Source: Cladocopium goreaui | Lineage: Eukaryota; Sar; Dinophyceae; Suessiales; Symbiodiniaceae | NCBI GenBank assembly: GCA_947184155.2 | Contig: CAMXCT020003437.1 | Location: forward strand, 1 to 64,000 | Reading direction: 5' to 3' | Length of the DNA stretch: 64,000 bases | In this document: positions 1 to 64,000 of the stretch, in pieces | How the letters are laid out: the number at the start of each line of letters is the position of its first letter | Position numbering within the stretch: the first letter of the stretch is position 1 | The notes under the pieces: generated by a model | Database searches by the model: none | Told to the model about the DNA's origin: nothing | Seen by the model: only the letters and a program-made list of their open reading frames with translations | Program-made: the position numbers and the translations under genes

Positions 1-94
1 GCCGACACTGGAAGACCCAGGAAGAAATCGTGCAATGTGATGCTGAGGTTGAAGTCCGTCAGTCCCGGTGGCAAGCCTTGGTTGATGCTGATGG
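1..94 (+). CDS. Block-A exon, 5' part, cut by the 11.2-kb element (copy 1)
   Basis: This matches the uninterrupted block-A exon at 20538-20721 almost base for base and stops at GCTGATGG, where the mobile element begins; the exon resumes at 11320. The reading frame, with plus-strand peptide motifs TGRPRKKSCNVM and SPGGKPWLMLM, is chosen because differences between copies fall mostly in third positions of this frame. I do not recognise the protein. Whether the exon was functional before the insertion cannot be seen, because the upstream boundary lies outside the window. Confidence 0.5.
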
Positions 95-128
95 CCATAA
101 GGATCCTTTAACATAAAATTTTAAATAT
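95..128 (+). repeat. Left terminal inverted repeat, 34 bp
   Basis: It begins CCATAAGGATCCTTTAACAT and is identical over 34 bases to the reverse complement of 11286-11319. The outer part contains the palindrome AAGGATCCTT. Confidence 0.92.
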
Positions 129-720
129 ATCTAAATTTTAAATAGATATTTAAATTTTAATAATATTTAAAATTTAAATATATTTAAATTTTAAATTTAA
201 ATATATTTAAATTAAATTTAAATATCGATATTTAAAATTTAAATATTATTCTAAATTATAGTTTAATAAAAGTGAAAATAGAAATTTAAATTAAACATAA
301 ACTAAAAGTGTTTCAAATATCTAAACTATATTTCAATTTAAATATTATTCTAAACAATTAAATAATTAAAGCGAAATTATAAATTTAAATCAAATATAAA
401 TTGAAAGTATTCACATCTAAACGATATTTCAGTTTATGTGTAATATTCTAAATTACTATATAATAAAAGTGAAAATAAAAATTTCAACTAAATATAATTT
501 GGAATTATTCATATATCTAAACGATATGTCAATTGAAACATTTTTCTAAATTACTATATAATAAGAATTTCAATTTAAGTTAAACTGAATATAAATTAAA
601 ATTATTCACATAAACGATATGTCAATTTTAACATTATTAGAATTTTTATTTAATAGAGGTTGAAATATACATCGAAATTAATTATAAATTATAATTATTC
701 AAACATCTAAATCAACTATT
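118..720. other. AT-rich subterminal tract
   Basis: This is almost pure A+T built from variants of AAATTTAAATAT, later of a diverged roughly 120-bp motif containing ATATTTCAATTT. No gene is seen. A similar but shorter tract adjoins the right terminal repeat, so it is part of the element's end structure. Confidence 0.7.
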
Positions 721-1215
721 CTAATCAAACTCTCAAAACTCTTAAAACTCAAATTGTTATATACGACTCTCAAAACCCTCAAAAATAAACTTGTTGGGGC
801 TCTCGAACCTCTCAAAACTAAAACTGTTACGACTTGCAAAACCATCACCAAAATAAACCTGTTGCGATCTCGAAACTCTCAAAACTAATGAATTCTCAAA
901 ACTAGAATTGCACTCCTCAAAACAATATATATATATATGCCAATATATGGAAAAACAGACGCGTGCAATCCAAACGCCTTTGCCCGGGGATCCGGTTATA
1001 CCGCACCGCTGCGTCCAATCGACTCAGCAACATCTGTCATTAATTTGAATTCCTGAGATGAAAGTTTCTACTACCCTTCTCCGTTTCTGAGTTTGCCAGG
1101 ATGCAAATTGTTATGCACGGTGATCCGTGCAATTAAACCCTCAAAACTAAATTTGTTACAACTCAAAAACCTCAAACCTAAAATTGCTGTGACTCTCAAA
1201 AACATCAAAACTTAA
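721..1215. repeat. CTCAAAAC-rich subterminal repeats
   Basis: Short degenerate units of the type ACTCTCAAAACCCTCAAAA fill about 721-920 and 1134-1215, separated by about 200 bases of less repetitive sequence with no convincing ORF. Matching units occur near the right end at 10955-11100. Confidence 0.6.
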
Positions 1216-1525
1216 ATGTTGAACAAAATGAAATGCATGTGCATGTGCACTCATATTCACGCAGACATGGATCAAAAGAGAAATGCCTGACCGACGGCAT
1301 AGCTCAAATCAAAACAGAGACACGGGCAAAAGAAATAGAAGCTAGCTAAATACCAAACAGCTTCTGGATATGATATATTGAACAGTCGCCCATCTTTCAA
1401 AGACTGCGCGCAAGCAGCAAACATTTAAGGTAAAGAACTAAGCTGAAGAAATCTCCGGCTCAAAAAAACCTCCAGGTACACCCCAGGCTAATTTTCGCCC
1501 CTCAGCGCGCGCGACCGTGCTCCAA
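1216..1525. other. No recognisable gene
   Basis: Ordinary-looking sequence between the subterminal repeats and the first relic ORF. I see no conserved motif, repeat or RNA structure in it. Confidence 0.4.
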
Positions 1526-1870
1526 TTAAAATCCTAAGCGATACTTGGTCATGGTTTTGGTGATACTGGCGAGAGGCTTGGCCCCTTGAACACATTTTAG
1601 GACTAGAGTCTTGACCTTTCCCATGAGGTCCTCCTGTTGCATACAACTTCCCATTGCGGGATTTAAATCACAAGATCTCTGCGCTAAATGGTATACAAGC
1701 CGTGAAATTTTTGGTCATGGCAAAATAATTACCATGATCCGAAAATTCTTCCTTGAGAGCCTGGTACACTCAAACAAATTCCAAAGCAGTTTTCTCCAAT
1801 GCACCAGCAACCTTAGTTTGGCAAGACTGGAGGGTTTCAAGAGATTGTGGAATTTGGAAATGAATTGAAA
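1526..1870 (-). pseudogene. Broken unknown ORF of the mobile element
   Basis: Read on the minus strand, two frames give protein-like text: first a probably helical stretch around residues LETLQSCQTKVAGALEKTA with an in-frame stop after it, then, in another frame, DLMGKVKTLVLKCVQGAKPL ending in a stop at 1526. The simplest reading is one gene broken by a stop and a frameshift. It points the same way as the polymerase relic. I do not recognise the family. Confidence 0.4.
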
Positions 1871-1904
1871 AGATTGGAGAGATCGTTGGTTTGGAAGAGA
1901 TTGA

Positions 1905-2080
1905 ACGGTTTGCATAGGTTTGGAGAGCTGAGAGTGTAGCTTTGAGAGTTTGGAGGGTTTACATAGGTTTTGAGAGCTGAGAGAGTCTAGCTTTGAGAGT
2001 TTAACTTGTTTACATAGGTTTGGAGAGCTGAGAGAGTGTAGCTTTGAGAGCTTGGAGAGCGCAGGTGTCTTCAATTGGTC
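1905..2080. repeat. ~50-bp tandem repeat, about three copies
   Basis: The motif GAGAGCTGAGAG followed by TAGCTTTGAGAG recurs at about 1923, 1972 and 2023. It resembles the complement of the CTCAAA-rich subterminal repeats. Confidence 0.7.
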
Positions 2081-2183
2081 TAAGGGTGAAGCTTGGATTT
2101 GAGAGTTCAGCTTTAGGCTATTTAAATTTCTAGGTTCGCACTGCTGCGCACGGCGATCCGCAGCATTAGTTCTGCTACCAAAC

Positions 2184-2222
<39 letters not shown>

Positions 2223-2261
2223 AGTATAGGCAATGTTCAAACGGCAAAAGTTATACATATG

Positions 2262-2423
2262 CTATGGCGACCTAGGCACGTCGGGGGGTAAACAAGGGAC
2301 ATCTGGGTGACGTTGCACAATTTCGTCATACTCTTTTGATCTTGGCAGTACCATCTTCAAAAGGTTGTCACCTCGAGTGTTGGACTTCACAACACACCAC
2401 AAAGCCTTGATTGGCTCAGTCAT
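2262..2423 (-). CDS. Small unknown ORF, 53 codons
   Basis: An ATG at 2423 opens an uninterrupted frame to TAG at 2262; the frame is open upstream to about 2480. It contains MTEPIKALWCVVKSN, then LPRSKEYDEIVQRHPDV, and reads like true coding sequence: charged, not low-complexity. It lies just outside the left arm of the foldback repeat, on the same strand as the other relic genes of the element. It could be an intact small protein or the tail of a gene whose 5' part was lost when the foldback repeat inserted. Family unknown. Confidence 0.45.
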   Translation of the reverse strand: MTEPIKALWCVVKSNTRGDNLLKMVLPRSKEYDEIVQRHPDVPCLPPDVPRSP

Positions 2424-2489
2424 ACTTCGGTGTTTTTGCTTGATGCGCCGCCTTTGGAATGCAGCAACTGTGCCTTAGCGACCTCTGCT

Positions 2490-5104
2490 GCAACGTCCTG
2501 AGCCATCACTCAGGCAAGTCTCTCCAGCCTTGACGTTTACCCCCTGACAAACCACACACATCCAACCAAAATCCGCCCACACCGCTTTGGCGGTGAAGGC
2601 GTGCTTATTGTGGGGAAACAGCTACACTAAATGCTCAATCACATTTGTTAATATAGCAGTCGCTATATCAGCTTTAGCTGGGGGGGGGCCATGAACGATT
2701 TCGCACCGAGACCAGAATTAGGTGGTGTTTTCGACATTTTTCGATGATTTTTGGGTGTCTGAGCGCAAGAGGGTATTGAAATGGAATTTTGGGTCATTTT
2801 GGTAGCTTTCCGGCAAGGGAAAAACGGCCAAAAATGAAAAAAACATTGTACATAGCAATATTTTGCAGGGTTTTTGGATGCCAGAGCATTGAAAACACTG
2901 CAAAAACGGTGTTTTGGACTGACGTTATAGCAAAAAACGTGTAAATCACATTAAATTACCGTATGTTTGACTGGAAACATTGCAAAAACACTGTCAAAAG
3001 CAATGTTTTGGAAGGATTTACTGCCTTTATGGCAAACACGTGTAAATTACCGCGTGTTTGACTGGAAACATTGGAAAAACACTGTCAAAAACAATGTTTT
3101 GGAAGGATTTCTTATATATATGTTGGAGTTGGCTACCGGCATTGGAACATGGAAAAATTGAAGAAAACACTGTAAATAGCAGTATTTTCAACGGTTGGGG
3201 AGATAAGGGAATTGGAAACATTGTCGAACATGATGTTTTCGACCGGTTTTATGGCGACAAAAGTGTAAAGTACCGTGCTTTGAAGGAAACCATTGCAAAA
3301 ACATGGAAACACATTCAAAGAACATGGGATTTGGGGGGCTATCTAGGCGTCGTTGTCTAGCCATTTGAAGTTCCGCAGCTTGGAGAGCCCCCAAGGGAGG
3401 GAACAGTGAAAATTCTATAGCTTGGGAAGCTGTCACGGCGGGGAAAAGTGAAAATTCCCTAGCTTGGGAAGCCCCCACGGGGGGGGAAAGTGACAATTCC
3501 CTAGCTTGGGGAGCCCCCACGCGGGGGAAAAGTGAAAATTCCCCCGCTTGGGACGCCCCCACGGGGGGGAACAGCGAAAATTCCCTAGCTAGGGAAGCCT
3601 CCGCAGGGGGCAAAGTGAAAATTCCCTCGCTTGGGAAGCCTCTACGGGGAAAAGTGAAACTTCTTAGCTTGGGGAGGGAAAAGTGAAAATTAAATTCCCT
3701 AGCTTGGAAGGCACCCACGAGGGGGCGAAGCGGGGTGAATGAACAATGACTTGGGATGTTCAGTCTTCATATTTTTTGAAAGTAGTTACATCCAAAATCT
3801 TACCTATATATATATATATACATATTTTTTGTGGGGGGTTCCCCAGCCTTGAAATTATTGACAAAATAGCGCCAACCACCCAGAGCCAATGCATCACTAG
3901 AGGAGTGGTTTTCCCAAATTTATTTAGAACAAAAAGTGCAATCCTACCCACAGTTAATCAATCACTTGGGCCCTCCCTAATTTCAAATCTATGCCGTGGA
4001 AAAAAACGATCCAATTGTTTTGCATGACTCGGGGCTTCCCAGCCATCAAATTCCTTGACATAAGAACGGAAAAATCTATCCCAGGAAGTATGTGTTTGAT
4101 ATTTTTTAAAACAATAACAATATGAAAGAAAAACATGTTTTTTCAACAAATGCCAAAGCTTGGAAAGTTTGAAGTATTGAGGTGCCAATTTGGTGTAAGT
4201 TTGATGTAAGCTTACACTTCATGGGATTCATGGGTGGTAAATTTACAACAAACTTACATCAAACTTACATTTATGAGGTGTAAGATGTAAACTTACGCCC
4301 CTGAAGTGTAAGTTTACACCAAACTTACACTGGCAAGTGAAAATTGCACTTGCAGGTGTAATTTTGATGTTAATTCACGGTTGCCAATGAAACCCTGGTG
4401 TAAACTTACACTTCAGGGGCATAGGTTTACATCAAGTTTACACTTCATAAGTGTAAGTTTGATGTAGGTTTGATGTAAGTTTGGTGCAAATTTAAACCCC
4501 ATGAAGTGTAAGTACATCAAATTGACACCAAATTTAGACTTCAATACTTCAAAATTACCACAACCCGTGCATTTTTGATTTGAAAACATGATTGAAATGT
4601 TAAACATGGTTTATTTCAAAACACATGGCTCTTTCAAAAAATACGTCCTTGTTCCAAAAATATGATCAAACCATTGCATTTTTTCAGATAATATCAAACA
4701 CATACTTCCTGGGAGAGATTGTTTCATGTTTATGTCAAGGAAATTGATGGCTGGAAAGCCCGCAGTCATGTAACACAATTGGAGCAATTATTTCCATCAG
4801 ATACATTTGAAATCTACAAAGGCCCAAGTGATTGATTAACTGTGGGTAGGATTGCATGTTTTTTTGCAAAAATAGATTCGGAAAGACTCCTCTAGTGATA
4901 CATTGGCTCTGGGGTGGCACTATTTTTTCAGCAATTTTAAGGCTGGAGAACGCCAATATATAGGTAAGATTTGGATGTAACTACTTAAAAAATGAAGACT
5001 GAACATCCCCAGTCATTGTTTTTTTTTTGCTTGGATGTGTGTGGCTTGTCAGGGGGTAAACGTCAAGGCTGGAGAGACCTCTGAGTGGTGGGTCAGGATG
5101 TTAC
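2490..5104. repeat. 2.6-kb foldback (long inverted) repeat
   Basis: The left arm (2490-2570 plus 3742-4140) is the reverse complement of the right arm (4610-5022 plus 5033-5104), with point differences. The centre, about 4180-4600, is itself a nest of short inverted and direct copies of GTGTAAGTTTGATGTAAGT-like motifs. The left arm is split by a 1.17-kb insertion (2571-3740) absent from the right arm. The unsplit element would be about 1.4 kb, a foldback or MITE-like transposon without coding capacity. ORFs read across it are artefacts. Confidence 0.85.
2571..3740 (-). mobile_element. 1.2-kb dispersed repeat, copy A (inserted in the foldback arm)
   Basis: It runs from ATCCGCCCACACCGC to a right end of GGCGAAGCGGGGTGAAT and interrupts the left foldback arm in an A-rich spot where the intact right arm is continuous. 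Its reverse complement matches 8827-10061. The interior has a tandem run (about 3375-3720) of roughly 40-bp units containing GGAATTTTCACTTTTCCCC and CTTCCCAAGCTAG. The outer end holds a hairpin, ACCGCtttgGCGGT. No transposase is encoded, so it would need help in trans. Confidence 0.8.
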
Positions 5105-5269
5105 AGTAGGTGGTTTTTTCCGTCTATACAACTTGATGCGAAGCTCACCGCACACCTTCAAGGCTTCAAAATTTCACCAAGGAAACCTCGCAAAAATTAA
5201 CCCTGACCCAGAATTTCAAACATTTTTTTTTGATCTCGGATTTCAACGCAAAAAAGACGCAGTGCAATC

Positions 5270-5845
5270 AACTTTTGACCCAAAACTTCAATGCAGAACT
5301 TCAGCCCGGAAGTTCAGTGCGTTGAATTTTTGCATTGAACTTTTGGTATGAAAATTCAAAGTTCAAAGCATTGAATTTTTGCATTTGTTTGCCCGAAACT
5401 TCAATGCATTGAACTTTTGCATTGAACTTTTGGTGAAAAAGTTCGGTGCATTGAACTTTTGCATTGAACTTTTGGTGAAAAAGTTCAATGCAAAACTTCA
5501 ATGCATTGAACTTTTGCATTGAACTTTTAGCATAAAAGTTCAATGCATTGAACTTTTGCATGGAACTTTTGCCCAAAAGTTCAGTGCATTGAACTTTTGC
5601 ATTGAACTTTTGCCCAAAAGTTCAGTGCATTGAACTTTTGCACTGAACTTTTGGTATAAAAGTTCAATGCATTGAACTTTTGCATTGAACTTTTGGTGTA
5701 AAAGTTCAATGCATTGAAGTTTTGCATTGAGCTTTTGCATTGCACTTTTGGCATAAAAGTTTAATGCAATGAACTTTTGCATTGAACTTTTACATGGAGG
5801 TTTCATAGGAAATTTCAATGCATTGAACTTTTGCGAAGACATGCT
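5270..5845. repeat. Tandem array of TTCAATGCATTGAACTTTTG-type units
   Basis: Units of about 26-40 bp built on the palindrome TTCAATGCATTGAA, linked by TTTTGCATTGAACTTTTG, repeat at least 15 times. Because the unit is palindromic the array can fold into many hairpins. The ORFs read through it on the minus strand are low-complexity artefacts. Confidence 0.85.
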
Positions 5846-6430
5846 GCATGAAATTTTTGAGTCAAAAAATCGTCGCGCTGAAGTTTTTACCGTACTTTCA
5901 CGCTGAAATTTGAAGTTGAAAGCTCAATCCACTGAATTTTTGCTTTCATTTTTTCTCTCAAACTTGGGGATAAGGCAAACGCTTTGTTTGGCATATTGCT
6001 CCAGGTTTGGCATTGTGAGCCTCTTTTGAACATGTTTTTTCATTCAGGCCTCCCATATTGTCACCATATTACCCAGACCTAATTTTCCTTAGGTCTGGGT
6101 AGTTTTTCAAGTCATGTTTCATGCTAATTTAGGGTTTCTTCCTTTGTCTTGTAGGCACTGAGGCATATATTCGTATGGGTTGAACGGAATTTTATGCAAA
6201 TATCTGTGTTAAAGGGTTGTGAGAAAGAAGTCATTAGCCATTTGTGTTGAAGGGGTTTGCTCTGTGGGTCTCTGCGGATCATCATGGTGAAAGGAATGAG
6301 ACATTTGGATACATTTGGTTATAGTTCCAATGTTTTCATAAAGGTATGCAATTAAAGAAATTATATATATATATACACCTGTAGCTAGACACAAGCACAC
6401 CTAAGTTCATACCATCCACCTCCATCATTT
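5846..6430. other. No recognisable gene
   Basis: Moderately AT-rich sequence with a short TA run near 6365. It contains a local inverted pair around ACCCAGACCTAATTTTCCTT and AGGTCTGGGT (6070-6101) that could form a hairpin. Nothing else stands out. Confidence 0.4.
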
Positions 6431-6660
6431 CATCATTTACCACAGTTCATTTTCACAACATTTCATATCATTTCATCACAGTATCAAATAACACCACAAC
6501 ATTTCATACATCATCATCCCACATCATTTCATCATCATCCATCATCACATAAATTCAAATCGCAAAAAATCATCGTAATATGTCATCATAAATTTCATCA
6601 TAATATGTTATCATAATATAATATCATAAAATAATATCATAAATCTAAATCATCCATCTC
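6431..6660. repeat. CAT/ATC-rich low-complexity tract
   Basis: Degenerate TTTCATCATCA and CATAATATCATAA motifs. It separates the repeat-filled left part of the element from the gene relics to the right. Confidence 0.7.
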
Positions 6661-7105
6661 TAACATACATATGTTCGTATCATAGTTTTTAATAAATTAT
6701 GATATGAAAAATTATGGGGATAAACATTTTTTAAAGTTTTTTGGTGTAATGTTTTCCAGATTTGTTTCAATTTTGCAATTCTGGTTTTATCATATTTTAA
6801 GTATTCCTCCATCTTTTTTTGCTTTTTATCTTCTTCCTTTTTGAGTTTTTCCTTGTTGATATGCCTGTCGGTTTTTAAGATGTTTGAACAACCTGCATTG
6901 TTTCACATTCCGCTGGCAAATGTCGCAGAATTCTTCCTTTTGATTATAATAGACTGTGTTACTCGCCTTTTGTTTGCCCAAGCATTCAATATACATTCTA
7001 TTCATTCCATTGAACTCGTCACCCTTTTTTATTTTTCTTACACTTTTTGCATGTTCTACTCTGTATACTATTATAAAGTATTATCCTTTTAAGATATTTT
7101 AAGCG
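6661..7105 (-). pseudogene. Frameshifted cysteine-rich (zinc-ribbon-like) relic
   Basis: On the minus strand the text runs from about 7100 down to 6661 in at least three frames. The first part has a C-x2-C pair (TCKKCKKNKK). After a shift come KASNTVYYNQKEEFCDICQR with a second C-x2-C and then FKHLKN, suggesting a zinc-binding fold. After another shift there is a lysine/glutamate-rich stretch (KKQKKMEEYLKYDKTRIAKL) likely to form a helix. Such paired cysteine motifs are common in small proteins of protist DNA viruses, but this is only a resemblance. It lies directly downstream of the helicase relic on the same strand, consistent with one viral gene cluster. Confidence 0.5.
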
Positions 7106-7173
7106 TATTTCCTTATATCATAAAATTTCATCCAAATCTGTTTCCCAAAAAACACCGTAGATTTCATTTTTTT

Positions 7174-8826
7174 CTATTCCTGTTCCTCTTCTGTATCTTT
7201 ACCTCCTACTCTTTTGCATATCTGCAAAAAGATATTGTATTTGAAAATTATGTCCATGCAATTGTCAACATACTCCTCTCCATTTGGGTTGTTGGTGAAG
7301 GTGGGGTTTTCATTGCAGAAGACTCTTACCTTTTTCAAGATATAAGGACTTGACATGTAGATTTCATCAAAAAAGATTACATCATAATCGTTGTAATCAT
7401 ACCTTGGTAGCCTGCTTTCCCCCTTACACGCAGGAACACTGAATAATCTATTTTGGGTGACTGCATCGCATGGAACATCTTGCTTTTGCATATTTTGAGG
7501 AACAACAAAAAGTGTATTCTTACCACTTCCTGCAAATTTTGCCCTAATCATGACTCTCTTCTTCCTTATTGCTGGTGTGTTTAATTGCTTCTGTGTCCCA
7601 GTCATAATGAACCTCAATCATTTCGTTTTTGTAAATCGGTATTTTTGGAATCTCATTGTGTTTCCATCCATAGACTTCGGGAACAGGAACAACTTTCTTA
7701 TCTTCCGCTCTTCAGCCTCCTATGTCATTATGAAAATTCAATATATTTTTTAGTTTTCTTTAAATCTCGCTTTGCTATGTGAAAGGCATCAGTCTTTACA
7801 ACGTAAACATTGATGGCCTCCTTCAAATTTTCATATGCATCATGCATATGAAAGTTGTGATTTTGTAACAGTAGGTCTTTGATATACCTAAATCCGTTCA
7901 TCAACTGCCTTTGGTCACTGACATTGACTATATTAATATTTGGCTGTCTCGTTTTTTTTCTCTATCTTTTGGTTGAAAGAATCATTTTCACAGTAGTAGG
8001 TTTTGCCATCCTCGAAGTTATAATCGAAATCTGTAAAACACGCACCGCCATTCACATGTCTAACAAAAGGGTTTGTTGTTCTCATCAACTTCCATAGTCC
8101 AATCGTCTTCCAATTCTCTCCATTTAAAATTTAAAATATTTTTCATACTCTTCCTTGTTCATTGCGTAAATCCTCCCATCATATTTTTTCCGGTGCCGTA
8201 CTGCCTCCTTAGGATTATCAAAAATCTTATTTTTCTTTTGTAAGACTTCTCAAGCAAACCAAAGGCTACATTAGCAATAGTTTTCAAGACTGTTTGATTC
8301 TCAAATTTGTCATCGCTAATCACTGTTTTATAAAAAATGTCAACCACTTTCTTATACTTCACTCTGTGAATGTATGAAGGTACTTTGCAAAATAGTTTTT
8401 TCATTGCCACCCCTCTCTTAATCAATTCCTTCAGGTGCTTCCCATACACCAAATTACATTTTTTTGGTAGAAAACAAATGTTGCTCCGACATGCCCTCAC
8501 TATGAACAAGGTGTAGTTGTTGACTTTGTTAAAATCATATTTTTTGGTGTATGGTTTCCATACGTCAAAATTTTTGAACACTGGAATGTGTGTAATCTTT
8601 GTTGCTTGGTATGAGTAGGCTTTCCGTGTGTCGATGCTACACATATCTTCAGGGACAAGGACAAGTTCATAGCCCTTGCTATCATCCTTTAACAACCTTC
8701 CATTAGGAACAATGGTTCTGCATTCATCCAATGCTTTAAGGTCAGTTTCGTTATAGTATGACTTGTGGTTTTCACTGAAAATTGACTCATGAAACTTGAA
8801 CACTGTCGCGCTGGTTTTGTTGTATT
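7174..8826 (-). pseudogene. Family B DNA polymerase + helicase relic (Polinton-like virus type)
   Basis: Read on the minus strand. Palm motif A appears as SIDTRKAYSY (about 8610-8640), followed by a stretch typical of this family (IPVFKNFDVWKPY, YTLFIVRA, LVYGKHLKELI). Motif B is KTIANVAFGLLEKS (about 8245-8287). After frameshifts near 8230 and several more between 8160 and 7860, motif C is VYVVKTDAF (about 7785-7805). Another shift near 7570 leads into a helicase-like domain with a Walker A variant AGSGKNT (7513-7533) and Walker B YDVIFFDEI (about 7365-7390). The order polymerase then helicase-like domain in one reading direction matches fused replication proteins of Polinton-like viruses and virophages. 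The amino-terminal exonuclease part is missing: the frame runs into a stop where repeat copy B begins at 8827. With at least five frame breaks it cannot make an active enzyme. Confidence 0.75.
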
Positions 8827-10061
8827 ATTCACCCCGCTTCGCGTGGGGTGGCCGCCCACACCGCACATTTCGGTTCGAATTTTCACTTTTTCCCAAGCGA
8901 GGGAATTCCCCCGCAAAACCTTCCCAAGCTAGGGAATTTTCGCTTTTCCCCCCCGTGGGGGCTTCCCAAGCGAGGGAATTTTCACTTTTCCCCCCCGTGG
9001 GGGCGTCCCAAGCTAAGAAGTTTCACTTTCCCTTCGTGGGGGCTCCCCAAGCTAGGGAATTGTCACTTTTCCCCCCCGTGGGGGCTTCCCAAGCTAAGAA
9101 GTTTCACTTTCCCTTCGTGGGGGCTCCCCAAGCTAGGGAATTGTCACTTTTCCCCCCCGTGGGGGCTTCCCAAGCTAGGGAATTTTCACTTTTCCCCACC
9201 GTGACAGCTTCCCAAGCTATGGAATTTTCACTTTTCCCTCCCTTGGGGGCTCTCCAAGCTGCGGAATTTCAAATGGCTAGACAACGACGCCTAGATAGCC
9301 CCCCAAATCCCATGTTCTTTGAATGTGTTTCCATGTTTTTGCAATGGTTTCCTTCAAAGCACGGTAATTTACACTTTTGTCGCTATAAAACCGGTCGAAA
9401 ACATCATGTTCGACAATGCTTCCAATTGCCTTATCTCCCCAAACCGTTGAAAATACCGCTATTTAGAGTGTTTTCTTCAATTTTTCCATGTTCCAATGCC
9501 GGTAGCCAACTCCAACATATATATAAGAAATCCCAAAACATTGTTTTTGACAGTGTTTTTCCAACGTTTCCAGTCAAACACGCGGTAATTTACACGTGTT
9601 TGCCATAAAGGCAATAAATCCTTCCAAAACATTGCTTTTGACAGTGTTTTTGCAATGTTTCCAGTCAAACATACGGTAATTTAATGTAATTTGCACGTTT
9701 TTTGCTATAACGTCAGTCCAAAACACTTGTTTTTGCAGTGTTTTCAATGCTCTGGCATCCAAAAACCCTGCAAAATATTGCTATGTACAAATGTACAATG
9801 TTTTTTTTCATTTTTGGCCGTTTTTCCATTGCCGGAAAACTACCAAAATGACCCAAAATTCCATTTCAATACCCTCTTGCGCTCAGACACCCAAAAATCC
9901 TCGAAAAATGTCGAAAACGGTCTCGGTGCGAAACCGTTTTTGGCCCCCCCCCAGCTAAAGCTGATATAGCGACTGCTATATTAACAAATGTGATTGAGCA
10001 TTTAGTGTAGCTGTTTCCCCCCAATAAGCACGCCTTCACCGCCAAAGCGGTGTGGGCGGAT
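8827..10061 (+). mobile_element. 1.2-kb dispersed repeat, copy B
   Basis: It starts ATTCACCCCGCTTCG and ends GTGTGGGCGGAT; it is the reverse complement of copy A with small indels. Near both ends the 13-mer CCGCCCACACCGC occurs in inverted orientation (8850-8862 and 10048-10060), a possible terminal repeat. Tandem 40-bp units fill 8890-9260. It abuts the truncated 5' end of the polymerase relic on one side and an unknown minus-strand ORF on the other. Long frames through it are products of the repeat units. Confidence 0.8.
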
Positions 10062-10314
10062 TCCTCTGTTTCCACCAAGATATCATCATTGATTCTATCA
10101 CAGCAACACCGGTCGTCCACGTAACATGACCGACTTTGTGAGACAGCATCCCGGTGTCACCGTGCAAATTTCTCCCACAAACCAACATGCCATCCTCTAA
10201 AGCCTTTTGCAGCTCGGCAACGCCAACACCTATAGTCAGCCGAGTCAGTTTTTCATAAACTTTTTCGAAACAGTGAAATTGCAGTAGCGCCTGGTTCTGC
10301 TGACAACCGTGCAC
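10062..10314 (-). CDS. Unknown ORF truncated by repeat copy B
   Basis: From ATG 10314 the minus frame stays open to the edge of repeat copy B, with complex protein-like text (for example FHCFEKVYEKLTRLTIGV, AELQKALEDGMLVCGRNLHG, MLSHKVGHVTWTTGVAVIES). The frame is open back to 10331. The 3' part has been replaced by the repeat, so this is a gene fragment. It has the same orientation as the polymerase relic. I do not recognise it. Confidence 0.45.
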
Positions 10315-10510
10315 GAACCGTTCCAGACTTCATGGCAGCTATCTGACCATGTCTCTCAAATTCTCTTGACTCTCAAAATCTAAAGCTGCAACTGCGGGCA
10401 TGTATGCATATTGGTCTACGCGCAGTTTTCCAAACTTACACGCAACTCTTGGCAGGCAAAAAAAAAACTAGCATGGTGGACAACCATTTTCCTATGTTGC
10501 ACGCACCGGT

Positions 10511-10825
10511 CTATTGCAATATATTTTTTACAGAAACAGCTTGCAAGTCGCAAGAACAATCCTTGGAAATCAAAGCCAATTTGGCCTTTTCAGGCTCAGT
10601 CAAAAGCCCGTCACAATATGCCATCATACAACTCAGACAGCAGCGATCGCCCGCAAACGCTTCCAACTCCAGCATGAGTTGTCTATCTTGCACGGGTCGC
10701 TTGAACATCTCCTGCAAAGCGTCCTTCAACGATTCAAACTTACTGCTGCTCAGCACGTACGCCATTGGAGATTTCTGGCAAACAGATTTCGATCCACAAT
10801 ATTGAGCCAAATCTATACACGCCAT
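10511..10825 (-). CDS. Unknown ORF, 104 codons, cysteine-containing
   Basis: An uninterrupted minus-strand frame from ATG 10825 to a stop at 10511. The text is protein-like: SSKFESLKDALQEMFKRPVQ, LMLELEAFAGDRCCLSCMM, LTEPEKAKLALISKD, with six cysteines in the second half. No family is recognised. It precedes the truncated ORF at 10314 by about 200 bases on the same strand; that gap is stop-rich, so they could be exons or parts of one decayed gene. Confidence 0.5.
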   Translation of the reverse strand: MACIDLAQYCGSKSVCQKSPMAYVLSSSKFESLKDALQEMFKRPVQDRQLMLELEAFAGDRCCLSCMMAYCDGLLTEPEKAKLALISKDCSCDLQAVSVKNILQ

Positions 10826-10954
10826 GCATCGATCGATGCACTCGCAAAATTTTCATGCACATGGTTTTTCGACGTATATATGATCGACAAGCAATAACCA
10901 AACGGAATCTCGACAATTCGGTAAACATATAAATATATTCAATGAACACTCTGC

Positions 10955-11100
10955 ACTCAAAAATCTACTCTCAAAATCCTCAAAACGCAACTCTCAAGAA
11001 TGAACACTCTCAAAACTCAAGTCTCAAAACCCGGACTCTCAAGAATTAACGCTCTCAAAATTCAACTCGCAAAACCCTCAAAAAGCAACTTTCAAAGATA
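10955..11100. repeat. CTCAAAAC-rich subterminal repeats, right side
   Basis: Units such as ACTCTCAAAACTCAAGTCTC mirror the composition of 721-920 near the left end. Together with the AT-rich tracts they give the element a layered end structure. Confidence 0.6.
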
Positions 11101-11144
11101 ATTTTTAACATTTTTGTATGAGTGAGAGATCATGAAAATGTAAT

Positions 11145-11300
11145 GTTTGATGAAATTTAAATATATTTAAATTTAAATTTTAAATACACATTTAAAATGT
11201 ATATTTAAAATTAATTTAAATAATATTTAAAATTTAAATAATATCTAATTTTTTTAAATTTAATTAATTTTTTTAATTTTAAATAATATTTAAAATTTTA
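11145..11300. other. AT-rich subterminal tract, right side
   Basis: AAATTTAAATAT-type sequence running into the right terminal repeat, the counterpart of 118-720. Confidence 0.7.
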
Positions 11301-11319
11301 TGTTAAAGGATCCTTATGG
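11286..11319 (-). repeat. Right terminal inverted repeat, 34 bp
   Basis: The reverse complement of 95-128, without mismatch. The very end reads GGATCCTTATGG, after which the interrupted host exon continues with ATGTTTTGTTG. Confidence 0.92.
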
Positions 11320-11374
11320 ATGTTTTGTTGAATGGATTTCACGAAGGAATGATTGTGAAGGCCAACGCTGGAAG
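11320..11374 (+). CDS. Block-A exon, 3' part (copy 1)
   Basis: Continues the exon begun at 1-94; in the joined frame it would read DVLLNGF and so on, to a GGAAG|GTGATAG donor at 11374/11375 that is conserved in every copy. The insertion makes this copy of the gene non-functional unless the whole 11.2 kb were removed. Confidence 0.5.
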
Positions 11375-11667
11375 GTGATAGTTACTGAGAAACCAACAAC
11401 TCTCACAAAGGCGCACAGTGGACAAGAGACCAAGGCACTTCAGCCCAGCCCAACGTCAAGTGTGCACGGAAGACGGTTTCTGTTCAGGAGTCAGAAAAGA
11501 CTACAGACCAAGATTGGTCGTGGCCCCCATTGCAGTTGCAAACCCATAGGCCAGAGACCAACTACACAAATCAAACACACACCCTGTGTTTTTTTGACAC
11601 CACTTATTAACAAAAACAATGTCCCACTGTTTTTAATGTTACATCCCTTACTTCTCAAAACATTCTC

Positions 11668-11805
11668 ATGATATCAGCGGCAAATGCGCCCACCATCCAA
11701 GAAGCTGATGGTACTCCGTGGCAGGGTGGACCAGGCCAGAACTCTCTGGAAGCCAAGCCCCGAAAGGCTGAGCCGCGCTGGGAGCGTCTTCCTGGCGAAG
11801 CTTGA
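11668..11805 (+). CDS. Block-B terminal exon (copy 1)
   Basis: The plus frame from ATG 11668 to TGA 11805 gives 45 residues (MISAANAPTIQEADGTPWQG, then GPGQNSLEAKPRKAEPRWER). ATATCAG just before CGGCAAATGCG may be a splice acceptor, so the first residues may not be coding. Composition and G/C-ending codons favour coding on this strand, although the minus strand is also open. Conserved at 21015, 40265 and 49533. Product unknown. Confidence 0.45.
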   Translation: MISAANAPTIQEADGTPWQGGPGQNSLEAKPRKAEPRWERLPGEA

Positions 11806-11936
11806 AATAAACGGCGGAGTTTCGATTCGATTCATGTAATGGTTTAGAAATTAATTTGAACACCTTGATGAAATGTATTGATGTGTACTTACATATTGGA
11901 GTAATTACTCGACTATGATTCAGCATGATCCCACAG

Positions 11937-12090
11937 GATTACAACCTCAAATTCCCAGCGCCAAGCGGCAAGGGCGAGAAGCGGATGAACTGCTCCGTGG
12001 CCCGCAGCGACGGCCGTGGCCACGCGCGGGATCCGTTGCCTCGGCGCATGGACACGAGGACGTGGCGAAGCCATGGGAGATGTTGGGGAA
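11937..12090 (+). CDS. Block-C exon (copy 1)
   Basis: Begins after the acceptor ATCCCACAG|GATTAC. The plus frame reads DYNLKFPAPSGKGEKRMNCS, then RDPLPRRMDTRTWR, basic and G/C-rich. The 3' limit is not certain: no clear GT donor is visible, but GA donors are possible near 12050-12090. Repeated at 21286, 40535, 49815 and 61138. Product unknown; it probably belongs to the same plus-strand gene as block A. Confidence 0.45.
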
Positions 12091-12458
12091 AACATGGGAA
12101 AAAACATGGGAATGGAACATATATGGATTTTGCAGGAATCCGTTGGGTTTTATATAGATCCTATAGTTATTTAAAAAAAACGGTTGGTGTGTTAAAAACA
12201 CAAACTTCTTGAAGCAGTAAATGGTCTAACTTTCAGTAAAGAAGCGAGATTTGAGAAGTCGACAGAAAACTGTCTAATGTATGCCTTGGTACCGTTTCTA
12301 CTCCTTAGCTCAATGGCGCAAACAAATGAAAACCCAATGAATCCACGCCATCCTCATGTCACTGTCAGTACCTGTACTCAACAATTCTACTTTCCGAGCT
12401 TTAACAATCAGTTGGCCACTCTCCATCCACAACAGCCCGCCAGTTCCACCACCGTCGC

Positions 12459-12553
12459 CTCGAGAGGCGAATCTCCGCGATCACCGCGCCCTTGTCGTCC
12501 TCCACGGCCTCAACTCCCGCTGCTGCCATAGCGCCCTGGTTGAAGGATACGTC
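12459..12553 (-). CDS. Block-D type I exon (copy 1)
   Basis: On the minus strand, an acceptor TTCAG|GACGTATCC opens a single frame DVSFNQGAMAAAGVEAVEDD, then KGAVIAEIRLS, ending at CTCGAG|GCGACGG, which would be a GC donor. The ATG inside (minus, 12529) could be an alternative start. The acidic, alanine-rich text looks genuine. The unknown minus-strand gene to which it belongs is not otherwise resolved. Confidence 0.45.
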
Positions 12554-13615
12554 CTGAAGCGAGTTTGACCTGGACCCTCAACCCATAAAGATCATAAAGA
12601 TTTGTGCAAAGTACCAAAAAGATTGGGAGAACAAACCCGATGGATACTCGGAGGTTCCAGGTATATTGAGACGTATTGAGACATTTCATGAATAGGTCAA
12701 ACTGAGTTGATACCAAGCAATAATTGAGCAATAAACAATAACTTACATCAAATAAAGGAAGTAGACACTGGACCCAACAAAAACATACCAAGAACATCCA
12801 AGAACTAGAGGCAAAGGTAGTCTGCAATCCACTGGGGGGCAATATGGGGCAACATACCCAGACTTTCTAGCCTTGATTTTTCAATGTTACTCTCCTCCAA
12901 ACTATCATAGGTGTGGAAAACCTAACATTTTTTGTCAATTTTCCTAGGGTTTGTTCCACATCTACGTTGGTTTACCCCAGGGTAAGCATTTGCTCAGCAT
13001 GTGCCACCACTGTTCCAAGGTTTCCCAAGGGCTGTCCATCTGCACCATATATTTCTGCTGCCAATAGTATTGGCAAAACTGGGTTCCTGCATCTGTTTTC
13101 TATGAACATCTCTAAAGCATCATAAGCATCAGAAAGAAAATGGACCCATTAAATGCGAGCCCAGAAGCATAGCTCATCGCTTATAGGCTGGAGATGCCAA
13201 CAAAGCAGAAGACCATCCTGACGTCCGCGAGAAGGTGAAAACATGGTGGGACGGCTGGGCGAGGGCAGCTGTGCTGGTGTTTTTAAGGTTAAAAAAAACG
13301 GTGGTTTGGTGACGGAAATCGTTCTGTTGGGTTGTTTTGGTATGTTTGTTGTTCGCTTAATGGTATATGATCCACTTACTGGCTGAAAATGCAGCTAGCA
13401 AATCACTCCATAACAAATGAATCGAAACACCAGCCAGATTGAGATCTCTAAGCATGGACAGTTCAGCGCAGGCAGTTTGACCCACTGCAAGCTGCATGCA
13501 GCGCTACATGTTTTTTCCGTTGTGAACGGTGCTCCTCTATCTCCTCTGGAGATTCAGAAAAAAACAAAAGGTAAACCACAGTGAACCTGCGATAAACGGT
13601 TGATCCTTGCGAATG
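12554..13615. other. Block-D type I intron-like and decayed sequence
   Basis: Aligns with 50431-51489. It contains relics of type II exons: the segment around 13000-13080 corresponds to the exon at 27974-28090 but has lost its coding part. A short conserved island at 13192-13290 reads, on the plus strand, ADHPDVREKVKTWWDGW-like text. No complete gene is seen. The stretch also holds the region just downstream of the ARM/TIR-like gene stop. Confidence 0.4.
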
Positions 13616-13788
13616 TCAACTTGAGCCGTCCTTGCCCACTTTGTGCCTTTGGAGGGCAGTGGCAATTTGTGCGGCAATTTCTATTTCCGATTTTTCTCGG
13701 CATTCTAGGAACACAACGCTCGGCTTGAAGACACTCAAAATATATCCTTGAGCAAGGTGCTCTTTGTCATACGCGTGACCAGGCCCAC
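13616..13788 (-). CDS. TIR-like domain exon C (gene 1)
   Basis: Follows acceptor GTTCAG|GTGGGCC and, joined to exon B in phase 1, reads GGPGHAYDKEHLAQGYILSV then FKPSVVFLECREKSEIEIAA, stopping at TGA (13616). It supplies the last strand and helix of the proposed TIR-like fold. Acceptor, frame and stop are the same in the three other copies (33004, 43702, 51490), which supports the exon call more than any single copy does. Confidence 0.6.
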
Positions 13789-13967
13789 CTGAACAACCCC
13801 CCAAACCCTGCAGCTAAAGTGATTCACCCGCTGGTTGTGGGGATGCTCATGCGTTTCTAGAGAAACTGTAACATGTAGTATTGGGTTTCATCACTTCTAT
13901 TAAACCTGGTTGTTGCAATACAAGCTTCATTCAACACTCAGGCAGCTAGGCTTTGACAAATACCAAC

Positions 13968-14052
13968 CTGGTGGTTCTGGCGGGTACGTGTCATCCACCC
14001 TCAGCGGCAAGACTGTCACAAACTTCTCGTAATCCAGAGCAAACTTCAGCTC
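13968..14052 (-). CDS. TIR-like domain exon B (gene 1)
   Basis: An 85-nt exon with acceptor TAAG|GAGCTGAAG and donor CCACCAG|GTTGGT. It reads ELKFALDYEKFVTVLPLRVD then DTYPPEPP. The glutamate at its first codon, preceded by HK from exon A, falls where TIR NAD hydrolases carry their catalytic glutamate. The following hydrophobic strand and acidic turn also fit TIR domains. This is family knowledge applied to a short match, so moderate certainty. Confidence 0.6.
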
Positions 14053-14264
14053 CTTACAGTGTTGCAGGGCTCCCAATATATTCTATTTACAATAATGAGC
14101 AAGTCTCCAGTTCATTAATGGGGGTGCCAATGTTAATAATTTAACACGATGGTGATCAGGATTTCTTACATTATGACTGTGTTGTGGAGGCAACCACTAT
14201 TTCACAACCAAAAGATGGATGTTTAAGAACCCAAACATGCAAAGTGTATATAAGGAATCCTGTC

Positions 14265-14586
14265 CTTGTGGGACGAATAAGCAGAAGCAGTCATCTCGCC
14301 GTAGTGCTTGGTACACACAGCAATCATGGTGCCATTTTCTTTGTGCAGCCGCCCCAAGTATTTGGTGGTCAAATCCCCGAAGCTTTGGCCAGCATCTGCA
14401 GCCACCATGAGGATATCATACTTTCGGTCACATAGAATCTGGAACACTTTGCGGATTTTCCTTAGAGAGACGGCACTCGGGCAACATAAACTCAAGCTTT
14501 TCACAGGCACCAAAACGGATGCCAAAACCAAACTGGGGAATTCTGATCCCATGTATATACCATGTGATTGGAGGTTGACATAATAC
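14265..14586 (-). CDS. TIR-like domain exon A (gene 1)
   Basis: From acceptor TTTCAG|GTATTATG to CACAAG|GACAGG, a GA donor. The 3' two-thirds read KYDILMVAADAGQSFGDLTT then KYLGRLHKENGTMIAVCTKH and YGEMTASAYSSHK. The 5' third is open in two frames (one with LEFMLPECRLSKENPQS), so an internal shift or extra short intron near 14440 is possible; all four copies share this ambiguity. It links the ARM exon to the TIR-like part. Confidence 0.5.
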
Positions 14587-14632
14587 CTGAAACATCCTGG
14601 AACTACAATTGCAAAAGAGAAGAAATCAAACT

Positions 14633-17518
14633 TCAAAATGGCACACCCCAGCTGAGCATCTGTTCAATTGGGCCTCCATCGAATCTGGCAGAAAACATGG
14701 CCACCCGAGTGCCTTCCCCAGTTGGAATTGTGTCTCCTGTTCCTCCTTCTGCAATTCTTCCGTGTCCTGTAGCCTGGATGGACTTGGTTTCCTGCTTTTG
14801 AGACAGAAGTCGCAAAGCCTCATCCGCAGCCTCTTTCACCTTCCCTTTCCCGTGCCTCACTACAGGCTCCAATGTGGCAATCCCACCGGCCTTCAGGATG
14901 ACCTCCTTGGCCTCACAATTGTTTGCGAGATTTCGTAAGGCCCTGGCAGCATGCCATTTGGCATCATCGCTGCCAGTCACCACCAAAGCCACCAATGCCT
15001 CAGCTCCACCTTCTCTGCTGATGGCGACCCTGTTCTCATCCGAAACGGCTGCCCAAGTTCCGAGCTGCTCGGCTGCTTTGGCCTTCAGCTCTTCATTTCC
15101 AGCTTCCAGCGTCCTCATCTCACCCCGAAGCTTCTCCGCGGAGACAATAGTGCTCGGCTTTGTCGCCGGATCGTGGCCAAGCTTGCTGCTGTCCTTTTTG
15201 GAAAAACTGTTCAGAGCTTCCTTGGCCACCTGTCGGTGCACCAGCATCTCGCCATCTTTGGCCATCTCCTGAAGAGCTTGGACTCCGCCGGCTGCCACGA
15301 TGGCTGCCTCGTTCTGGTCATTCATTGCCAAGTTTCCCAAAGCACGTGCAGCATTTTCCTTGGCAGAAACGCTGCCACTTGTGACCAGTGCTACCAATGG
15401 AGGAATGCAACCAGCAGCTACTATGGCTGCCTTGTTCTGGTCATTCTTTGCGAAGTGTGCCAAAGCGTATACACCATGTTCCTTGGCAGAATCGCTGCCA
15501 CTTGTGACCAGTGCTACCAGCGGAGGAATGCCACCAGCAGCTACTATGGCTGCCATGTTCTGGTCAATCATTGCCAAGCTTGCCAAAGCGTATACAGCAT
15601 GTTCCTTGGCAGAATCGCTGCCACTTGTGACCAGTGCTACCAGCGGAGGAATGCCACCAGCAGCTACGATGCCTGCCGCGTTCTGGTCATTCATTGCCAA
15701 GCTTGCCAAAGAACATGCAGCAGTTTTCTTCGCTGAGTCGCTGCCACTTGTGACCAGTGCTACCAGCGGAGGAATGCCACCAGCAGCTGCGATGGCTGCC
15801 TTGTTCTGGTCATTCATTGCGAAGTGTGCCAAAGCGTATACAGCATGTTCCTTGGCAGCATCGCTGCCACTTGTCACCAGTGCTACCAGCGGAGGAATGC
15901 CACCAGCAGCTACGATGGCTGCCTTGTTCTGGTCATTCGTTGCTAATTCTCCCAAAGCATTGGCAGCATTTTTCGTGGCAGAAACGCTGCCGCTTGTGAC
16001 CAGTGCTAGCAGCGGAGGAATGCCACCAGCAGCAACGATGGCTACCTTGTTCTGGTCATTCATTGCGAAGAGTGCCAAAGCGTATACAGCATGTTCCTTG
16101 GCAGAATCGCTGCCACTTGTGACCAGTGCTACCAGCGGAGGAATGCCACCAGCAGCTACGATGGCTGCCTTGTTCTGGTCATTCATTGCCAAGCTTGCCA
16201 AAGCACATGCGGCATTTTTCTTCGCTGAGACGCTGCCACTTGTGACCAGTGCTACCAGCGGAGGAATGCCACCAGCAGCTACTATGGCTGCCTTGTTCTG
16301 GTCATTCATTGCGAAGAGTGCCAAAGCACGTGCAGCATTTTCCTTGGCAGAAACGCTGCCACTTGTGACCAGTGCTACCAGCGGAGGAATGCCACCAGCA
16401 GCTACTATGGCTGCCTTGTTCTGGTCTTTCATTGCGAAGCGTGCCAAAGTGTATACAGCATGTTCCTTGGCAGAATCGCTGCCACTTGTGACCAGTGCTA
16501 CCAGCGGAGGAATGCCACCCGCAGCTGCAATGGCTGCCTGGTTCTGGTCGTCATTCCATGCCAAGTTTGCCAAAGCACGTGCAGCATTTTCCTTGGCAGA
16601 AACGCTGCCACTTGTGACCAGCGCTACCAGCGGAGGAATGCCACCAGCAGCTACTATGGCTGCCTTGTTCTGGTCATTCATTGCGAAGTGTGCCAAAGCG
16701 TATACAGCATGTTCCTTGGCAGAATCGCTGCCACTTGTGACCAATGCTACCAGCGGAGAAATGCCACCGGCAGCTGCGATGCCTGCCATGTTCTGGTCAA
16801 TCAATGCCAAGCTTCCCAAAGCACCTGCAGCATATTCCTTGGCAGAATCGCTGCCACTTGTGACCAGTGCTACCAGCGGAGGAATGCCACCCGCAGCTGC
16901 GATGGCTGCCCTGTTCTGGTCATTCCTTGCCAAGTTTCCCAAAGCAAGTGCAGCATTTTTCTTCGCTGAGTCGCTGCCACTTGTGACCAGTGCTACCAGC
17001 GGAGGAATGCCACCGGCAGCTGCGATGGCTGCCCTGTTCTGGTCATTCGTCGCCAAGATTCCCAAAGCACGTGCAGCTTCTTCCTTGGCAGAATCGCTGC
17101 CACGGGTGACCAGTGCTACCAGCGGAGGAATACCAGCCGCAGCTGCGATGGCTGCCCTGTTCTGGTCAATCAATGCCAAGTTTGCCAAAGCACGTGCAGC
17201 ATTTTCCTTCGCAGAATCGCTGCCACTTGTGACCAGTGCTACCAACGGAGAAATGCCACCCGCAGCTGCGATGGCTGCCTTGTTCTGGTCATTCTTTGCC
17301 AAGGTTTTCAAAGCACGTGCAGCACAACCCTTCGCAGAATCGCTGCCACTCGTGACCAGTGCTACCAGCGGAGGAATGCCACCGGCAGCTGCGATGGCTG
17401 CCTTGTTCTGGTCATCCGTTGCCAAGTTTGCCAAAATTTCTGCAGCCTCCTTCTTCTCACGATCACTGGCTTCTGGGTTTCTCAACGATTGCACACGATT
17501 TTGGATCTCACCATCCAT
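14633..17518 (-). CDS. Armadillo-repeat protein, gene 1 (about 18 tandem repeats)
   Basis: A 961-codon uninterrupted minus frame. After a leader (MDGEIQNRVQSLRNPEASD) come about 18 consecutive 41-residue repeats of the form NDQNKAAIAAAGGIPPLVAL + VTSGSDSAKE + AARALxNLA, the three-helix armadillo signature. A linker follows (KPSTIVSAEKLRGEMRTLEA), then two more diverged ARM units (SDENRVAISREGGAEALVAL; EVILKAGGIATLEPVV) and a tail to WGVPF. ARM superhelices bind peptides or form autoinhibitory scaffolds. A GTGTGCC right at the tail (SW|G) could be a donor, in which case the stop at 14633 is intronic and the protein continues into the TIR-like exons downstream. Such genes are often labelled Vac8-like. 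The plus strand across the array is also open, only because the 123-bp unit lacks stops there. Confidence 0.8.
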   Translation of the reverse strand: MDGEIQNRVQSLRNPEASDREKKEAAEILANLATDDQNKAAIAAAGGIPPLVALVTSGSDSAKGCAARALKTLAKNDQNKAAIAAAGGISPLVALVTSGSDSAKENAARALANLALIDQNRAAIAAAAGIPPLVALVTRGSDSAKEEAARALGILATNDQNRAAIAAAGGIPPLVALVTSGSDSAKKNAALALGNLARNDQNRAAIAAAGGIPPLVALVTSGSDSAKEYAAGALGSLALIDQNMAGIAAAGGISPLVALVTSGSDSAKEHAVYALAHFAMNDQNKAAIVAAGGIPPLVALVTSGSVSAKENAARALANLAWNDDQNQAAIAAAGGIPPLVALVTSGSDSAKEHAVYTLARFAMKDQNKAAIVAAGGIPPLVALVTSGSVSAKENAARALALFAMNDQNKAAIVAAGGIPPLVALVTSGSVSAKKNAACALASLAMNDQNKAAIVAAGGIPPLVALVTSGSDSAKEHAVYALALFAMNDQNKVAIVAAGGIPPLLALVTSGSVSATKNAANALGELATNDQNKAAIVAAGGIPPLVALVTSGSDAAKEHAVYALAHFAMNDQNKAAIAAAGGIPPLVALVTSGSDSAKKTAACSLASLAMNDQNAAGIVAAGGIPPLVALVTSGSDSAKEHAVYALASLAMIDQNMAAIVAAGGIPPLVALVTSGSDSAKEHGVYALAHFAKNDQNKAAIVAAGCIPPLVALVTSGSVSAKENAARALGNLAMNDQNEAAIVAAGGVQALQEMAKDGEMLVHRQVAKEALNSFSKKDSSKLGHDPATKPSTIVSAEKLRGEMRTLEAGNEELKAKAAEQLGTWAAVSDENRVAISREGGAEALVALVVTGSDDAKWHAARALRNLANNCEAKEVILKAGGIATLEPVVRHGKGKVKEAADEALRLLSQKQETKSIQATGHGRIAEGGTGDTIPTGEGTRVAMFSARFDGGPIEQMLSWGVPF

Positions 17519-18045
17519 CTATTGGGGTGCCCCTGGCTTGAGCCGCTGAGCTACCCATCCCTACAGCTTCATGGAAGGTATGTCAAATGTTGAGACTTCA
17601 ACATACTTCCGCAACCTGCAGAAGGTCAACATTCCACGCACCAGGTGTGAAACCTGTGGGAAAACTTCAATAGTTTCACCCAATTTTCGGAGCCAAGCCA
17701 CCGGGCCAGTCGGGGCGCACCACACCGAAGTCGATGATGTGATTCTGCGCCGGGATCCTGGAGCTTTTCTCTAACATGGACCATAGATGTGCGAGAACCC
17801 ACCATGGCTGTCGCGCATTTTTCCCAGGAAAATCATGGAAACGTTCCACGCCTATGTTATTTATTACACGTTTAGCCCAGGGTAAGCATTGGACATACCC
17901 TAGCGAATCTCCATGACTCATAGGTTACCACTGGCTTCATGGTAGATTATCAGATTATCACCTTAGATTGTGAGGGGTAAAACAAGACATTAACTCACAG
18001 GCATGGGATATCATTGGGATATTATGGGGACTTCATGGGGATATT

Positions 18046-18077
<32 letters not shown>

Positions 18078-18143
18078 CAGTATAGATTATATATATATAT
18101 GTATATATATATACATATATGTATATATATATATACATATATG

Positions 18144-18174
<31 letters not shown>

Positions 18175-20537
18175 ATATATATATATATGTATATGTGTGT
18201 GTATAGTGGCTTTGTTTTGTATGATTGAAACCGGAAATTATAGTGCGTTCAATCCGATTTGGATCAGTCCCCTTACTGTGCCTCATATATACATGTCTAA
18301 GATTGTCTAAGCATTTCTGGAGGGGTTCCGCTTATACTTGCCAGGAACAACATCTTTTCCTGAAAATGTTCCCGGACCCAGTTCAATAAGCTAATGTTGT
18401 CCCAAACTGGAAACAAACAATTTTGGGATTGAAACCGCAAATCATCCGGAAACAATGACTAACAAGTTGCACTTTCACTAGCCAACTTTTACATTGTGGA
18501 CTGTGTACAGGGGCAATCATCCAATGTGCACTGGCCAAGTCGCACTAGTCAAAACTATAGTGGATTTCTTAGGTCGACTGGACTTCTACGTGGCATTGGT
18601 TTGGCAGCAATCTGGATCAATCATGCCAAAATGACTGAAGCAAATGATGCCTTGAACTCAGGGGGAATGATGAGTTATGTGGCCTGCGGCTACATGCAGG
18701 TATTCTATATCTATTTCTGTGCCGGCCCATTGTTCACTCAATGGTTCTTCTAATTGGAGCGTTGGACCCTTGGAGCCCCCATTTAGTAAATGGTTAAGAG
18801 GCTCATTATAGTAACCCCCAAACAAGATAGAACAGTAAACTATCATCATTTTAGTATATTGTTTCCTACCTTTTTTGGGGGTTGCTGTGAATCAAGTGCA
18901 ATATATATATATATATATATGTCTGGTGCGGTGTCTACCCTCCAGTAATCAAGCATGGCTTGGTGTAAAAAAGCATTATTTAATTTCTAGATCATTTTCC
19001 CAGGTATCAACCTCACCACCGCCCCTCCGAAGCGTGATCTCTAGAAAGCGTACCAACCGTCGGTGCCGTGCAGGAAGCAAAACTCGATTCGATGCTGTTG
19101 GAGGCGTTGGGGGTATCATGCAGGACATGGATGTGTGTGAAAATGGGGTGTACGCCCAAATAAGACAATTACTTTTATATACTTTAATTGGGAATATGAC
19201 TATATAGCAACCACCGGATTTTGGGGTACCCTATTTCGGACTAACCCACATGGTGGATCCGATGAGCAAACAAATATGGCAAAATCGATGAAACTCTGGC
19301 CAAATCTGCCGTCCTCCAAGCGTGGTTAATCTCAGATGCCGTGCACACAGAAAAAGCTATCCCAAATACCCCCTCTACTTGTCCCAGCGGGTAGACACTC
19401 CGAGAATTGAATTATAGTATATATCAATCCGAATACGGATACATCATGAATCATTAGTATAGTAACTCAGAGGTCAACCAATGATTAATTGCACATGACT
19501 AAACAATTACGTAAACAGCTTCCCCGAAAAAAGAAAGACCGGTAAATCCCATTAAACTAGTGATACCCATCCTGTCATCCCCGCCCTTCGGCGACAACGC
19601 CGCACCTGCACCCTGCCAGCTGCCCCCGCAGCGTGCGATTCCCGGCCGCCAAGGCTATACCACTGGAGGCAGCAGTTGCTTCGTGGTGGCTGTGGTTGTT
19701 ACAAGCCTCAAAACCTGGGTCAAACAACGGGCTCTCGATTGGACATGGGGCCAATCGGGATGTTTCGAAGGCACAAACAAAACATACAAGGATTTATGTA
19801 GAATAACTTGGATGAGTTGGGAAAATTCTACGGTTGAAAAATCTGTTGAAAGCCTGGATCTTGGGGGTACCATATGGTACCATGATGGTTTCCCGCATGC
19901 AATCTCGTCACCACAAAAATGGTGACCTTTGCATCATCTAAACTGAAAATGCAAATAAACATATCCCCAAACCAAACCTATCCAAACATGCTGCCGGGAA
20001 GCATCCATGATATCCTGGAAAGGAGGTCAAACAATCCAAGTTCTCCTCGCAACTCGGCACAGGATGCCTCGTTGGCTTCCGCCAAGGGCTCGAAGACGGT
20101 CCAGAGCTTGCGGTCCTCGTGGTTTCTATCGCCATTTATGGCTGGTATCCTCATGGTAAATCCACCAGTCCTCATCTGTTGGATGCCATATCCAGGTCCA
20201 TGTTCGATGTTGCTCCTATGAATTTCTGAAATATTCCCAAAAGTCCCCAAGGATATCAGATTTTTGCAACTGTGCCCAGAAAATATAGGTAATACGCTAT
20301 CCCCATGATGCCCCACCCACTTTCACATTTCTGGCATGTCATTGGGAATGGTTATAGGCTTTGGGTATACAACATCACTGGTTGCTTCTATCCTTGTTCC
20401 CATTTATCCATAGTAAATCCCTTGTTAATGCTTGGGCCCACTTCAATTTATTGATATTTCTTGTATGGTTCCCTTTCTCCATGGAAAGTTGTAAGTCCCT
20501 AGTATATTCCTATCAATGATAAATGGGATAAACATAG
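17519..20537. other. Block F spacer, copy 1, with exon-like islands
   Basis: About 3 kb conserved with 36815-39787, 46037-49055 and 53718-60361. Minus-strand islands with coding character: about 17676-17760 (IIDFGVVRPDWPGGLAPKIG), 17560-17640 (LRKYVEVSTFDIPSMKL), 18660-18780 (LQLEEPLSEQWAGTEIDIEY), 19590-19710 (SGIALAAGNRTLRGQLAG) and about 20000-20150 (RKLWTVFEPLAEANEAS). A (TA/TG)n microsatellite fills about 18040-18205. This copy has lost 28-36 bases from the island at 19020-19140 that is complete at 38236. The islands may be upstream exons of the ARM gene or of a separate minus-strand gene. Confidence 0.45.
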
Positions 20538-20721
20538 GGTGGAAATGGCTCCGAGTTGCAACCACTGAAGAGGCCGACACTGGAAGACCCAGGAAGAAAT
20601 CGTGCAATGTGATGGTGAGGTTGAAGTCCGTCAGTCCCGGTGGCAAGCCTTGGTTGATGCTGATGGATGTTTTGTTGAATGGGTTTCACCAAGGAATGAT
20701 TGTGAAGGCCAACGCTGGAAG
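20538..20721 (+). CDS. Block-A exon, intact (copy 2); empty site of the 11.2-kb element
   Basis: Acceptor ACATAG|GG and donor GGAAG|GTGATAG bound a 184-nt exon, read WKWLRVATTEEADTGRPRKK and on to MDVLLNGFHQGMIVKANAG. The element's insertion point corresponds to GCTGATGG^ATGTTTTG at about 20665. No family is recognised; the text is basic with a hydrophobic middle. Confidence 0.5.
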
Positions 20722-21014
20722 GTGATAGTTACTGAGAAACCAACAACCCTCACAAAGGCGCACAGTGGACAAGATACCAAGGCACTTCAGCCCAGCCCAA
20801 CGTCAAGTGTGCACGGAAGACGGTTTCTGTTCAGGAGTCAGAAAAGACTACAGACCAAGATTGGTCGTGGCCCCCATTGCAATTGCAAACCCATAGGCCA
20901 GAGACCAACTACACAAATCAAACACACACCCTGTGTTTTTTTGACACCGCTTATTAACAAAAACAATGTCCCACTGATTTTAATGTTACATCCCTTACTT
21001 CTCAAAACATTCCC

Positions 21015-21152
21015 ATGATATCAGCGGCAAATGCGCCCACCATCCAAGAAGCTGATGGTACTCCGTGGCAGGGTGGACCAGGCCAGAACTCTCTGGAAGC
21101 CAAGCCCCGAAAGGCTGAGCCGCGCTGGGAGCGTCTTCCTGGCGAAGCTTGA
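21015..21152 (+). CDS. Block-B terminal exon (copy 2)
   Basis: Same 45-residue frame as at 11668, intact from ATG to TGA. About 290 bases downstream of the block-A donor, in keeping with a small intron between them. Confidence 0.45.
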   Translation: MISAANAPTIQEADGTPWQGGPGQNSLEAKPRKAEPRWERLPGEA

Positions 21153-21285
21153 AAGAGACGGCTGAGTTTTCGATTCGATTCATGTAATGGTTCAGAAATT
21201 AATTTGAACACCTTGATGAAATTTATTGATGTGTACTTACACATTGCAGAAATTTCTCGATTAGGATTCAGCATGATCCCAGCAG

Positions 21286-21440
21286 GGTTCCAACCCTCAA
21301 CTTCCCAGCGCCAAGCGGCGAGGGCGAGAAGCGGATGAACTGCTCCGTGGCCGGCAGCGACGGCCGTGGCCACGCCTGGGATCCGTTGCCTCGGCGCATG
21401 GACACGACGACGTGGCGAAGCCATGGGAGATCTTGGGGAA
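21286..21440 (+). CDS. Block-C exon (copy 2)
   Basis: Acceptor CCCAGCAG|GGTTCCAACC; the frame reads VPTLNFPAPSGEGEKRMNCS. The exon start differs from copies 1, 3 and 4 by a few bases (GGTTCCAACCCTC versus GATTACAACCTC) but the frame after the acceptor is kept. Copy 5 shares this version. Confidence 0.45.
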
Positions 21441-21659
21441 AAAATGGGACAAAACCGAGGAAATGGAAAATATTTGGATTTTGTAGGAATCCATTGGGTT
21501 TTACTCTAGATATCTCTGGATCCTATATTTTAAAAAATGTTGCTGTGTTAAAAATTAAAGGACCGGATAACCCCACATGTTACCAACTTCTTTAGACTTA
21601 GACTGACCATAGAAGAGCAAGAAGGGAAGAGGAAGTATAAGAGTGATGGAGCGGTGATG

Positions 21660-22465
21660 GTGGGTGAGTTTGTGTGTATGTATGTATGTTCATGTACAGT
21701 GAGTGAGTGAGAGTGCGAGTGAGTGATGCCAGTGTGGTGTGTGTGAGTGAGGGATGTGAGAGTGAGTGAAGTGAGTGAAGTGAAGTGAAGTGAAGTGAAG
21801 TGAAGTGAAGTGAAGTGAAGTGAAGTGAAGTGAAGTGAAGTGAAGTGAAGTGAAGTGAAGTGAAGTGAGTGAGTGGGTGAGCGAGGGAGCGAGCGAGCGA
21901 GTGAGCGTGTGTGCGTGTGTGCGTGTGTGCGTGTGTGCGTGTGTGCGTGTGTGAGTGTGTGAGTGTGTGAGTGTGTGCGTGAGTGAGTGAGTGAGTGAGT
22001 GAGTGAGTGAGTGAGTGAGGTTGAGTGAGGTGGAGTGAGGTGGAGTGAGGTGGAGTGAGGTGGAGTGGAGTGGAGTGGAGTGGAGTGGAGTGGAGTGGAG
22101 TGGAGTGGAGTGGAGTGGAGTGAGTGAGTGGAGTGGAGTGGAGTGGAGTGGAGTGAGTGGAGTGAGTGGAGTGAGTGGAGTGAGTGGAGTGAGTGGAGTG
22201 AGTGGAGTGAGTGGAGTGAGTGGAGTGAGTGGAGTGATGGAGTGAGTGGAGTGAGTGGAGTGAGTGGAGTGAGTGGAGTGAGTGGAGTGAGTGGAGTGAG
22301 TGGAGTGAGTGGAGTGAGTGGAGTGAGTGGAGTGATGGAGGGAGTGAGTGGAGTGATGGAGTGAGTGAGTGAGTGAGTGAGTGAGTGAGTGAGTGAGTGT
22401 GTGTGTGTGTGAGTTGTGAGTGTGAGTGAGTGAGTGTGTGAGTGTGTGAGTGAGTGAGTGTCTGC
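21660..22465. repeat. GTGAG/GTGAA/GGAGT satellite
   Basis: Successive blocks of related short units: AGTGA (21765-21865), GTGTGC and GAGTGTGT (21900-21985), GTGA, GTGGA (22065-22125), GAGTGAGTG (22125-22340), then GTGA again. All minus-strand HSLTHS-like frames are repeat artefacts. Confidence 0.95.
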
Positions 22466-22528
22466 GTTCTCTTTTCCGTTCCCGGCACAGACCGGAAACA
22501 TCATAACTGCATGGCATAACTTGTAGAA

Positions 22529-23118
22529 CCCCCGTTTGGCTTAAGACTGCTTTTACCGTTTTGGTGCAGGAGGGGGGGGGTATTGGTGCACGGCTGGTGC
22601 GCGGAAAAGGAAAATAGGGGCAAGGGTGGGTCTGGGAAGGGAAAAATAGGTGCGGGAGTCGGTTCTTGCCAATCTATAGATCCAGTCAGGATCCCGTCGG
22701 GACCCAGTCGGGCACCAATTTTTGCATTTTTGGGCACCGCTTTTGGCCAGTCGGGATCCAGTCGGGATCCAGTCGGGATCCAGTCGGGCACCAATGTCGG
22801 GAGGCAGCCAAATTCATAAAAAATAGCATTTTTGCAGTGTTTTTGCATGTTTTTCGGTGATTTTGGCTGCTTCCCGACAGGTCCAAACGTGGTGCCAAAA
22901 ATTCGAAAATTGGTGCCCGACTGGATCCCTACTGGATCCCGACTGGCCAAAAGCGGTGCCCAAAAATGCAAAAATTGGTGCCCGATTGGGTCCCGACTGG
23001 GTCCCGACTGGATCCAAAAAAACACCTATTTCCTTAAATTTGAGCACCTATTTTTGAAATTTTAGCACCTTGCCGTGCACCACCCCCCCCCCCACCAGTC
23101 TTAAGCCAAACACGGGCT
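22529..23118. mobile_element. 0.6-kb foldback/MITE-like element
   Basis: Ends CCCGTTTGGCTTAAGACTG and CAGTCTTAAGCCAAACACGGG are inverted repeats, and almost the whole length folds on itself around about 22845, with runs of CCAGTCGGGATC on one side and GATCCCGACTGG on the other. A direct repeat GGCATAACTT flanks it (22513-22522 and 23125-23134), possibly a target duplication lying a few bases outside the ends. No coding capacity. Confidence 0.8.
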
Positions 23119-23754
23119 TGGCAAGGCATAACTTAAAAGTGATTTGAATAACCTACACCAAGTCAAGTCAATGTGGGGAGCAAAAACCCCACACGTCAAT
23201 GTGAGGAACAAACTGTTGGTGTGCCTGACATATTCAACACCATACATGTTTAACACACATTCGAAACGGCCTCGCCTTTCCAGCCTTCCGACACACTATC
23301 AAAACGATGGTGCGCTCACCATACTTTCGCTGACCAAAGTAATGTTCTGCACTCTTTCGAGCGCAGCCGCACATTTTGTGAATTCTTTCTGCATGCCCTG
23401 TGGCTGGTAAACATCGCTGGCACATGATGATGATGATGATGATGATGGAAGTGAAGCGAACTGAGTGAGAGGGTGAGTGAGGGAGGGAGGGAGGGAGGGA
23501 GTGAGGGAGTGAGTGAGTGAGTGATTGAGTGTGTGTGTTTGTGTGTGGGTGATTGAGTGTGTGTGTTTGTGTCGTTGGGAACCGGCTTCCAAGTCCGTTG
23601 AAAGCAAATTTCTAAAAAAAAACACTCATCATCAAAACTCCCGGAACTGGAGCTGCAGCCCAGAGGCAAGAGCCTGCCTTGGAGTAGTTGTTCACGGAGG
23701 TGCTGAGTCAGGCGACGAACCGACCTGCCCCCCGCCAAGGTGGGGGAACCATCT
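23119..23754. other. No recognisable gene; short (ATG)n and GTGAG runs
   Basis: Holds (GAT)n at 23424-23445 and GA/GT-rich runs at 23465-23570. Between them ordinary sequence with no supported ORF. Confidence 0.5.
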
Positions 23755-24421
23755 ATTCTGTGCACGTCAAACATGTTGCAAACAGGCCAAGCTATGGCAA
23801 GGCACTTTGGTTTCTATTCTGTGCACGTCAAACATGTTGCAAACAGGCCAAGCTATTTTTCGCAGTCTGACGCACGTCAAACAGGCCGCCTGAAGGCCAC
23901 AAACCGGTCAGCGCAGGACATCCAATCCGATTCGAGAAGACGAGTCAAAGCGGAGACATCTGCTACACCGGAAGTTGCACGGACATGCACACGAGAGCAA
24001 CCGATTGAAGATATCGGAAGCACCGGCAGAGTGAATGAGAGTAGCAGATTATCCGTGGCAAAGCTGACACTGAATGGCGTACGCAATGTATATCAAACAT
24101 GCCAGGCCGACGTCAAAACATGCCAGGTTCGACGGCAAAGCTGAAACTGAATGGAGTGAACCAAGTATGTCAATCTATCTATCTCTCTATCTATCTATCT
24201 ATCTATTTATCTATCTATGTAACATCTATGTAACAATCTATCTATCTATCTATTCTGTGCACGTCGAACATGTTGCAAACAGGCCAAGCTACACCGAGCA
24301 GTCTGACACACGTCAAACAGGCCGGTATATCAAACATACCAAGCCGACGTCAAAACATGCCAGGGAGACGGCAAAGCTGAAACTGAATGGAGTGAACCAA
24401 ATATGTCAATCTATCTATCTC

Positions 24422-24454
<33 letters not shown>

Positions 24455-24640
24455 ATCTATCTATGTAACATCTATGTAACAATCTATCTATCTATTCTGT
24501 GCACGTCGAACATGTTGCAAACAGGCCAAGCTACACCGAGCAGTCTGACACACGTCAAACAGGCCGGTATATCAAACATGCCAGGCCGACGTCAAAACAT
24601 GCCAGGGAGACGGCAAAGCTGAAACTGAATGGAGTGAACC
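23755..24640. repeat. ~240-bp tandem repeat with GCACGTCAAACATGTTGCAA core
   Basis: The motif TTCTGTGCACGTCRAACATGTTGCAAACAGGCCAAGCTA recurs at about 23757, 23818, 24254 and 24494. The later units also contain AACATGCCAGGGAGACGGCA and a TATC microsatellite, giving a period near 240 bp. Confidence 0.85.
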
Positions 24641-25010
24641 AAGTATGTCAATCTATCTATGTCTCTATCTGTCTATCTATCTATTTATCTATCTATGTAA
24701 CATCTATGTAACAATCTATTTATCTATCTACCTATCTATCTGTCTATGCATCCATCCATCTATGTCTCTATCTCTCCATCCATCTATCTATGTCTCTCTC
24801 TCTCTCTCCCTATCTCTCTCTCTATCTATCTATCTATCAATCCATCTATCTATCTATCTATTGATCGATCGATCTATCTGTCTATCTATCCGTGCATCCA
24901 TCCATCAATCAATCCATCTATCTATTTCTCTCTCTCTCTCTCTATCTCGTCTATCTATCTATCTATCTCTCTCTCTCTGTCTGTGATACATGATCGACGG
25001 CTAGTCAATC
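24641..25010. repeat. TATC/TCTC/CATC microsatellite
   Basis: Long runs of CTAT with drift to CCAT and TCTC. Confidence 0.95.
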
Positions 25011-25470
25011 TACATACAATGATACATGTATGTGAATTTGTGATTTGCTTGTGGAGCTACAATGTGGCACACAGTGGTCGAGGACAATGCTCAGATACGA
25101 TGACTAGATGATACTTAACAGCACTCTTACATCAAACCGTTTCTCGCCTTGATCATCAGGCAACTTCATTCTTCAGGATCTGCATCATATGCATTGTCGT
25201 GCGCGTGTGCGCGTGTGCGCGTGTGCACGTGTGCGCGTGGGTGTGTGTGTGTGAGTGAGTGAGTGAGTGAGTGAGTGAGTGAGTGAGTGAGTGAGTGAGT
25301 GAGTGTGGTTGTGTGAGAGCTATCTATCTATCCATCTATCCATCCATCCATCCATCGATCTTTGTGTGTATGTGTGTGATTGAGAGTGTCAGTGAGTGAG
25401 TGAGTAAGTGACGGAGTGAGTGTGAGGAGTGAGAGTGAGAGAGTAAGGGAGTGTGAGTGAGTGAGTGAGT
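25011..25470. repeat. GTGCGC and GTGAGT microsatellites with short unique gaps
   Basis: Unique sequence at 25011-25195, then GCGTGT (25196-25250), GTGA (25250-25305), ATCC and GTGAGT runs to 25470. No gene. Confidence 0.8.
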
Positions 25471-26646
25471 GCCAAGGGACGCCAAAGCATACATCCGAAC
25501 CAGAGCGTACATCCGACCCCTTGGCAGTGCACATTGTCCCACGCCTGCCACGCAAAAGAGGCGGAGCCCAAGGGACGCCAGGGCGTACATCCGACCCCTT
25601 GGCAATGCACATTGTCCCACGCCTGCCACGCAAACGAGAGGCGCCAGGGCGTACAGGCCACAACGCCTGCCACGCAAAAGAGGCGCCAGGGACGCCAGGG
25701 CGTACATCCGACCCCTTGGCAGTGCACATTGTCCCACGCCTGCCACGCAAAAGCGGCGGAGACCCAAGGGACGCCAGGGCGTACATCCGAACCCTTGGCA
25801 GTGCACATGGTCCCACGCCTGCCACGCAAAAGAGGCGGAGACCCAAGGGACGCCAGGGCGTACATCCGACCCCTTGGCTGCTCACATTGTGCCACGCCTG
25901 CCACGCAAAAGCGGCGGAGACCCAAGGGACGCCAGGGCGTACATCCGACCCCTTGGCAGTGCACATTGTCCCACGCCTGCCACGCAAAAGAGGCGGAGCC
26001 CGAGGGACGCCAGGGCGTACATCCGAGCCCTTGGCAGTGCACATTGTCCCACGCCTGCCACGCAAAAGACGCGGAGCCCGAGGGACGCCAGGGCGTACAT
26101 CCGACCCCTTGGCAGCGCACATTGTCCCACGCCTGCCACGCAAAAGACGCGGAGCCCGAGGGACGCCAGGGCGTACATCCGACCCCTTTGGCAGTGCACA
26201 TTGTCCCACGCCTGCCACGCAAAAGAGGCGGAGCCCGAGGGACGCCAGGGCGTACATCCGACCCCTTGGCAGTGCACATTGCCCCACGCCTGCCATGCAA
26301 AAGAGGCGGAGCCCGAGGGACGCCAGGGCGTACATCCGACCCCTTGGCAGTGCACATTGTGCCACGCCTGCCACGCAAAAGACGCGGAGCCCGAGGGACG
26401 CCAGGGCGTACATCCGACCCCTTGGCAGTGCACATTGTGCCACGCCTGCCACGCAAAAGAGGCGAGCAGGGACGCCAGGGCGTACATCCGACCCCTTGGC
26501 AGTGCACATTGCCCACGCCTGCCACGCAAAAGAGGCGGAGCCCGAGGGACGCCAGGGCGTACATCCGACCCCTTGGCAGTGCACATTGTCCCACGCCTGC
26601 CACGCAAAAGAGGCGGAGACCCAAGGGACGCCAGGGCGTACATCCG
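25471..26646. repeat. 78-bp minisatellite, about 15 copies
   Basis: The unit begins CGCCAGGGCGTACATCCGAC and ends GCAAAAGAGGCGGAGCCCGA. The 78-bp period is a multiple of three, and the unit has no stop codon in nearly any of the six frames, so long ORFs appear on both strands (about 400 codons on plus, over 500 on minus with the flanking satellite). They have no start context or non-repetitive part, so I do not call a protein. Confidence 0.9.
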
Positions 26647-26935
26647 TGACGTGTGTGTGTGAGTGAGTGAGTGAGTGAGTGAGTGAGTGAGTGAGAGAGT
26701 GAGTGAGTGAGTGTGAGTGAGTGAGTGAGTGAGAGTGAGTGTGTGTGTGAGTGAGTGAGTGAGCGAGTGAGAGTGAGTGAGTGAGAGTGAGTGAGTGTGT
26801 GAGTGAGTGAGTGTGAGTGAGTGAGTGAGTGAGTGAGAGTGAGTGCGTGTGTGTGTGAGTGAGAGTGAGTGAGAGTGAGTGAGTGTGAGAGTGAGTGATG
26901 GAGGGAGGGAGGGAGGGAGGACGGGAAGGAAGGAG
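26647..26935. repeat. GTGAGT/GAGTGA satellite and GGA run
   Basis: Continues the same satellite family as 21660-22465, ending in GGAGGGAGG. Confidence 0.95.
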
Positions 26936-27309
26936 GAGGAGGAGCGGATACAGAACTAAAAACAAAAACCCCACACGTCAATGTGGGGAACAAAGACTTC
27001 TTGAAGGAGGACATGATTTAACTTTAGTAAAGAAGCGAGATGTGAGAAGTCGACAGGCCCTCCCACCCACTGATGATGGAACAAACAGATTTGGAATGTC
27101 TCCAGAGATTGTTCAGTCTATGCCCTGAGACCGTTTCTATGTCTACTCCGTAGCAGAATAACAAAAACAACTCCAATGAACCCACGCCATGCTCATGTCG
27201 CTGTCAGTACCTCTACTTAACAATCCTGTTTTCTACGGAGCTTTCAGAATCAGTTTTGGGCCACTCATTTCCAAACACGAACAGCCCCCCACATCACCAC
27301 CACCGTCGC

Positions 27310-27455
27310 CTTGAGAATCTCCGCGATCACCGCGCCCTTGTCGTCCTCCACTGCCTCGGCTCCTGCTGCCGTAGCGCCTGGCTGGGTGAAGCTGATCCCA
27401 CGGGTGGAGGGAGCGTCCGCAGGGCCACCAGGATGGCCTGTTTGAAGGAGACGTC
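27310..27455 (-). pseudogene. Block-D type II exon (copy 2), frame-broken
   Basis: Between acceptor GTTGCAG|GACGTC and CTCAAG|GCGACG (GC donor). The first part reads DVSFKQAILVALRTLPPPV; the second, in another frame, PGATAAGAEAVEDDKGAVIA then EILK. Type I copies read straight through in one frame, without the roughly 50 bases in the middle. The extra bases may be a microintron (GTGGGAT...CCAG) or a damaging insertion. Same sequence in copies 3 and 5, so the change predates their duplication. Confidence 0.4.
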
Positions 27456-27973
27456 CTGCAACGAGTTTGACCTAGACTCCTAGACTCCTAGACCCTCAAC
27501 CCGTAGAACTGGCTACAATGTACCAAAAAGATTGGGGGAACAAACCCAATGGATGCTTGGAGGCTCAGGTATATTGAAAAATCTCATGAACAGGTATGAA
27601 GCTGAGAGTTGATTCCAAGCAATGATTGAGTAATAAGCAATAACTTACATCAAATAAATGAAGTAGACACTGGACCCCAGAAAAACATACCAACAACTAG
27701 AGGCAAAGGCAGTCTTCAATCCACTGGGGGGCAACATGGTGGCAACATACGTCAAACTTTCTAGCCTTGATTTTTCAATGTTGCCCTCCTCCAAACTAAC
27801 ATAGCTGTGGAGGACCCACCATTTGTAGACCATTTTCCTCGGAAACCAGTGGTTTTCCACATCTACGTTAATTGACCCCAGGGTAAGCATTTGCTCAGCA
27901 TGTGCCACCACTGTTCCCAGGTTTCCCAAAGGCCCAAGGGCTGTCCATCTGCACCGCATATTTCTGCTGCCAG

Positions 27974-28090
27974 GGGCTGAAGTCGATGCTCAGCAGCGAG
28001 CTGGCCAATTGGAGATCTGCCAATTCACCTCGCGAACATGCCTGGGTTGCATCGGTTCAATGGCTGGGAGAGCCACGGCCGAAGAGTTGA
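27974..28090 (+). CDS. Type II terminal exon (copy 2)
   Basis: After acceptor CTGCCAG|GGGCTG, exactly 39 codons to TGA: GLKSMLSSELANWRSANSPR then EHAWVASVQWLGEPRPKS. It reads as true coding sequence and is identical in length in copies 3 and 5; missing from type I units. Probably the last exon of a plus-strand gene. Product unknown. Confidence 0.5.
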   Translation, partial: GLKSMLSSELANWRSANSPREHAWVASVQWLGEPRPKS

Positions 28091-30299
28091 TGCACATCTG
28101 CACTATCTAAATATAGTAATTTTATATGGATGTGTCAATACATGCCAACACATATCTATCTAAATTATCTTGCCTTCGCTACTCTAACCCAATCCAATCC
28201 TATTCTGTCTGTCTATATCTACCTATATTTGCATGGAAACTAGTACACACTATAAACTGATATTACACATGTACAGTCATGTATATATATATATATATGT
28301 ATATAATGTGATGTGTATATTGTATCTGTATATCTACATGTTCTACATAACCTATAAGATATGAAAACAACGGAACATAGAAGGATAGTGAAACTCATTT
28401 GCAGTCCATTTGTTTGTACACAGCATGATAGTGGGCTGGGGTATCGAACTGCTGCCCTGGTTAGTAGCAACAATGCCAAGCTTACAAGTCTCGACAATCA
28501 AGTTGGTCCAAGAATTGTGGAAGTCGGAAAATAAGTAGAACCTCCCTGACATCTCGTATTGCACAAGGCAAAATACAAGTAGGACTGGAACGGGTCAAAC
28601 ATTAAGACCTATAATACGACCTTCAAGTTGAAGTGGTTCGTCCGAGTAAAGCATCCAATTCTGTCGTCCCCAAAATGAACCATACCCCAATACCATCCAG
28701 GAGTGTTCAGGTATGACCTGTTGTCAACATTTAGGACCATTTGGATCCATTTGGGTGATACAACTCGTATGGAGAGGTGGCTAAACTCTACACCTAACTG
28801 TTTCCTCTATCGAAAATGACAAATAAGCACACGGACCATGCAAAATGATGGTGGCAAGACTCTGTCCTCCATTCCTTCCTATATTAAAAGATCTGTAAAA
28901 ACATCAACAAACCATGCGAAACTGGACCCATTAAATGCGAGCCCAGAAGCATAGCTCATCGCTTGTAGGCTGTGGAGATGCCACCAAAGCAGAAGACCAT
29001 CCTGACGTCCGCGAGAAGGTGAAAACATGGTGGGACGGCTGGGCGGGGGCAGTTGTGCTGGTGTTTTTAAGGTTAAAAAAAAACGGTGGTTTCGTGACGG
29101 AAATCGTTCTGTTGGGTTGTTTTGGTATGTTTGTTGTTCGCTTAATTGTATATGATCCACTTACTGGCTAAAAATGCAGCTAGCAAATCATTCCATGACA
29201 AATGAATCAAAACACCAGTCAGATTGATAACCAGCAAACAGTTTTGCATGTTGAATCAAACATAATCACAGTTCGCAAAGAGCCTGCAAGCAGGAGTGTC
29301 ATAAGCTCCCACTGCCAGCGTTTCGTTGCTGAAATCCACCGCTGTTTCTGGGTCAAGAACCGCCGTTGTATCCTCAAAAATTCCTCCGTGGTCCGTTTTA
29401 TTGATGCCACGCATGTCCGCATGTAACCTGTGGATGGAAAATCCTCACTGGATCTGGCGGAAGCTTCGGTCCCCATGCTATTGTCCTAAATTTGCGGGTG
29501 TTTCACTTTAGTTGAAGGGAATTACATCTTATCATAAACTTCCCTTATATGTCCATTAAATCCCGTTAAATGTGGTTTAAATCACACTAAAAACTATTCA
29601 ATCAGATTTCAACCCTGTAAATCCCAATTGAGTCCCATTAAATCCCTATGAAGTCTCATTAGAACTACTGTAAACCTCTGATAATCCTCCGTTCAAAACG
29701 CCTCAGCCAAGCAACAAGGCCAAAACAGGTAGTACCAGCACCGCCCAGATTCCGCTTCCCAGCTGCGACAAACGGCGACGATGCCACAGCAAATCATGAA
29801 AGAGGTTGAAATCCACCTAGGGATGTGGCATTGAAATGCATTGAATGGGATAGTTTAAGGGAATGAGTTTTGGGGGGTAGTTTAAGCGCAAGTGAATGGG
29901 TTTTTGACATATCTTATAGTAACCCCCAGAAAGATAGAACATAAAAATTATCACTACTTTGGTAGATGCTGACTTTTCTATCATCTTTTTGGGGGCAACT
30001 ACCAGTGAAATACCAGATTATTAAATGGATCACATCATTGAATAGATGGTAGGGTTCCCTCATACAAAAAATTGAGGATCCATTGGTATCTCTGTTCCTT
30101 TTTCAATGACCCCATGCCCCCTAGCTGAATATCAAATGATTCATCACCCTCAAACAAGCACACTTCGCGATAGTTACCCATGCTAATCATCATCTATGGT
30201 CGTTATAGTTCCAACAAATTCACCCCGCTATTTTCCCATGATGCCTCCATTACATCCAACATTTTACCACCAGTTTTGTCCTGCCAAAACCTCCATGTT
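28091..30299. other. Type II spacer (present at 62509-64000, deleted in copy 3)
   Basis: Contains a TA/TG run at 28280-28330 and two open islands whose strand I cannot decide: 28965-29075 (plus: AEDHPDVREKVKTWWDGW, or minus alternatives) and 29219-29476 (minus: TTEEFLRIQRRFLTQKQRW; plus: VAEIHRCFWVKNRR). Unit 3 lacks almost all of it: its sequence jumps from the equivalent of about 28150 to about 30284. No other gene seen. Confidence 0.45.
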
Positions 30300-30512
30300 T
30301 GAAGCTTAACAACCCCCATCCCATGAGCACAAAGCCATCCCCATCGGCCTCCGGCACTGCCTCCGGCACTGCATCTGGCTCCAAGTCCTCCTCACACGCG
30401 CGACTGGCCGACACCAAGCTGTGCCACGGGACCATCAGAGGTGCTTTGGCAGTGAGTTTGTCCATCCGACTCACCAGGATCAACTGATCCGTCCGAGCTT
30501 CCGTCTCCTGAA
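30300..30512 (-). CDS. Type II acidic exon (copy 2)
   Basis: After acceptor CCACAG|TTCAGG the minus frame reads QETEARTDQLILVSRMDKLT then AKAPLMVPWHSLVSASRACE and EDLEPDAVPEAVPEADGDGF. The PEA/DGDG acidic text looks better than the serine-rich plus-strand alternative. Found again at 41998-42205 with two substitutions. 3' end uncertain. Confidence 0.45.
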
Positions 30513-30540
30513 CTGTGGACGATGGTGATGAGGGTGTAAT

Positions 30541-30858
30541 TTACACCGCGGAAAAAATGGATGAGTTCCGCAATTCTTCGTCCAAGATATCCAAGTCATG
30601 GGCATGCAATGTTTTGATGCATTGGAAAAATATTTTCCTGTTGCTACAAATATCGCTAATTTTTCGGTGTACTATAGGTCTCTTGAGAATCCGTTTTCGG
30701 TCATTGACACTCTCTAGTGTGTGCATATACATTTCCAATCTTGATGGTTTACAAGGGTCCCCAACAAAAGAGAGCAATTCGTGCAGGATGTTGTAGACAA
30801 TAGTTTCCGGGTTTCCATCTGTTCTAGATACATGTACATGTGTACGTAATGTATCCAT
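30541..30858 (-). CDS. Unknown exon of a single-copy gene
   Basis: Uninterrupted minus frame, 105 codons, with NPETIVYNILHELLSFVGDP, RLEMYMHTLESVNDRKRILK and DICSNRKIFFQCIKTLHAHD. It occurs only in unit 2, between the type II acidic exon and the exon at 30890. Text is complex and helical. Not recognised. Confidence 0.45.
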   Translation of the reverse strand: MDTLRTHVHVSRTDGNPETIVYNILHELLSFVGDPCKPSRLEMYMHTLESVNDRKRILKRPIVHRKISDICSNRKIFFQCIKTLHAHDLDILDEELRNSSIFSAV

Positions 30859-30889
30859 TGTGGTGTTGCTATAAAGTTAAAAATCCTCA

Positions 30890-31161
30890 TCATTTTGCAA
30901 GCCACATCCCCGGTTTAGATGGCAAAGTGAAACGTCCACCAAGGAGCCCATGCATTGCACTGAAAATCCGCACAAGTAGCAACGCTTCGGGATTGTTTGC
31001 AATACGAATGATGTGAATACAGATTTGTTGGTCGCATAAAACACCATGCAGTAGTGGATCAAGCCTTGGTGCTAGGTGTTCAGACCAAATATCGGCTAGA
31101 AATGGATGCTCATTCATATCAAAAATCAACCAAGATCCTGCAAGTATGTATTGACGCCATC
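30890..31161 (-). CDS. Unknown exon of a single-copy gene
   Basis: The minus frame is open from about 31161 to 30890: WRQYILAGSWLIFDMNEHPF, LADIWSEHLAPRLDPLLHGV, CIHIIRIANNPEALLLVRIF, and on to GGRFTLPSKPGMWLAK and a stop. Two possible acceptors (CTGAG|GA and TTGCAG|GA) lie at the 5' end. Joined to the exon at 31464-31637 as cut here, the phase does not match without one further base, so the link is unproven. Confidence 0.5.
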
Positions 31162-31463
31162 CTCAGTTGCTAACCCTTGGAGCTATCCTCATTAAAAACA
31201 TTTATAAACCAGCTACTAAAAACTCCGTTTCCTAGATGGCCTGCACTGAGGCGACCAGTAGAAATGGATGCTTCGCGATCCCAAGCGTTGCCCGTTAAGT
31301 GACCCAAATACTATCAAGCATACTTCATACAAGTGTATCCTGATAATAGCTGATATCATTTATATCACCATTTTATCCCCCAGTATACACCCCACTATAC
31401 CCCCCAGACTATACCCCTAGTGAACGTCCCCATTGTACCACGATTTCTTGTTGCTTAACTCAC

Positions 31464-31637
31464 CGCCCTGCGCCGCTGTGGGTCGTACTCCTTGACCCTC
31501 ACCGTGGCCGCGGTGCCGTCCGCACCGCGGGAGCCCTTGACGGCGCCGGAGCTGTCGGGTAGCAGGTGACCACGTTGAGGGGCACGGAAGTCGAGGTTCA
31601 CCACCTGACGGCGGACGTTGTGGGCGAGCTTTTCCAT
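31464..31637 (-). CDS. First exon of a single-copy gene
   Basis: ATG at 31637, 58 codons, then GGGCG|GTGAGT, a strong donor. Reads MEKLAHNVRRQVVNLDFRAP, HLLPDSSGAVKGSRGADGTA, ATVRVKEYDPQRRRA. G/C-rich, unlike the AT-rich flanks, and absent from the other units. Product unknown. Confidence 0.6.
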
Positions 31638-32320
31638 GGCGAAGGGAGAGAAATATGGAAAAAATGGTGAAAAAATGTTTTGGAACCCAATTTCGGGAAT
31701 AATGAAATGAGTTGATCAGCCAAATTACATGGATTTATGGGGATTTACCAACTATAATGAGGATAGAATTGGGATATAGTTCAACGGGATATGTAACAAT
31801 TTCATATATGTTTTAGGGGGGTAAGTCTGGAGATGGATAGTATTCCCTGCACATGAAATAGGAGCTTGATGAGGCAAATAATCATCAACCATGGGAATAG
31901 GGGCAAACCCTTGTTGTCAAAATTAAACCAATTTGATTAGCCTTGAGCTACACATGGTTTGAAAATGAATATATCGTTACAAAACCGTATAGTTTATATG
32001 ATCTTATTATATGGAATCAGTTCTATGATGACTTCGAGCATCATCCCAATATCGGATGCGATCAGGGAATGGTGAGTTGAACGGTGAGCTGTGGACCAAA
32101 CATGCATTGATAAAGGACACATGATGATGTCTATTTTATGCATATTGATGTATTTACAGGTTCTGTTAACTACCCCCGGGATAATTTTATTACTTTCATC
32201 ACAGGATGAGGGTGCTCAGAGTGTATGTAATTTCAATAATACATAATAAAATAACTGCATAGTTACATAGTTCTATCAATATCTATTGCTAAATCTACTG
32301 TAAACATCAAATTTCCTGCC
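31638..32320. other. Single-copy spacer upstream of the gene starting at 31637
   Basis: AT-rich, without repeats or ORFs I can support. It may hold the 5' region of the minus-strand gene; no promoter motif is recognisable. Confidence 0.4.
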
Positions 32321-32406
32321 GCACCTCTGAAAGGAATTCTTGATCGCCCACTTCCAGAATAAGGCTAAACTCCAAGCGAGCCGTGTTACCTGGGATATGA
32401 GCGCAG
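32321..32406 (+). pseudogene. Penultimate exon with a nonsense change (copy 2)
   Basis: Corresponds to 43005-43107 (KEFLIAHFQNKAKL, then ASRVTWDMSAG) with the same CGCAG|GTAGAG donor, but TGC AAG has become TGA AAG, a stop, here. Confidence 0.5.
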
Positions 32407-32556
32407 GTAGAGTTGTTTGCCCGGATTAGGTCCTTACTGGGCACCAAATTCTGTGCCAAATTTGGTTGATTTGGTTGTTCCTTTATAATTTTCAACTGGA
32501 ATTTGAACCATCAGAAATGCGGCTGACAAGGCCTTTCAGTGGTTGATTGATGTCAG

Positions 32557-32798
32557 GCAGAATCCACCCGAAACCTAGGCGAGGAAACTATCATCCGAAG
32601 ATATCCAAATTGTCCGGACAATCATGTGACTGCCCTTCAAAAACAAACCCTACCAAGGGCAAATATCTCCAACATTGCTTTTTGCCTGGCATTTCTGCCA
32701 CAACTTTCGTAGTTGAAACCGGCGGCAAACATGGGATAGGATGCTGGGTAACAAACTATAGGAAAGACACTGTGCATGATGTAGAACCACTGAAATGA
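32557..32798 (+). CDS. Terminal exon of the plus-strand type II gene (copy 2)
   Basis: After acceptor TGTCAG|GCAGAATCC the frame is open to TGA 32798: RIHPKPRRGNYHPKISKLSG, KGKYLQHCFLPGISATTFVV, ETGGKHGIGCWVTNY and RKDTVHDVEPLK. It ends 205 bases from the stop of the ARM/TIR-like gene 2 on the other strand, so the two genes converge. Not recognised. Confidence 0.55.
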
Positions 32799-33003
32799 TT
32801 CTTTTTTTGGTTACACTCGTGTACAAAATCACGTGTCTAAGCATGGACAGTTCAGCGCAGGCAGTTTGACCCGCTGCAAGCTGCATGCCGCGGTATATGT
32901 TTGATCCATTGTGAACGATGCTCCTCTATCTCCTCTGGAGATTCAGAAAAAACAAAAGGTAAACCAGAGTGAACCTGCGATCAATTGTTGATCCTGGCGA
33001 ATG

Positions 33004-33176
33004 TCAACTTGAGCCGTCCTTGCCCACTTTGTGCCTTTGGAGGACATTGGCAATTTGTGCGGCAATTTCTATTTCCAATTTTTCCCGGCATTCCAGGAAC
33101 ACAACGCTCGGCTTGAAGACACTCAGAATATATCCTTGAGCACGGCACCCTTTGTCATACGCGTGACCAGGCCCAC
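33004..33176 (-). CDS. TIR-like domain exon C (gene 2)
   Basis: Same boundaries as gene 1. Differences from gene 1 are few (for example AYDKGCRAQGY for AYDKEHLAQGY), leaving the frame intact to TGA at 33004. Confidence 0.6.
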
Positions 33177-33354
33177 CTGAACAACTCCCCAAACCCTGCA
33201 GCTAAAGTGATTCATCCGCTGGTTCTGGGGATGCTCATGCTTGTCTAGAAAAACTGTAACATGTAGTAATGGGTTTCATCACTTCTATTAGACCTGGAAT
33301 TGCAATACAAGTTTCATTCAACACTCAGGCAGCTAGGCTTTGACAAACACCAAC

Positions 33355-33439
33355 CTGGTGGCTCTGGCGGGTACGTGTCATCCACCCTCAGCGGCAAGAC
33401 TTTCACAAATTCCTCGTAGTCCAGGGCAAACTTCAGCTC
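33355..33439 (-). CDS. TIR-like domain exon B (gene 2)
   Basis: Acceptor is GATAG|GAGCTG here, versus GTAAG|GAGCTG in gene 1: the intron end changed but AG|GAG is kept. The glutamate at the first codon is retained; the text differs slightly (ALDYEEFVKVLPLRVDD). Confidence 0.6.
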
Positions 33440-33650
33440 CTATCGGTGTTACAGGGTTGCCAATATATTCTTTGAAATTAATGAACAGGTCTCCAGTTCA
33501 TTAATAGGGGTGCCAATGTTAATAATTTTACACTATGGTGATCAGGATTTCTTACATTATGACTCTGTTGTGGAGGGAACCGCTATTTCACAACCAAAAG
33601 ATTGATGTTTAACAACCCAAACATGCAAAGTGTATATGAGAAATCCCGTC

Positions 33651-33973
33651 CTTGTGGGAGGAATAAGCAGAAGCAGTCATCTCGCCGTAGTGCTTGGTAC
33701 ACACAGCAATCATGGTGCCATGTTCTTTGTGCAGCCGCCCCAGGTATTTGGTGGTCAAATCCCCGAAGCTTTGGCCAGCATCTGCAGCCACCATGAGGAT
33801 ATCATATTTTCGGTCACATAGAATCTTGAACACTTTGCGGGTTTTCCTTAGAGAGACGGCACTCGGGTAACATAAACTCAAGCTTTCCACAGGCGCCAAA
33901 ACGGGATGCCAAAACCAAACTGGGAAATACTGATCCCATGTACTTGCCATGTGATTGGAGGTTGGCACAATAC
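33651..33973 (-). CDS. TIR-like domain exon A (gene 2)
   Basis: Donor CACAAG|GACGGG. The TIR-like part (KYDILMVAADAGQSFGDLTT) is intact. In this copy the preceding ARM frame runs on without a stop through the intron-like bases into the start of this exon, but then ends at a stop near 33814. Confidence 0.5.
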
Positions 33974-34009
33974 CTGAAACATCCTGTAACTACAAAAAAA
34001 AGAAAAGAA

Positions 34010-36814
34010 ATAAAACTTGAAAATGGCACATCCCAGCTGAGCATCTGTTCAATCGGGCCTTCATCGAATCTGGCAGAAAACATGGCCACCCGAGTGCCTT
34101 CCCCAGTTGGAATTGTGTCTCCTGCTTCTGCAATCTCTCCGTGTCCTGTTGCCGCCTGGATGGACTTGGTTTCCTGCTTTTGAGACAGAAGTCTCAAAGC
34201 CTCATCCGCAGCCTCTTTCACCTTCCCTTTCGCGTGCCTCACAACAGGCTCCAATGTGGCAATCCCACTGGCCTTCAGGATGGCCTCCTTGGCCTCACAA
34301 TTGTTTGCGAGATTTCGCAAGGCCCTGGCAGCATGCCATTTGGCATCATCGCTGCCAGTCACCAGCAAAGCCACCAATGCCTCAGCTCCACCTTCTCTGC
34401 TGATGGCCACTCTATTCTCATCCGAAACGGCTGCCGCAGTTCCGAGCTGCTCGGCTGCTTTGGCCTTCAGCTCTTCGTTTCCAGATTCCAGCGTCCTGAT
34501 CTCACCCCGAAGCTTCTCCGCGGAGACAACAGTGCTCGGCTTTGTCGCCGGATCGCTGCCAAGCTTGGTGCCGCCCTCTGCAGAGTCGGACTCGCGGGGA
34601 AAATGCTTCAGAGCTTCCTTGGCCACCTGTCGGTGCACCACCTTCTTGCCATCTTTGACCATCTCCTGAAGAGCTTGGACTCCGCCGGCTGCCACGATGG
34701 CTGCCCTGTTCTGGTCATTCCATGCCAAGTTTCCCAAGGCCCATGCAGCCCATTCCTTGGCAGAATCGCTACCACTTGTGACCAGTGCTACCAGCGGAGG
34801 AATGCCACCCGCAGCTGCAATGCCTTCCTTGTTCTGGTCATTCAATGCCAAGTTTCCCAAAGCACCTGCAGCATGTTCCTTGGCAGAATCGCTGCCACTT
34901 GTGACAAGCGCTACCAGCGGAGGAATGCCACCAGCAGCTGCGATGGCTGCCTTGTTCTGGTCATTCAGTGCCAAGTTTATCAAAGCACGTGCAGCCTGTT
35001 CCTTGGCAGAATCGCTGCCACTTGTGACAAGCGCTACCAGCGGAGGAATGCCACCAGCAGCTGCGATGGCTGCCATGTTCTGGTCATTCATTGCCAAGTT
35101 TCGCAAAGCACCTGCAGCCGGTTCCTTGGCAGAATCGCTGCCACTTGTGACAAGCGCTACCAGCGGAGGAATGCCACCAGCAGCTGCGATGGCTGCCTTG
35201 TTCTGGTCATTCATTGCCAAGTTTCCAAAGCACCTGCAGCCTGTTCCTTGGCAGAATCGCTGCCACTTGTGACAAGCGCTACCAGCGGAGGAATGCCACC
35301 AGCAGCTGCGATGGCTGCCTTGTTCTGGTCATTCAGTGCCAAGTTTATCAAAGCACGTGCAGCCTGTTCCTTGGCAGAATCGCTGCCACTTGTGACAAGC
35401 GCTACCAGCGGAGGAATGCCACCAGCAGCTGCGATGGCTGCCTGTTCTGGTCATTCATTGCCAAGTTTCGCAAAGCACCTGCAGCCGGTTCCTTGGCAGA
35501 ATCGCTGCCACTTGTGACAAGCGCTACCAGCGGAGGAATGCCACCAGCAGCTGCGATGGCTGCCTTGTTCTGGATATTCATTGCCGCCAAGTTTCGCAAA
35601 GCACCTGCAGCATGTTCCTTGGCAGAATCGCTGCCACTTGTGACAAGCGCTACCAGCGGAGGAATGCCACCAGCAGCTGCGATGGCTGCCTTGTTCTGGT
35701 CATTCAGTGCCAAGTTTTCCAAAGCACGTGCAGCCTGTTCCTTGGCAGAATCGCTGCCACTTGTGACAAGCGCTACCAGCGGAGGAATGCCACCAGCAGC
35801 TGCGATGGCTGCCTTGTTCTGGTCATTCAGTGCCAAGTTTATCAAAGCACGTGCAGCCTGTTCCTTGGCAGAATCGCTGCCACTTGTGACAAGCGCTACC
35901 AGCGGAGGAATGCCACCAGCAGCTGCGATGGCTGCCATGTTCTGGTCATTCAGTGCCAAGTTTATCAAAGCACGTGCAGCCTGTTCCTTGGCAGAATCGC
36001 TGCCACTTGTGACAAGCGCTACCAGCGGAGGAATGCCACCAGCAGCTGCGATGGCTGCACCAGCAGCTGCGATGGCTGCCATGTTCTGGTCATTCGGTGC
36101 CAAGTTTTCCAAAGCACATGCAGCCTGTGCCTTGGCGGAATCGCTGCCACTTGTGACCAGTGCTACCAGCGGAGGAATGCCACCAGCAGCTGCGATGGCT
36201 GCCTTGTTCTGGTCATTCATTGCCAAGTTTCGCAAAGCACCTGCAGCCTGTTCCTTGGCAGAATCGCTGCCACTTGTGACAAGCGCTACCAGCGGAGGAA
36301 TGCCACCAGCAGCTGCGATGGCTGCCTTGTTCTGGTCATTCATTGCCAAGTTTCGCAAAGCACCTGCAGCATGTTCCTTGGCAGAATCGCTGCCACTTGT
36401 GACAAGCGCTACCAGCGGAGGAATGCCACCAGCAGCTGCGATGGCTGCCTTGTTCTGGTCATTCAGTGCCAAGTTTGCCAAAGCACGTGCAGCCTGTTCC
36501 TTGGCAGAATCGCTGCCACTTGTGACAAGCGCTACCAGCGGAGGAATGCCACCAGCAGCTGCGATGGCTGCCATGTTCTGGTCATTCGGTGCCAAGTTTT
36601 CCAAAGCACGTGCAGCCTGTTCCTTGGCAGAATCGCTGCCACTTGTGACAAGCGCTACCAGCGGAGGAATGCCACCAGCAGCTGCGATGGCTGCCTTGTT
36701 CTGGTCATTCACTGCCAAGTTTGCCAAACTGTTCGCAGCCTCCTTCTTTTCACGATCACTGGCTTCTGGGTTTCTCAACGATCGCACGTGATTTTGGATC
36801 TCATCATCCATCAC
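34010..36814 (-). pseudogene. Armadillo-repeat gene 2 (about 17 repeats, two frameshifts)
   Basis: Starts MMDDEIQNHVRSLRNPEASD. The repeats are more alike than those of gene 1, many differing only at the helix-3 positions. Single-base deletions at about 35442 (GCTGCCTGTTCTGG, lacking a T) and 35225 (GTTTCCAAAGC, lacking a base) put the middle repeat out of frame, and the two do not compensate. Repeat 6 has a 21-bp in-frame duplication (about 36050-36070). The C-terminal linker and two diverged ARM units match gene 1. Either a recent pseudogene or two base-calling errors in a repeat. Confidence 0.75.
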
Positions 36815-36976
36815 TTGGGGTGCCCCTGGCTTGAGCCACTGAACTACCCATCCCTACCTGCTAGCTTCATGCAAGGTATGTCAGCTGTTGAGACTTCTAC
36901 ATACTTTCGCAACCTGCAGAAGGTCAAGATTCCATGCGTCAGGTGGGAAAACTGTGGGAAAACTTTAGAAATTCAC

Positions 36977-37063
36977 CCAGCTTTCGGAGCCAAGCCACCG
37001 AGCCAGTCGGGGAGCACCACGCCGAAGTCGACGATGCGATTCCGCGCTGGGATCCTGGAACTT
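36977..37063 (-). CDS. Exon-like island F1 (copy 2)
   Basis: Minus frame RNRIVDFGVVLPDWLGGLAP ending AG|GTGAAT. Here the sequence is free of the substitutions seen in copies 1, 3 and 4 and has G/C-ending codons. Followed about 60 bases later by LRKYVEVSTADIPCMKLA with donor AGCAG|GTAGGG, just 5' of the ARM start. Possible upstream exons of ARM gene 2. Confidence 0.4.
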
Positions 37064-37839
37064 TTTCCGGGCGTTTTTTGTAGAACCCTGCTCGAACATG
37101 GACCATATAGATGTGGAGAACTCACCATGACTGTCGTTCCACACCTGGGTGAGTTATTGCATGTTTAGCCCAGGGTAAGCATTAGACATACCCTAGAAAA
37201 TCTCCATGACTCATAGATTACCACTGGCTCAATTGTGGATTATCACCTTATATAGATTGTGGGAGTAAAATAAGACATTTAACTCACAGGGATTGGATAT
37301 CATTGGGATATTGTGGAGACTTCATGGATATATGTGTGTGTGTAATAAATAAACATATAGATATATACAAATACATGTGGCTTTGGTTTGTATGATTGAA
37401 ACCGGAAATAATAGTTCGTTCAATCCGATTGGGATCAGTCCCCTTACTGTGCCTCATATATACATGTCTAAGATTGTCAAAGCATTTCTGGAGGGGTTCC
37501 GCTTATACTTGCCAGGAACAACATCTTTTCCTGAAAATTTTCCCGGACCCAGTTCAATGAACTAATGTTGTCTCAAACTGGAAACAAACAATTTTGGGAT
37601 TGAAACCGCAAATCATCCGGAAACAATGACTAACAAGTTGCACTTTCACTAGCCAACTTTTACATTGTGGACGCCAACTTTTACATTGTGGACTGTGTAC
37701 AGGGGCAATCATCCAATGTGCACTGGCCAAGTCGCACTAGTCAAAACTATGGTGGATTTCTTACGTCGGCTGGACTTCTACTTGGCATTGGTTTGGCAGC
37801 AATCTGGATCAATCATGCCAAAATGACTGAAGCAAATGC

Positions 37840-37995
37840 TGCCTTGAACTCAGGGGAATGATGAGTTATGTGGCCTGCGGCTACATGCATGTATTCTATA
37901 TCTATTTCTCTGCCGGCCCATTGTTCACTCAATGGTTCTTCTAATTGGAGCGTTGGACCCTTGGAGCCTCCACTTAGCAAATGGTTCAGTGCAAT
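37840..37995 (-). CDS. Exon-like island F2 (copy 2)
   Basis: Minus frame GSKGPTLQLEEPLSEQWAGR then EIDIEYMHVAAGHITHHSPE; FK|GCAGC at the end could be a GC donor. Conserved at 18658, 47000 and 54745. The plus strand is also open (IWINHAKMTEANAALNS), so strand is not certain. Confidence 0.35.
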
Positions 37996-38235
37996 CCATA
38001 AAAGGCTCATCATGTATATAGAAACCCCAAAAAAGATAGAACAGTAAACTATCATTTTAGTATATTGTTTCCTACCTTTTGGGGGTCGCTGTGAATCAAA
38101 CATGTTTACCAATCAGTTTCAAAGTTTATCTGGTGCGGTGTCTAGTGTCTACCCTCCAGTAATCAATCATGGCTTGGTGTAAAAAAATCATTGATTATTT
38201 AATTTCTAGATGATTTTCACAGGTATCAACCTCAC

Positions 38236-38430
38236 CAGAGGGTATCCCACAGAAAACCACCGCCCCTCCGAAGCGTGATCTCTAGAAAGCGTACCAACCG
38301 TCGGTGCCGTGCAGGAAGCACCACTGGATTCGATGCCGTTGGAGGCGTTGGGGGTCAGCAACCTGGATTCGTTGGTGCTGCTGGTATCATACAGGACATG
38401 GATGTGTGTGAAAATGGGGTGTACACCCAA
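38236..38430 (-). CDS. Exon-like island F3 (copy 2)
   Basis: Minus frame HVLYDTSSTNESRLLTPNAS, NGIESSGASCTAPTVGTLSR, DHASEGRWFSVGYPL and a donor CCTCTG|GTGAGG. Repeated at 47407-47601 and 55095-55270. The plus strand carries a rival open text (FDAVGGVGGQQPGFVGAAG), so I give it low confidence. Confidence 0.4.
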
Positions 38431-38840
38431 ATAAGCTAGTTACTTTTATATAATATATACGTGGGGAATATGACTATAGCAACCACTGGATTTTGGGGTA
38501 CCCTATTTTCGGACTAACCCACATGGTGGATCCGATGTGCAAACAAATATGGCAAAATCGATGAAACTCTGGCCAAATCTGCCGTCCTCCAAGCGTGGTT
38601 AATCTCAGATGCCGTGCGCACAGAAAAAGCTATCCCAAATACCCCCTCTAATTGTCCCAGCGGGTAGACACTCCGAGAATTGAATTATAGTATATATCAA
38701 TCCGAATACGGATACATCATTAGTATAGTAACTCAGAGGTCAACCAATGATTAATTTCACATGACTAAACAATTACATGAACTGCTACCCCAAAAAAAGA
38801 AAGACCGGTAAATCCCATTAAACTAGTGGTACCCATCCTG

Positions 38841-38965
38841 TCATCCCCGCCCTTCGGCGACAACGTCGCACCTGCACCCTGCCAGCTGCCCCCGCAGCGT
38901 GCGATTCCCGGCCGCCAAGGCTATACCACTGGAGGCAGCAGTTGCTTCGTGGTGGCTCTGGTTGT
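38841..38965 (-). CDS. Exon-like island F4 (copy 2)
   Basis: Minus frame SSGIALAAGNRTLRGQLAGC, then RCDVVAEGRG, G/C-rich compared with its surroundings; also at 19580, 48003 and 59277. Alternative frames are open. Function unknown. Confidence 0.35.
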
Positions 38966-39239
38966 TGTAAGCCTCAAACCTGGGATTGGACATGGGGCCA
39001 ATCGGGATGTTTCGAAGGCACAAACAAAACATACAAGGATTTGTGTAGAATAACTTGGATGAGTTGGGAAAATTCTACGGTTGAAAAATCTGTTGAAAGC
39101 CTGGATCTTAGGGGTACCATGATGGTTTCCCGCAGGCTATCTCTTCACCACAAAAATGGTGACTTTTTGCACCATCCAAAACACGTAAATGCAAATAAAC
39201 ATATCCTCAAACCAAACCTATCCAAACATGCTGCCGGGA

Positions 39240-39396
39240 AGCATCCATGATATCCTGGAAAGGAGGTCAAACAATCCAAGTTCTCCTCGCAACTCTTGGC
39301 GCAGGATGCCACGTTGGCTTCCGCCAAGGGCTCGAAGACGGTCCAGAGCTTGCGGTCCTCGTGGTTTCTATCGCCATTTATGGCTGGTATCCTCAT
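39240..39396 (-). CDS. Exon-like island F5 (copy 2)
   Basis: Minus frame MRIPAINGDRNHEDRKLWTV, then FEPLAEANVASCAKSCEENL. Conserved at about 20000, 48440 and 59830. The 3' half is open in a second frame (LGLFDLLSRISWMLPGS), so the exon end is unsettled. Confidence 0.4.
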
Positions 39397-39787
39397 GGTA
39401 AATCCACCAGTAAGGTCCTCATCTGTTGGATGCCATATCCAGGTCCATGTTCGATGTTGCTCCTATGAATTTCTGAAGTATTCCCAAAAGTCCCCAAGGA
39501 TATCAGATTTTTGCAACTGTGCCCAGAAAATATGGGCAATACGCTATCCCCATGATGCCCCACCCCCTTTCACATTTCTGGCATGTCATTGGGAATGGTT
39601 ATAGGCTTTGGGCATACAACATCACTGGTTGCTTCTATCCTTGTTCCCATTTATCCATATTAGTAAATCCCATGTTAATGCTTGGGCCCACTTCAATTTA
39701 TTGATATTTCTTGTATGGTTCCCTTTATCCATGGAAAGTTGTAAGTCCCTAGTATATTCCTATCAATGATAAATGGAATAAATATAG

Positions 39788-39971
39788 GCCGGAAATGGCT
39801 CCGAGTTGCAACCACTGAAGAGGTCGACACCGGAACACCCAGGAAGAAGTCGTGCAATGTGATGCTGAGGTTGAAGTCCATCAGTCCCGGTGGCAAGCCT
39901 TGGTGGATGCTGATGGATGTTTTGTTGAATGGATTTCACCAAGGATTGACTGTGAAGGCCAGCGCTGGAAG
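39788..39971 (+). CDS. Block-A exon (copy 3)
   Basis: Intact and uninterrupted, with TGTPRKKSCNVMLRLKSISP. Another empty-site paralogue of the 11.2-kb element. Confidence 0.5.
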
Positions 39972-40264
39972 GTGATAGTTACTGAGAAACCAACAACTCT
40001 CACAAAGGCGCACAGTGGACAAGAGACCAAGGCACTTCAGCCCAGCCCAACGTCAAGTGTGCACGGAAGACGGTTTCTGTTCAGGAGTCAGAAAAGACTA
40101 CAGACCAAGTTTGGTCGTGGCCCCCATTGCAGTTGCAAACCCATAGGCCAGAAACCAACTACACAAATCAAACACACACCCTGTGTTTTTTTGACACCAC
40201 TTATTAACAAAAACAATGTCCCACTGTTTTTAATGTTACATCCCTTACTTCTCAAAACATTCTC

Positions 40265-40402
40265 ATGATATCAGCGGCAAATGCGCCCACCATCCAAGAA
40301 GCTGATGGTACTCCGTGGGAGGGTGGACCAGGCCAGAACTCTCTGGAAGCCAAGCCCCGAAAGGCTGAGCCGCGCTGGGAGCGTCTTCCTGGCGAAGCTT
40401 GA
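40265..40402 (+). CDS. Block-B terminal exon (copy 3)
   Basis: Frame intact; one change near the middle turns WQG into WEG. Confidence 0.45.
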   Translation: MISAANAPTIQEADGTPWEGGPGQNSLEAKPRKAEPRWERLPGEA

Positions 40403-40534
40403 AAGAGACGGCTGAGTTTTCGATTCGATTCATGTAATGGTTTAGAAATTAATTTGAACACCTTGATGAAATGTATTGATGTGTACTTACATATTGGAGT
40501 AGTTACTCGATTATGATTCAGCATGATCCCACAG

Positions 40535-40690
40535 GATTACAACCTCAAATTCCCAGCGCCAAGCGGCAAGGGCGAGAAGCGGATGAACTGCTCCGTGGCC
40601 GGCAGCGACGGCCGTGATGGCCACGCCTGGGATCCGTTGCCTCGGCGCATGGACACGACGACGTGGCGAAGCCATGGGAGATGTCGGGGA
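40535..40690 (+). CDS. Block-C exon (copy 3)
   Basis: CCACAG|GATTAC acceptor. A 3-bp insertion (GATGG at about 40617) adds one residue (SDGRDGHAW) and keeps the frame, which supports coding on this strand. Confidence 0.5.
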
Positions 40691-41128
40691 AAACATGGGA
40701 AAAACAGCTGGGAAATGGAAAATATTTGGATTTTGTAGGAATCCATTGGGTTTTACTCTAGATATCTCTGGATCCTATATTTTAAAAGATGTTGATGTGT
40801 TAAAAACAAAGACTTCTTGAAGGAGGACATGATTTAACTTTAGTAAAGAAGCGAGATGTGAGAAGTCGACAGGCCCTCCCACCGATTGATGATGGAACAA
40901 ACAGATTTGGAATGTCTCCAAAGATTGTTCAGTCTATGCCCTGAGACCGTTTCTATGTCTACTCCTCGGTAGCAGAATAACAAAAACAACTCCAATGAAC
41001 CCACGCCATGCTCATGTCGCTGTCAGTACCTCTACTTAACAATCCTGCTTTCTACGGAGCTTTCAGAATCAGTTTTGGGCCACTCATTTCCAAACACGAA
41101 CAGCCCCCCACATCACCGCCACCGTCGC

Positions 41129-41274
41129 CTTGAGAATCTCCGCGATCACCGCGCCCTTGTCGTCCTCCACTGCCTCGGCTCCTGCTGCCGTAGCGCCTGG
41201 CTGGGTGAAGCTGATCCCACGGGTGGAGGGAGCGTCCGCAGGGCCACCAGGATGGCCTGTTTGATCGAGACGTC
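41129..41274 (-). pseudogene. Block-D type II exon (copy 3), frame-broken
   Basis: As at 27310, with one extra change (DVSIKQ for DVSFKQ). Confidence 0.4.
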
Positions 41275-41785
41275 CTGCAACGAGTTTGACCTAGACTCCT
41301 AGACCCTCAACCCGTAGAAATGGCTACAATGTACCAAAAAGATTGGGGGAACAAACCCAATGGATGCTTGGAGGCTCAGGTATATTGAAAAATCTCATGA
41401 ACAGGTATGAAACTGAGAGTTGATTCCAAGCAATAATTGAGCAATAAGCAATAACTTACATCAAAATACATGAAGTAGACACTGGACCCCAGAAAAACAT
41501 ACCAACAACTAGAGGCAAAGGCAGTCTTCAATCCACTGGGGGGCAACATGGTGGCAACATACGTCAAACTTTCTAGCCTTGATTTTTCAATGTTGCTCTC
41601 CTCCAAACTAACATAGCTGTGGAGGACCCACCATTTGTAGACCATTTTCCTCGGAAACCAGGGGTTTTCCACATCTACGTTAGTTGACCCCAGGGTAAGC
41701 ATTTGCTCAGCATGTGCCACCACTGTTCCCAGGTTTCCCAAAGGCCCAAGGGCTGTCCATCTGCACCGCATATTTCTGTTGCCAG

Positions 41786-41902
41786 GGGCTGAAGTCGATG
41801 CTCAGCAGCGAGCTGGCCAATTGGAGATCTGCCAATTCACCTCGCGAATATGCCTGGGTTGCATCGGTTCAATGGCTGGGAGAGCCACGGCCGAAGAGTT
41901 GA
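41786..41902 (+). CDS. Type II terminal exon (copy 3)
   Basis: 39 codons ending GEPRPKS, with EYAW for EHAW of copy 2. Right after it this unit has lost the 2.1-kb spacer found in copies 2 and 5. Confidence 0.5.
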   Translation, partial: GLKSMLSSELANWRSANSPREYAWVASVQWLGEPRPKS

Positions 41903-41997
41903 TACACATCTGCACTATCTAAATATAGTACAATTTTATATGGATGTGTCAATACATGTCAGCACATATTGTTCTGCCAAAACCTCCATGTTTGAAG

Positions 41998-42205
41998 CTT
42001 AACAACCCCCATCCCATGAGCACAAAGCCATCCCCATCGGCCTCTGGCACTGCCTCCGGCACTGCATCCGGCTCCAAGTCCTCCTCACCCGCGCGACTGG
42101 CCGACACCAAGCTGTGCCACGGGACCATCCGAGGTGCTTTGGCAGTGAGTTTGTCCATCCGACTCACCAGGATCAACTGATCCATCCAAGCTTCCGTCTC
42201 CTGAA
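41998..42205 (-). CDS. Type II acidic exon (copy 3)
   Basis: Same frame as 30300-30512 with AGEEDLEPDAVPEA. It lies only about 100 bases from the preceding exon because of the deletion. Confidence 0.45.
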
Positions 42206-42289
42206 CTGTGGACGATGGTGATGAGGGTGTAATTTACACCGCGGAAAAAATGGATGAGTTCCGCAATTCTTCGTCCAAGATATCCAAGT

Positions 42290-42652
42290 CATGGGTGATC
42301 ATGGGTGTTGCGTGGCTCTCACATCCCATCATTATTACCATGCGGCTGAGATTAGTAGCCTGCGAAAGGCACGGGGTAGAAAAATCGAGGGGCCCTACCC
42401 TTCGAGTAGCAACTAACCCCGCCCTTCAAGAATACATCTAAAAAAAAGGCCAGCGTCCACGCATTTTCCCGGTCTAAATTGCAAGCTCTATGCATGCTCC
42501 GAATATAAAACACATCCAATGATTGGGACCCAAACTAATATCTCCCATACTAGCACCCCCCCCCAAAAAAAAAAAATGGTTGGAAGCCTGGAAAATATGC
42601 GGGAAACATCCATCCTGGAAAGACTTTTCGGCACCTTTCTTTTCGTGTTGCT
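42290..42652. other. Unit-3-specific spacer
   Basis: Replaces the single-copy gene region of unit 2. Contains (C)9(A)12 at about 42557-42577 and no ORF I can support. Confidence 0.4.
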
Positions 42653-42808
42653 ATGAACCAACGTTTCCGTTGGGCGGTGTCCTGCGCATTCTTTAAGGCT
42701 TTGACTTTGACCAAAGTCCATGCTGGTGACAGCAAGGCTAAGAAGACAACTGCTGAGGCCTGGCGGGGATGCGTCAGGGGATCAAGTGGGGTTTGGGGTG
42801 GGTCATAA
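42653..42808 (+). CDS. Small ORF, 51 codons, hydrophobic start
   Basis: ATG to TAA reading MNQRFRWAVSCAFFKALTLT then KVHAGDSKAKKTTAEAW. The N-terminus resembles a signal peptide (basic, then hydrophobic) followed by a basic segment. Found only in unit 3. Could be a first exon (AGCAAG, AGGCCTGGCG|G) or chance. Confidence 0.35.
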   Translation: MNQRFRWAVSCAFFKALTLTKVHAGDSKAKKTTAEAWRGCVRGSSGVWGGS

Positions 42809-43004
42809 CCCCGTAATTAGTAATTGGGCCCTAAAATTCTATGTTTGGGTGGGATTCTATTCTTCTATTTTGTAGGGAGTTCCTATGAAGCATATTTGCT
42901 GGGCGATCGCGCTGATGAACCCCGCAAAAAAGAAGGGAAATAATCTTAACATGAATATTACAATAATTATTTCAACATCTTTGAACAGTGATACCATTGC
43001 CTTT

Positions 43005-43107
43005 TACCATCGCATCATGCCACACCTCTGCAAGGAATTCTTGATCGCCCACTTCCAGAATAAGGCTAAACTCCCAGCGAGCCGTGTTACCTGGGATATG
43101 AGCGCAG
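43005..43107 (+). CDS. Penultimate exon of the plus-strand type II gene (copy 3)
   Basis: HRIMPHLCKEFLIAHFQNKA then KLPASRVTWDMSAG, ending GCGCAG|GTAGAG. Intact here, broken by a stop in copy 2. The 5' boundary is not clear; the frame is open to about 42885. Confidence 0.5.
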
Positions 43108-43264
43108 GTAGAGTTGTTTGCCGGCTTAGGTCCTTACTGGGCACCAAACTTTGTGCCAAACTTGGTTGATTTGGTATGAATTGGTTGTCCATTTAATTGT
43201 TAACTTGAACTTGCACCATCAGAAATGCGGCTGACAAGCCCTTTCAATGGTTGATTTATGTCAG

Positions 43265-43496
43265 GCAGAATCCACCCGAAACCTAGGCGAGGAAACTATC
43301 ATCCAAATTGTCCGGACAATCATGTGACGGCCCTTCAAAAACAAACCCTACCAAGGGCAAATCTCTCCAACATTGTTTTTTGCCTGGCATTTCTGCCACA
43401 ACTTTCGTAGTTGAAACCGGCGGCAAACATGGGATAGGATGCTGGGTAGCAAACTATGGGAAAGACACTGTACATGATGTAGAACCACTGAAATGA
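43265..43496 (+). pseudogene. Terminal exon of the plus-strand type II gene (copy 3), frameshifted
   Basis: Compared with copy 2 (CATCCGAAGATATCCAAATT) it lacks ten bases (CATCCAAATT), which shifts the frame; the distal part (SGQSCDGPSKTNPTKGKSLQ to HDVEPLK) is otherwise well preserved to the TGA at 43496. Confidence 0.5.
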
Positions 43497-43701
43497 TTCT
43501 GTTTTCGGTTACACTTGTGTACAAAATCACGTGTCTAAGCGTGGACAGTTCAGTGCAGGCAGTTTGACCCACTGCAAGCTGCATGCAGCGCTACATTTTT
43601 TTTCCGTTGTGAACGGTGCTCCTCTATCTCCTCTGGAGATTCAGAAAAAACAAAGGGTAAACCACAGTGAAACTGCGATACACGGTTGATCCTTGCGAAT
43701 G

Positions 43702-43874
43702 TCAACTTGAGCCGTCCTTGCCCACTTTGTGCCTTTGGAGGACAGTGGCAATTTGTGCGGCGATTTCTATTTCCGATTTTTCCCGGCATTCCAGGAACAC
43801 AACGCTTGGCTTGAAGACACTCAGAATATATCCTTGAGCAAGGTACTCTTTGTCATACGCGTGACCAGGCCCAC
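43702..43874 (-). CDS. TIR-like domain exon C (gene 3)
   Basis: Intact; AYDKEYLAQGY at the start, stop at 43702. Confidence 0.6.
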
Positions 43875-44054
43875 CTGAACAACTCCCCAAACCCTGCAGC
43901 TAAAGTGATTCCACCCGCTGGTTCTGGGGATGCTCATGTTTTTCCAGAAAAAACTGTAACATGTAGTAATGGGTATCATCACTTCTATTAAACCAGGTGG
44001 TTGCAATACAAACTTCATTCAACACTCAGGCAGCTAGCTTTGACAAATACCAAC

Positions 44055-44139
44055 CTGGTGGCTCTGGCGGGTACGTGTCATCCACCCTCAGCGGCAAGAC
44101 TGTCACAAACTTCTCGTAATCCAGAGCAAACTTCAGCTC
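44055..44139 (-). CDS. TIR-like domain exon B (gene 3)
   Basis: Acceptor and donor as in gene 1, first-codon glutamate kept. Confidence 0.6.
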
Positions 44140-44351
44140 CTTACAGTGTTGCAGGGCTCCCAATATATTCTATTTAAAATAATGAGCAAGTCTCCAGTTC
44201 ATTAATGGGGGTGCCAATGTTAATAATTTAACACTATGGTGATCAGGATTTCTTGCGTTATGACTCTGTTGTGGAGGGAACCGCTATTTCGCAACCAAAA
44301 GATGGATGTTTAACAACCCAAACATGCAAAGTGTATATGAGAAATCCCGTC

Positions 44352-44677
44352 CTTGTGGGAGGAATAAGCAGAAGCAGTCATCTCGCCGTAGTGCTTGGTA
44401 CACACAGCAATCATGGTGCCGTTTTCTTTGTGCAGCCGCCCCAGGTATTTGGTGGTCAAATCCCCGAAGCTTTGGCCAGCATCTGCAGCCACCATGAGGA
44501 TATCATACTTTCGGGCGCAAAGAATCTGGAACACTTTGCGGGTTTTCCTTAGAGAGATGGCACTCAGGTAACATAAACTCAAGCTTTCCACAGGCGCCAA
44601 AACGGATGCCAAAACCAAACTGGGGAATACTGATCCCATGTACTTGCCATGTGATTGGAGGTTGACACAATAAGTAC
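44352..44677 (-). CDS. TIR-like domain exon A (gene 3)
   Basis: Starts after TTTCAG|GTACTTATTG, three bases longer than gene 1 at the 5' end, and ends CACAAG|GACGGG. Reads ILCARKYDILMVAADAGQSF. Confidence 0.5.
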
Positions 44678-44734
44678 CTGAAACATCCTGTATCTACAAG
44701 TTTTTCTGCAATATAAAAGAGAAGAAATAAAACT

Positions 44735-46036
44735 TCAAAATGGCACACCCCAGCTGAGCATCTGTTCAATTGGGCCTCCATCGAATCTGGCAGAAAACAT
44801 GGCCACCCGGGTGCCTTCCCCAGTTGGAATTGTGTCTCCTGGTCCTCCTTCTGCAATCTTTCCGTGTCCTGTAGCCTGGATGGACTTGGTTTCCTGCTTT
44901 TCAGACAGAAGTCTCAAAGCCTCATCCGCAGCCTCTTTCACCTTCCCTTTCCCGTGCCTCACAACAGGCTCCAATGTGGCAATCCCACCGGCCTTCAGGA
45001 TGGCCTCCTTGGCCTCACAATTGTTTGCGAGATTTCGCAAGGCCCTGGCAGCATGCCATTTGGCATCATCGCTGCCAGTCACCAGCAAAGCCACCAATGC
45101 CTCAGCTCCACCTTCTCTGCTGATGGCCACTCTATTCTCATCCGAAACGGCTGCCGCAGTTCCGAGCTGCTCGGCTGCTTTGGCCTTCAGCTCTTCGTTT
45201 CCAGATTCCAGCGTCCTGATCTCACTCCGAAGCTTCTCCGCGGAGACAATAGTGCTCGGCTTTGTCGCCGGATCGCTGCCAAGCTTGGTGCCGCCCTCTG
45301 CAGAGTCGGACTCGCGGGGAAAATGCTTCAGAGCTTCCTGCGCCGCCCGTCGGTGCCCCCGCATCTTGCCATCTTTGGCCATCTCCTGAAAAGCTTGGAC
45401 TCCGCCGGCTGCCATGATGGCTGCCCTGTTCTGGTCATTCGTTGCCAAGCTTCCCAAAGCAAGTGCAGCATATTCCTTGGCAGAATCGCTACCACTTGTG
45501 ATCAGAGTTACCAGCGGAGGAATGCCACCCGCAGCTGCGATGGCTGCCCTGTTCTGGTCATTCACTGTCAAGAGTGCCAAAGCGTATGCAGCCTTTTCCT
45601 TGGCAGAATCGCTGCCACTTGTGACCAGTGCTACCAGGGGAGGAATGCCACCAGCAGCTACGATGGCTGCCATGTTCTGGTCATTCGCTGCCAAGATTCG
45701 CAAAGCACGCGCACCATTTTCTTTGGCAAAATCGCTGCCACTTGTGACCAGTGCTACCAGCGGAGGAATGCCACCCGCAGCTGCGATGGCTGCCTTGTTC
45801 TGGTCATTCCTTGCCAAGTTTCTCAAGGCACCTGCAGCATAGCCCTTGGCAGAATCGCTACCACTCGTGATCAGAGCTACCAGCGGAGGAATGCCACCCG
45901 CAGCTGCGATGGCTGCCCTGTTCTGGTCATTCCATGCCAAGTTTGCCAAAATTTGCGCAGCCTCCTTCTTCTCACGATCACTGGCTTCTGGGTTTCCGAA
46001 CGATCGCACACGATTTTGGATCTCATCATCCATCAC
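44735..46036 (-). CDS. Armadillo-repeat protein, gene 3 (about 5 repeats)
   Basis: A 433-codon intact frame: MMDDEIQNRVRSFGNPEASD, five 41-residue repeats, the linker (ESDSAEGGTKLGSDPATKPS) and two diverged ARM units, ending SWGVPF. The repeats are more diverged from one another than in gene 2. The short array would give only a partial superhelix on its own. Confidence 0.8.
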   Translation of the reverse strand: MMDDEIQNRVRSFGNPEASDREKKEAAQILANLAWNDQNRAAIAAAGGIPPLVALITSGSDSAKGYAAGALRNLARNDQNKAAIAAAGGIPPLVALVTSGSDFAKENGARALRILAANDQNMAAIVAAGGIPPLVALVTSGSDSAKEKAAYALALLTVNDQNRAAIAAAGGIPPLVTLITSGSDSAKEYAALALGSLATNDQNRAAIMAAGGVQAFQEMAKDGKMRGHRRAAQEALKHFPRESDSAEGGTKLGSDPATKPSTIVSAEKLRSEIRTLESGNEELKAKAAEQLGTAAAVSDENRVAISREGGAEALVALLVTGSDDAKWHAARALRNLANNCEAKEAILKAGGIATLEPVVRHGKGKVKEAADEALRLLSEKQETKSIQATGHGKIAEGGPGDTIPTGEGTRVAMFSARFDGGPIEQMLSWGVPF

Positions 46037-46530
46037 TTGGGGTGCCCCTGGCTTGAGCCACTGAACTGCCCATCCCTAGCTGCTAGCTTCATGCAAGGTA
46101 TGTCAGCTGTTGAGACTTCTATATACTTTCGCAACCTGCCGAAGGTCAAGATTCCATGCGTCAGGTGGGAAAACTGTGGGAAAACTTTAGTAATTTAATT
46201 CACCCAGTTTTCGAAGCCAAGCCACCGAGCCAGTCGGGTCGCACCACACCGAAGTCAATGATGTGATTCTGCGCCGGGATCCAGGTCTAACATGGACCAT
46301 AGATATGGAGAACTCACCATGACTGTCGCTCACTTTTCCCAGGAAAATCATGGAAATGTTCCACACCTATGTGAGTGTTTAGCCCAGGGTAAGCATTAGA
46401 CATACCCTAGAGAATCTCCATGACTCATAGATTACCACTGGCTTCATTGTGGATGATCACCTTAGATTGTTAGGGGTAAAATAAGACATTTAACTCACAG
46501 GGATGGGTTATCATTGGGATATTAGGGGCG

Positions 46531-46564
<34 letters not shown>

Positions 46565-49055
46565 AGGTATATACAGTGGCTTTGTTTGGTATGATTGAAA
46601 CCGGAAGTAAAAGTTCGTTCAATCCGATGGGATCAGTCCCCTTACGGCGCCTCATATACATGTCTAAGATTGTCTAAGCATTTCTGGAGGGGTTCCGCTT
46701 ATTATTGCCAGGAACAACATCTTTTCCTGAAAATGTTCCCGGACCCAGTTCAATGAACTACTGTTGTTTCAAACTGGAAACAAACAATTTTGGGAATGAA
46801 ACCGCAAATATCCGCAAATCATCCGGAAACAATGACCAACAAGTTGCACTTTCACTAGCCAACTTTTACATTGTGGACCGTGTACAGGGGCAATCATCCA
46901 ATGTGCACTGGCCAAGTCGCATTATCCAAAACTATAAGACTGGACTTCTACGTGGTGTTGGTTGGCAGCAATCTGGATCGATCATGCCAAAATGACTGAA
47001 GCAAATGATGCCTTGAACTCAGGGGAATGATGAGTTATGTGGCCTGCGGCTACATGCAGGTATTCTAGATCTATTTCTGTGCCGGCACATTGTTCACTCA
47101 ATGGTTCTTCTAATTGGAGCGTTGGATCCTTGGAGCCCCCACTTAGTAAATGGTTAAGTGCAATCCATAAAAGGCTCATCATGTATATAGTAACCCCAAA
47201 AAAGATAGAACAGTAAACTATCATCATTTTAGTATCTTGTTTCCTACCTTTTTTTGGGGTTGCTGTGAATCAAGTACAGTATATATGTTTACCAACAAGT
47301 TTCAAAGTTCATCTGGTGCGGTGTCTAGCCCCCAGTAATCAAGCATGGCTTGGTGTAAAAAAACATTATTTAATTTCTAGGTGATTTTCCCAGGTATCAA
47401 CCTCACCAGAGGGTATCCCACAGAAAACCACCGCCCCTCCGAAGCGTGATCTCTAGAAAGCGTACCAACCGTCGGTGCCGTGCAGGAAGCACCACTGGAT
47501 TCGATGCCGTTGGAGGCGTTGGGGGTCAGCAACCTGGATTCGTTGGTGCTGCTGGTATCATACAGGACATGGATGTGTGTGAAAATGGGGTGTACACCCA
47601 AATAAGCTAGTTACCTTTATATAATATATACTTTAATGGGGAATATGACTATAGCAACCATTGGATTTTGGGGTACCCTATTTTCGGACTAACCCACATG
47701 GTGGATCTGATGAGCAAACATATGGCAAAATCGATGAAACTCTGGCCAAATCTGCCGTCCTCCAAGCGTGGTCTAATTGTCCCAGCGGGTAGCCACTCTG
47801 AGTAGTGAATTAGTATCAATCCCAACACGGATGCTTCATTAGTATAGTAACTCAGAGATCAACCAATGATTCATTGCACATGAGCAAATAATTACACAAA
47901 TTGCTACCCCAGAAACGAAAGGTAAATCCCATTAAACTAGTGATACATTGCGTCTACCTTTTTGGGGTAAAAAATTCTATAAAACTCTCCATCCCATCAC
48001 CATCATCCCCGCCCTTCGGCGACAACGTCGCACCTGCACCCTGCCAGCTGCCCCCGCAGCGTGCGATTCCCGGCCGCCAAGGCTATACCACTGGCGGCAG
48101 CAGTTGCTTCGTGGTGGCTGTGGTTGTTACAAGCCTCAAAACCTGGGTCAAATAACGGGCTCTCGTTGGACATGGGGCAAATCGGGATGTTTCGAAGGCA
48201 CAAACAAAATATACAAGGATTTGTGTAGAATAACTTGGATGAGTTGGGAAAATTCTACGGTTGAAAAATCTGTTGGTAGCCTGGATTTTAGGGCTACCAT
48301 GATGGTTTCCCGCAGGCTATCTCTTCACCACAAAAATGGTGACCTTTGCATCATCTAAACTGAACATGCAAATAAACGTATCCCCAAACCAAACCTATCC
48401 AAACATGCTGCCGGGAAGCATCCATGATATCCTGGAAATGAGGTCAAACAATCCAAGTTCTCCTCGCAACTCTTGGCGCAGGATGCCTCGTTGGCTTCCG
48501 CCAAGGGCTCGAAGACGGTCCAGAGCGTGCGGTCCTCGTGGCTTCTATCGCCATTTACGGCTGGTACCCTCATGGCAAATCCACCAGTTCTCATCTGTTA
48601 GATGCCATATCCAGGTCCATGTTCGATGTTGCTCCTATGAATGTCTAAAGTATTTCCCAAAGAGCCAAAGATATCAGATGTTTGCAACTGTGCTCAGAAA
48701 ATTTGGTAATTTTATCATACGATATCCCAATAATGCCCCACCCACTTTCCATCAAAGCGAATGCCACACACTGCACTTGGGGGTCGTGAACTTGCACCAC
48801 ATTTCTGGCATGTCATTGGGAATGGTTATAGGCTTTGGGTATACAACATCACTGGTTACTTCTATCCTTCCATAGTAAATCCCTTGTTAATGCTTGGGCC
48901 CACTTCAATTTAGTGATATTTCTTGTATGGTTCCCTTTATCCATGGAAAATTGGTAAGTCCCTAGTATATCCCATAGTTATCAATGATCCAATGGTAAAA
49001 TCCCTAGTAAATCCTTATATTTATCAGTTATCAATGATAAATGGAATAAATATAG
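46037..49055. other. Block F spacer, copy 3
   Basis: Islands corresponding to F2 (46982-47160), F3 (47407-47601), F4 (48003-48130) and F5 (48440-48594). A TA run lies at 46530-46555. Two extra short segments (48720-48790 and 48960-49030) are shared only with copy 5, suggesting they were lost from copies 1 and 2. Confidence 0.45.
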
Positions 49056-49239
49056 GCGGGAAATGGCTCCGAGTTGCAACCACTGAAGACGTCGACACCG
49101 GAACACCCAGGAAGAAGTCGTGCAATGTGATGCTGAGGTTGAAGTCCATCAGTCCCGGTGGCAAGCCTTGGTTGATGCTGATGGATGTTTTGTTGAATGG
49201 ATTTCACCAAGGATTGATTGTGAAGGCCAACGCTGGAAG
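49056..49239 (+). CDS. Block-A exon (copy 4)
   Basis: Intact, with VDTGTPRKKSCNVMLRLKS, donor GGAAG|GTGATAG; empty site for the large element. Confidence 0.5.
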
Positions 49240-49532
49240 GTGATAGTTACTGAGAAACCAACAACTCTCACAAAGGCGCACGGTGGACAAGAGACCAAGG
49301 CACTTCAGCCCAGCCCAACGTCAAGTGTGCACGGAAGACGGTTTCTGTTCAGGAGTCAGAAAAGACTACAGACCAAGTTCGGTCGTGGCCCCCATTGCAG
49401 TTGCAAACCCATAGGCCAGAAACCAACTACACAAATCAAACACACACCCTGTGTTTTTTTGACACCACTTATTAACAAAAACAATGTCCCACTGTTTTTA
49501 ATGTTACATCCCTTACTTCTCAAAACATTCCC

Positions 49533-49670
49533 ATGATATCAGCGGCAAATGCGCCCACCATCCAAGAAGCTGATGGTACTCCGTGGCAGGGTGGACCAGG
49601 CCAGAACTCTCTGGAAGCCAAGCCCCGAAAGGCTGAGCCGCGCTGGGAGCGTCTTCCTGGCGAAGCTTGA
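49533..49670 (+). CDS. Block-B terminal exon (copy 4)
   Basis: Identical in frame and length to the copy at 21015. Confidence 0.45.
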   Translation: MISAANAPTIQEADGTPWQGGPGQNSLEAKPRKAEPRWERLPGEA

Positions 49671-49814
49671 AAGAGACGGCTGAGTTTTCGATTCGATTCA
49701 CGTAATGGTTTAGAAATTAATTTGAACACCTTGATGACATGTATTGATGTGTACTTACATATTGGAATAATTACTCTATTAATTACTCGATTATGATTCA
49801 GCATGATCCCACAG

Positions 49815-49970
49815 GATTACAACCTCAAATTCCCAGCGCCAAGCGGCAAGGGCGAGAAGCGGATGAACTGCTCCGTGGCCGGCAGCGACGGCCGTGGCCA
49901 CGCGCGGGATCCGTTGCCTCGGCGCATGGACACGAGGACGTGGCGAAGCCATGGGAGATGTTGGGGAAAA
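49815..49970 (+). CDS. Block-C exon (copy 4)
   Basis: CCACAG|GATTAC acceptor; nearly identical to 11937-12090, including RDPLPRRMDTRTWR. Confidence 0.45.
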
Positions 49971-50335
49971 CATGGGAAAAAACATGGGAAATGGAACATA
50001 TATTTGCAGGAATCCGTTGGGTTTTATATCGCTAGATCCTATAATTATTAAAAAAAAAACGGTTGGTGTGTTAAAAACAAACTTCTTGAAGCTGTAAATG
50101 GTTTAACTTTCAGTAAAGAAGCGAGATTTGAGAAGTCGACAGAAAACTGTCTAATGTATGCCTTGATACCGTTTCTACTCCTTAGCTCAATGGCGCAAAC
50201 AAATGAAAACCCAATGAATCCACGCCATCCTCATGTCACTGTCAGTACCAGTACTCAACAATTCTATTTTCCGAGCTTTAACAATCAGTTGGCCACTCTC
50301 CATCCACAACAGCCCGCCAGTTCCACCACCGTCGC

Positions 50336-50430
50336 CTCGAGAGGCGAATCTCCGCGATCACCGCGCCCTTGTCGTCCTCCACGGCCTCAACTCCCGCTGC
50401 TGCCATAGCGCCCTGGTTGAAGGATACGTC
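50336..50430 (-). CDS. Block-D type I exon (copy 4)
   Basis: Same 95-nt exon as 12459-12553, with the single frame and GC donor preserved. Confidence 0.45.
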
Positions 50431-51489
50431 CTGAAGCGAGTTTGACCTGGACCCTCAACCCATAAAGATCATAAAGATGTGTGCAAAGTACCAAAAAGAT
50501 TGGGAGAACAAACCCGATGGATACTCGAAGGTTCCAGGTATATTGAGACATATTGAAACATTTCATGAATAGGTCAAACTGAGTTGATACCAAGCAATAA
50601 TTGAGCAATAAACAATAACTTACATCAAATAAATGAAGTAGACACTAGACCCAACAAAAACATACCAAGAACATCCAAGAACTAGAGGCAAAGGTAGTCT
50701 GCAATCCAGGGGGGCAATATGGGGCAACATACCCAGACTTTCTAGCCTTGATTTTTCAATGTTACTCTCCTCCAAACTAACATAGATGTGGAAAACCTAA
50801 CATTTTTTTGTCAATTTTCCTAGGATTTGTTCCACATCTACGTTAGTTTACCCCAGGGTAAGCATTTGCTCAGCATGTGCCACCACTGTTCCAAGGTTTC
50901 CCAAGGGCTGTCCATCTGCACCATATATTTCTGCTGCCAATAGTATTGGCAAAACTGGGTTCCTGCATTTGTTTTCTATGAACATCTCTAAAACATCATA
51001 AGCATCAGAAAGAAAATGGACCCATTAAATGCGAGCCCAGAAGCATAGCTCATCGCTTATAGGCTGGAGATGCCAACAAAGCAGAAGACCATCCTGACGT
51101 CCGCGAGAAGGTGAAAACATGGTGGGACGGCTGGGCGGGGGCAGCTGTGCTGGTGTTTTTAAGGTTAAAAAAAACGGTGGTTTGGTGACGGAAATCGTTC
51201 TGTTGGGTTGTTTTGGTATGTTTGTTGTTCGCTTAATGGTATATGATCCACTTACTGGCTGAAAATGCAGCTAGCAAATCATTCCATAACAAATGAATCG
51301 AAACACCAGCCAGATTGAGATCTCTAAGCATGGACAGTTCAGCGCAGGCAGTTTGACCCACTGCAAGCTGCATGCAGCGCTACATTTTTTTTCCGTTGTG
51401 AACGGTGCTCCTCTATCTCCTCTGGAGATTCAGAAAAAACAAAGGGTAACCACAGTGAACCTGCGATAAACGGTTGATCCTTGCGAATG
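50431..51489. other. Block-D type I sequence (copy 4)
   Basis: Aligns throughout with 12554-13615. No complete ORF; holds the decayed remnant of the type II terminal exon at about 50880-50960. Confidence 0.4.
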
Positions 51490-51662
51490 TCAACTTGAGC
51501 CGTCCTTGCCCACTTTGTGCCTTTGGAGGACAGTGGCAATTTGTGCGGCGATTTCTATTTCCGATTTTTCCCGGCATTCCAGGAACACAACGCTCGGCTT
51601 GAAGACACTCAAAATATATCCTTGAGCAAGGTACTCTTTGTCATACGCGTGACCAGGCCCAC
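51490..51662 (-). CDS. TIR-like domain exon C (gene 4)
   Basis: Intact, stop at 51490. Confidence 0.6.
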
Positions 51663-51840
51663 CTGAACAACCCCCCAAACCCTGCAGCTAAAGTGATTCA
51701 CCCGCTGGTTGTGGGGATGCTCATGCGTTTCTAGAAAAACTGTAACATGTAGTATTGGGTTTCATCACTTCTATTAAACCTGGTAGTTGCAATACAAGTT
51801 TCATTCAACACTCAGGCAGCTAGCTTTGACAAATACCAAC

Positions 51841-51925
51841 CTGGTGGCTCTGGCGGGTACGTGTCATCCACCCTCAGCGGCAACACTGTCACAAACTTCT
51901 CGTAATCCAGAGCAAACTTCAGCTC
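51841..51925 (-). CDS. TIR-like domain exon B (gene 4)
   Basis: Uses the GATAG|GAGCTG acceptor of gene 2, although the rest of the unit resembles gene 1, which suggests exchange between copies. One substitution changes the middle to VTVLPLRVDD. Confidence 0.6.
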
Positions 51926-52158
51926 CTATCGGTGTTACAGGGTTCCCAATATATTCTTTAAAAATAGTGAAGAGGTCCACAGTTCATTAATAGGGGTGCC
52001 AATGCTAATAATTTAGTACTATGCAGGTAACCCATGATTTTAAGGATCAGGATTTATTACATTATGACTGTGTTGTGGGGGCAGCCACTATTTCACAACC
52101 AAAAGATTGATGTTTAACAACCCAAACATGCAAAGTGTAAGGCGTAAGGAATCCTGTC

Positions 52159-52484
52159 CTTGTGGGAGGAATAAGCAGAAGCAGTCATCTCGCCGTAGTG
52201 CTTGGTACACACAGCAATCATGGTGCCATTTTCTTTGCGCAGCCGCCCCAGGTATTTGGTGGTCAAATCCCCGAAGCTTTGGCCAGCATCTGCAGTCACC
52301 ATCAGGATATCATACTTTCGGGCGCAAAGAATCTGGAACACTTTGCGGATTTTCCTTAGAGAGATGGCACTCAGGTAACATAAACTCAAGCTTTCCACAG
52401 GCGCCAAAACGGATGCCAAAACCAAACTGGGGAATACTGATCCCATGTACTTGCCATGTGATTGGAGGTTGACACAATAAGTAC
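52159..52484 (-). CDS. TIR-like domain exon A (gene 4)
   Basis: Donor CACAAG|GACAGG, start TTTCAG|GTACTTATTG. RLRKENGTMIAVCTKH near the end. Confidence 0.5.
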
Positions 52485-52541
52485 CTGAAACATCCTGTAA
52501 CTACAATTTGTTCTGCAATATAAAAGAGAAGAAATAAAACT

Positions 52542-53717
52542 TCAAAATGGCACACCCCAGCTGAGCATCTGTTCAATTGGGCCTCCATCGAATCTGGTAG
52601 AAAACATGGCCACCCGAGTGCCTTCCCCAGTTGGAATTGTGTCTCCTGGTCCTCCTTCTGCAATCTTTCCGTGTCCTGTAGCCTGGATGGACTTGGTTTC
52701 CTGCTTTTGAGACAGAAGTTTCAAAGCCTCATCCGCAGCCTCTTTTACCTTCCCTTTCCCGTGCCTCACAACAGGCTCCAATGTGGCAATCCCACCGGCC
52801 TTCAAGATGACCTCCTTGGCCTCACAATTGTTTGCGAGATTTCGCAAGGCCCTGGCAGCATGCCATTTGGCATCATCGCTGCCAGTCACCAGTAAAGCCA
52901 CCAATGCCTCAGCTCCACCTTCTCTGCTGATGGCGACTCTGTTCTCATCCGAAACGGCTGCCCAAGTTCCGAGCTTCTCAGCTGCTTTGGCCTTCAGCTC
53001 TTCGTTTCCAGATTCCAGCGTCCTCATCTCACCCCGAAGCTTCTCCGCGGAGACAGTAGTGCTCGGCTTTGTCGCCGGATCGCTGCCAAGCTTGGTGCCG
53101 CCCTCTGCAGAGCCGGACTCGCGGGGAAAATGCTTCAGAGCTTCCTGCGCCATCTGTCGGTGCACCAGCACCTTGCCATCTTTGGCCATCTCCTGAATTG
53201 CTTGGACTCTGCCAGCTGCCATGATGGCTGCCCTGTTCTCGTCATTCCTTGCCAAGTTTCCCAAAGCATGTGCAGCATGTCCCTTGGCAGAATCGCTGCC
53301 ACTTGTGACCAGAGCTGCCAGCGAAGGAATGCCACCCGCAGCTGCGATGGCTGCCTTGCTCTGGTCATTCGTTGCCAAGTTTGCCAAAGCACGTGCAGCA
53401 CATTGCTTCGCAAAATCGCTGCCACTTGTGACTAGGGCTACCAGCGGAGGAATGCCACCCACAGCTGTGATGGCTGCCTTGTTCTGGTCATTCACTGCCA
53501 AGTTTCCCAAAGCACGTGCAGCATCTTGCTTCGCAGAATCGCTGCCACTTGTGACCAGGGCTACCAGCGGAGGAATGCCACTCGCAGCTGCGATGGCTGC
53601 TTTGTTCTGGACATCCATTGCCAAGTTTGCCAAAATTTTCGCAGCTTCCTTCTTCTCACCATCACTGGCTTCTGGGTTTCTCAACGATTGCAAACGATTT
53701 TGGATCTCATCATCCAT
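52542..53717 (-). CDS. Armadillo-repeat protein, gene 4 (about 4 repeats)
   Basis: A 391-codon intact frame beginning MDDEIQNRLQSLRNPEASDG. Four 41-residue repeats with more substitutions than elsewhere (TNDQSKAAI, RNDENRAAI, SLAALVTSG), the linker, two diverged ARM units and SWGVPF. Leader and 5' flank resemble gene 1. Confidence 0.8.
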   Translation of the reverse strand: MDDEIQNRLQSLRNPEASDGEKKEAAKILANLAMDVQNKAAIAAASGIPPLVALVTSGSDSAKQDAARALGNLAVNDQNKAAITAVGGIPPLVALVTSGSDFAKQCAARALANLATNDQSKAAIAAAGGIPSLAALVTSGSDSAKGHAAHALGNLARNDENRAAIMAAGRVQAIQEMAKDGKVLVHRQMAQEALKHFPRESGSAEGGTKLGSDPATKPSTTVSAEKLRGEMRTLESGNEELKAKAAEKLGTWAAVSDENRVAISREGGAEALVALLVTGSDDAKWHAARALRNLANNCEAKEVILKAGGIATLEPVVRHGKGKVKEAADEALKLLSQKQETKSIQATGHGKIAEGGPGDTIPTGEGTRVAMFSTRFDGGPIEQMLSWGVPF

Positions 53718-55649
53718 CTATTGGGGTGCCCCTGGCTTGAGCCGCTGAACTACCCATCCCTAGCTTCATGGGAGGTATGTCAAATGTTGAGACTTCAACA
53801 TACTTTCGCAACCTGCCGAAGGTCAACATTCCATGCATCAGGTGTGAAACCTGTGGGAAAACTTCAATAGTTTCACCCAATTTTCGGAGCCAAGCCACCG
53901 AGCCAGTCAGGGCGCACCACACCGAAGTCAATGATGTGATTCTGCGCCAGGATCCAGGTCTAACATGGACCATAGATGTGGAGAACTCACCATGACTGTC
54001 GCTCACTTTTCTCAGGAAAATCATGGAAATGTTCCACACCTATGTGAGTTATTGCATGTTTGGCCCGGGTAAGCATTAGACATACCCTAGAAAATCTCCA
54101 TGACTCACAGATTACCACTGGCTTCATGGTAGGTTATCAGATTATCACCTTAGATTGTGAGGGGTAAAACAAGACATTAACTCACAGGGATGGGATATCA
54201 TTGGGATATTATGGGGACTTCATGGGGATATATATATATATATGTATGTGTATATATATATATGTATGTATGTATATATATAGGCTTTGTTTTGTATGAT
54301 TGAAACCGGAAATTATAGTGCGTTCAATCCGATTTGGATCAGTCCCCTTACTGCGCCTCATATATACATGTCTAAGATTGTCTAAGCATTTCTGGAGGGG
54401 TTCCGCTTATACTTGCCAGGAACAACATCTTTTCCTGAAAATGTTCCCGGACCCAGTTCAATAAACTAATGTTGTCTCAAACTGGAAACAAACAATTTTG
54501 GGATTGAAACCGCAAATCATCCGGAAACAATGACTAACAAGTTGCACTTTCACTAGCCAACTTTTACATTGTGGACTGTGTACAGGGGCAATCATCCAAT
54601 GTGCACTGGCCAAGTCGCACTATCCAAAACTATAGTGGGTTTCTTAGGTGGACTGGACTTCTACGTGGCGTTGGCAGCAATCTGGATCAATCATGCCAAA
54701 ATGACTGAAGCAAATGATGCCTTGAACTCAGGGGGAATGATGAGTTATGTGGCCTGCAGCTACATGCAGGTATTCTATATCTATTTCTGTGCCGGCCCAT
54801 TGTTCACTCAATGGTTCTTCTAATTGGAGCGTTGGACCCTTGGAGCCCCCACTTAGTAAATGGTTAAGTGCAATCCATAAAAGGCTCATCATGTATATAG
54901 TAACCCCAAAAAAGATAGAACAGTAAACTATCATCATTCTAGTAAATTGTTGCCTACCTTTTGGGGGTTGCTGTGAATCAAGTATGTTTACCAACAAGTT
55001 TCAAAGTTCATCGGTGTCTAGCCCCCCCCAGTAATCAAGCATGGCTTGGTGTAAAAAAACATTATTTAATTTCTAGATGATTTTCACAGGTATCAACCTC
55101 ACCAGAGGGTATCCCACAGAAAACCACCGCCCCTCCGAAGCGTGATCTCTAGAAAGCGTACCAACCGTCGGTGCCGTGCAGGAAGCACCACTGGATTCGA
55201 TGCCGTTGGAGGCGTTGGGGGTCAGCAACCTGGATTCGTTGGTGCTGCTGGTATCATACAGGACATGATGTGTGTGAAAATGGGGTGTACGCCCACATAG
55301 CTACAATATACTTAAATGGGAAAATATGACTATCAACCACCGGATTTGGGGTAGCTTATTTTCAGACTAAGCCACATGGTGGATTTAAGGAGCAAAAATA
55401 TGGAACTCTGGTCAAATCTGCCGTCCTCCAAGCGTGGTCAACCTCAGATACCCTGCACATTGAAAAATTATCCCAAATACCCCGCCAAAAGGAAACACTC
55501 ATTTTAGCTGGTTGACGATCGTCTAATTGTCTCAGCGGGTCGGCACTCTGAGTAATCATTGGCTTAGTATCAATCCCAATACAGAATAATACAGATATTT
55601 CATCAGTAACTAAAGTGTTAACCAACGATTAGTCGCACATGATTGAACA
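53718..55649. other. Block F spacer, copy 4, first part
   Basis: Contains islands F1 (about 53880-53960), F2 (54728-54900) and F3 (55095-55270). A TA/TG run lies at 54230-54282. The block is interrupted after about 55650 and resumes at about 59190. Confidence 0.45.
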
Positions 55650-56059
55650 GCTACAAGTACAAATACATATATACATTACATTATATTACATTACATTACA
55701 TTACATACATTACATTACACTACATTACATTACATTCCATTCCATTCCATTACATCCCCGATGGATGGAACTCTTAGGGTCTACAGCCCCCATTCCAGCC
55801 AATATGCTGGCTGAAAGGGTAGGTACCAAGACTGAAAGCCATGGGCTGGAAACATGACCCCAAGCCCAAAAATATAGCCAAAGTAGGAAAAGTACTTGTA
55901 TGTTCCCGTGGCTGAAAACTAGGGGAGTGAGGTTACCTGGCATCTTACAACTTACATGTTTCAAGTGGCTGAAATCATAGGCACCTGAAATGCAGGCCAA
56001 CACACGCACATCCTGTTGAATCTTTCACATGCTGTTGAACCTCCCCGGAACACCAATTT

Positions 56060-56685
56060 TTTACGATGATAAAATCCTTGGGACTACGGTAAGTCTTTTC
56101 TCGGTATTTTTGATCTCAGCATCATCATTACATTAATTGATGGATAAAATCCTGAGGACTACAGTCAGTCTTATCTCGGTATTCTTGATCTCATCATCAT
56201 CATTACATTAATTGATGGATAAAATCCTTGGGACTACGGTAAGTCTTATCTCGGTATTCTTGATCTCAACATCATCATTACATTCATTGATGGATAAAAT
56301 CCTTGGGACTACGGTAAGTCTTTACTCGGTATTCTTGATGTCATCATCATCATTACATTAATTGATGGATAAAATCCTTGGGACTACGGTGGGTCTGATC
56401 TCGGTATTCTTGGCCTCATCACCATCATTACATTAATTGATGGATAAAATCCTTAGGACTACGGTCAGTCTTATCTCGGTATTCTTGATCTCAGCATCAT
56501 CATTACATTAATTGATGGATAAAATCCTTGGGACTACGGTAAGTCTTATCTCGGTATTCTTGATCTCAACATCATCATTACATTCATTGATGGATAAAAT
56601 CCTTGGGACTACGGTAAGTCTTTTCTCGGTATTCTTGATCTCATCACCATAATTACATTAATTGATGGCTAAAATCCTTGGGTGT
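56060..56685. repeat. 75-bp minisatellite, about 8 copies
   Basis: Units begin GATGGATAAAATCCTTGGGA at 56139, 56214, 56289, 56364, 56439, 56514, 56589 and (as GATGGCT) 56664. Most carry GGACTACGGTAAGTCTTATC, which contains a perfect-looking 5' splice-site motif. Confidence 0.95.
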
Positions 56686-57444
56686 GACCATCAAAAATAA
56701 TTCCGCATAAAATCTCATCATGGTTCCCACTTCTTATATACACGTTGCAGTGGAGGATTAGATCCTTAGGTCTGATCAAAATTCCCATCATAAAATATCA
56801 TCATGAAAACCCAGTCCTACCATGTTGCATGTGAGATGTCGAAAAAGTGCACGCCGTTGTGGCGCGAAGCACATTTGCAAGTCAAAATGCACAAAACACA
56901 CCAGGTGGGGACCACTTTTGGGAGTTGAGATGTCGAAAAAGTGTACGCCGTTGTGGCGCGAAGCACATTTCCAGGATTTCAACTCAACAAGTCCATTGTG
57001 AAACGATTTGTCTTGTTGATGGTTTGTCTCAACAAGGTCATTGTACAACAATTATTTTCTCCCACGCTGACTTTTCAGGAATCCAATGACCTGACCACTG
57101 CAAAGTCTCAAACCCTAGGCCCTAGGATTTATTGCGCAATGGCTGGAAACTTGGGATTCACCTCTTGGTTGATGTGTCTGTTTTCCCAATGTTGTTGGCT
57201 GAATACTATGGATCTGAGGTCAGCATAGAAATACATGGAATCGAGTAGAGCTGTGGCTGAAAACTGTGGAGCCCAGGTAACATGAACACATGCTCAACTG
57301 CATCCTGAAACTCTATTTCTCAGAAATGATGCTATCTGGGGCTTGGCTGAAAACCATGGGTACAAGTGTCAGGTAACAGTTGCAGCTAGCTAAATTTTTG
57401 AGGTAGAGCTCACCCCTTTTCAGCCAGTACCACCAGACGGGGAT

Positions 57445-58050
57445 ACATTACATTACATTACATTCCATTCCATACATACATACATACATACATACATACA
57501 TACATACATACACACATACATACATACATACATACATACATACATACATACATACATACATTACATACATTACATTACATATATACATACATACATACAT
57601 GCATGCATGCATACATACATACATTACATTACATTACATTACATTACATTACATGACATGACATGACATTACATTACATTACATATATTACATACATTAC
57701 ATACATTACATACATTACATACATTACATACATTACATACATTACATACATTACATACATTACATACATTACATACATTACATTACATTACATTACATTA
57801 CATTACATTACATTACATTACATTACATTCCATACATACATACATACATTACATTACATTACATTACATGACATGACATTACATTACATTACATATATTA
57901 CATACATTACATACATTACATACATTACATACATTACATACAATACATACATTACATACATTACATAAATTACATACATTACATACATTACATTACATTA
58001 CGTTACGTTACATTACATTACATTACATTACATTACATTACATTACATAC
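57445..58050. repeat. ACATT/ACATACATT microsatellite
   Basis: Pure TACAT, CATA and ATTACATAC runs. Confidence 0.97.
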
Positions 58051-58069
58051 ATATATGTACTTAATACCA

Positions 58070-58755
58070 CCCAAAAAATACTATACTTCGAGTTATCCCC
58101 GTCATGACATCTATACGTTTTGTTACTGGCAATTCTTCTGGCATTCTATCTGGCATATCTTCTGGCATTTTATCTGGCATATCTTCTGCAATATGTTCTG
58201 GCATATCTTCTGGCATTCTACCTGGCATATCTTCTGCAATATGTTCTGGCATATCTTCTGGCACTCTATCTGGCATATCTTCTGGCATATCTTCTGACAT
58301 TCTATCTGGCATTCTATCTGGCAAATCTTCTGGCATATGTTCTGGCAAACATTCTGGCACTTTATCTGGCATACCTTCTGGCATTCTATCTGGCATTCTA
58401 TCTGGCATACCTTCTGGCATTCTATCTGGCATATCTTCTGGCATTTTATCTGGCATTTCTTCTGGCATTCTACCTGGCATATGTTCTGGCATATCTTCTG
58501 GCACTCTATCTGGCATATCTTCTGGCATATCTTCTGATATTTTATCTGGAAAATATTCTGGCGTTCTATCTGGCAAATATGTTGGCACTTTATCTGGCAT
58601 ACCTTCTGGCATTCTATCTGACATTCTATCTGGCATACCTTCTGGCATTCTATCTGGCATTCTATCTGGCACTTTATCTGGCATATCTTCTGGTATTCTT
58701 TCTGACATTCTATCTGACATTCTATCTAGCATATCTTCTGGCATTTTATCTGGCC
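58070..58755. repeat. 12-bp minisatellite, tetrapeptide-coding
   Basis: TCTGGCATTCTA and TCTGGCATATCT units alternate about 55 times. The minus frame reads MPEDMPDRMPEGMPDRM and so on for over 200 codons, joined to the 41-bp repeat array. Frame is open on both strands. With no flanking unique coding sequence I treat it as a minisatellite, although the lack of stops over such a length leaves a repetitive protein possible. Confidence 0.85.
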
Positions 58756-58756
58756 G

Positions 58757-58995
58757 TTGGGGTCCAGCGGTGCACACTGAGCTGGGCAGGTCCCAGGTTG
58801 AGGTCCAGCGGTGCACACTGAGCTGTGAAGGTCCCAGGTTGAGGTCCAGCGGTGCACACTGAGCTGGGAAGCTCCCAGGTTGAGGTCCAGCGGTGCACAC
58901 TGAGCTGGGAAGCTCCCAGGTTGAGGTCCAGCGGTGGACACAGAGCTGGGAAGCTCCCAGGTTGAGGTCCAGCGGTGCGCACTGAGCTGGGAAGT
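58757..58995. repeat. 41-bp minisatellite, about six copies
   Basis: GGTTGAGGTCCAGCGGTGCA then CACTGAGCTGGGAAGCTCCC, repeated. Followed by a GGAGGA-rich stretch to about 59155. Confidence 0.95.
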
Positions 58996-59190
58996 TGGCG
59001 AAGAGCTTGGCGAAGAGTTGGGAAGGCGGAAGTTGAGGTGGAAGTTGATGCAGACATGGTCGAGGAGAAACTGGAGGAGGAGGCGAGGAGGAGGACGAGG
59101 AGGAAGAGGACAGCTAGTCGAGGAGGAGGAGGAGGAGGCGGAGGAAGAGCGCTCTGATAAAATCTAACAACCCTCACCTGGCAGGTGGGG

Positions 59191-60361
59191 AAAAAGGTAA
59201 ATCCCATTAAAATAGTGATAAATTGCGTTTCTACTGTTTCTACCTCCTTGGGGTTCCTATAAAACTCCTTATCCCATCATCCCCGCCCTTCGGCGACAAC
59301 GTCGCACCTGCACCCTGCCAGCTGCCCCGGCCGCGTGCGATTCTCGGCCGCCAAGGCCATACCACTGGAGGCAGCAGTTGCTTCGTGGTGGCTGAAGTTG
59401 TTGTAAGCTTCAAAACCTGGGTACAACGGCTGGGTCCCAGGGGTAGTTGAAAGAACTACTATTTCAAAAATCATCCCACTTGACGCAACTAATGAATTAC
59501 CCTGGTTAGTAGTTCGTAGGTCCCCAATCAGTGGATTTCCCAGTTATGAATGGGTGAACCAACCCCAGCTGCTGGACATGGGGCCAGTTGGGACTTTTCG
59601 AAGGGCACCAACAAAATATACAAGGATTTACTAATGACAACTTGGATGAGATGGGAAAATGTACGGTTGAAAGCCTGGATTTTCGGGCTACCATGATGGT
59701 TTTCCGCAGGCTATCTCTTCACCACAAAAATGGTGACTTTTGCACCATCCAAACTTAAATGCAAATAATTTATCACATATCAAACATGTCCAAACATGCA
59801 GCCGAGAAGCATCCATGATATCCTGGAAAGGAGGTCAAGCAATCCAAGTTCTCCTCGCAACTCTTGGCGCAGGATGCCTCGTTGGCTTCCGCCAAGGGCT
59901 CGAAGACGGTCCAGAGCTTGCGGTCCTCGGGGTTTCTATCGCCACATATGGCTGGTACCCTCATGCTAAATCCCCAGATGGGCGCCATATGATGCCATAC
60001 CCAGGTCCATGTTCGATGTTGCTCCTATGAATTGCGAAAGTCCAATTTTAACAGATATCAGCTTTTTGCAACTGTGCCCAGAAAATTTTGGTAGTACGGT
60101 ATACCCATGATGCCCGACCCACTTTCCATCAAAGCGAATGCCACACACCTGCAGTTGGGGCTCGTAAACTTGCAGCACATTTCTGGGATGTCATTGGGAA
60201 TGTACCCCTAGTGAATGCTTGGACCCACTTCAATTTCTTGTATGGTTCGCATTTATCCATGGAAAATTGGTAAATCCCTCGTATATCCCAATAGTTTTCA
60301 CTGATCCAATGGTAAAATCCCTAGTATATCCCGTTATCAATGATACATGAGATAAACCAAG
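59191..60361. other. Block F spacer, copy 4, second part
   Basis: Resumes with GGTAAATCCCATTAAA. Holds island F4 (59277-59410) and F5 (about 59830-59988). More diverged than the other copies. Confidence 0.45.
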
Positions 60362-60546
60362 GGTGCAAATGGCTCCGAGTTGCAACCATTGAAGAGGCCG
60401 ACACCGGAAGACCCAGGAAGAAATCGTCCAACGTGCTGCTGAAGTTGAAGTCCATCAGTCCCGCTGGTAAGCCTTGGTTGATGGCGATGGATGTTTTGTT
60501 GAATGGATTTCACCCAAGGCTTGATTGTGAAGGCGAACGCTGGAAG
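60362..60546 (+). pseudogene. Block-A exon (copy 5), frameshifted
   Basis: One extra base (CACCCAAGG for CACCAAGG) shifts the frame after NGFH. Up to there TGRPRKKSSNVLLKLKSIS is preserved, with many third-position changes, as expected of an old coding copy that broke recently. Confidence 0.5.
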
Positions 60547-60879
60547 GTGATAGTTACTGAGAAACAAATACAAATCTCACATAGTCGCACAGTGGACAAG
60601 AGACCAAGGCACTTCAGGCCAGCCCAACCACAAGCCAAGAACTGATTGCTTGTCAAATGTGCATAGAACGCAATTTCTGGTCAGAAGCTGTCAGAAGTCA
60701 GAAAAGACTGCAGGCCAAGTTTGGTCGTGGCCGCCTTTGCAATTGCAAACCCATAGGCCAGAAACCAGCTAAACAAATCAAACACATACCTGTGTTTTTG
60801 ACACCACTTATTTATCAACAAAAAAAAGTGTCGAACTGCTTTTAATTTTACATCCCTTACTTATCAACATCCCCATGAT

Positions 60880-61008
60880 ATCAGCGGCAGATGCACCCGA
60901 AACAGATGGTACTCCATGGCAGGACTGACCAGGCCAAAACTCTCTTGAAACCTTTTTCCCGAGAGGCTTAGCCGCGCTGGAAGCGTCTTCCTGGCGAAGC
61001 TTGAAATA
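60880..61008 (+). pseudogene. Block-B terminal exon (copy 5), degenerate
   Basis: Aligns to 11668-11805 but has a 9-12 bp deletion, a TGA (CAGGACTGA) and further substitutions. Confidence 0.45.
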
Positions 61009-61137
61009 AACGGCTGACTTTTCGATTCGGTTCATGTAATGGTTTGGAAATTAATTGGAACACATTGATGAAATGTATTGATGTGTATTTACATATTGCA
61101 GTAATTTCTCGATTAAGATTCAGCATGATCCCAGCAG

Positions 61138-61290
61138 GGTTCCAACCCTCAACTTCCCAGCGCCAAGCGGCGAGGGCGAGAAGCGGATGAACTGCTCCGT
61201 GGCCGGCAGCGACAGCCGCAGGCCCTGGCCACACGCGGGATCCGTTGCCTCAGCGCATGGGCACGACGACGTGGCGAAGCTATGGGAGAT
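61138..61290 (+). CDS. Block-C exon (copy 5)
   Basis: CCAGCAG|GGTTCC acceptor as in copy 2. Extra bases near 61215 (CGCAGGCCC) probably disrupt the distal frame. Confidence 0.35.
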
Positions 61291-61735
61291 GTTGGGGAGA
61301 AAATTGGGAAAAACCTAGGAAATGGAAAATATATGGATTTTGTAGGAATCCATTGGGTTTTACTCTAGATATCTCTGGATCCTATATATTTTAAAAAATG
61401 TTGATGTGTTAAAAACAAAGACTTCTTGAAGGAGGACATGATCTAACTTTTGTAAAGAAGCGAGATGTGAGAAGTCGACGCCCTCCCACCCACTGATGAT
61501 GGAACAAACAGATTTGGAATGTGTCCAAAGATTGTTCAGTCTATGCCCTGAGACCGTGTCTATGTCCACTCCTCGGTAGCAGAACAACAAAAACAACTCC
61601 AATGAACCCACGCCATGCTCATGTCGCTGTCAGTACCTCTACTTAACAATCCTGTTTTCTACGGAGCTTTCAGAATCATTTTTGGTCCACTCATTTCCAA
61701 CCACGAACAGCCCCCCACATCACCACCACCGTCGC

Positions 61736-61881
61736 CTTGAGAATCTCCGCGATCACCGCGCCCTTGTCGTCCTCCACTGCCTCGGCTCCTGCTGCCGTAG
61801 CGCCTGGCTGGGTGAAGCTGATCCCACGGGTGGAGGGAGCGTCCGCAGGGCCACCAGGATGGCCTGTTTGAAGGAGACGTC
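61736..61881 (-). pseudogene. Block-D type II exon (copy 5), frame-broken
   Basis: As copy 2 (27310-27455), nearly identical. Confidence 0.4.
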
Positions 61882-62391
61882 CTGCAACGAGTTTGACCTA
61901 GACTCCTAGACCCTCAACCCGTAGAAATGGCTACAATGTACCAAAAAGATTGGGGGAACAAACCCAATGGATGCTTGGAGGCTCAGGTATATTGAAAAAT
62001 CTCATGAACAGGTATGAAACTGAGAGTTGATTCCAAGCAATGATTGAGTAATAAGCAATAACTTACATCAAATAAATGAAGTAGACACTGGACCCCAGAA
62101 AAACATACCAACAACTAGAGGCAAAGGCAGTCTTCAATCCACTGGGGGGCAACATGGTGGCAACATACGTCAAACTTTCTAGCCTTGAATTTTCAATGTT
62201 GCCCTCCTCCAAACTAACATAGCTGTGGATGTCCCACCATTTGTAGACCATTTTCCTCGGAAAGCGGGAGTTTTCCACATCTACGTTAGTTGACCCCAGG
62301 GTAAGCATTTGCTCAGCATGTGCCACCACTGTTTCCAGGTTTCCCAAAGGCCCAAGGGCTGTCCATCTGCACCGCATATTTCTGCTGCCAG

Positions 62392-62508
62392 GGGCTGAAG
62401 TCGATGCTCAGCAGCGAGCTGGCCAATTGGAGATCTGCCAATTCACCTCGCGAACATGCCTGGGTTGCATCGGTTCAATGGCTGGGAGAGCCACGGCCGA
62501 AGAGTTGA
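62392..62508 (+). CDS. Type II terminal exon (copy 5)
   Basis: 39 codons, identical in frame to copy 2. Confidence 0.5.
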   Translation, partial: GLKSMLSSELANWRSANSPREHAWVASVQWLGEPRPKS

Positions 62509-64000
62509 TACACATCTGCACTATCTAAATATAGTGATTTTATATGGATGTGTCAATACATGCCAACACATATCTATCTAAATTGTCTTGTCTTTGCTAC
62601 TCTAACCCAATCCAATTCCTGTCTATCTATATCTACCTATATGTGCATGGAAACTAGTACACACTATAAAACAGATATTACACATGTACAATCATGTAAT
62701 ACATATATAAAAACTTATATAAATATAATGTGATGTGTATATTGTATCTGTATACCTACATGTTCTACATAGTCTATAAGGATAGTGAAACTCATTTGCA
62801 GTCAATTTGTTTGTACACAGCATGATAGTGGGCTGGGGCATCGAGCTGCTGCCCTGGTAGCAACAATGCCAAGCTTACAAGTCTCGACAATCAAGTTGGT
62901 CCAAGAATTGTGGAAGTCGGAAAATAAGTACAACCTCCTTGACATCTCGCATTGCACAAGGCAAAAAAAATACAAGTAGGACTGGAACGGGTCAAACATT
63001 AAGACCTATAATACGACCTTCAAGTTGAAGTGGTTCGTCCGAGTAAAGCATCCAATTCTGTCGTCCCCAAAATGAACCATACCCCAATACCATCCAGGAG
63101 TGTTCAGGTATGACCTGTTGTCAACATTTAGGACCATTTGGATCCATATGGGTGATACAACTCGCATTGAAAGGTGGCTAAACTCTACACTTAACTGTTT
63201 CCTCTATCGAAAATGAAAAATAAGCACACGGACCATGCAAAATAATATTGGCAAGACTCTGTCCTCCATTTCTTCCTATATTAAAAGATCTGTAACAACA
63301 TCAACAAACCATGCGAAACTCGACCCATTAAATGCGAGCACAGAAGCATAGCTCATCGCTTGTAGGCTGTGGAGATGCCACCAAAGCAGAAGACCATCCT
63401 GACGTCCGCGAGAAGGTGAAAACATGGTGGGACGGCTGGGCGGGGGCAGTTGTGCTGGTGTTTTTAAGGTTAAAAAAACGGTGGTTTCGTGACGGAAATC
63501 GTTCTGTTGGGTTGTTTTGGTATGTTTGTTGTTCGCTTAATGGTATATGATCCACTTACTGGCTAAAAATGCAGCTAGCAAATCATTCCATGACAAGTGA
63601 ATCAAAACACCAGTCAGATTGATATCCAGAAAACAGCTTGGCATGTTGAATCAAACATAATCACAATTCGCAAAGGGCCTGCAAGCACAAGTGTCATAAG
63701 CTCCCACTGCCAGCGTTTCGTTGCTGAAATCCACCGCTGTTTCTGGGTCAAGAACCCCCCTTGCATCCTCAAAAATTCCTCCGTGGTTCGTTTTATTGAT
63801 GCCACGCATGTCCGCATGTAACCTGTGGATGGAAAATCCTCACTGGATCTGGCGGAAGCTTCGGTCCCCATGCTATTGTCCTAAATTTGCGGGTGTTTCA
63901 CTTTCGTTGAATGGAATTACATCTTATCATAAACTTCCCTTATATGGCCGTTAAATCCCGTTAAATGTGGTTTAAATCACACTAAAAACTATTTAATCAG
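62509..64000. other. Type II spacer (copy 5), cut by window end
   Basis: Parallels 28091-29600 closely, with the two undecided open islands at 63360-63480 and 63614-63871. The equivalents of the acidic exon and the next ARM gene would lie beyond the window. Confidence 0.45.

What the first reader, a model, noticed from the sequence alone, without database searches (positions are those of the whole stretch)
95..11319. An 11.2-kb TIR element with a viral-type polymerase, with its empty site in the same window
Perfect 34-bp terminal inverted repeats enclose a segment that splits one copy of a repeated host exon. Four unsplit copies (20.6, 39.9, 49.2, 60.5 kb) show the pre-insertion sequence, and joining the flanks restores it exactly. 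Inside is a decayed polymerase and helicase-like gene of the Polinton-like-virus/virophage kind plus unknown ORFs. Elements of this class are poorly described in dinoflagellates, and the layered ends (TIR, AT-rich, CTCAAAAC-rich) are not a pattern I know. The absence of a normal 5-6 bp target duplication is also unusual.
Basis: partly seen in the sequence, partly recalled or inferred. Interest (0 to 1): 0.9.

Follow-up and report, generated by a model that had tools for sequence, protein, structure and literature searches.

The report
Nested insertion carrying broken viral gene
One copy of a repeated host segment is cut cleanly by an 11-kilobase mobile-looking piece of DNA with matching ends; inside it is a patchwork of older repeats and the wreck of what looks like a viral replication gene, an ordinary kind of find in protist genomes but a clear example.

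Summary
The core observation is real. A perfect 34-bp terminal inverted repeat (95-128, 11286-11319) bounds 11,225 bp that splits one of five copies of a host segment; four unsplit copies in the window give the empty site. The interpretation needs correcting. The interior is a nest. A dead polymerase/helicase-like gene (minus strand, pieces between 10099 and 7174) begins mid-gene, runs in several frames, and is split by a 1.2-kb repeat also present, inverted, from 2570. Another old inverted-repeat element lies at 2485-5109. Relatives show a polymerase-like part fused upstream of a superfamily 1 helicase, the order described for Tlr1-type proteins of Polinton-like viruses; the polymerase assignment itself rests on motifs. 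Relatives share the window copy's deletions (97-99% identical) or its frameshifted tail (95%), so broken forms have been copied. The target duplication is ambiguous (0-4 bp; host ATGG equals the element's last four bases). That the split segment is an exon is not shown. No capsid, integrase or transposase was recognised in the 20 ORFs inside the element. A second copy of the ends could not be sought in the host genome: that search did not complete. Best reading: a non-autonomous composite element with a dead viral gene fragment as passenger.

The parts
95..128 (+). left terminal inverted repeat, 34 bp perfect
11286..11319 (-). right terminal inverted repeat, 34 bp perfect; its last four plus-strand bases ATGG equal the host bases left of the insertion
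129..720 (.). AT-rich left subterminal region (GC 0.13 over 95-720) with a 98-bp tandem repeat at 236-711
11100..11285 (.). AT-rich right subterminal region (GC 0.11 over 11100-11319)
729..1220 (+). CTCAAAAC-rich stretch, left
10953..11094 (+). CTCAAAAC-rich stretch, right, same orientation as the left one
2485..5109 (.). nested older inverted-repeat element; its left arm is interrupted by repeat R copy 1
2570..3711 (+). repeat R copy 1 (aligned span; contains 42-bp tandem units)
8919..10062 (-). repeat R copy 2, inverted (aligned span); lies inside the polymerase-like gene, which resumes at 8830
10061..10099 (-). 5'-most recognised piece of the polymerase-like gene, a short match (13-14 aa, E about 0.001, four relatives); homology stops at 10099 although the relatives continue
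8162..8830 (-). polymerase-like piece (palm motifs A and B by eye), ends in an out-of-frame tail
7571..8103 (-). rest of the polymerase-like part and linker in changing frames (motif C-like VKTDAF by eye)
7174..7617 (-). superfamily 1 helicase-like piece with two internal deletions relative to relatives
10511..10825 (-). 104-aa ORF of unknown function, with relatives in 7 clusters (45 member sequences)
1..94 (+). left host flank
11320..11800 (+). right host flank, continuous with 1-94 in the four empty copies
20573..20761 (+). empty site 1 (joint 20666/20667)
39825..40011 (+). empty site 2 (joint 39916/39917)
49093..49279 (+). empty site 3 (joint 49184/49185)
60397..60585 (+). empty site 4 (joint 60490/60491)

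Best explanation
A non-autonomous composite element with 34-bp terminal inverted repeats inserted cleanly into one copy of a repeated host segment. Its interior is a nest of older repeats plus a truncated, dead fragment of a polymerase-helicase gene of the Tlr1 / Polinton-like-virus type, carried as a passenger. Shown: precise insertion, ends, nesting, broken gene, and broken forms of the gene present in other sequences. Inferred: that an integrase or transposase supplied by another element recognised the ends, that the insertion used the shared ATGG either as a 4-bp target duplication or as a short homology, and that the fragment comes from an endogenous Polinton-like virus.
For: Perfect ends and four empty sites. 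The gene's recognised part starts at 10099, where matches of P0015, P0026, P0029 and P0042 stop although each has more sequence upstream. Repeat R copy 2 separates 10061 from 8830 of the same gene, and its other copy splits a different repeat. Pieces run in several frames. P0043 (12 member sequences, 6 contigs) and P0044 (10, 3 contigs) align over their whole length without gaps at 99% and 97%, so they share both helicase deletions that P0045 and P0047 lack. P0001 (13 members, 95% identical) shares the out-of-frame polymerase tail. P0071 and P0088 have the polymerase-like end and the helicase start in one ORF. P0053 and P0057 match the Dda-like SF1 helicase family phrog_325 at 6e-7 and 7.7e-5. 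CTCAAAAC runs in the same direction at both ends, as if one tract had been split by later insertions.
Against: No second copy of the ends was seen: exact matches to parts of the end were 0 in viral contigs and 0 in prokaryote genome contigs, and the own-genome search did not complete. So it is not shown that the unit as a whole has ever moved as one, and copies of the broken gene could have spread by other means, such as segmental duplication. The polymerase assignment rests on motifs read by eye; no profile or structure search confirmed it. P0071 and P0088, the two fused relatives, matched no helicase family themselves at E up to 1 (P0071; P0088).
Confidence: 0.55

Rival explanations
1. A decayed Polinton-like-virus provirus: the 34-bp TIRs are the viral ends, and the polymerase-helicase gene was its own gene, later cut down by internal deletion and by repeats inserting into it.
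For: The gene lies in the right half and reads away from the right end; TIRs often delimit full-length OmPLV copies, and OmPLV genes are commonly fragmented (PMC12721341, sections 13 and 18); low GC of the gene region, 0.34 against 0.48 for the flank 11320-21554.
Against: About 1.2 kb without recognised viral genes lies between the gene and the right end; none of the 20 ORFs inside the element reached a Pfam cut-off, so no capsid, protease, packaging or integrase gene was recognised, though decay could hide them; the CTCAAAAC tract runs in the same direction at both ends.
Confidence: 0.3
2. A very large introner-like insertion that is spliced out as an intron, as short elements with inverted repeats and 3-5 nt direct repeats are in Amoebophrya.
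For: It splits a conserved host stretch exactly, with inverted repeats and a possible 4-nt direct repeat ATGG at the boundary, like the anatomy described in PMC7789003 (passages).
Against: The host stretch is not shown to be coding; no usual splice dinucleotides at the boundary as read; 11 kb and a 34-bp repeat exceed the 8-20 nt repeats reported; no transcript data.
Confidence: 0.05
3. Assembly artefact joining unrelated contigs.
For: Only 94 bp of left flank in the window; the left flank is closest to the copy at 20.6 kb (93 of 94), the first 800 bases of right flank are closer to the copies at 39.9 kb (781 of 807 columns) and 49.2 kb (785 of 814) than to the copy at 20.6 kb (767 of 805).
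Against: Both junctions fall at the outer ends of a perfect inverted repeat and restore the host sequence to the base as in all four copies; a chance misjoin would not.
Confidence: 0.04
4. An autonomous DNA transposon of a known superfamily whose transposase is present but unrecognised.
For: The 104-aa ORF at 10511-10825 has relatives in 7 clusters with 45 member sequences; four of the seven representatives have the same length of 104 aa.
Against: The ORF is too short for a transposase on its own and matches no family above noise.
Confidence: 0.05

Closest known systems
Tlr1-type pPolB-S1H fusion proteins of Polinton-like viruses, Tlr1 elements and transpovirons (PMC11071308, passages)
   Same: Polymerase-like part followed by a superfamily 1 helicase in one protein (P0071, P0088)
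   Different: Here only a dead fragment; N-terminal domains missing or unrecognised; the palm assignment was not confirmed by profile or fold search; presence or absence of an exonuclease domain was not tested
OmPLV of the dinoflagellate Oxyrrhis marina (PMC12721341; abstract, sections 13 and 18, passages)
   Same: Endogenous, low-GC, multi-copy, with fragmented polymerase and SF1 helicase genes
   Different: OmPLV has helicase before polymerase, a complete exonuclease domain, about 25 kb, and capsid and tyrosine recombinase genes; the domain order differs here and no such genes were recognised
Polintons / Mavericks
   Same: Large TIR element with a polymerase-type gene
   Different: Polintons usually make 6-bp target duplications (recalled); at most 4 bp fit here
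Introner elements of Amoebophrya (PMC7789003, passages)
   Same: Inverted repeats with a short direct repeat at the insertion boundary
   Different: Those are introns with 8-20 nt repeats; this is 11.2 kb, and neither exon nor splicing is shown

Membership tests
Tlr1-type pPolB-S1H gene (PLV) | Polymerase part upstream of SF1 helicase in one protein | tested here: met
   Order met in relatives: P0071 and P0088 carry both parts in one ORF and align to the window pieces in that order; the nature of the upstream part is a separate row
Tlr1-type pPolB-S1H gene (PLV) | SF1 helicase domain | tested here: met
   Met in relatives P0053 and P0057: phrog_325 Dda-like helicase, 6e-7 and 7.7e-5; Pfam AAA_30 in 8 of 14 members of A2, best 2.7e-4, below the cut-off in the three shown. 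The window piece itself, P0071 and P0088 match no helicase family
Tlr1-type pPolB-S1H gene (PLV) | Family B palm domain | tested here: inconclusive
   Motifs by eye, recalled (SIDxRKA, KTxANxxFGL, VKTDAF); no polymerase match in Pfam, PHROGs, NCBIfam or PDB sequences that supports a family B DNA polymerase; AlphaFold models mean pLDDT 45.2 and 44.5
Tlr1-type pPolB-S1H gene (PLV) | N-terminal TP and vOTU domains | tested here: inconclusive
Polinton-like virus (whole element) | Double jelly-roll major capsid protein | tested here: inconclusive
   None reached a Pfam cut-off among the 20 ORFs of 80 aa or more inside the element; a decayed gene cannot be told from a missing one
Polinton-like virus (whole element) | Integrase (rve type or tyrosine recombinase) | tested here: inconclusive
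   Same 20 ORFs, none
Polinton / Maverick | 6-bp target duplication (recalled) | tested here: not met
   0-4 bp fit
TIR DNA transposon / MITE-like | Terminal inverted repeats bounding a precise insertion | tested here: met
TIR DNA transposon / MITE-like | Target duplication of fixed length | tested here: inconclusive
   One insertion only; ATGG ambiguous
TIR DNA transposon / MITE-like | Further copies with the same ends | tested here: inconclusive
   Exact searches: viral contigs 0, prokaryote contigs 0; own genome search unanswered 12 times
Introner | Spliced as an intron | not testable with these tools
   No transcript data

The most novel reading that the evidence does not exclude
An element family that spreads a dead viral replication gene and inserts without a net target duplication, by recombination at a 4-base match (ATGG) between the host and the element's own ends; joined end to end, the two ends would form a palindrome containing that match, as expected for a circular intermediate integrated by a recombinase supplied in trans.
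Probability: 0.1. Interest if true: 0.7.

Novelty: new member of a known kind. Interest (0 to 1): 0.38.

Why it matters
An insertion with its empty sites beside it defines an element to the base, which is useful in repeat-rich protist genomes. If further copies carry the same broken gene between the same ends, it would show how viral genes outlive their virus as cargo of another mobile element, and the ATGG question would become a direct test of how such elements integrate.

Full report
The core observation holds. The two ends 95-128 and 11286-11319 are a perfect 34-bp inverted repeat counted from the outermost base. No other place in the window matches it with up to 3 mismatches, and none did in 100 dinucleotide shuffles. 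In 200 single-base shuffles of the two 200-bp ends the longest shared inverted word was 17, mean 11.2.

The empty site is equally clear. The 94 bases left of the element match four other places, and in each the sequence right of the element continues at the very next base: 20666/20667, 39916/39917, 49184/49185, 60490/60491. All four read GATGG followed by ATGTTTTG. Whether the stretch is an exon is not shown: in three of the four copies five of the six frames are open for 51-82 codons around the joint, and the fourth has a 1-base insertion about 30 bases downstream. The array also holds long armadillo-repeat ORFs on the minus strand (2 of 8 long ORFs scanned).

The target duplication cannot be settled from one insertion. 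The host bases to the left are GATGG, and the element's right end is TTATGG. So ATGG can be read as a 4-bp target duplication, as a shared core, or as chance with no duplication; 5 or 6 bp do not fit. A given 4-base match has a chance of about 1 in 256 by simple counting.

The interior is a nest. A repeat (R) of 1,142 aligned bases lies at 2570-3711 and, inverted, at 8919-10062. The first copy interrupts the left arm of an older inverted-repeat element at 2485-5109. The second interrupts the polymerase-like gene: relatives match 10099-10061 (a short match, E about 0.001, in P0015, P0026, P0029 and P0042) and then 8830 or just below onward. Tandem repeats fill about 5358-5834 and the AT-rich ends. 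The CTCAAAAC motif has the same direction at both ends (7 left and 3 right on the plus strand; 1 on the minus strand within the element), which suggests one tract split by later insertions rather than mirrored ends. That is an inference.

The gene. Searches used open pieces only. At E up to 1 the 214-aa piece 8159-8803 has 42 relatives among 99 candidates, the 147-aa piece 7174-7617 has 49 among 52. Two relatives, P0071 and P0088, carry the end of the polymerase-like part and the start of the helicase in one ORF, and align to the window in that order but in changing frames. Two helicase relatives, P0053 and P0057, match the Dda-like SF1 family phrog_325 at 6e-7 and 7.7e-5; Pfam AAA_30 is matched by 8 of 14 members of the helicase alignment at E up to 0.1, best 2.7e-4. 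Against this, the window's own two pieces match no Pfam family, nor do P0071 and P0088 match a helicase family (P0088 only). The polymerase-like part has palm-type motifs by eye, a recalled pattern; profile, PDB sequence and fold searches did not confirm it. Polymerase before SF1 helicase is the order of Tlr1-type proteins of Polinton-like viruses (PMC11071308, passages) and the reverse of that in OmPLV (PMC12721341, passages).

The gene is a fragment and dead. Homology stops at 10099, although four relatives extend further upstream. Two stretches of the helicase are missing relative to P0045 and P0047. P0043 (12 member sequences, 6 contigs) and P0044 (10, 3 contigs) align to the window over their whole length without gaps at 99% and 97%, so they share those deletions; P0001 (13 members, 95%) shares the out-of-frame tail of the polymerase piece. 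Broken forms have therefore been copied after breaking. Whether they were copied between these same ends is not known, and some of these sequences may be the same locus in other assemblies.

The 104-aa ORF 10511-10825, outside the gene, has 7 relatives among 8 candidates, 81-100% identical, 45 member sequences in all. The longest contig of each cluster is 890-1467 bases; sources are ena, lgn and jgi. It matches no known family. Its role is unknown; it may be the element's own gene or a chance frame in a multi-copy repeat.

Other genes. All 20 ORFs of 80 aa or more that lie wholly inside the element (of 25 listed for 1-12000) were scanned against Pfam; the few matches are noise below cut-off, best E 0.038. 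No capsid, integrase or transposase was recognised. Decayed genes in shorter pieces could be missed.

What could not be done. The genome search was asked 12 times and never answered, so the decisive test, a second element with the same ends, is open. IMG/VR and prokaryote contigs have no exact match to the parts of the end searched, and IMG/VR gave no confirmed relatives of the gene, but these are not collections of protist genomes. The host was not identified.

Judgement. The best reading is a non-autonomous composite TIR element with a dead viral gene fragment as cargo (0.55), the main rival a decayed Polinton-like provirus with these ends (0.3). The introner rival was lowered from 0.06 to 0.05 because the check showed that the exon is not established. 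Endogenous PLVs and their fragments in dinoflagellates and other protists are in print (PMC12721341; PMC10120064, passages; Maverick annotation in Breviolum, PMC11071213, passages), so this is a new member of a known kind, made useful by its empty sites.

Noticed in passing
21555-26988: The copy at 20.6 kb carries a 5.4-kb insertion absent from the copies at 40.8 and 61.4 kb, rich in GTGA/ATCT simple repeats and a 78-bp tandem array; its ends do not match the 34-bp TIR.
   Followed up: partly
28156-30275: A 2.1-kb stretch missing at 41969 and present, as far as the window reaches, after 62.5 kb: an indel between host copies.
   Followed up: partly
14636-17518, 33817-35328: Large armadillo-repeat ORFs on the minus strand with 123-bp tandem units (Pfam Arm, E 1.2e-144 and 1.4e-47).
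   Followed up: partly
10511-10825: 104-aa ORF with relatives in 7 protein clusters whose longest contigs are 890-1467 bases; five of the seven lie between 1237 and 1467.
   Followed up: partly
56068-56682, 57444-58053, 58126-58994: Dense block of tandem arrays (75-bp, TACAT, 24-bp and 41-bp units).
   Followed up: no
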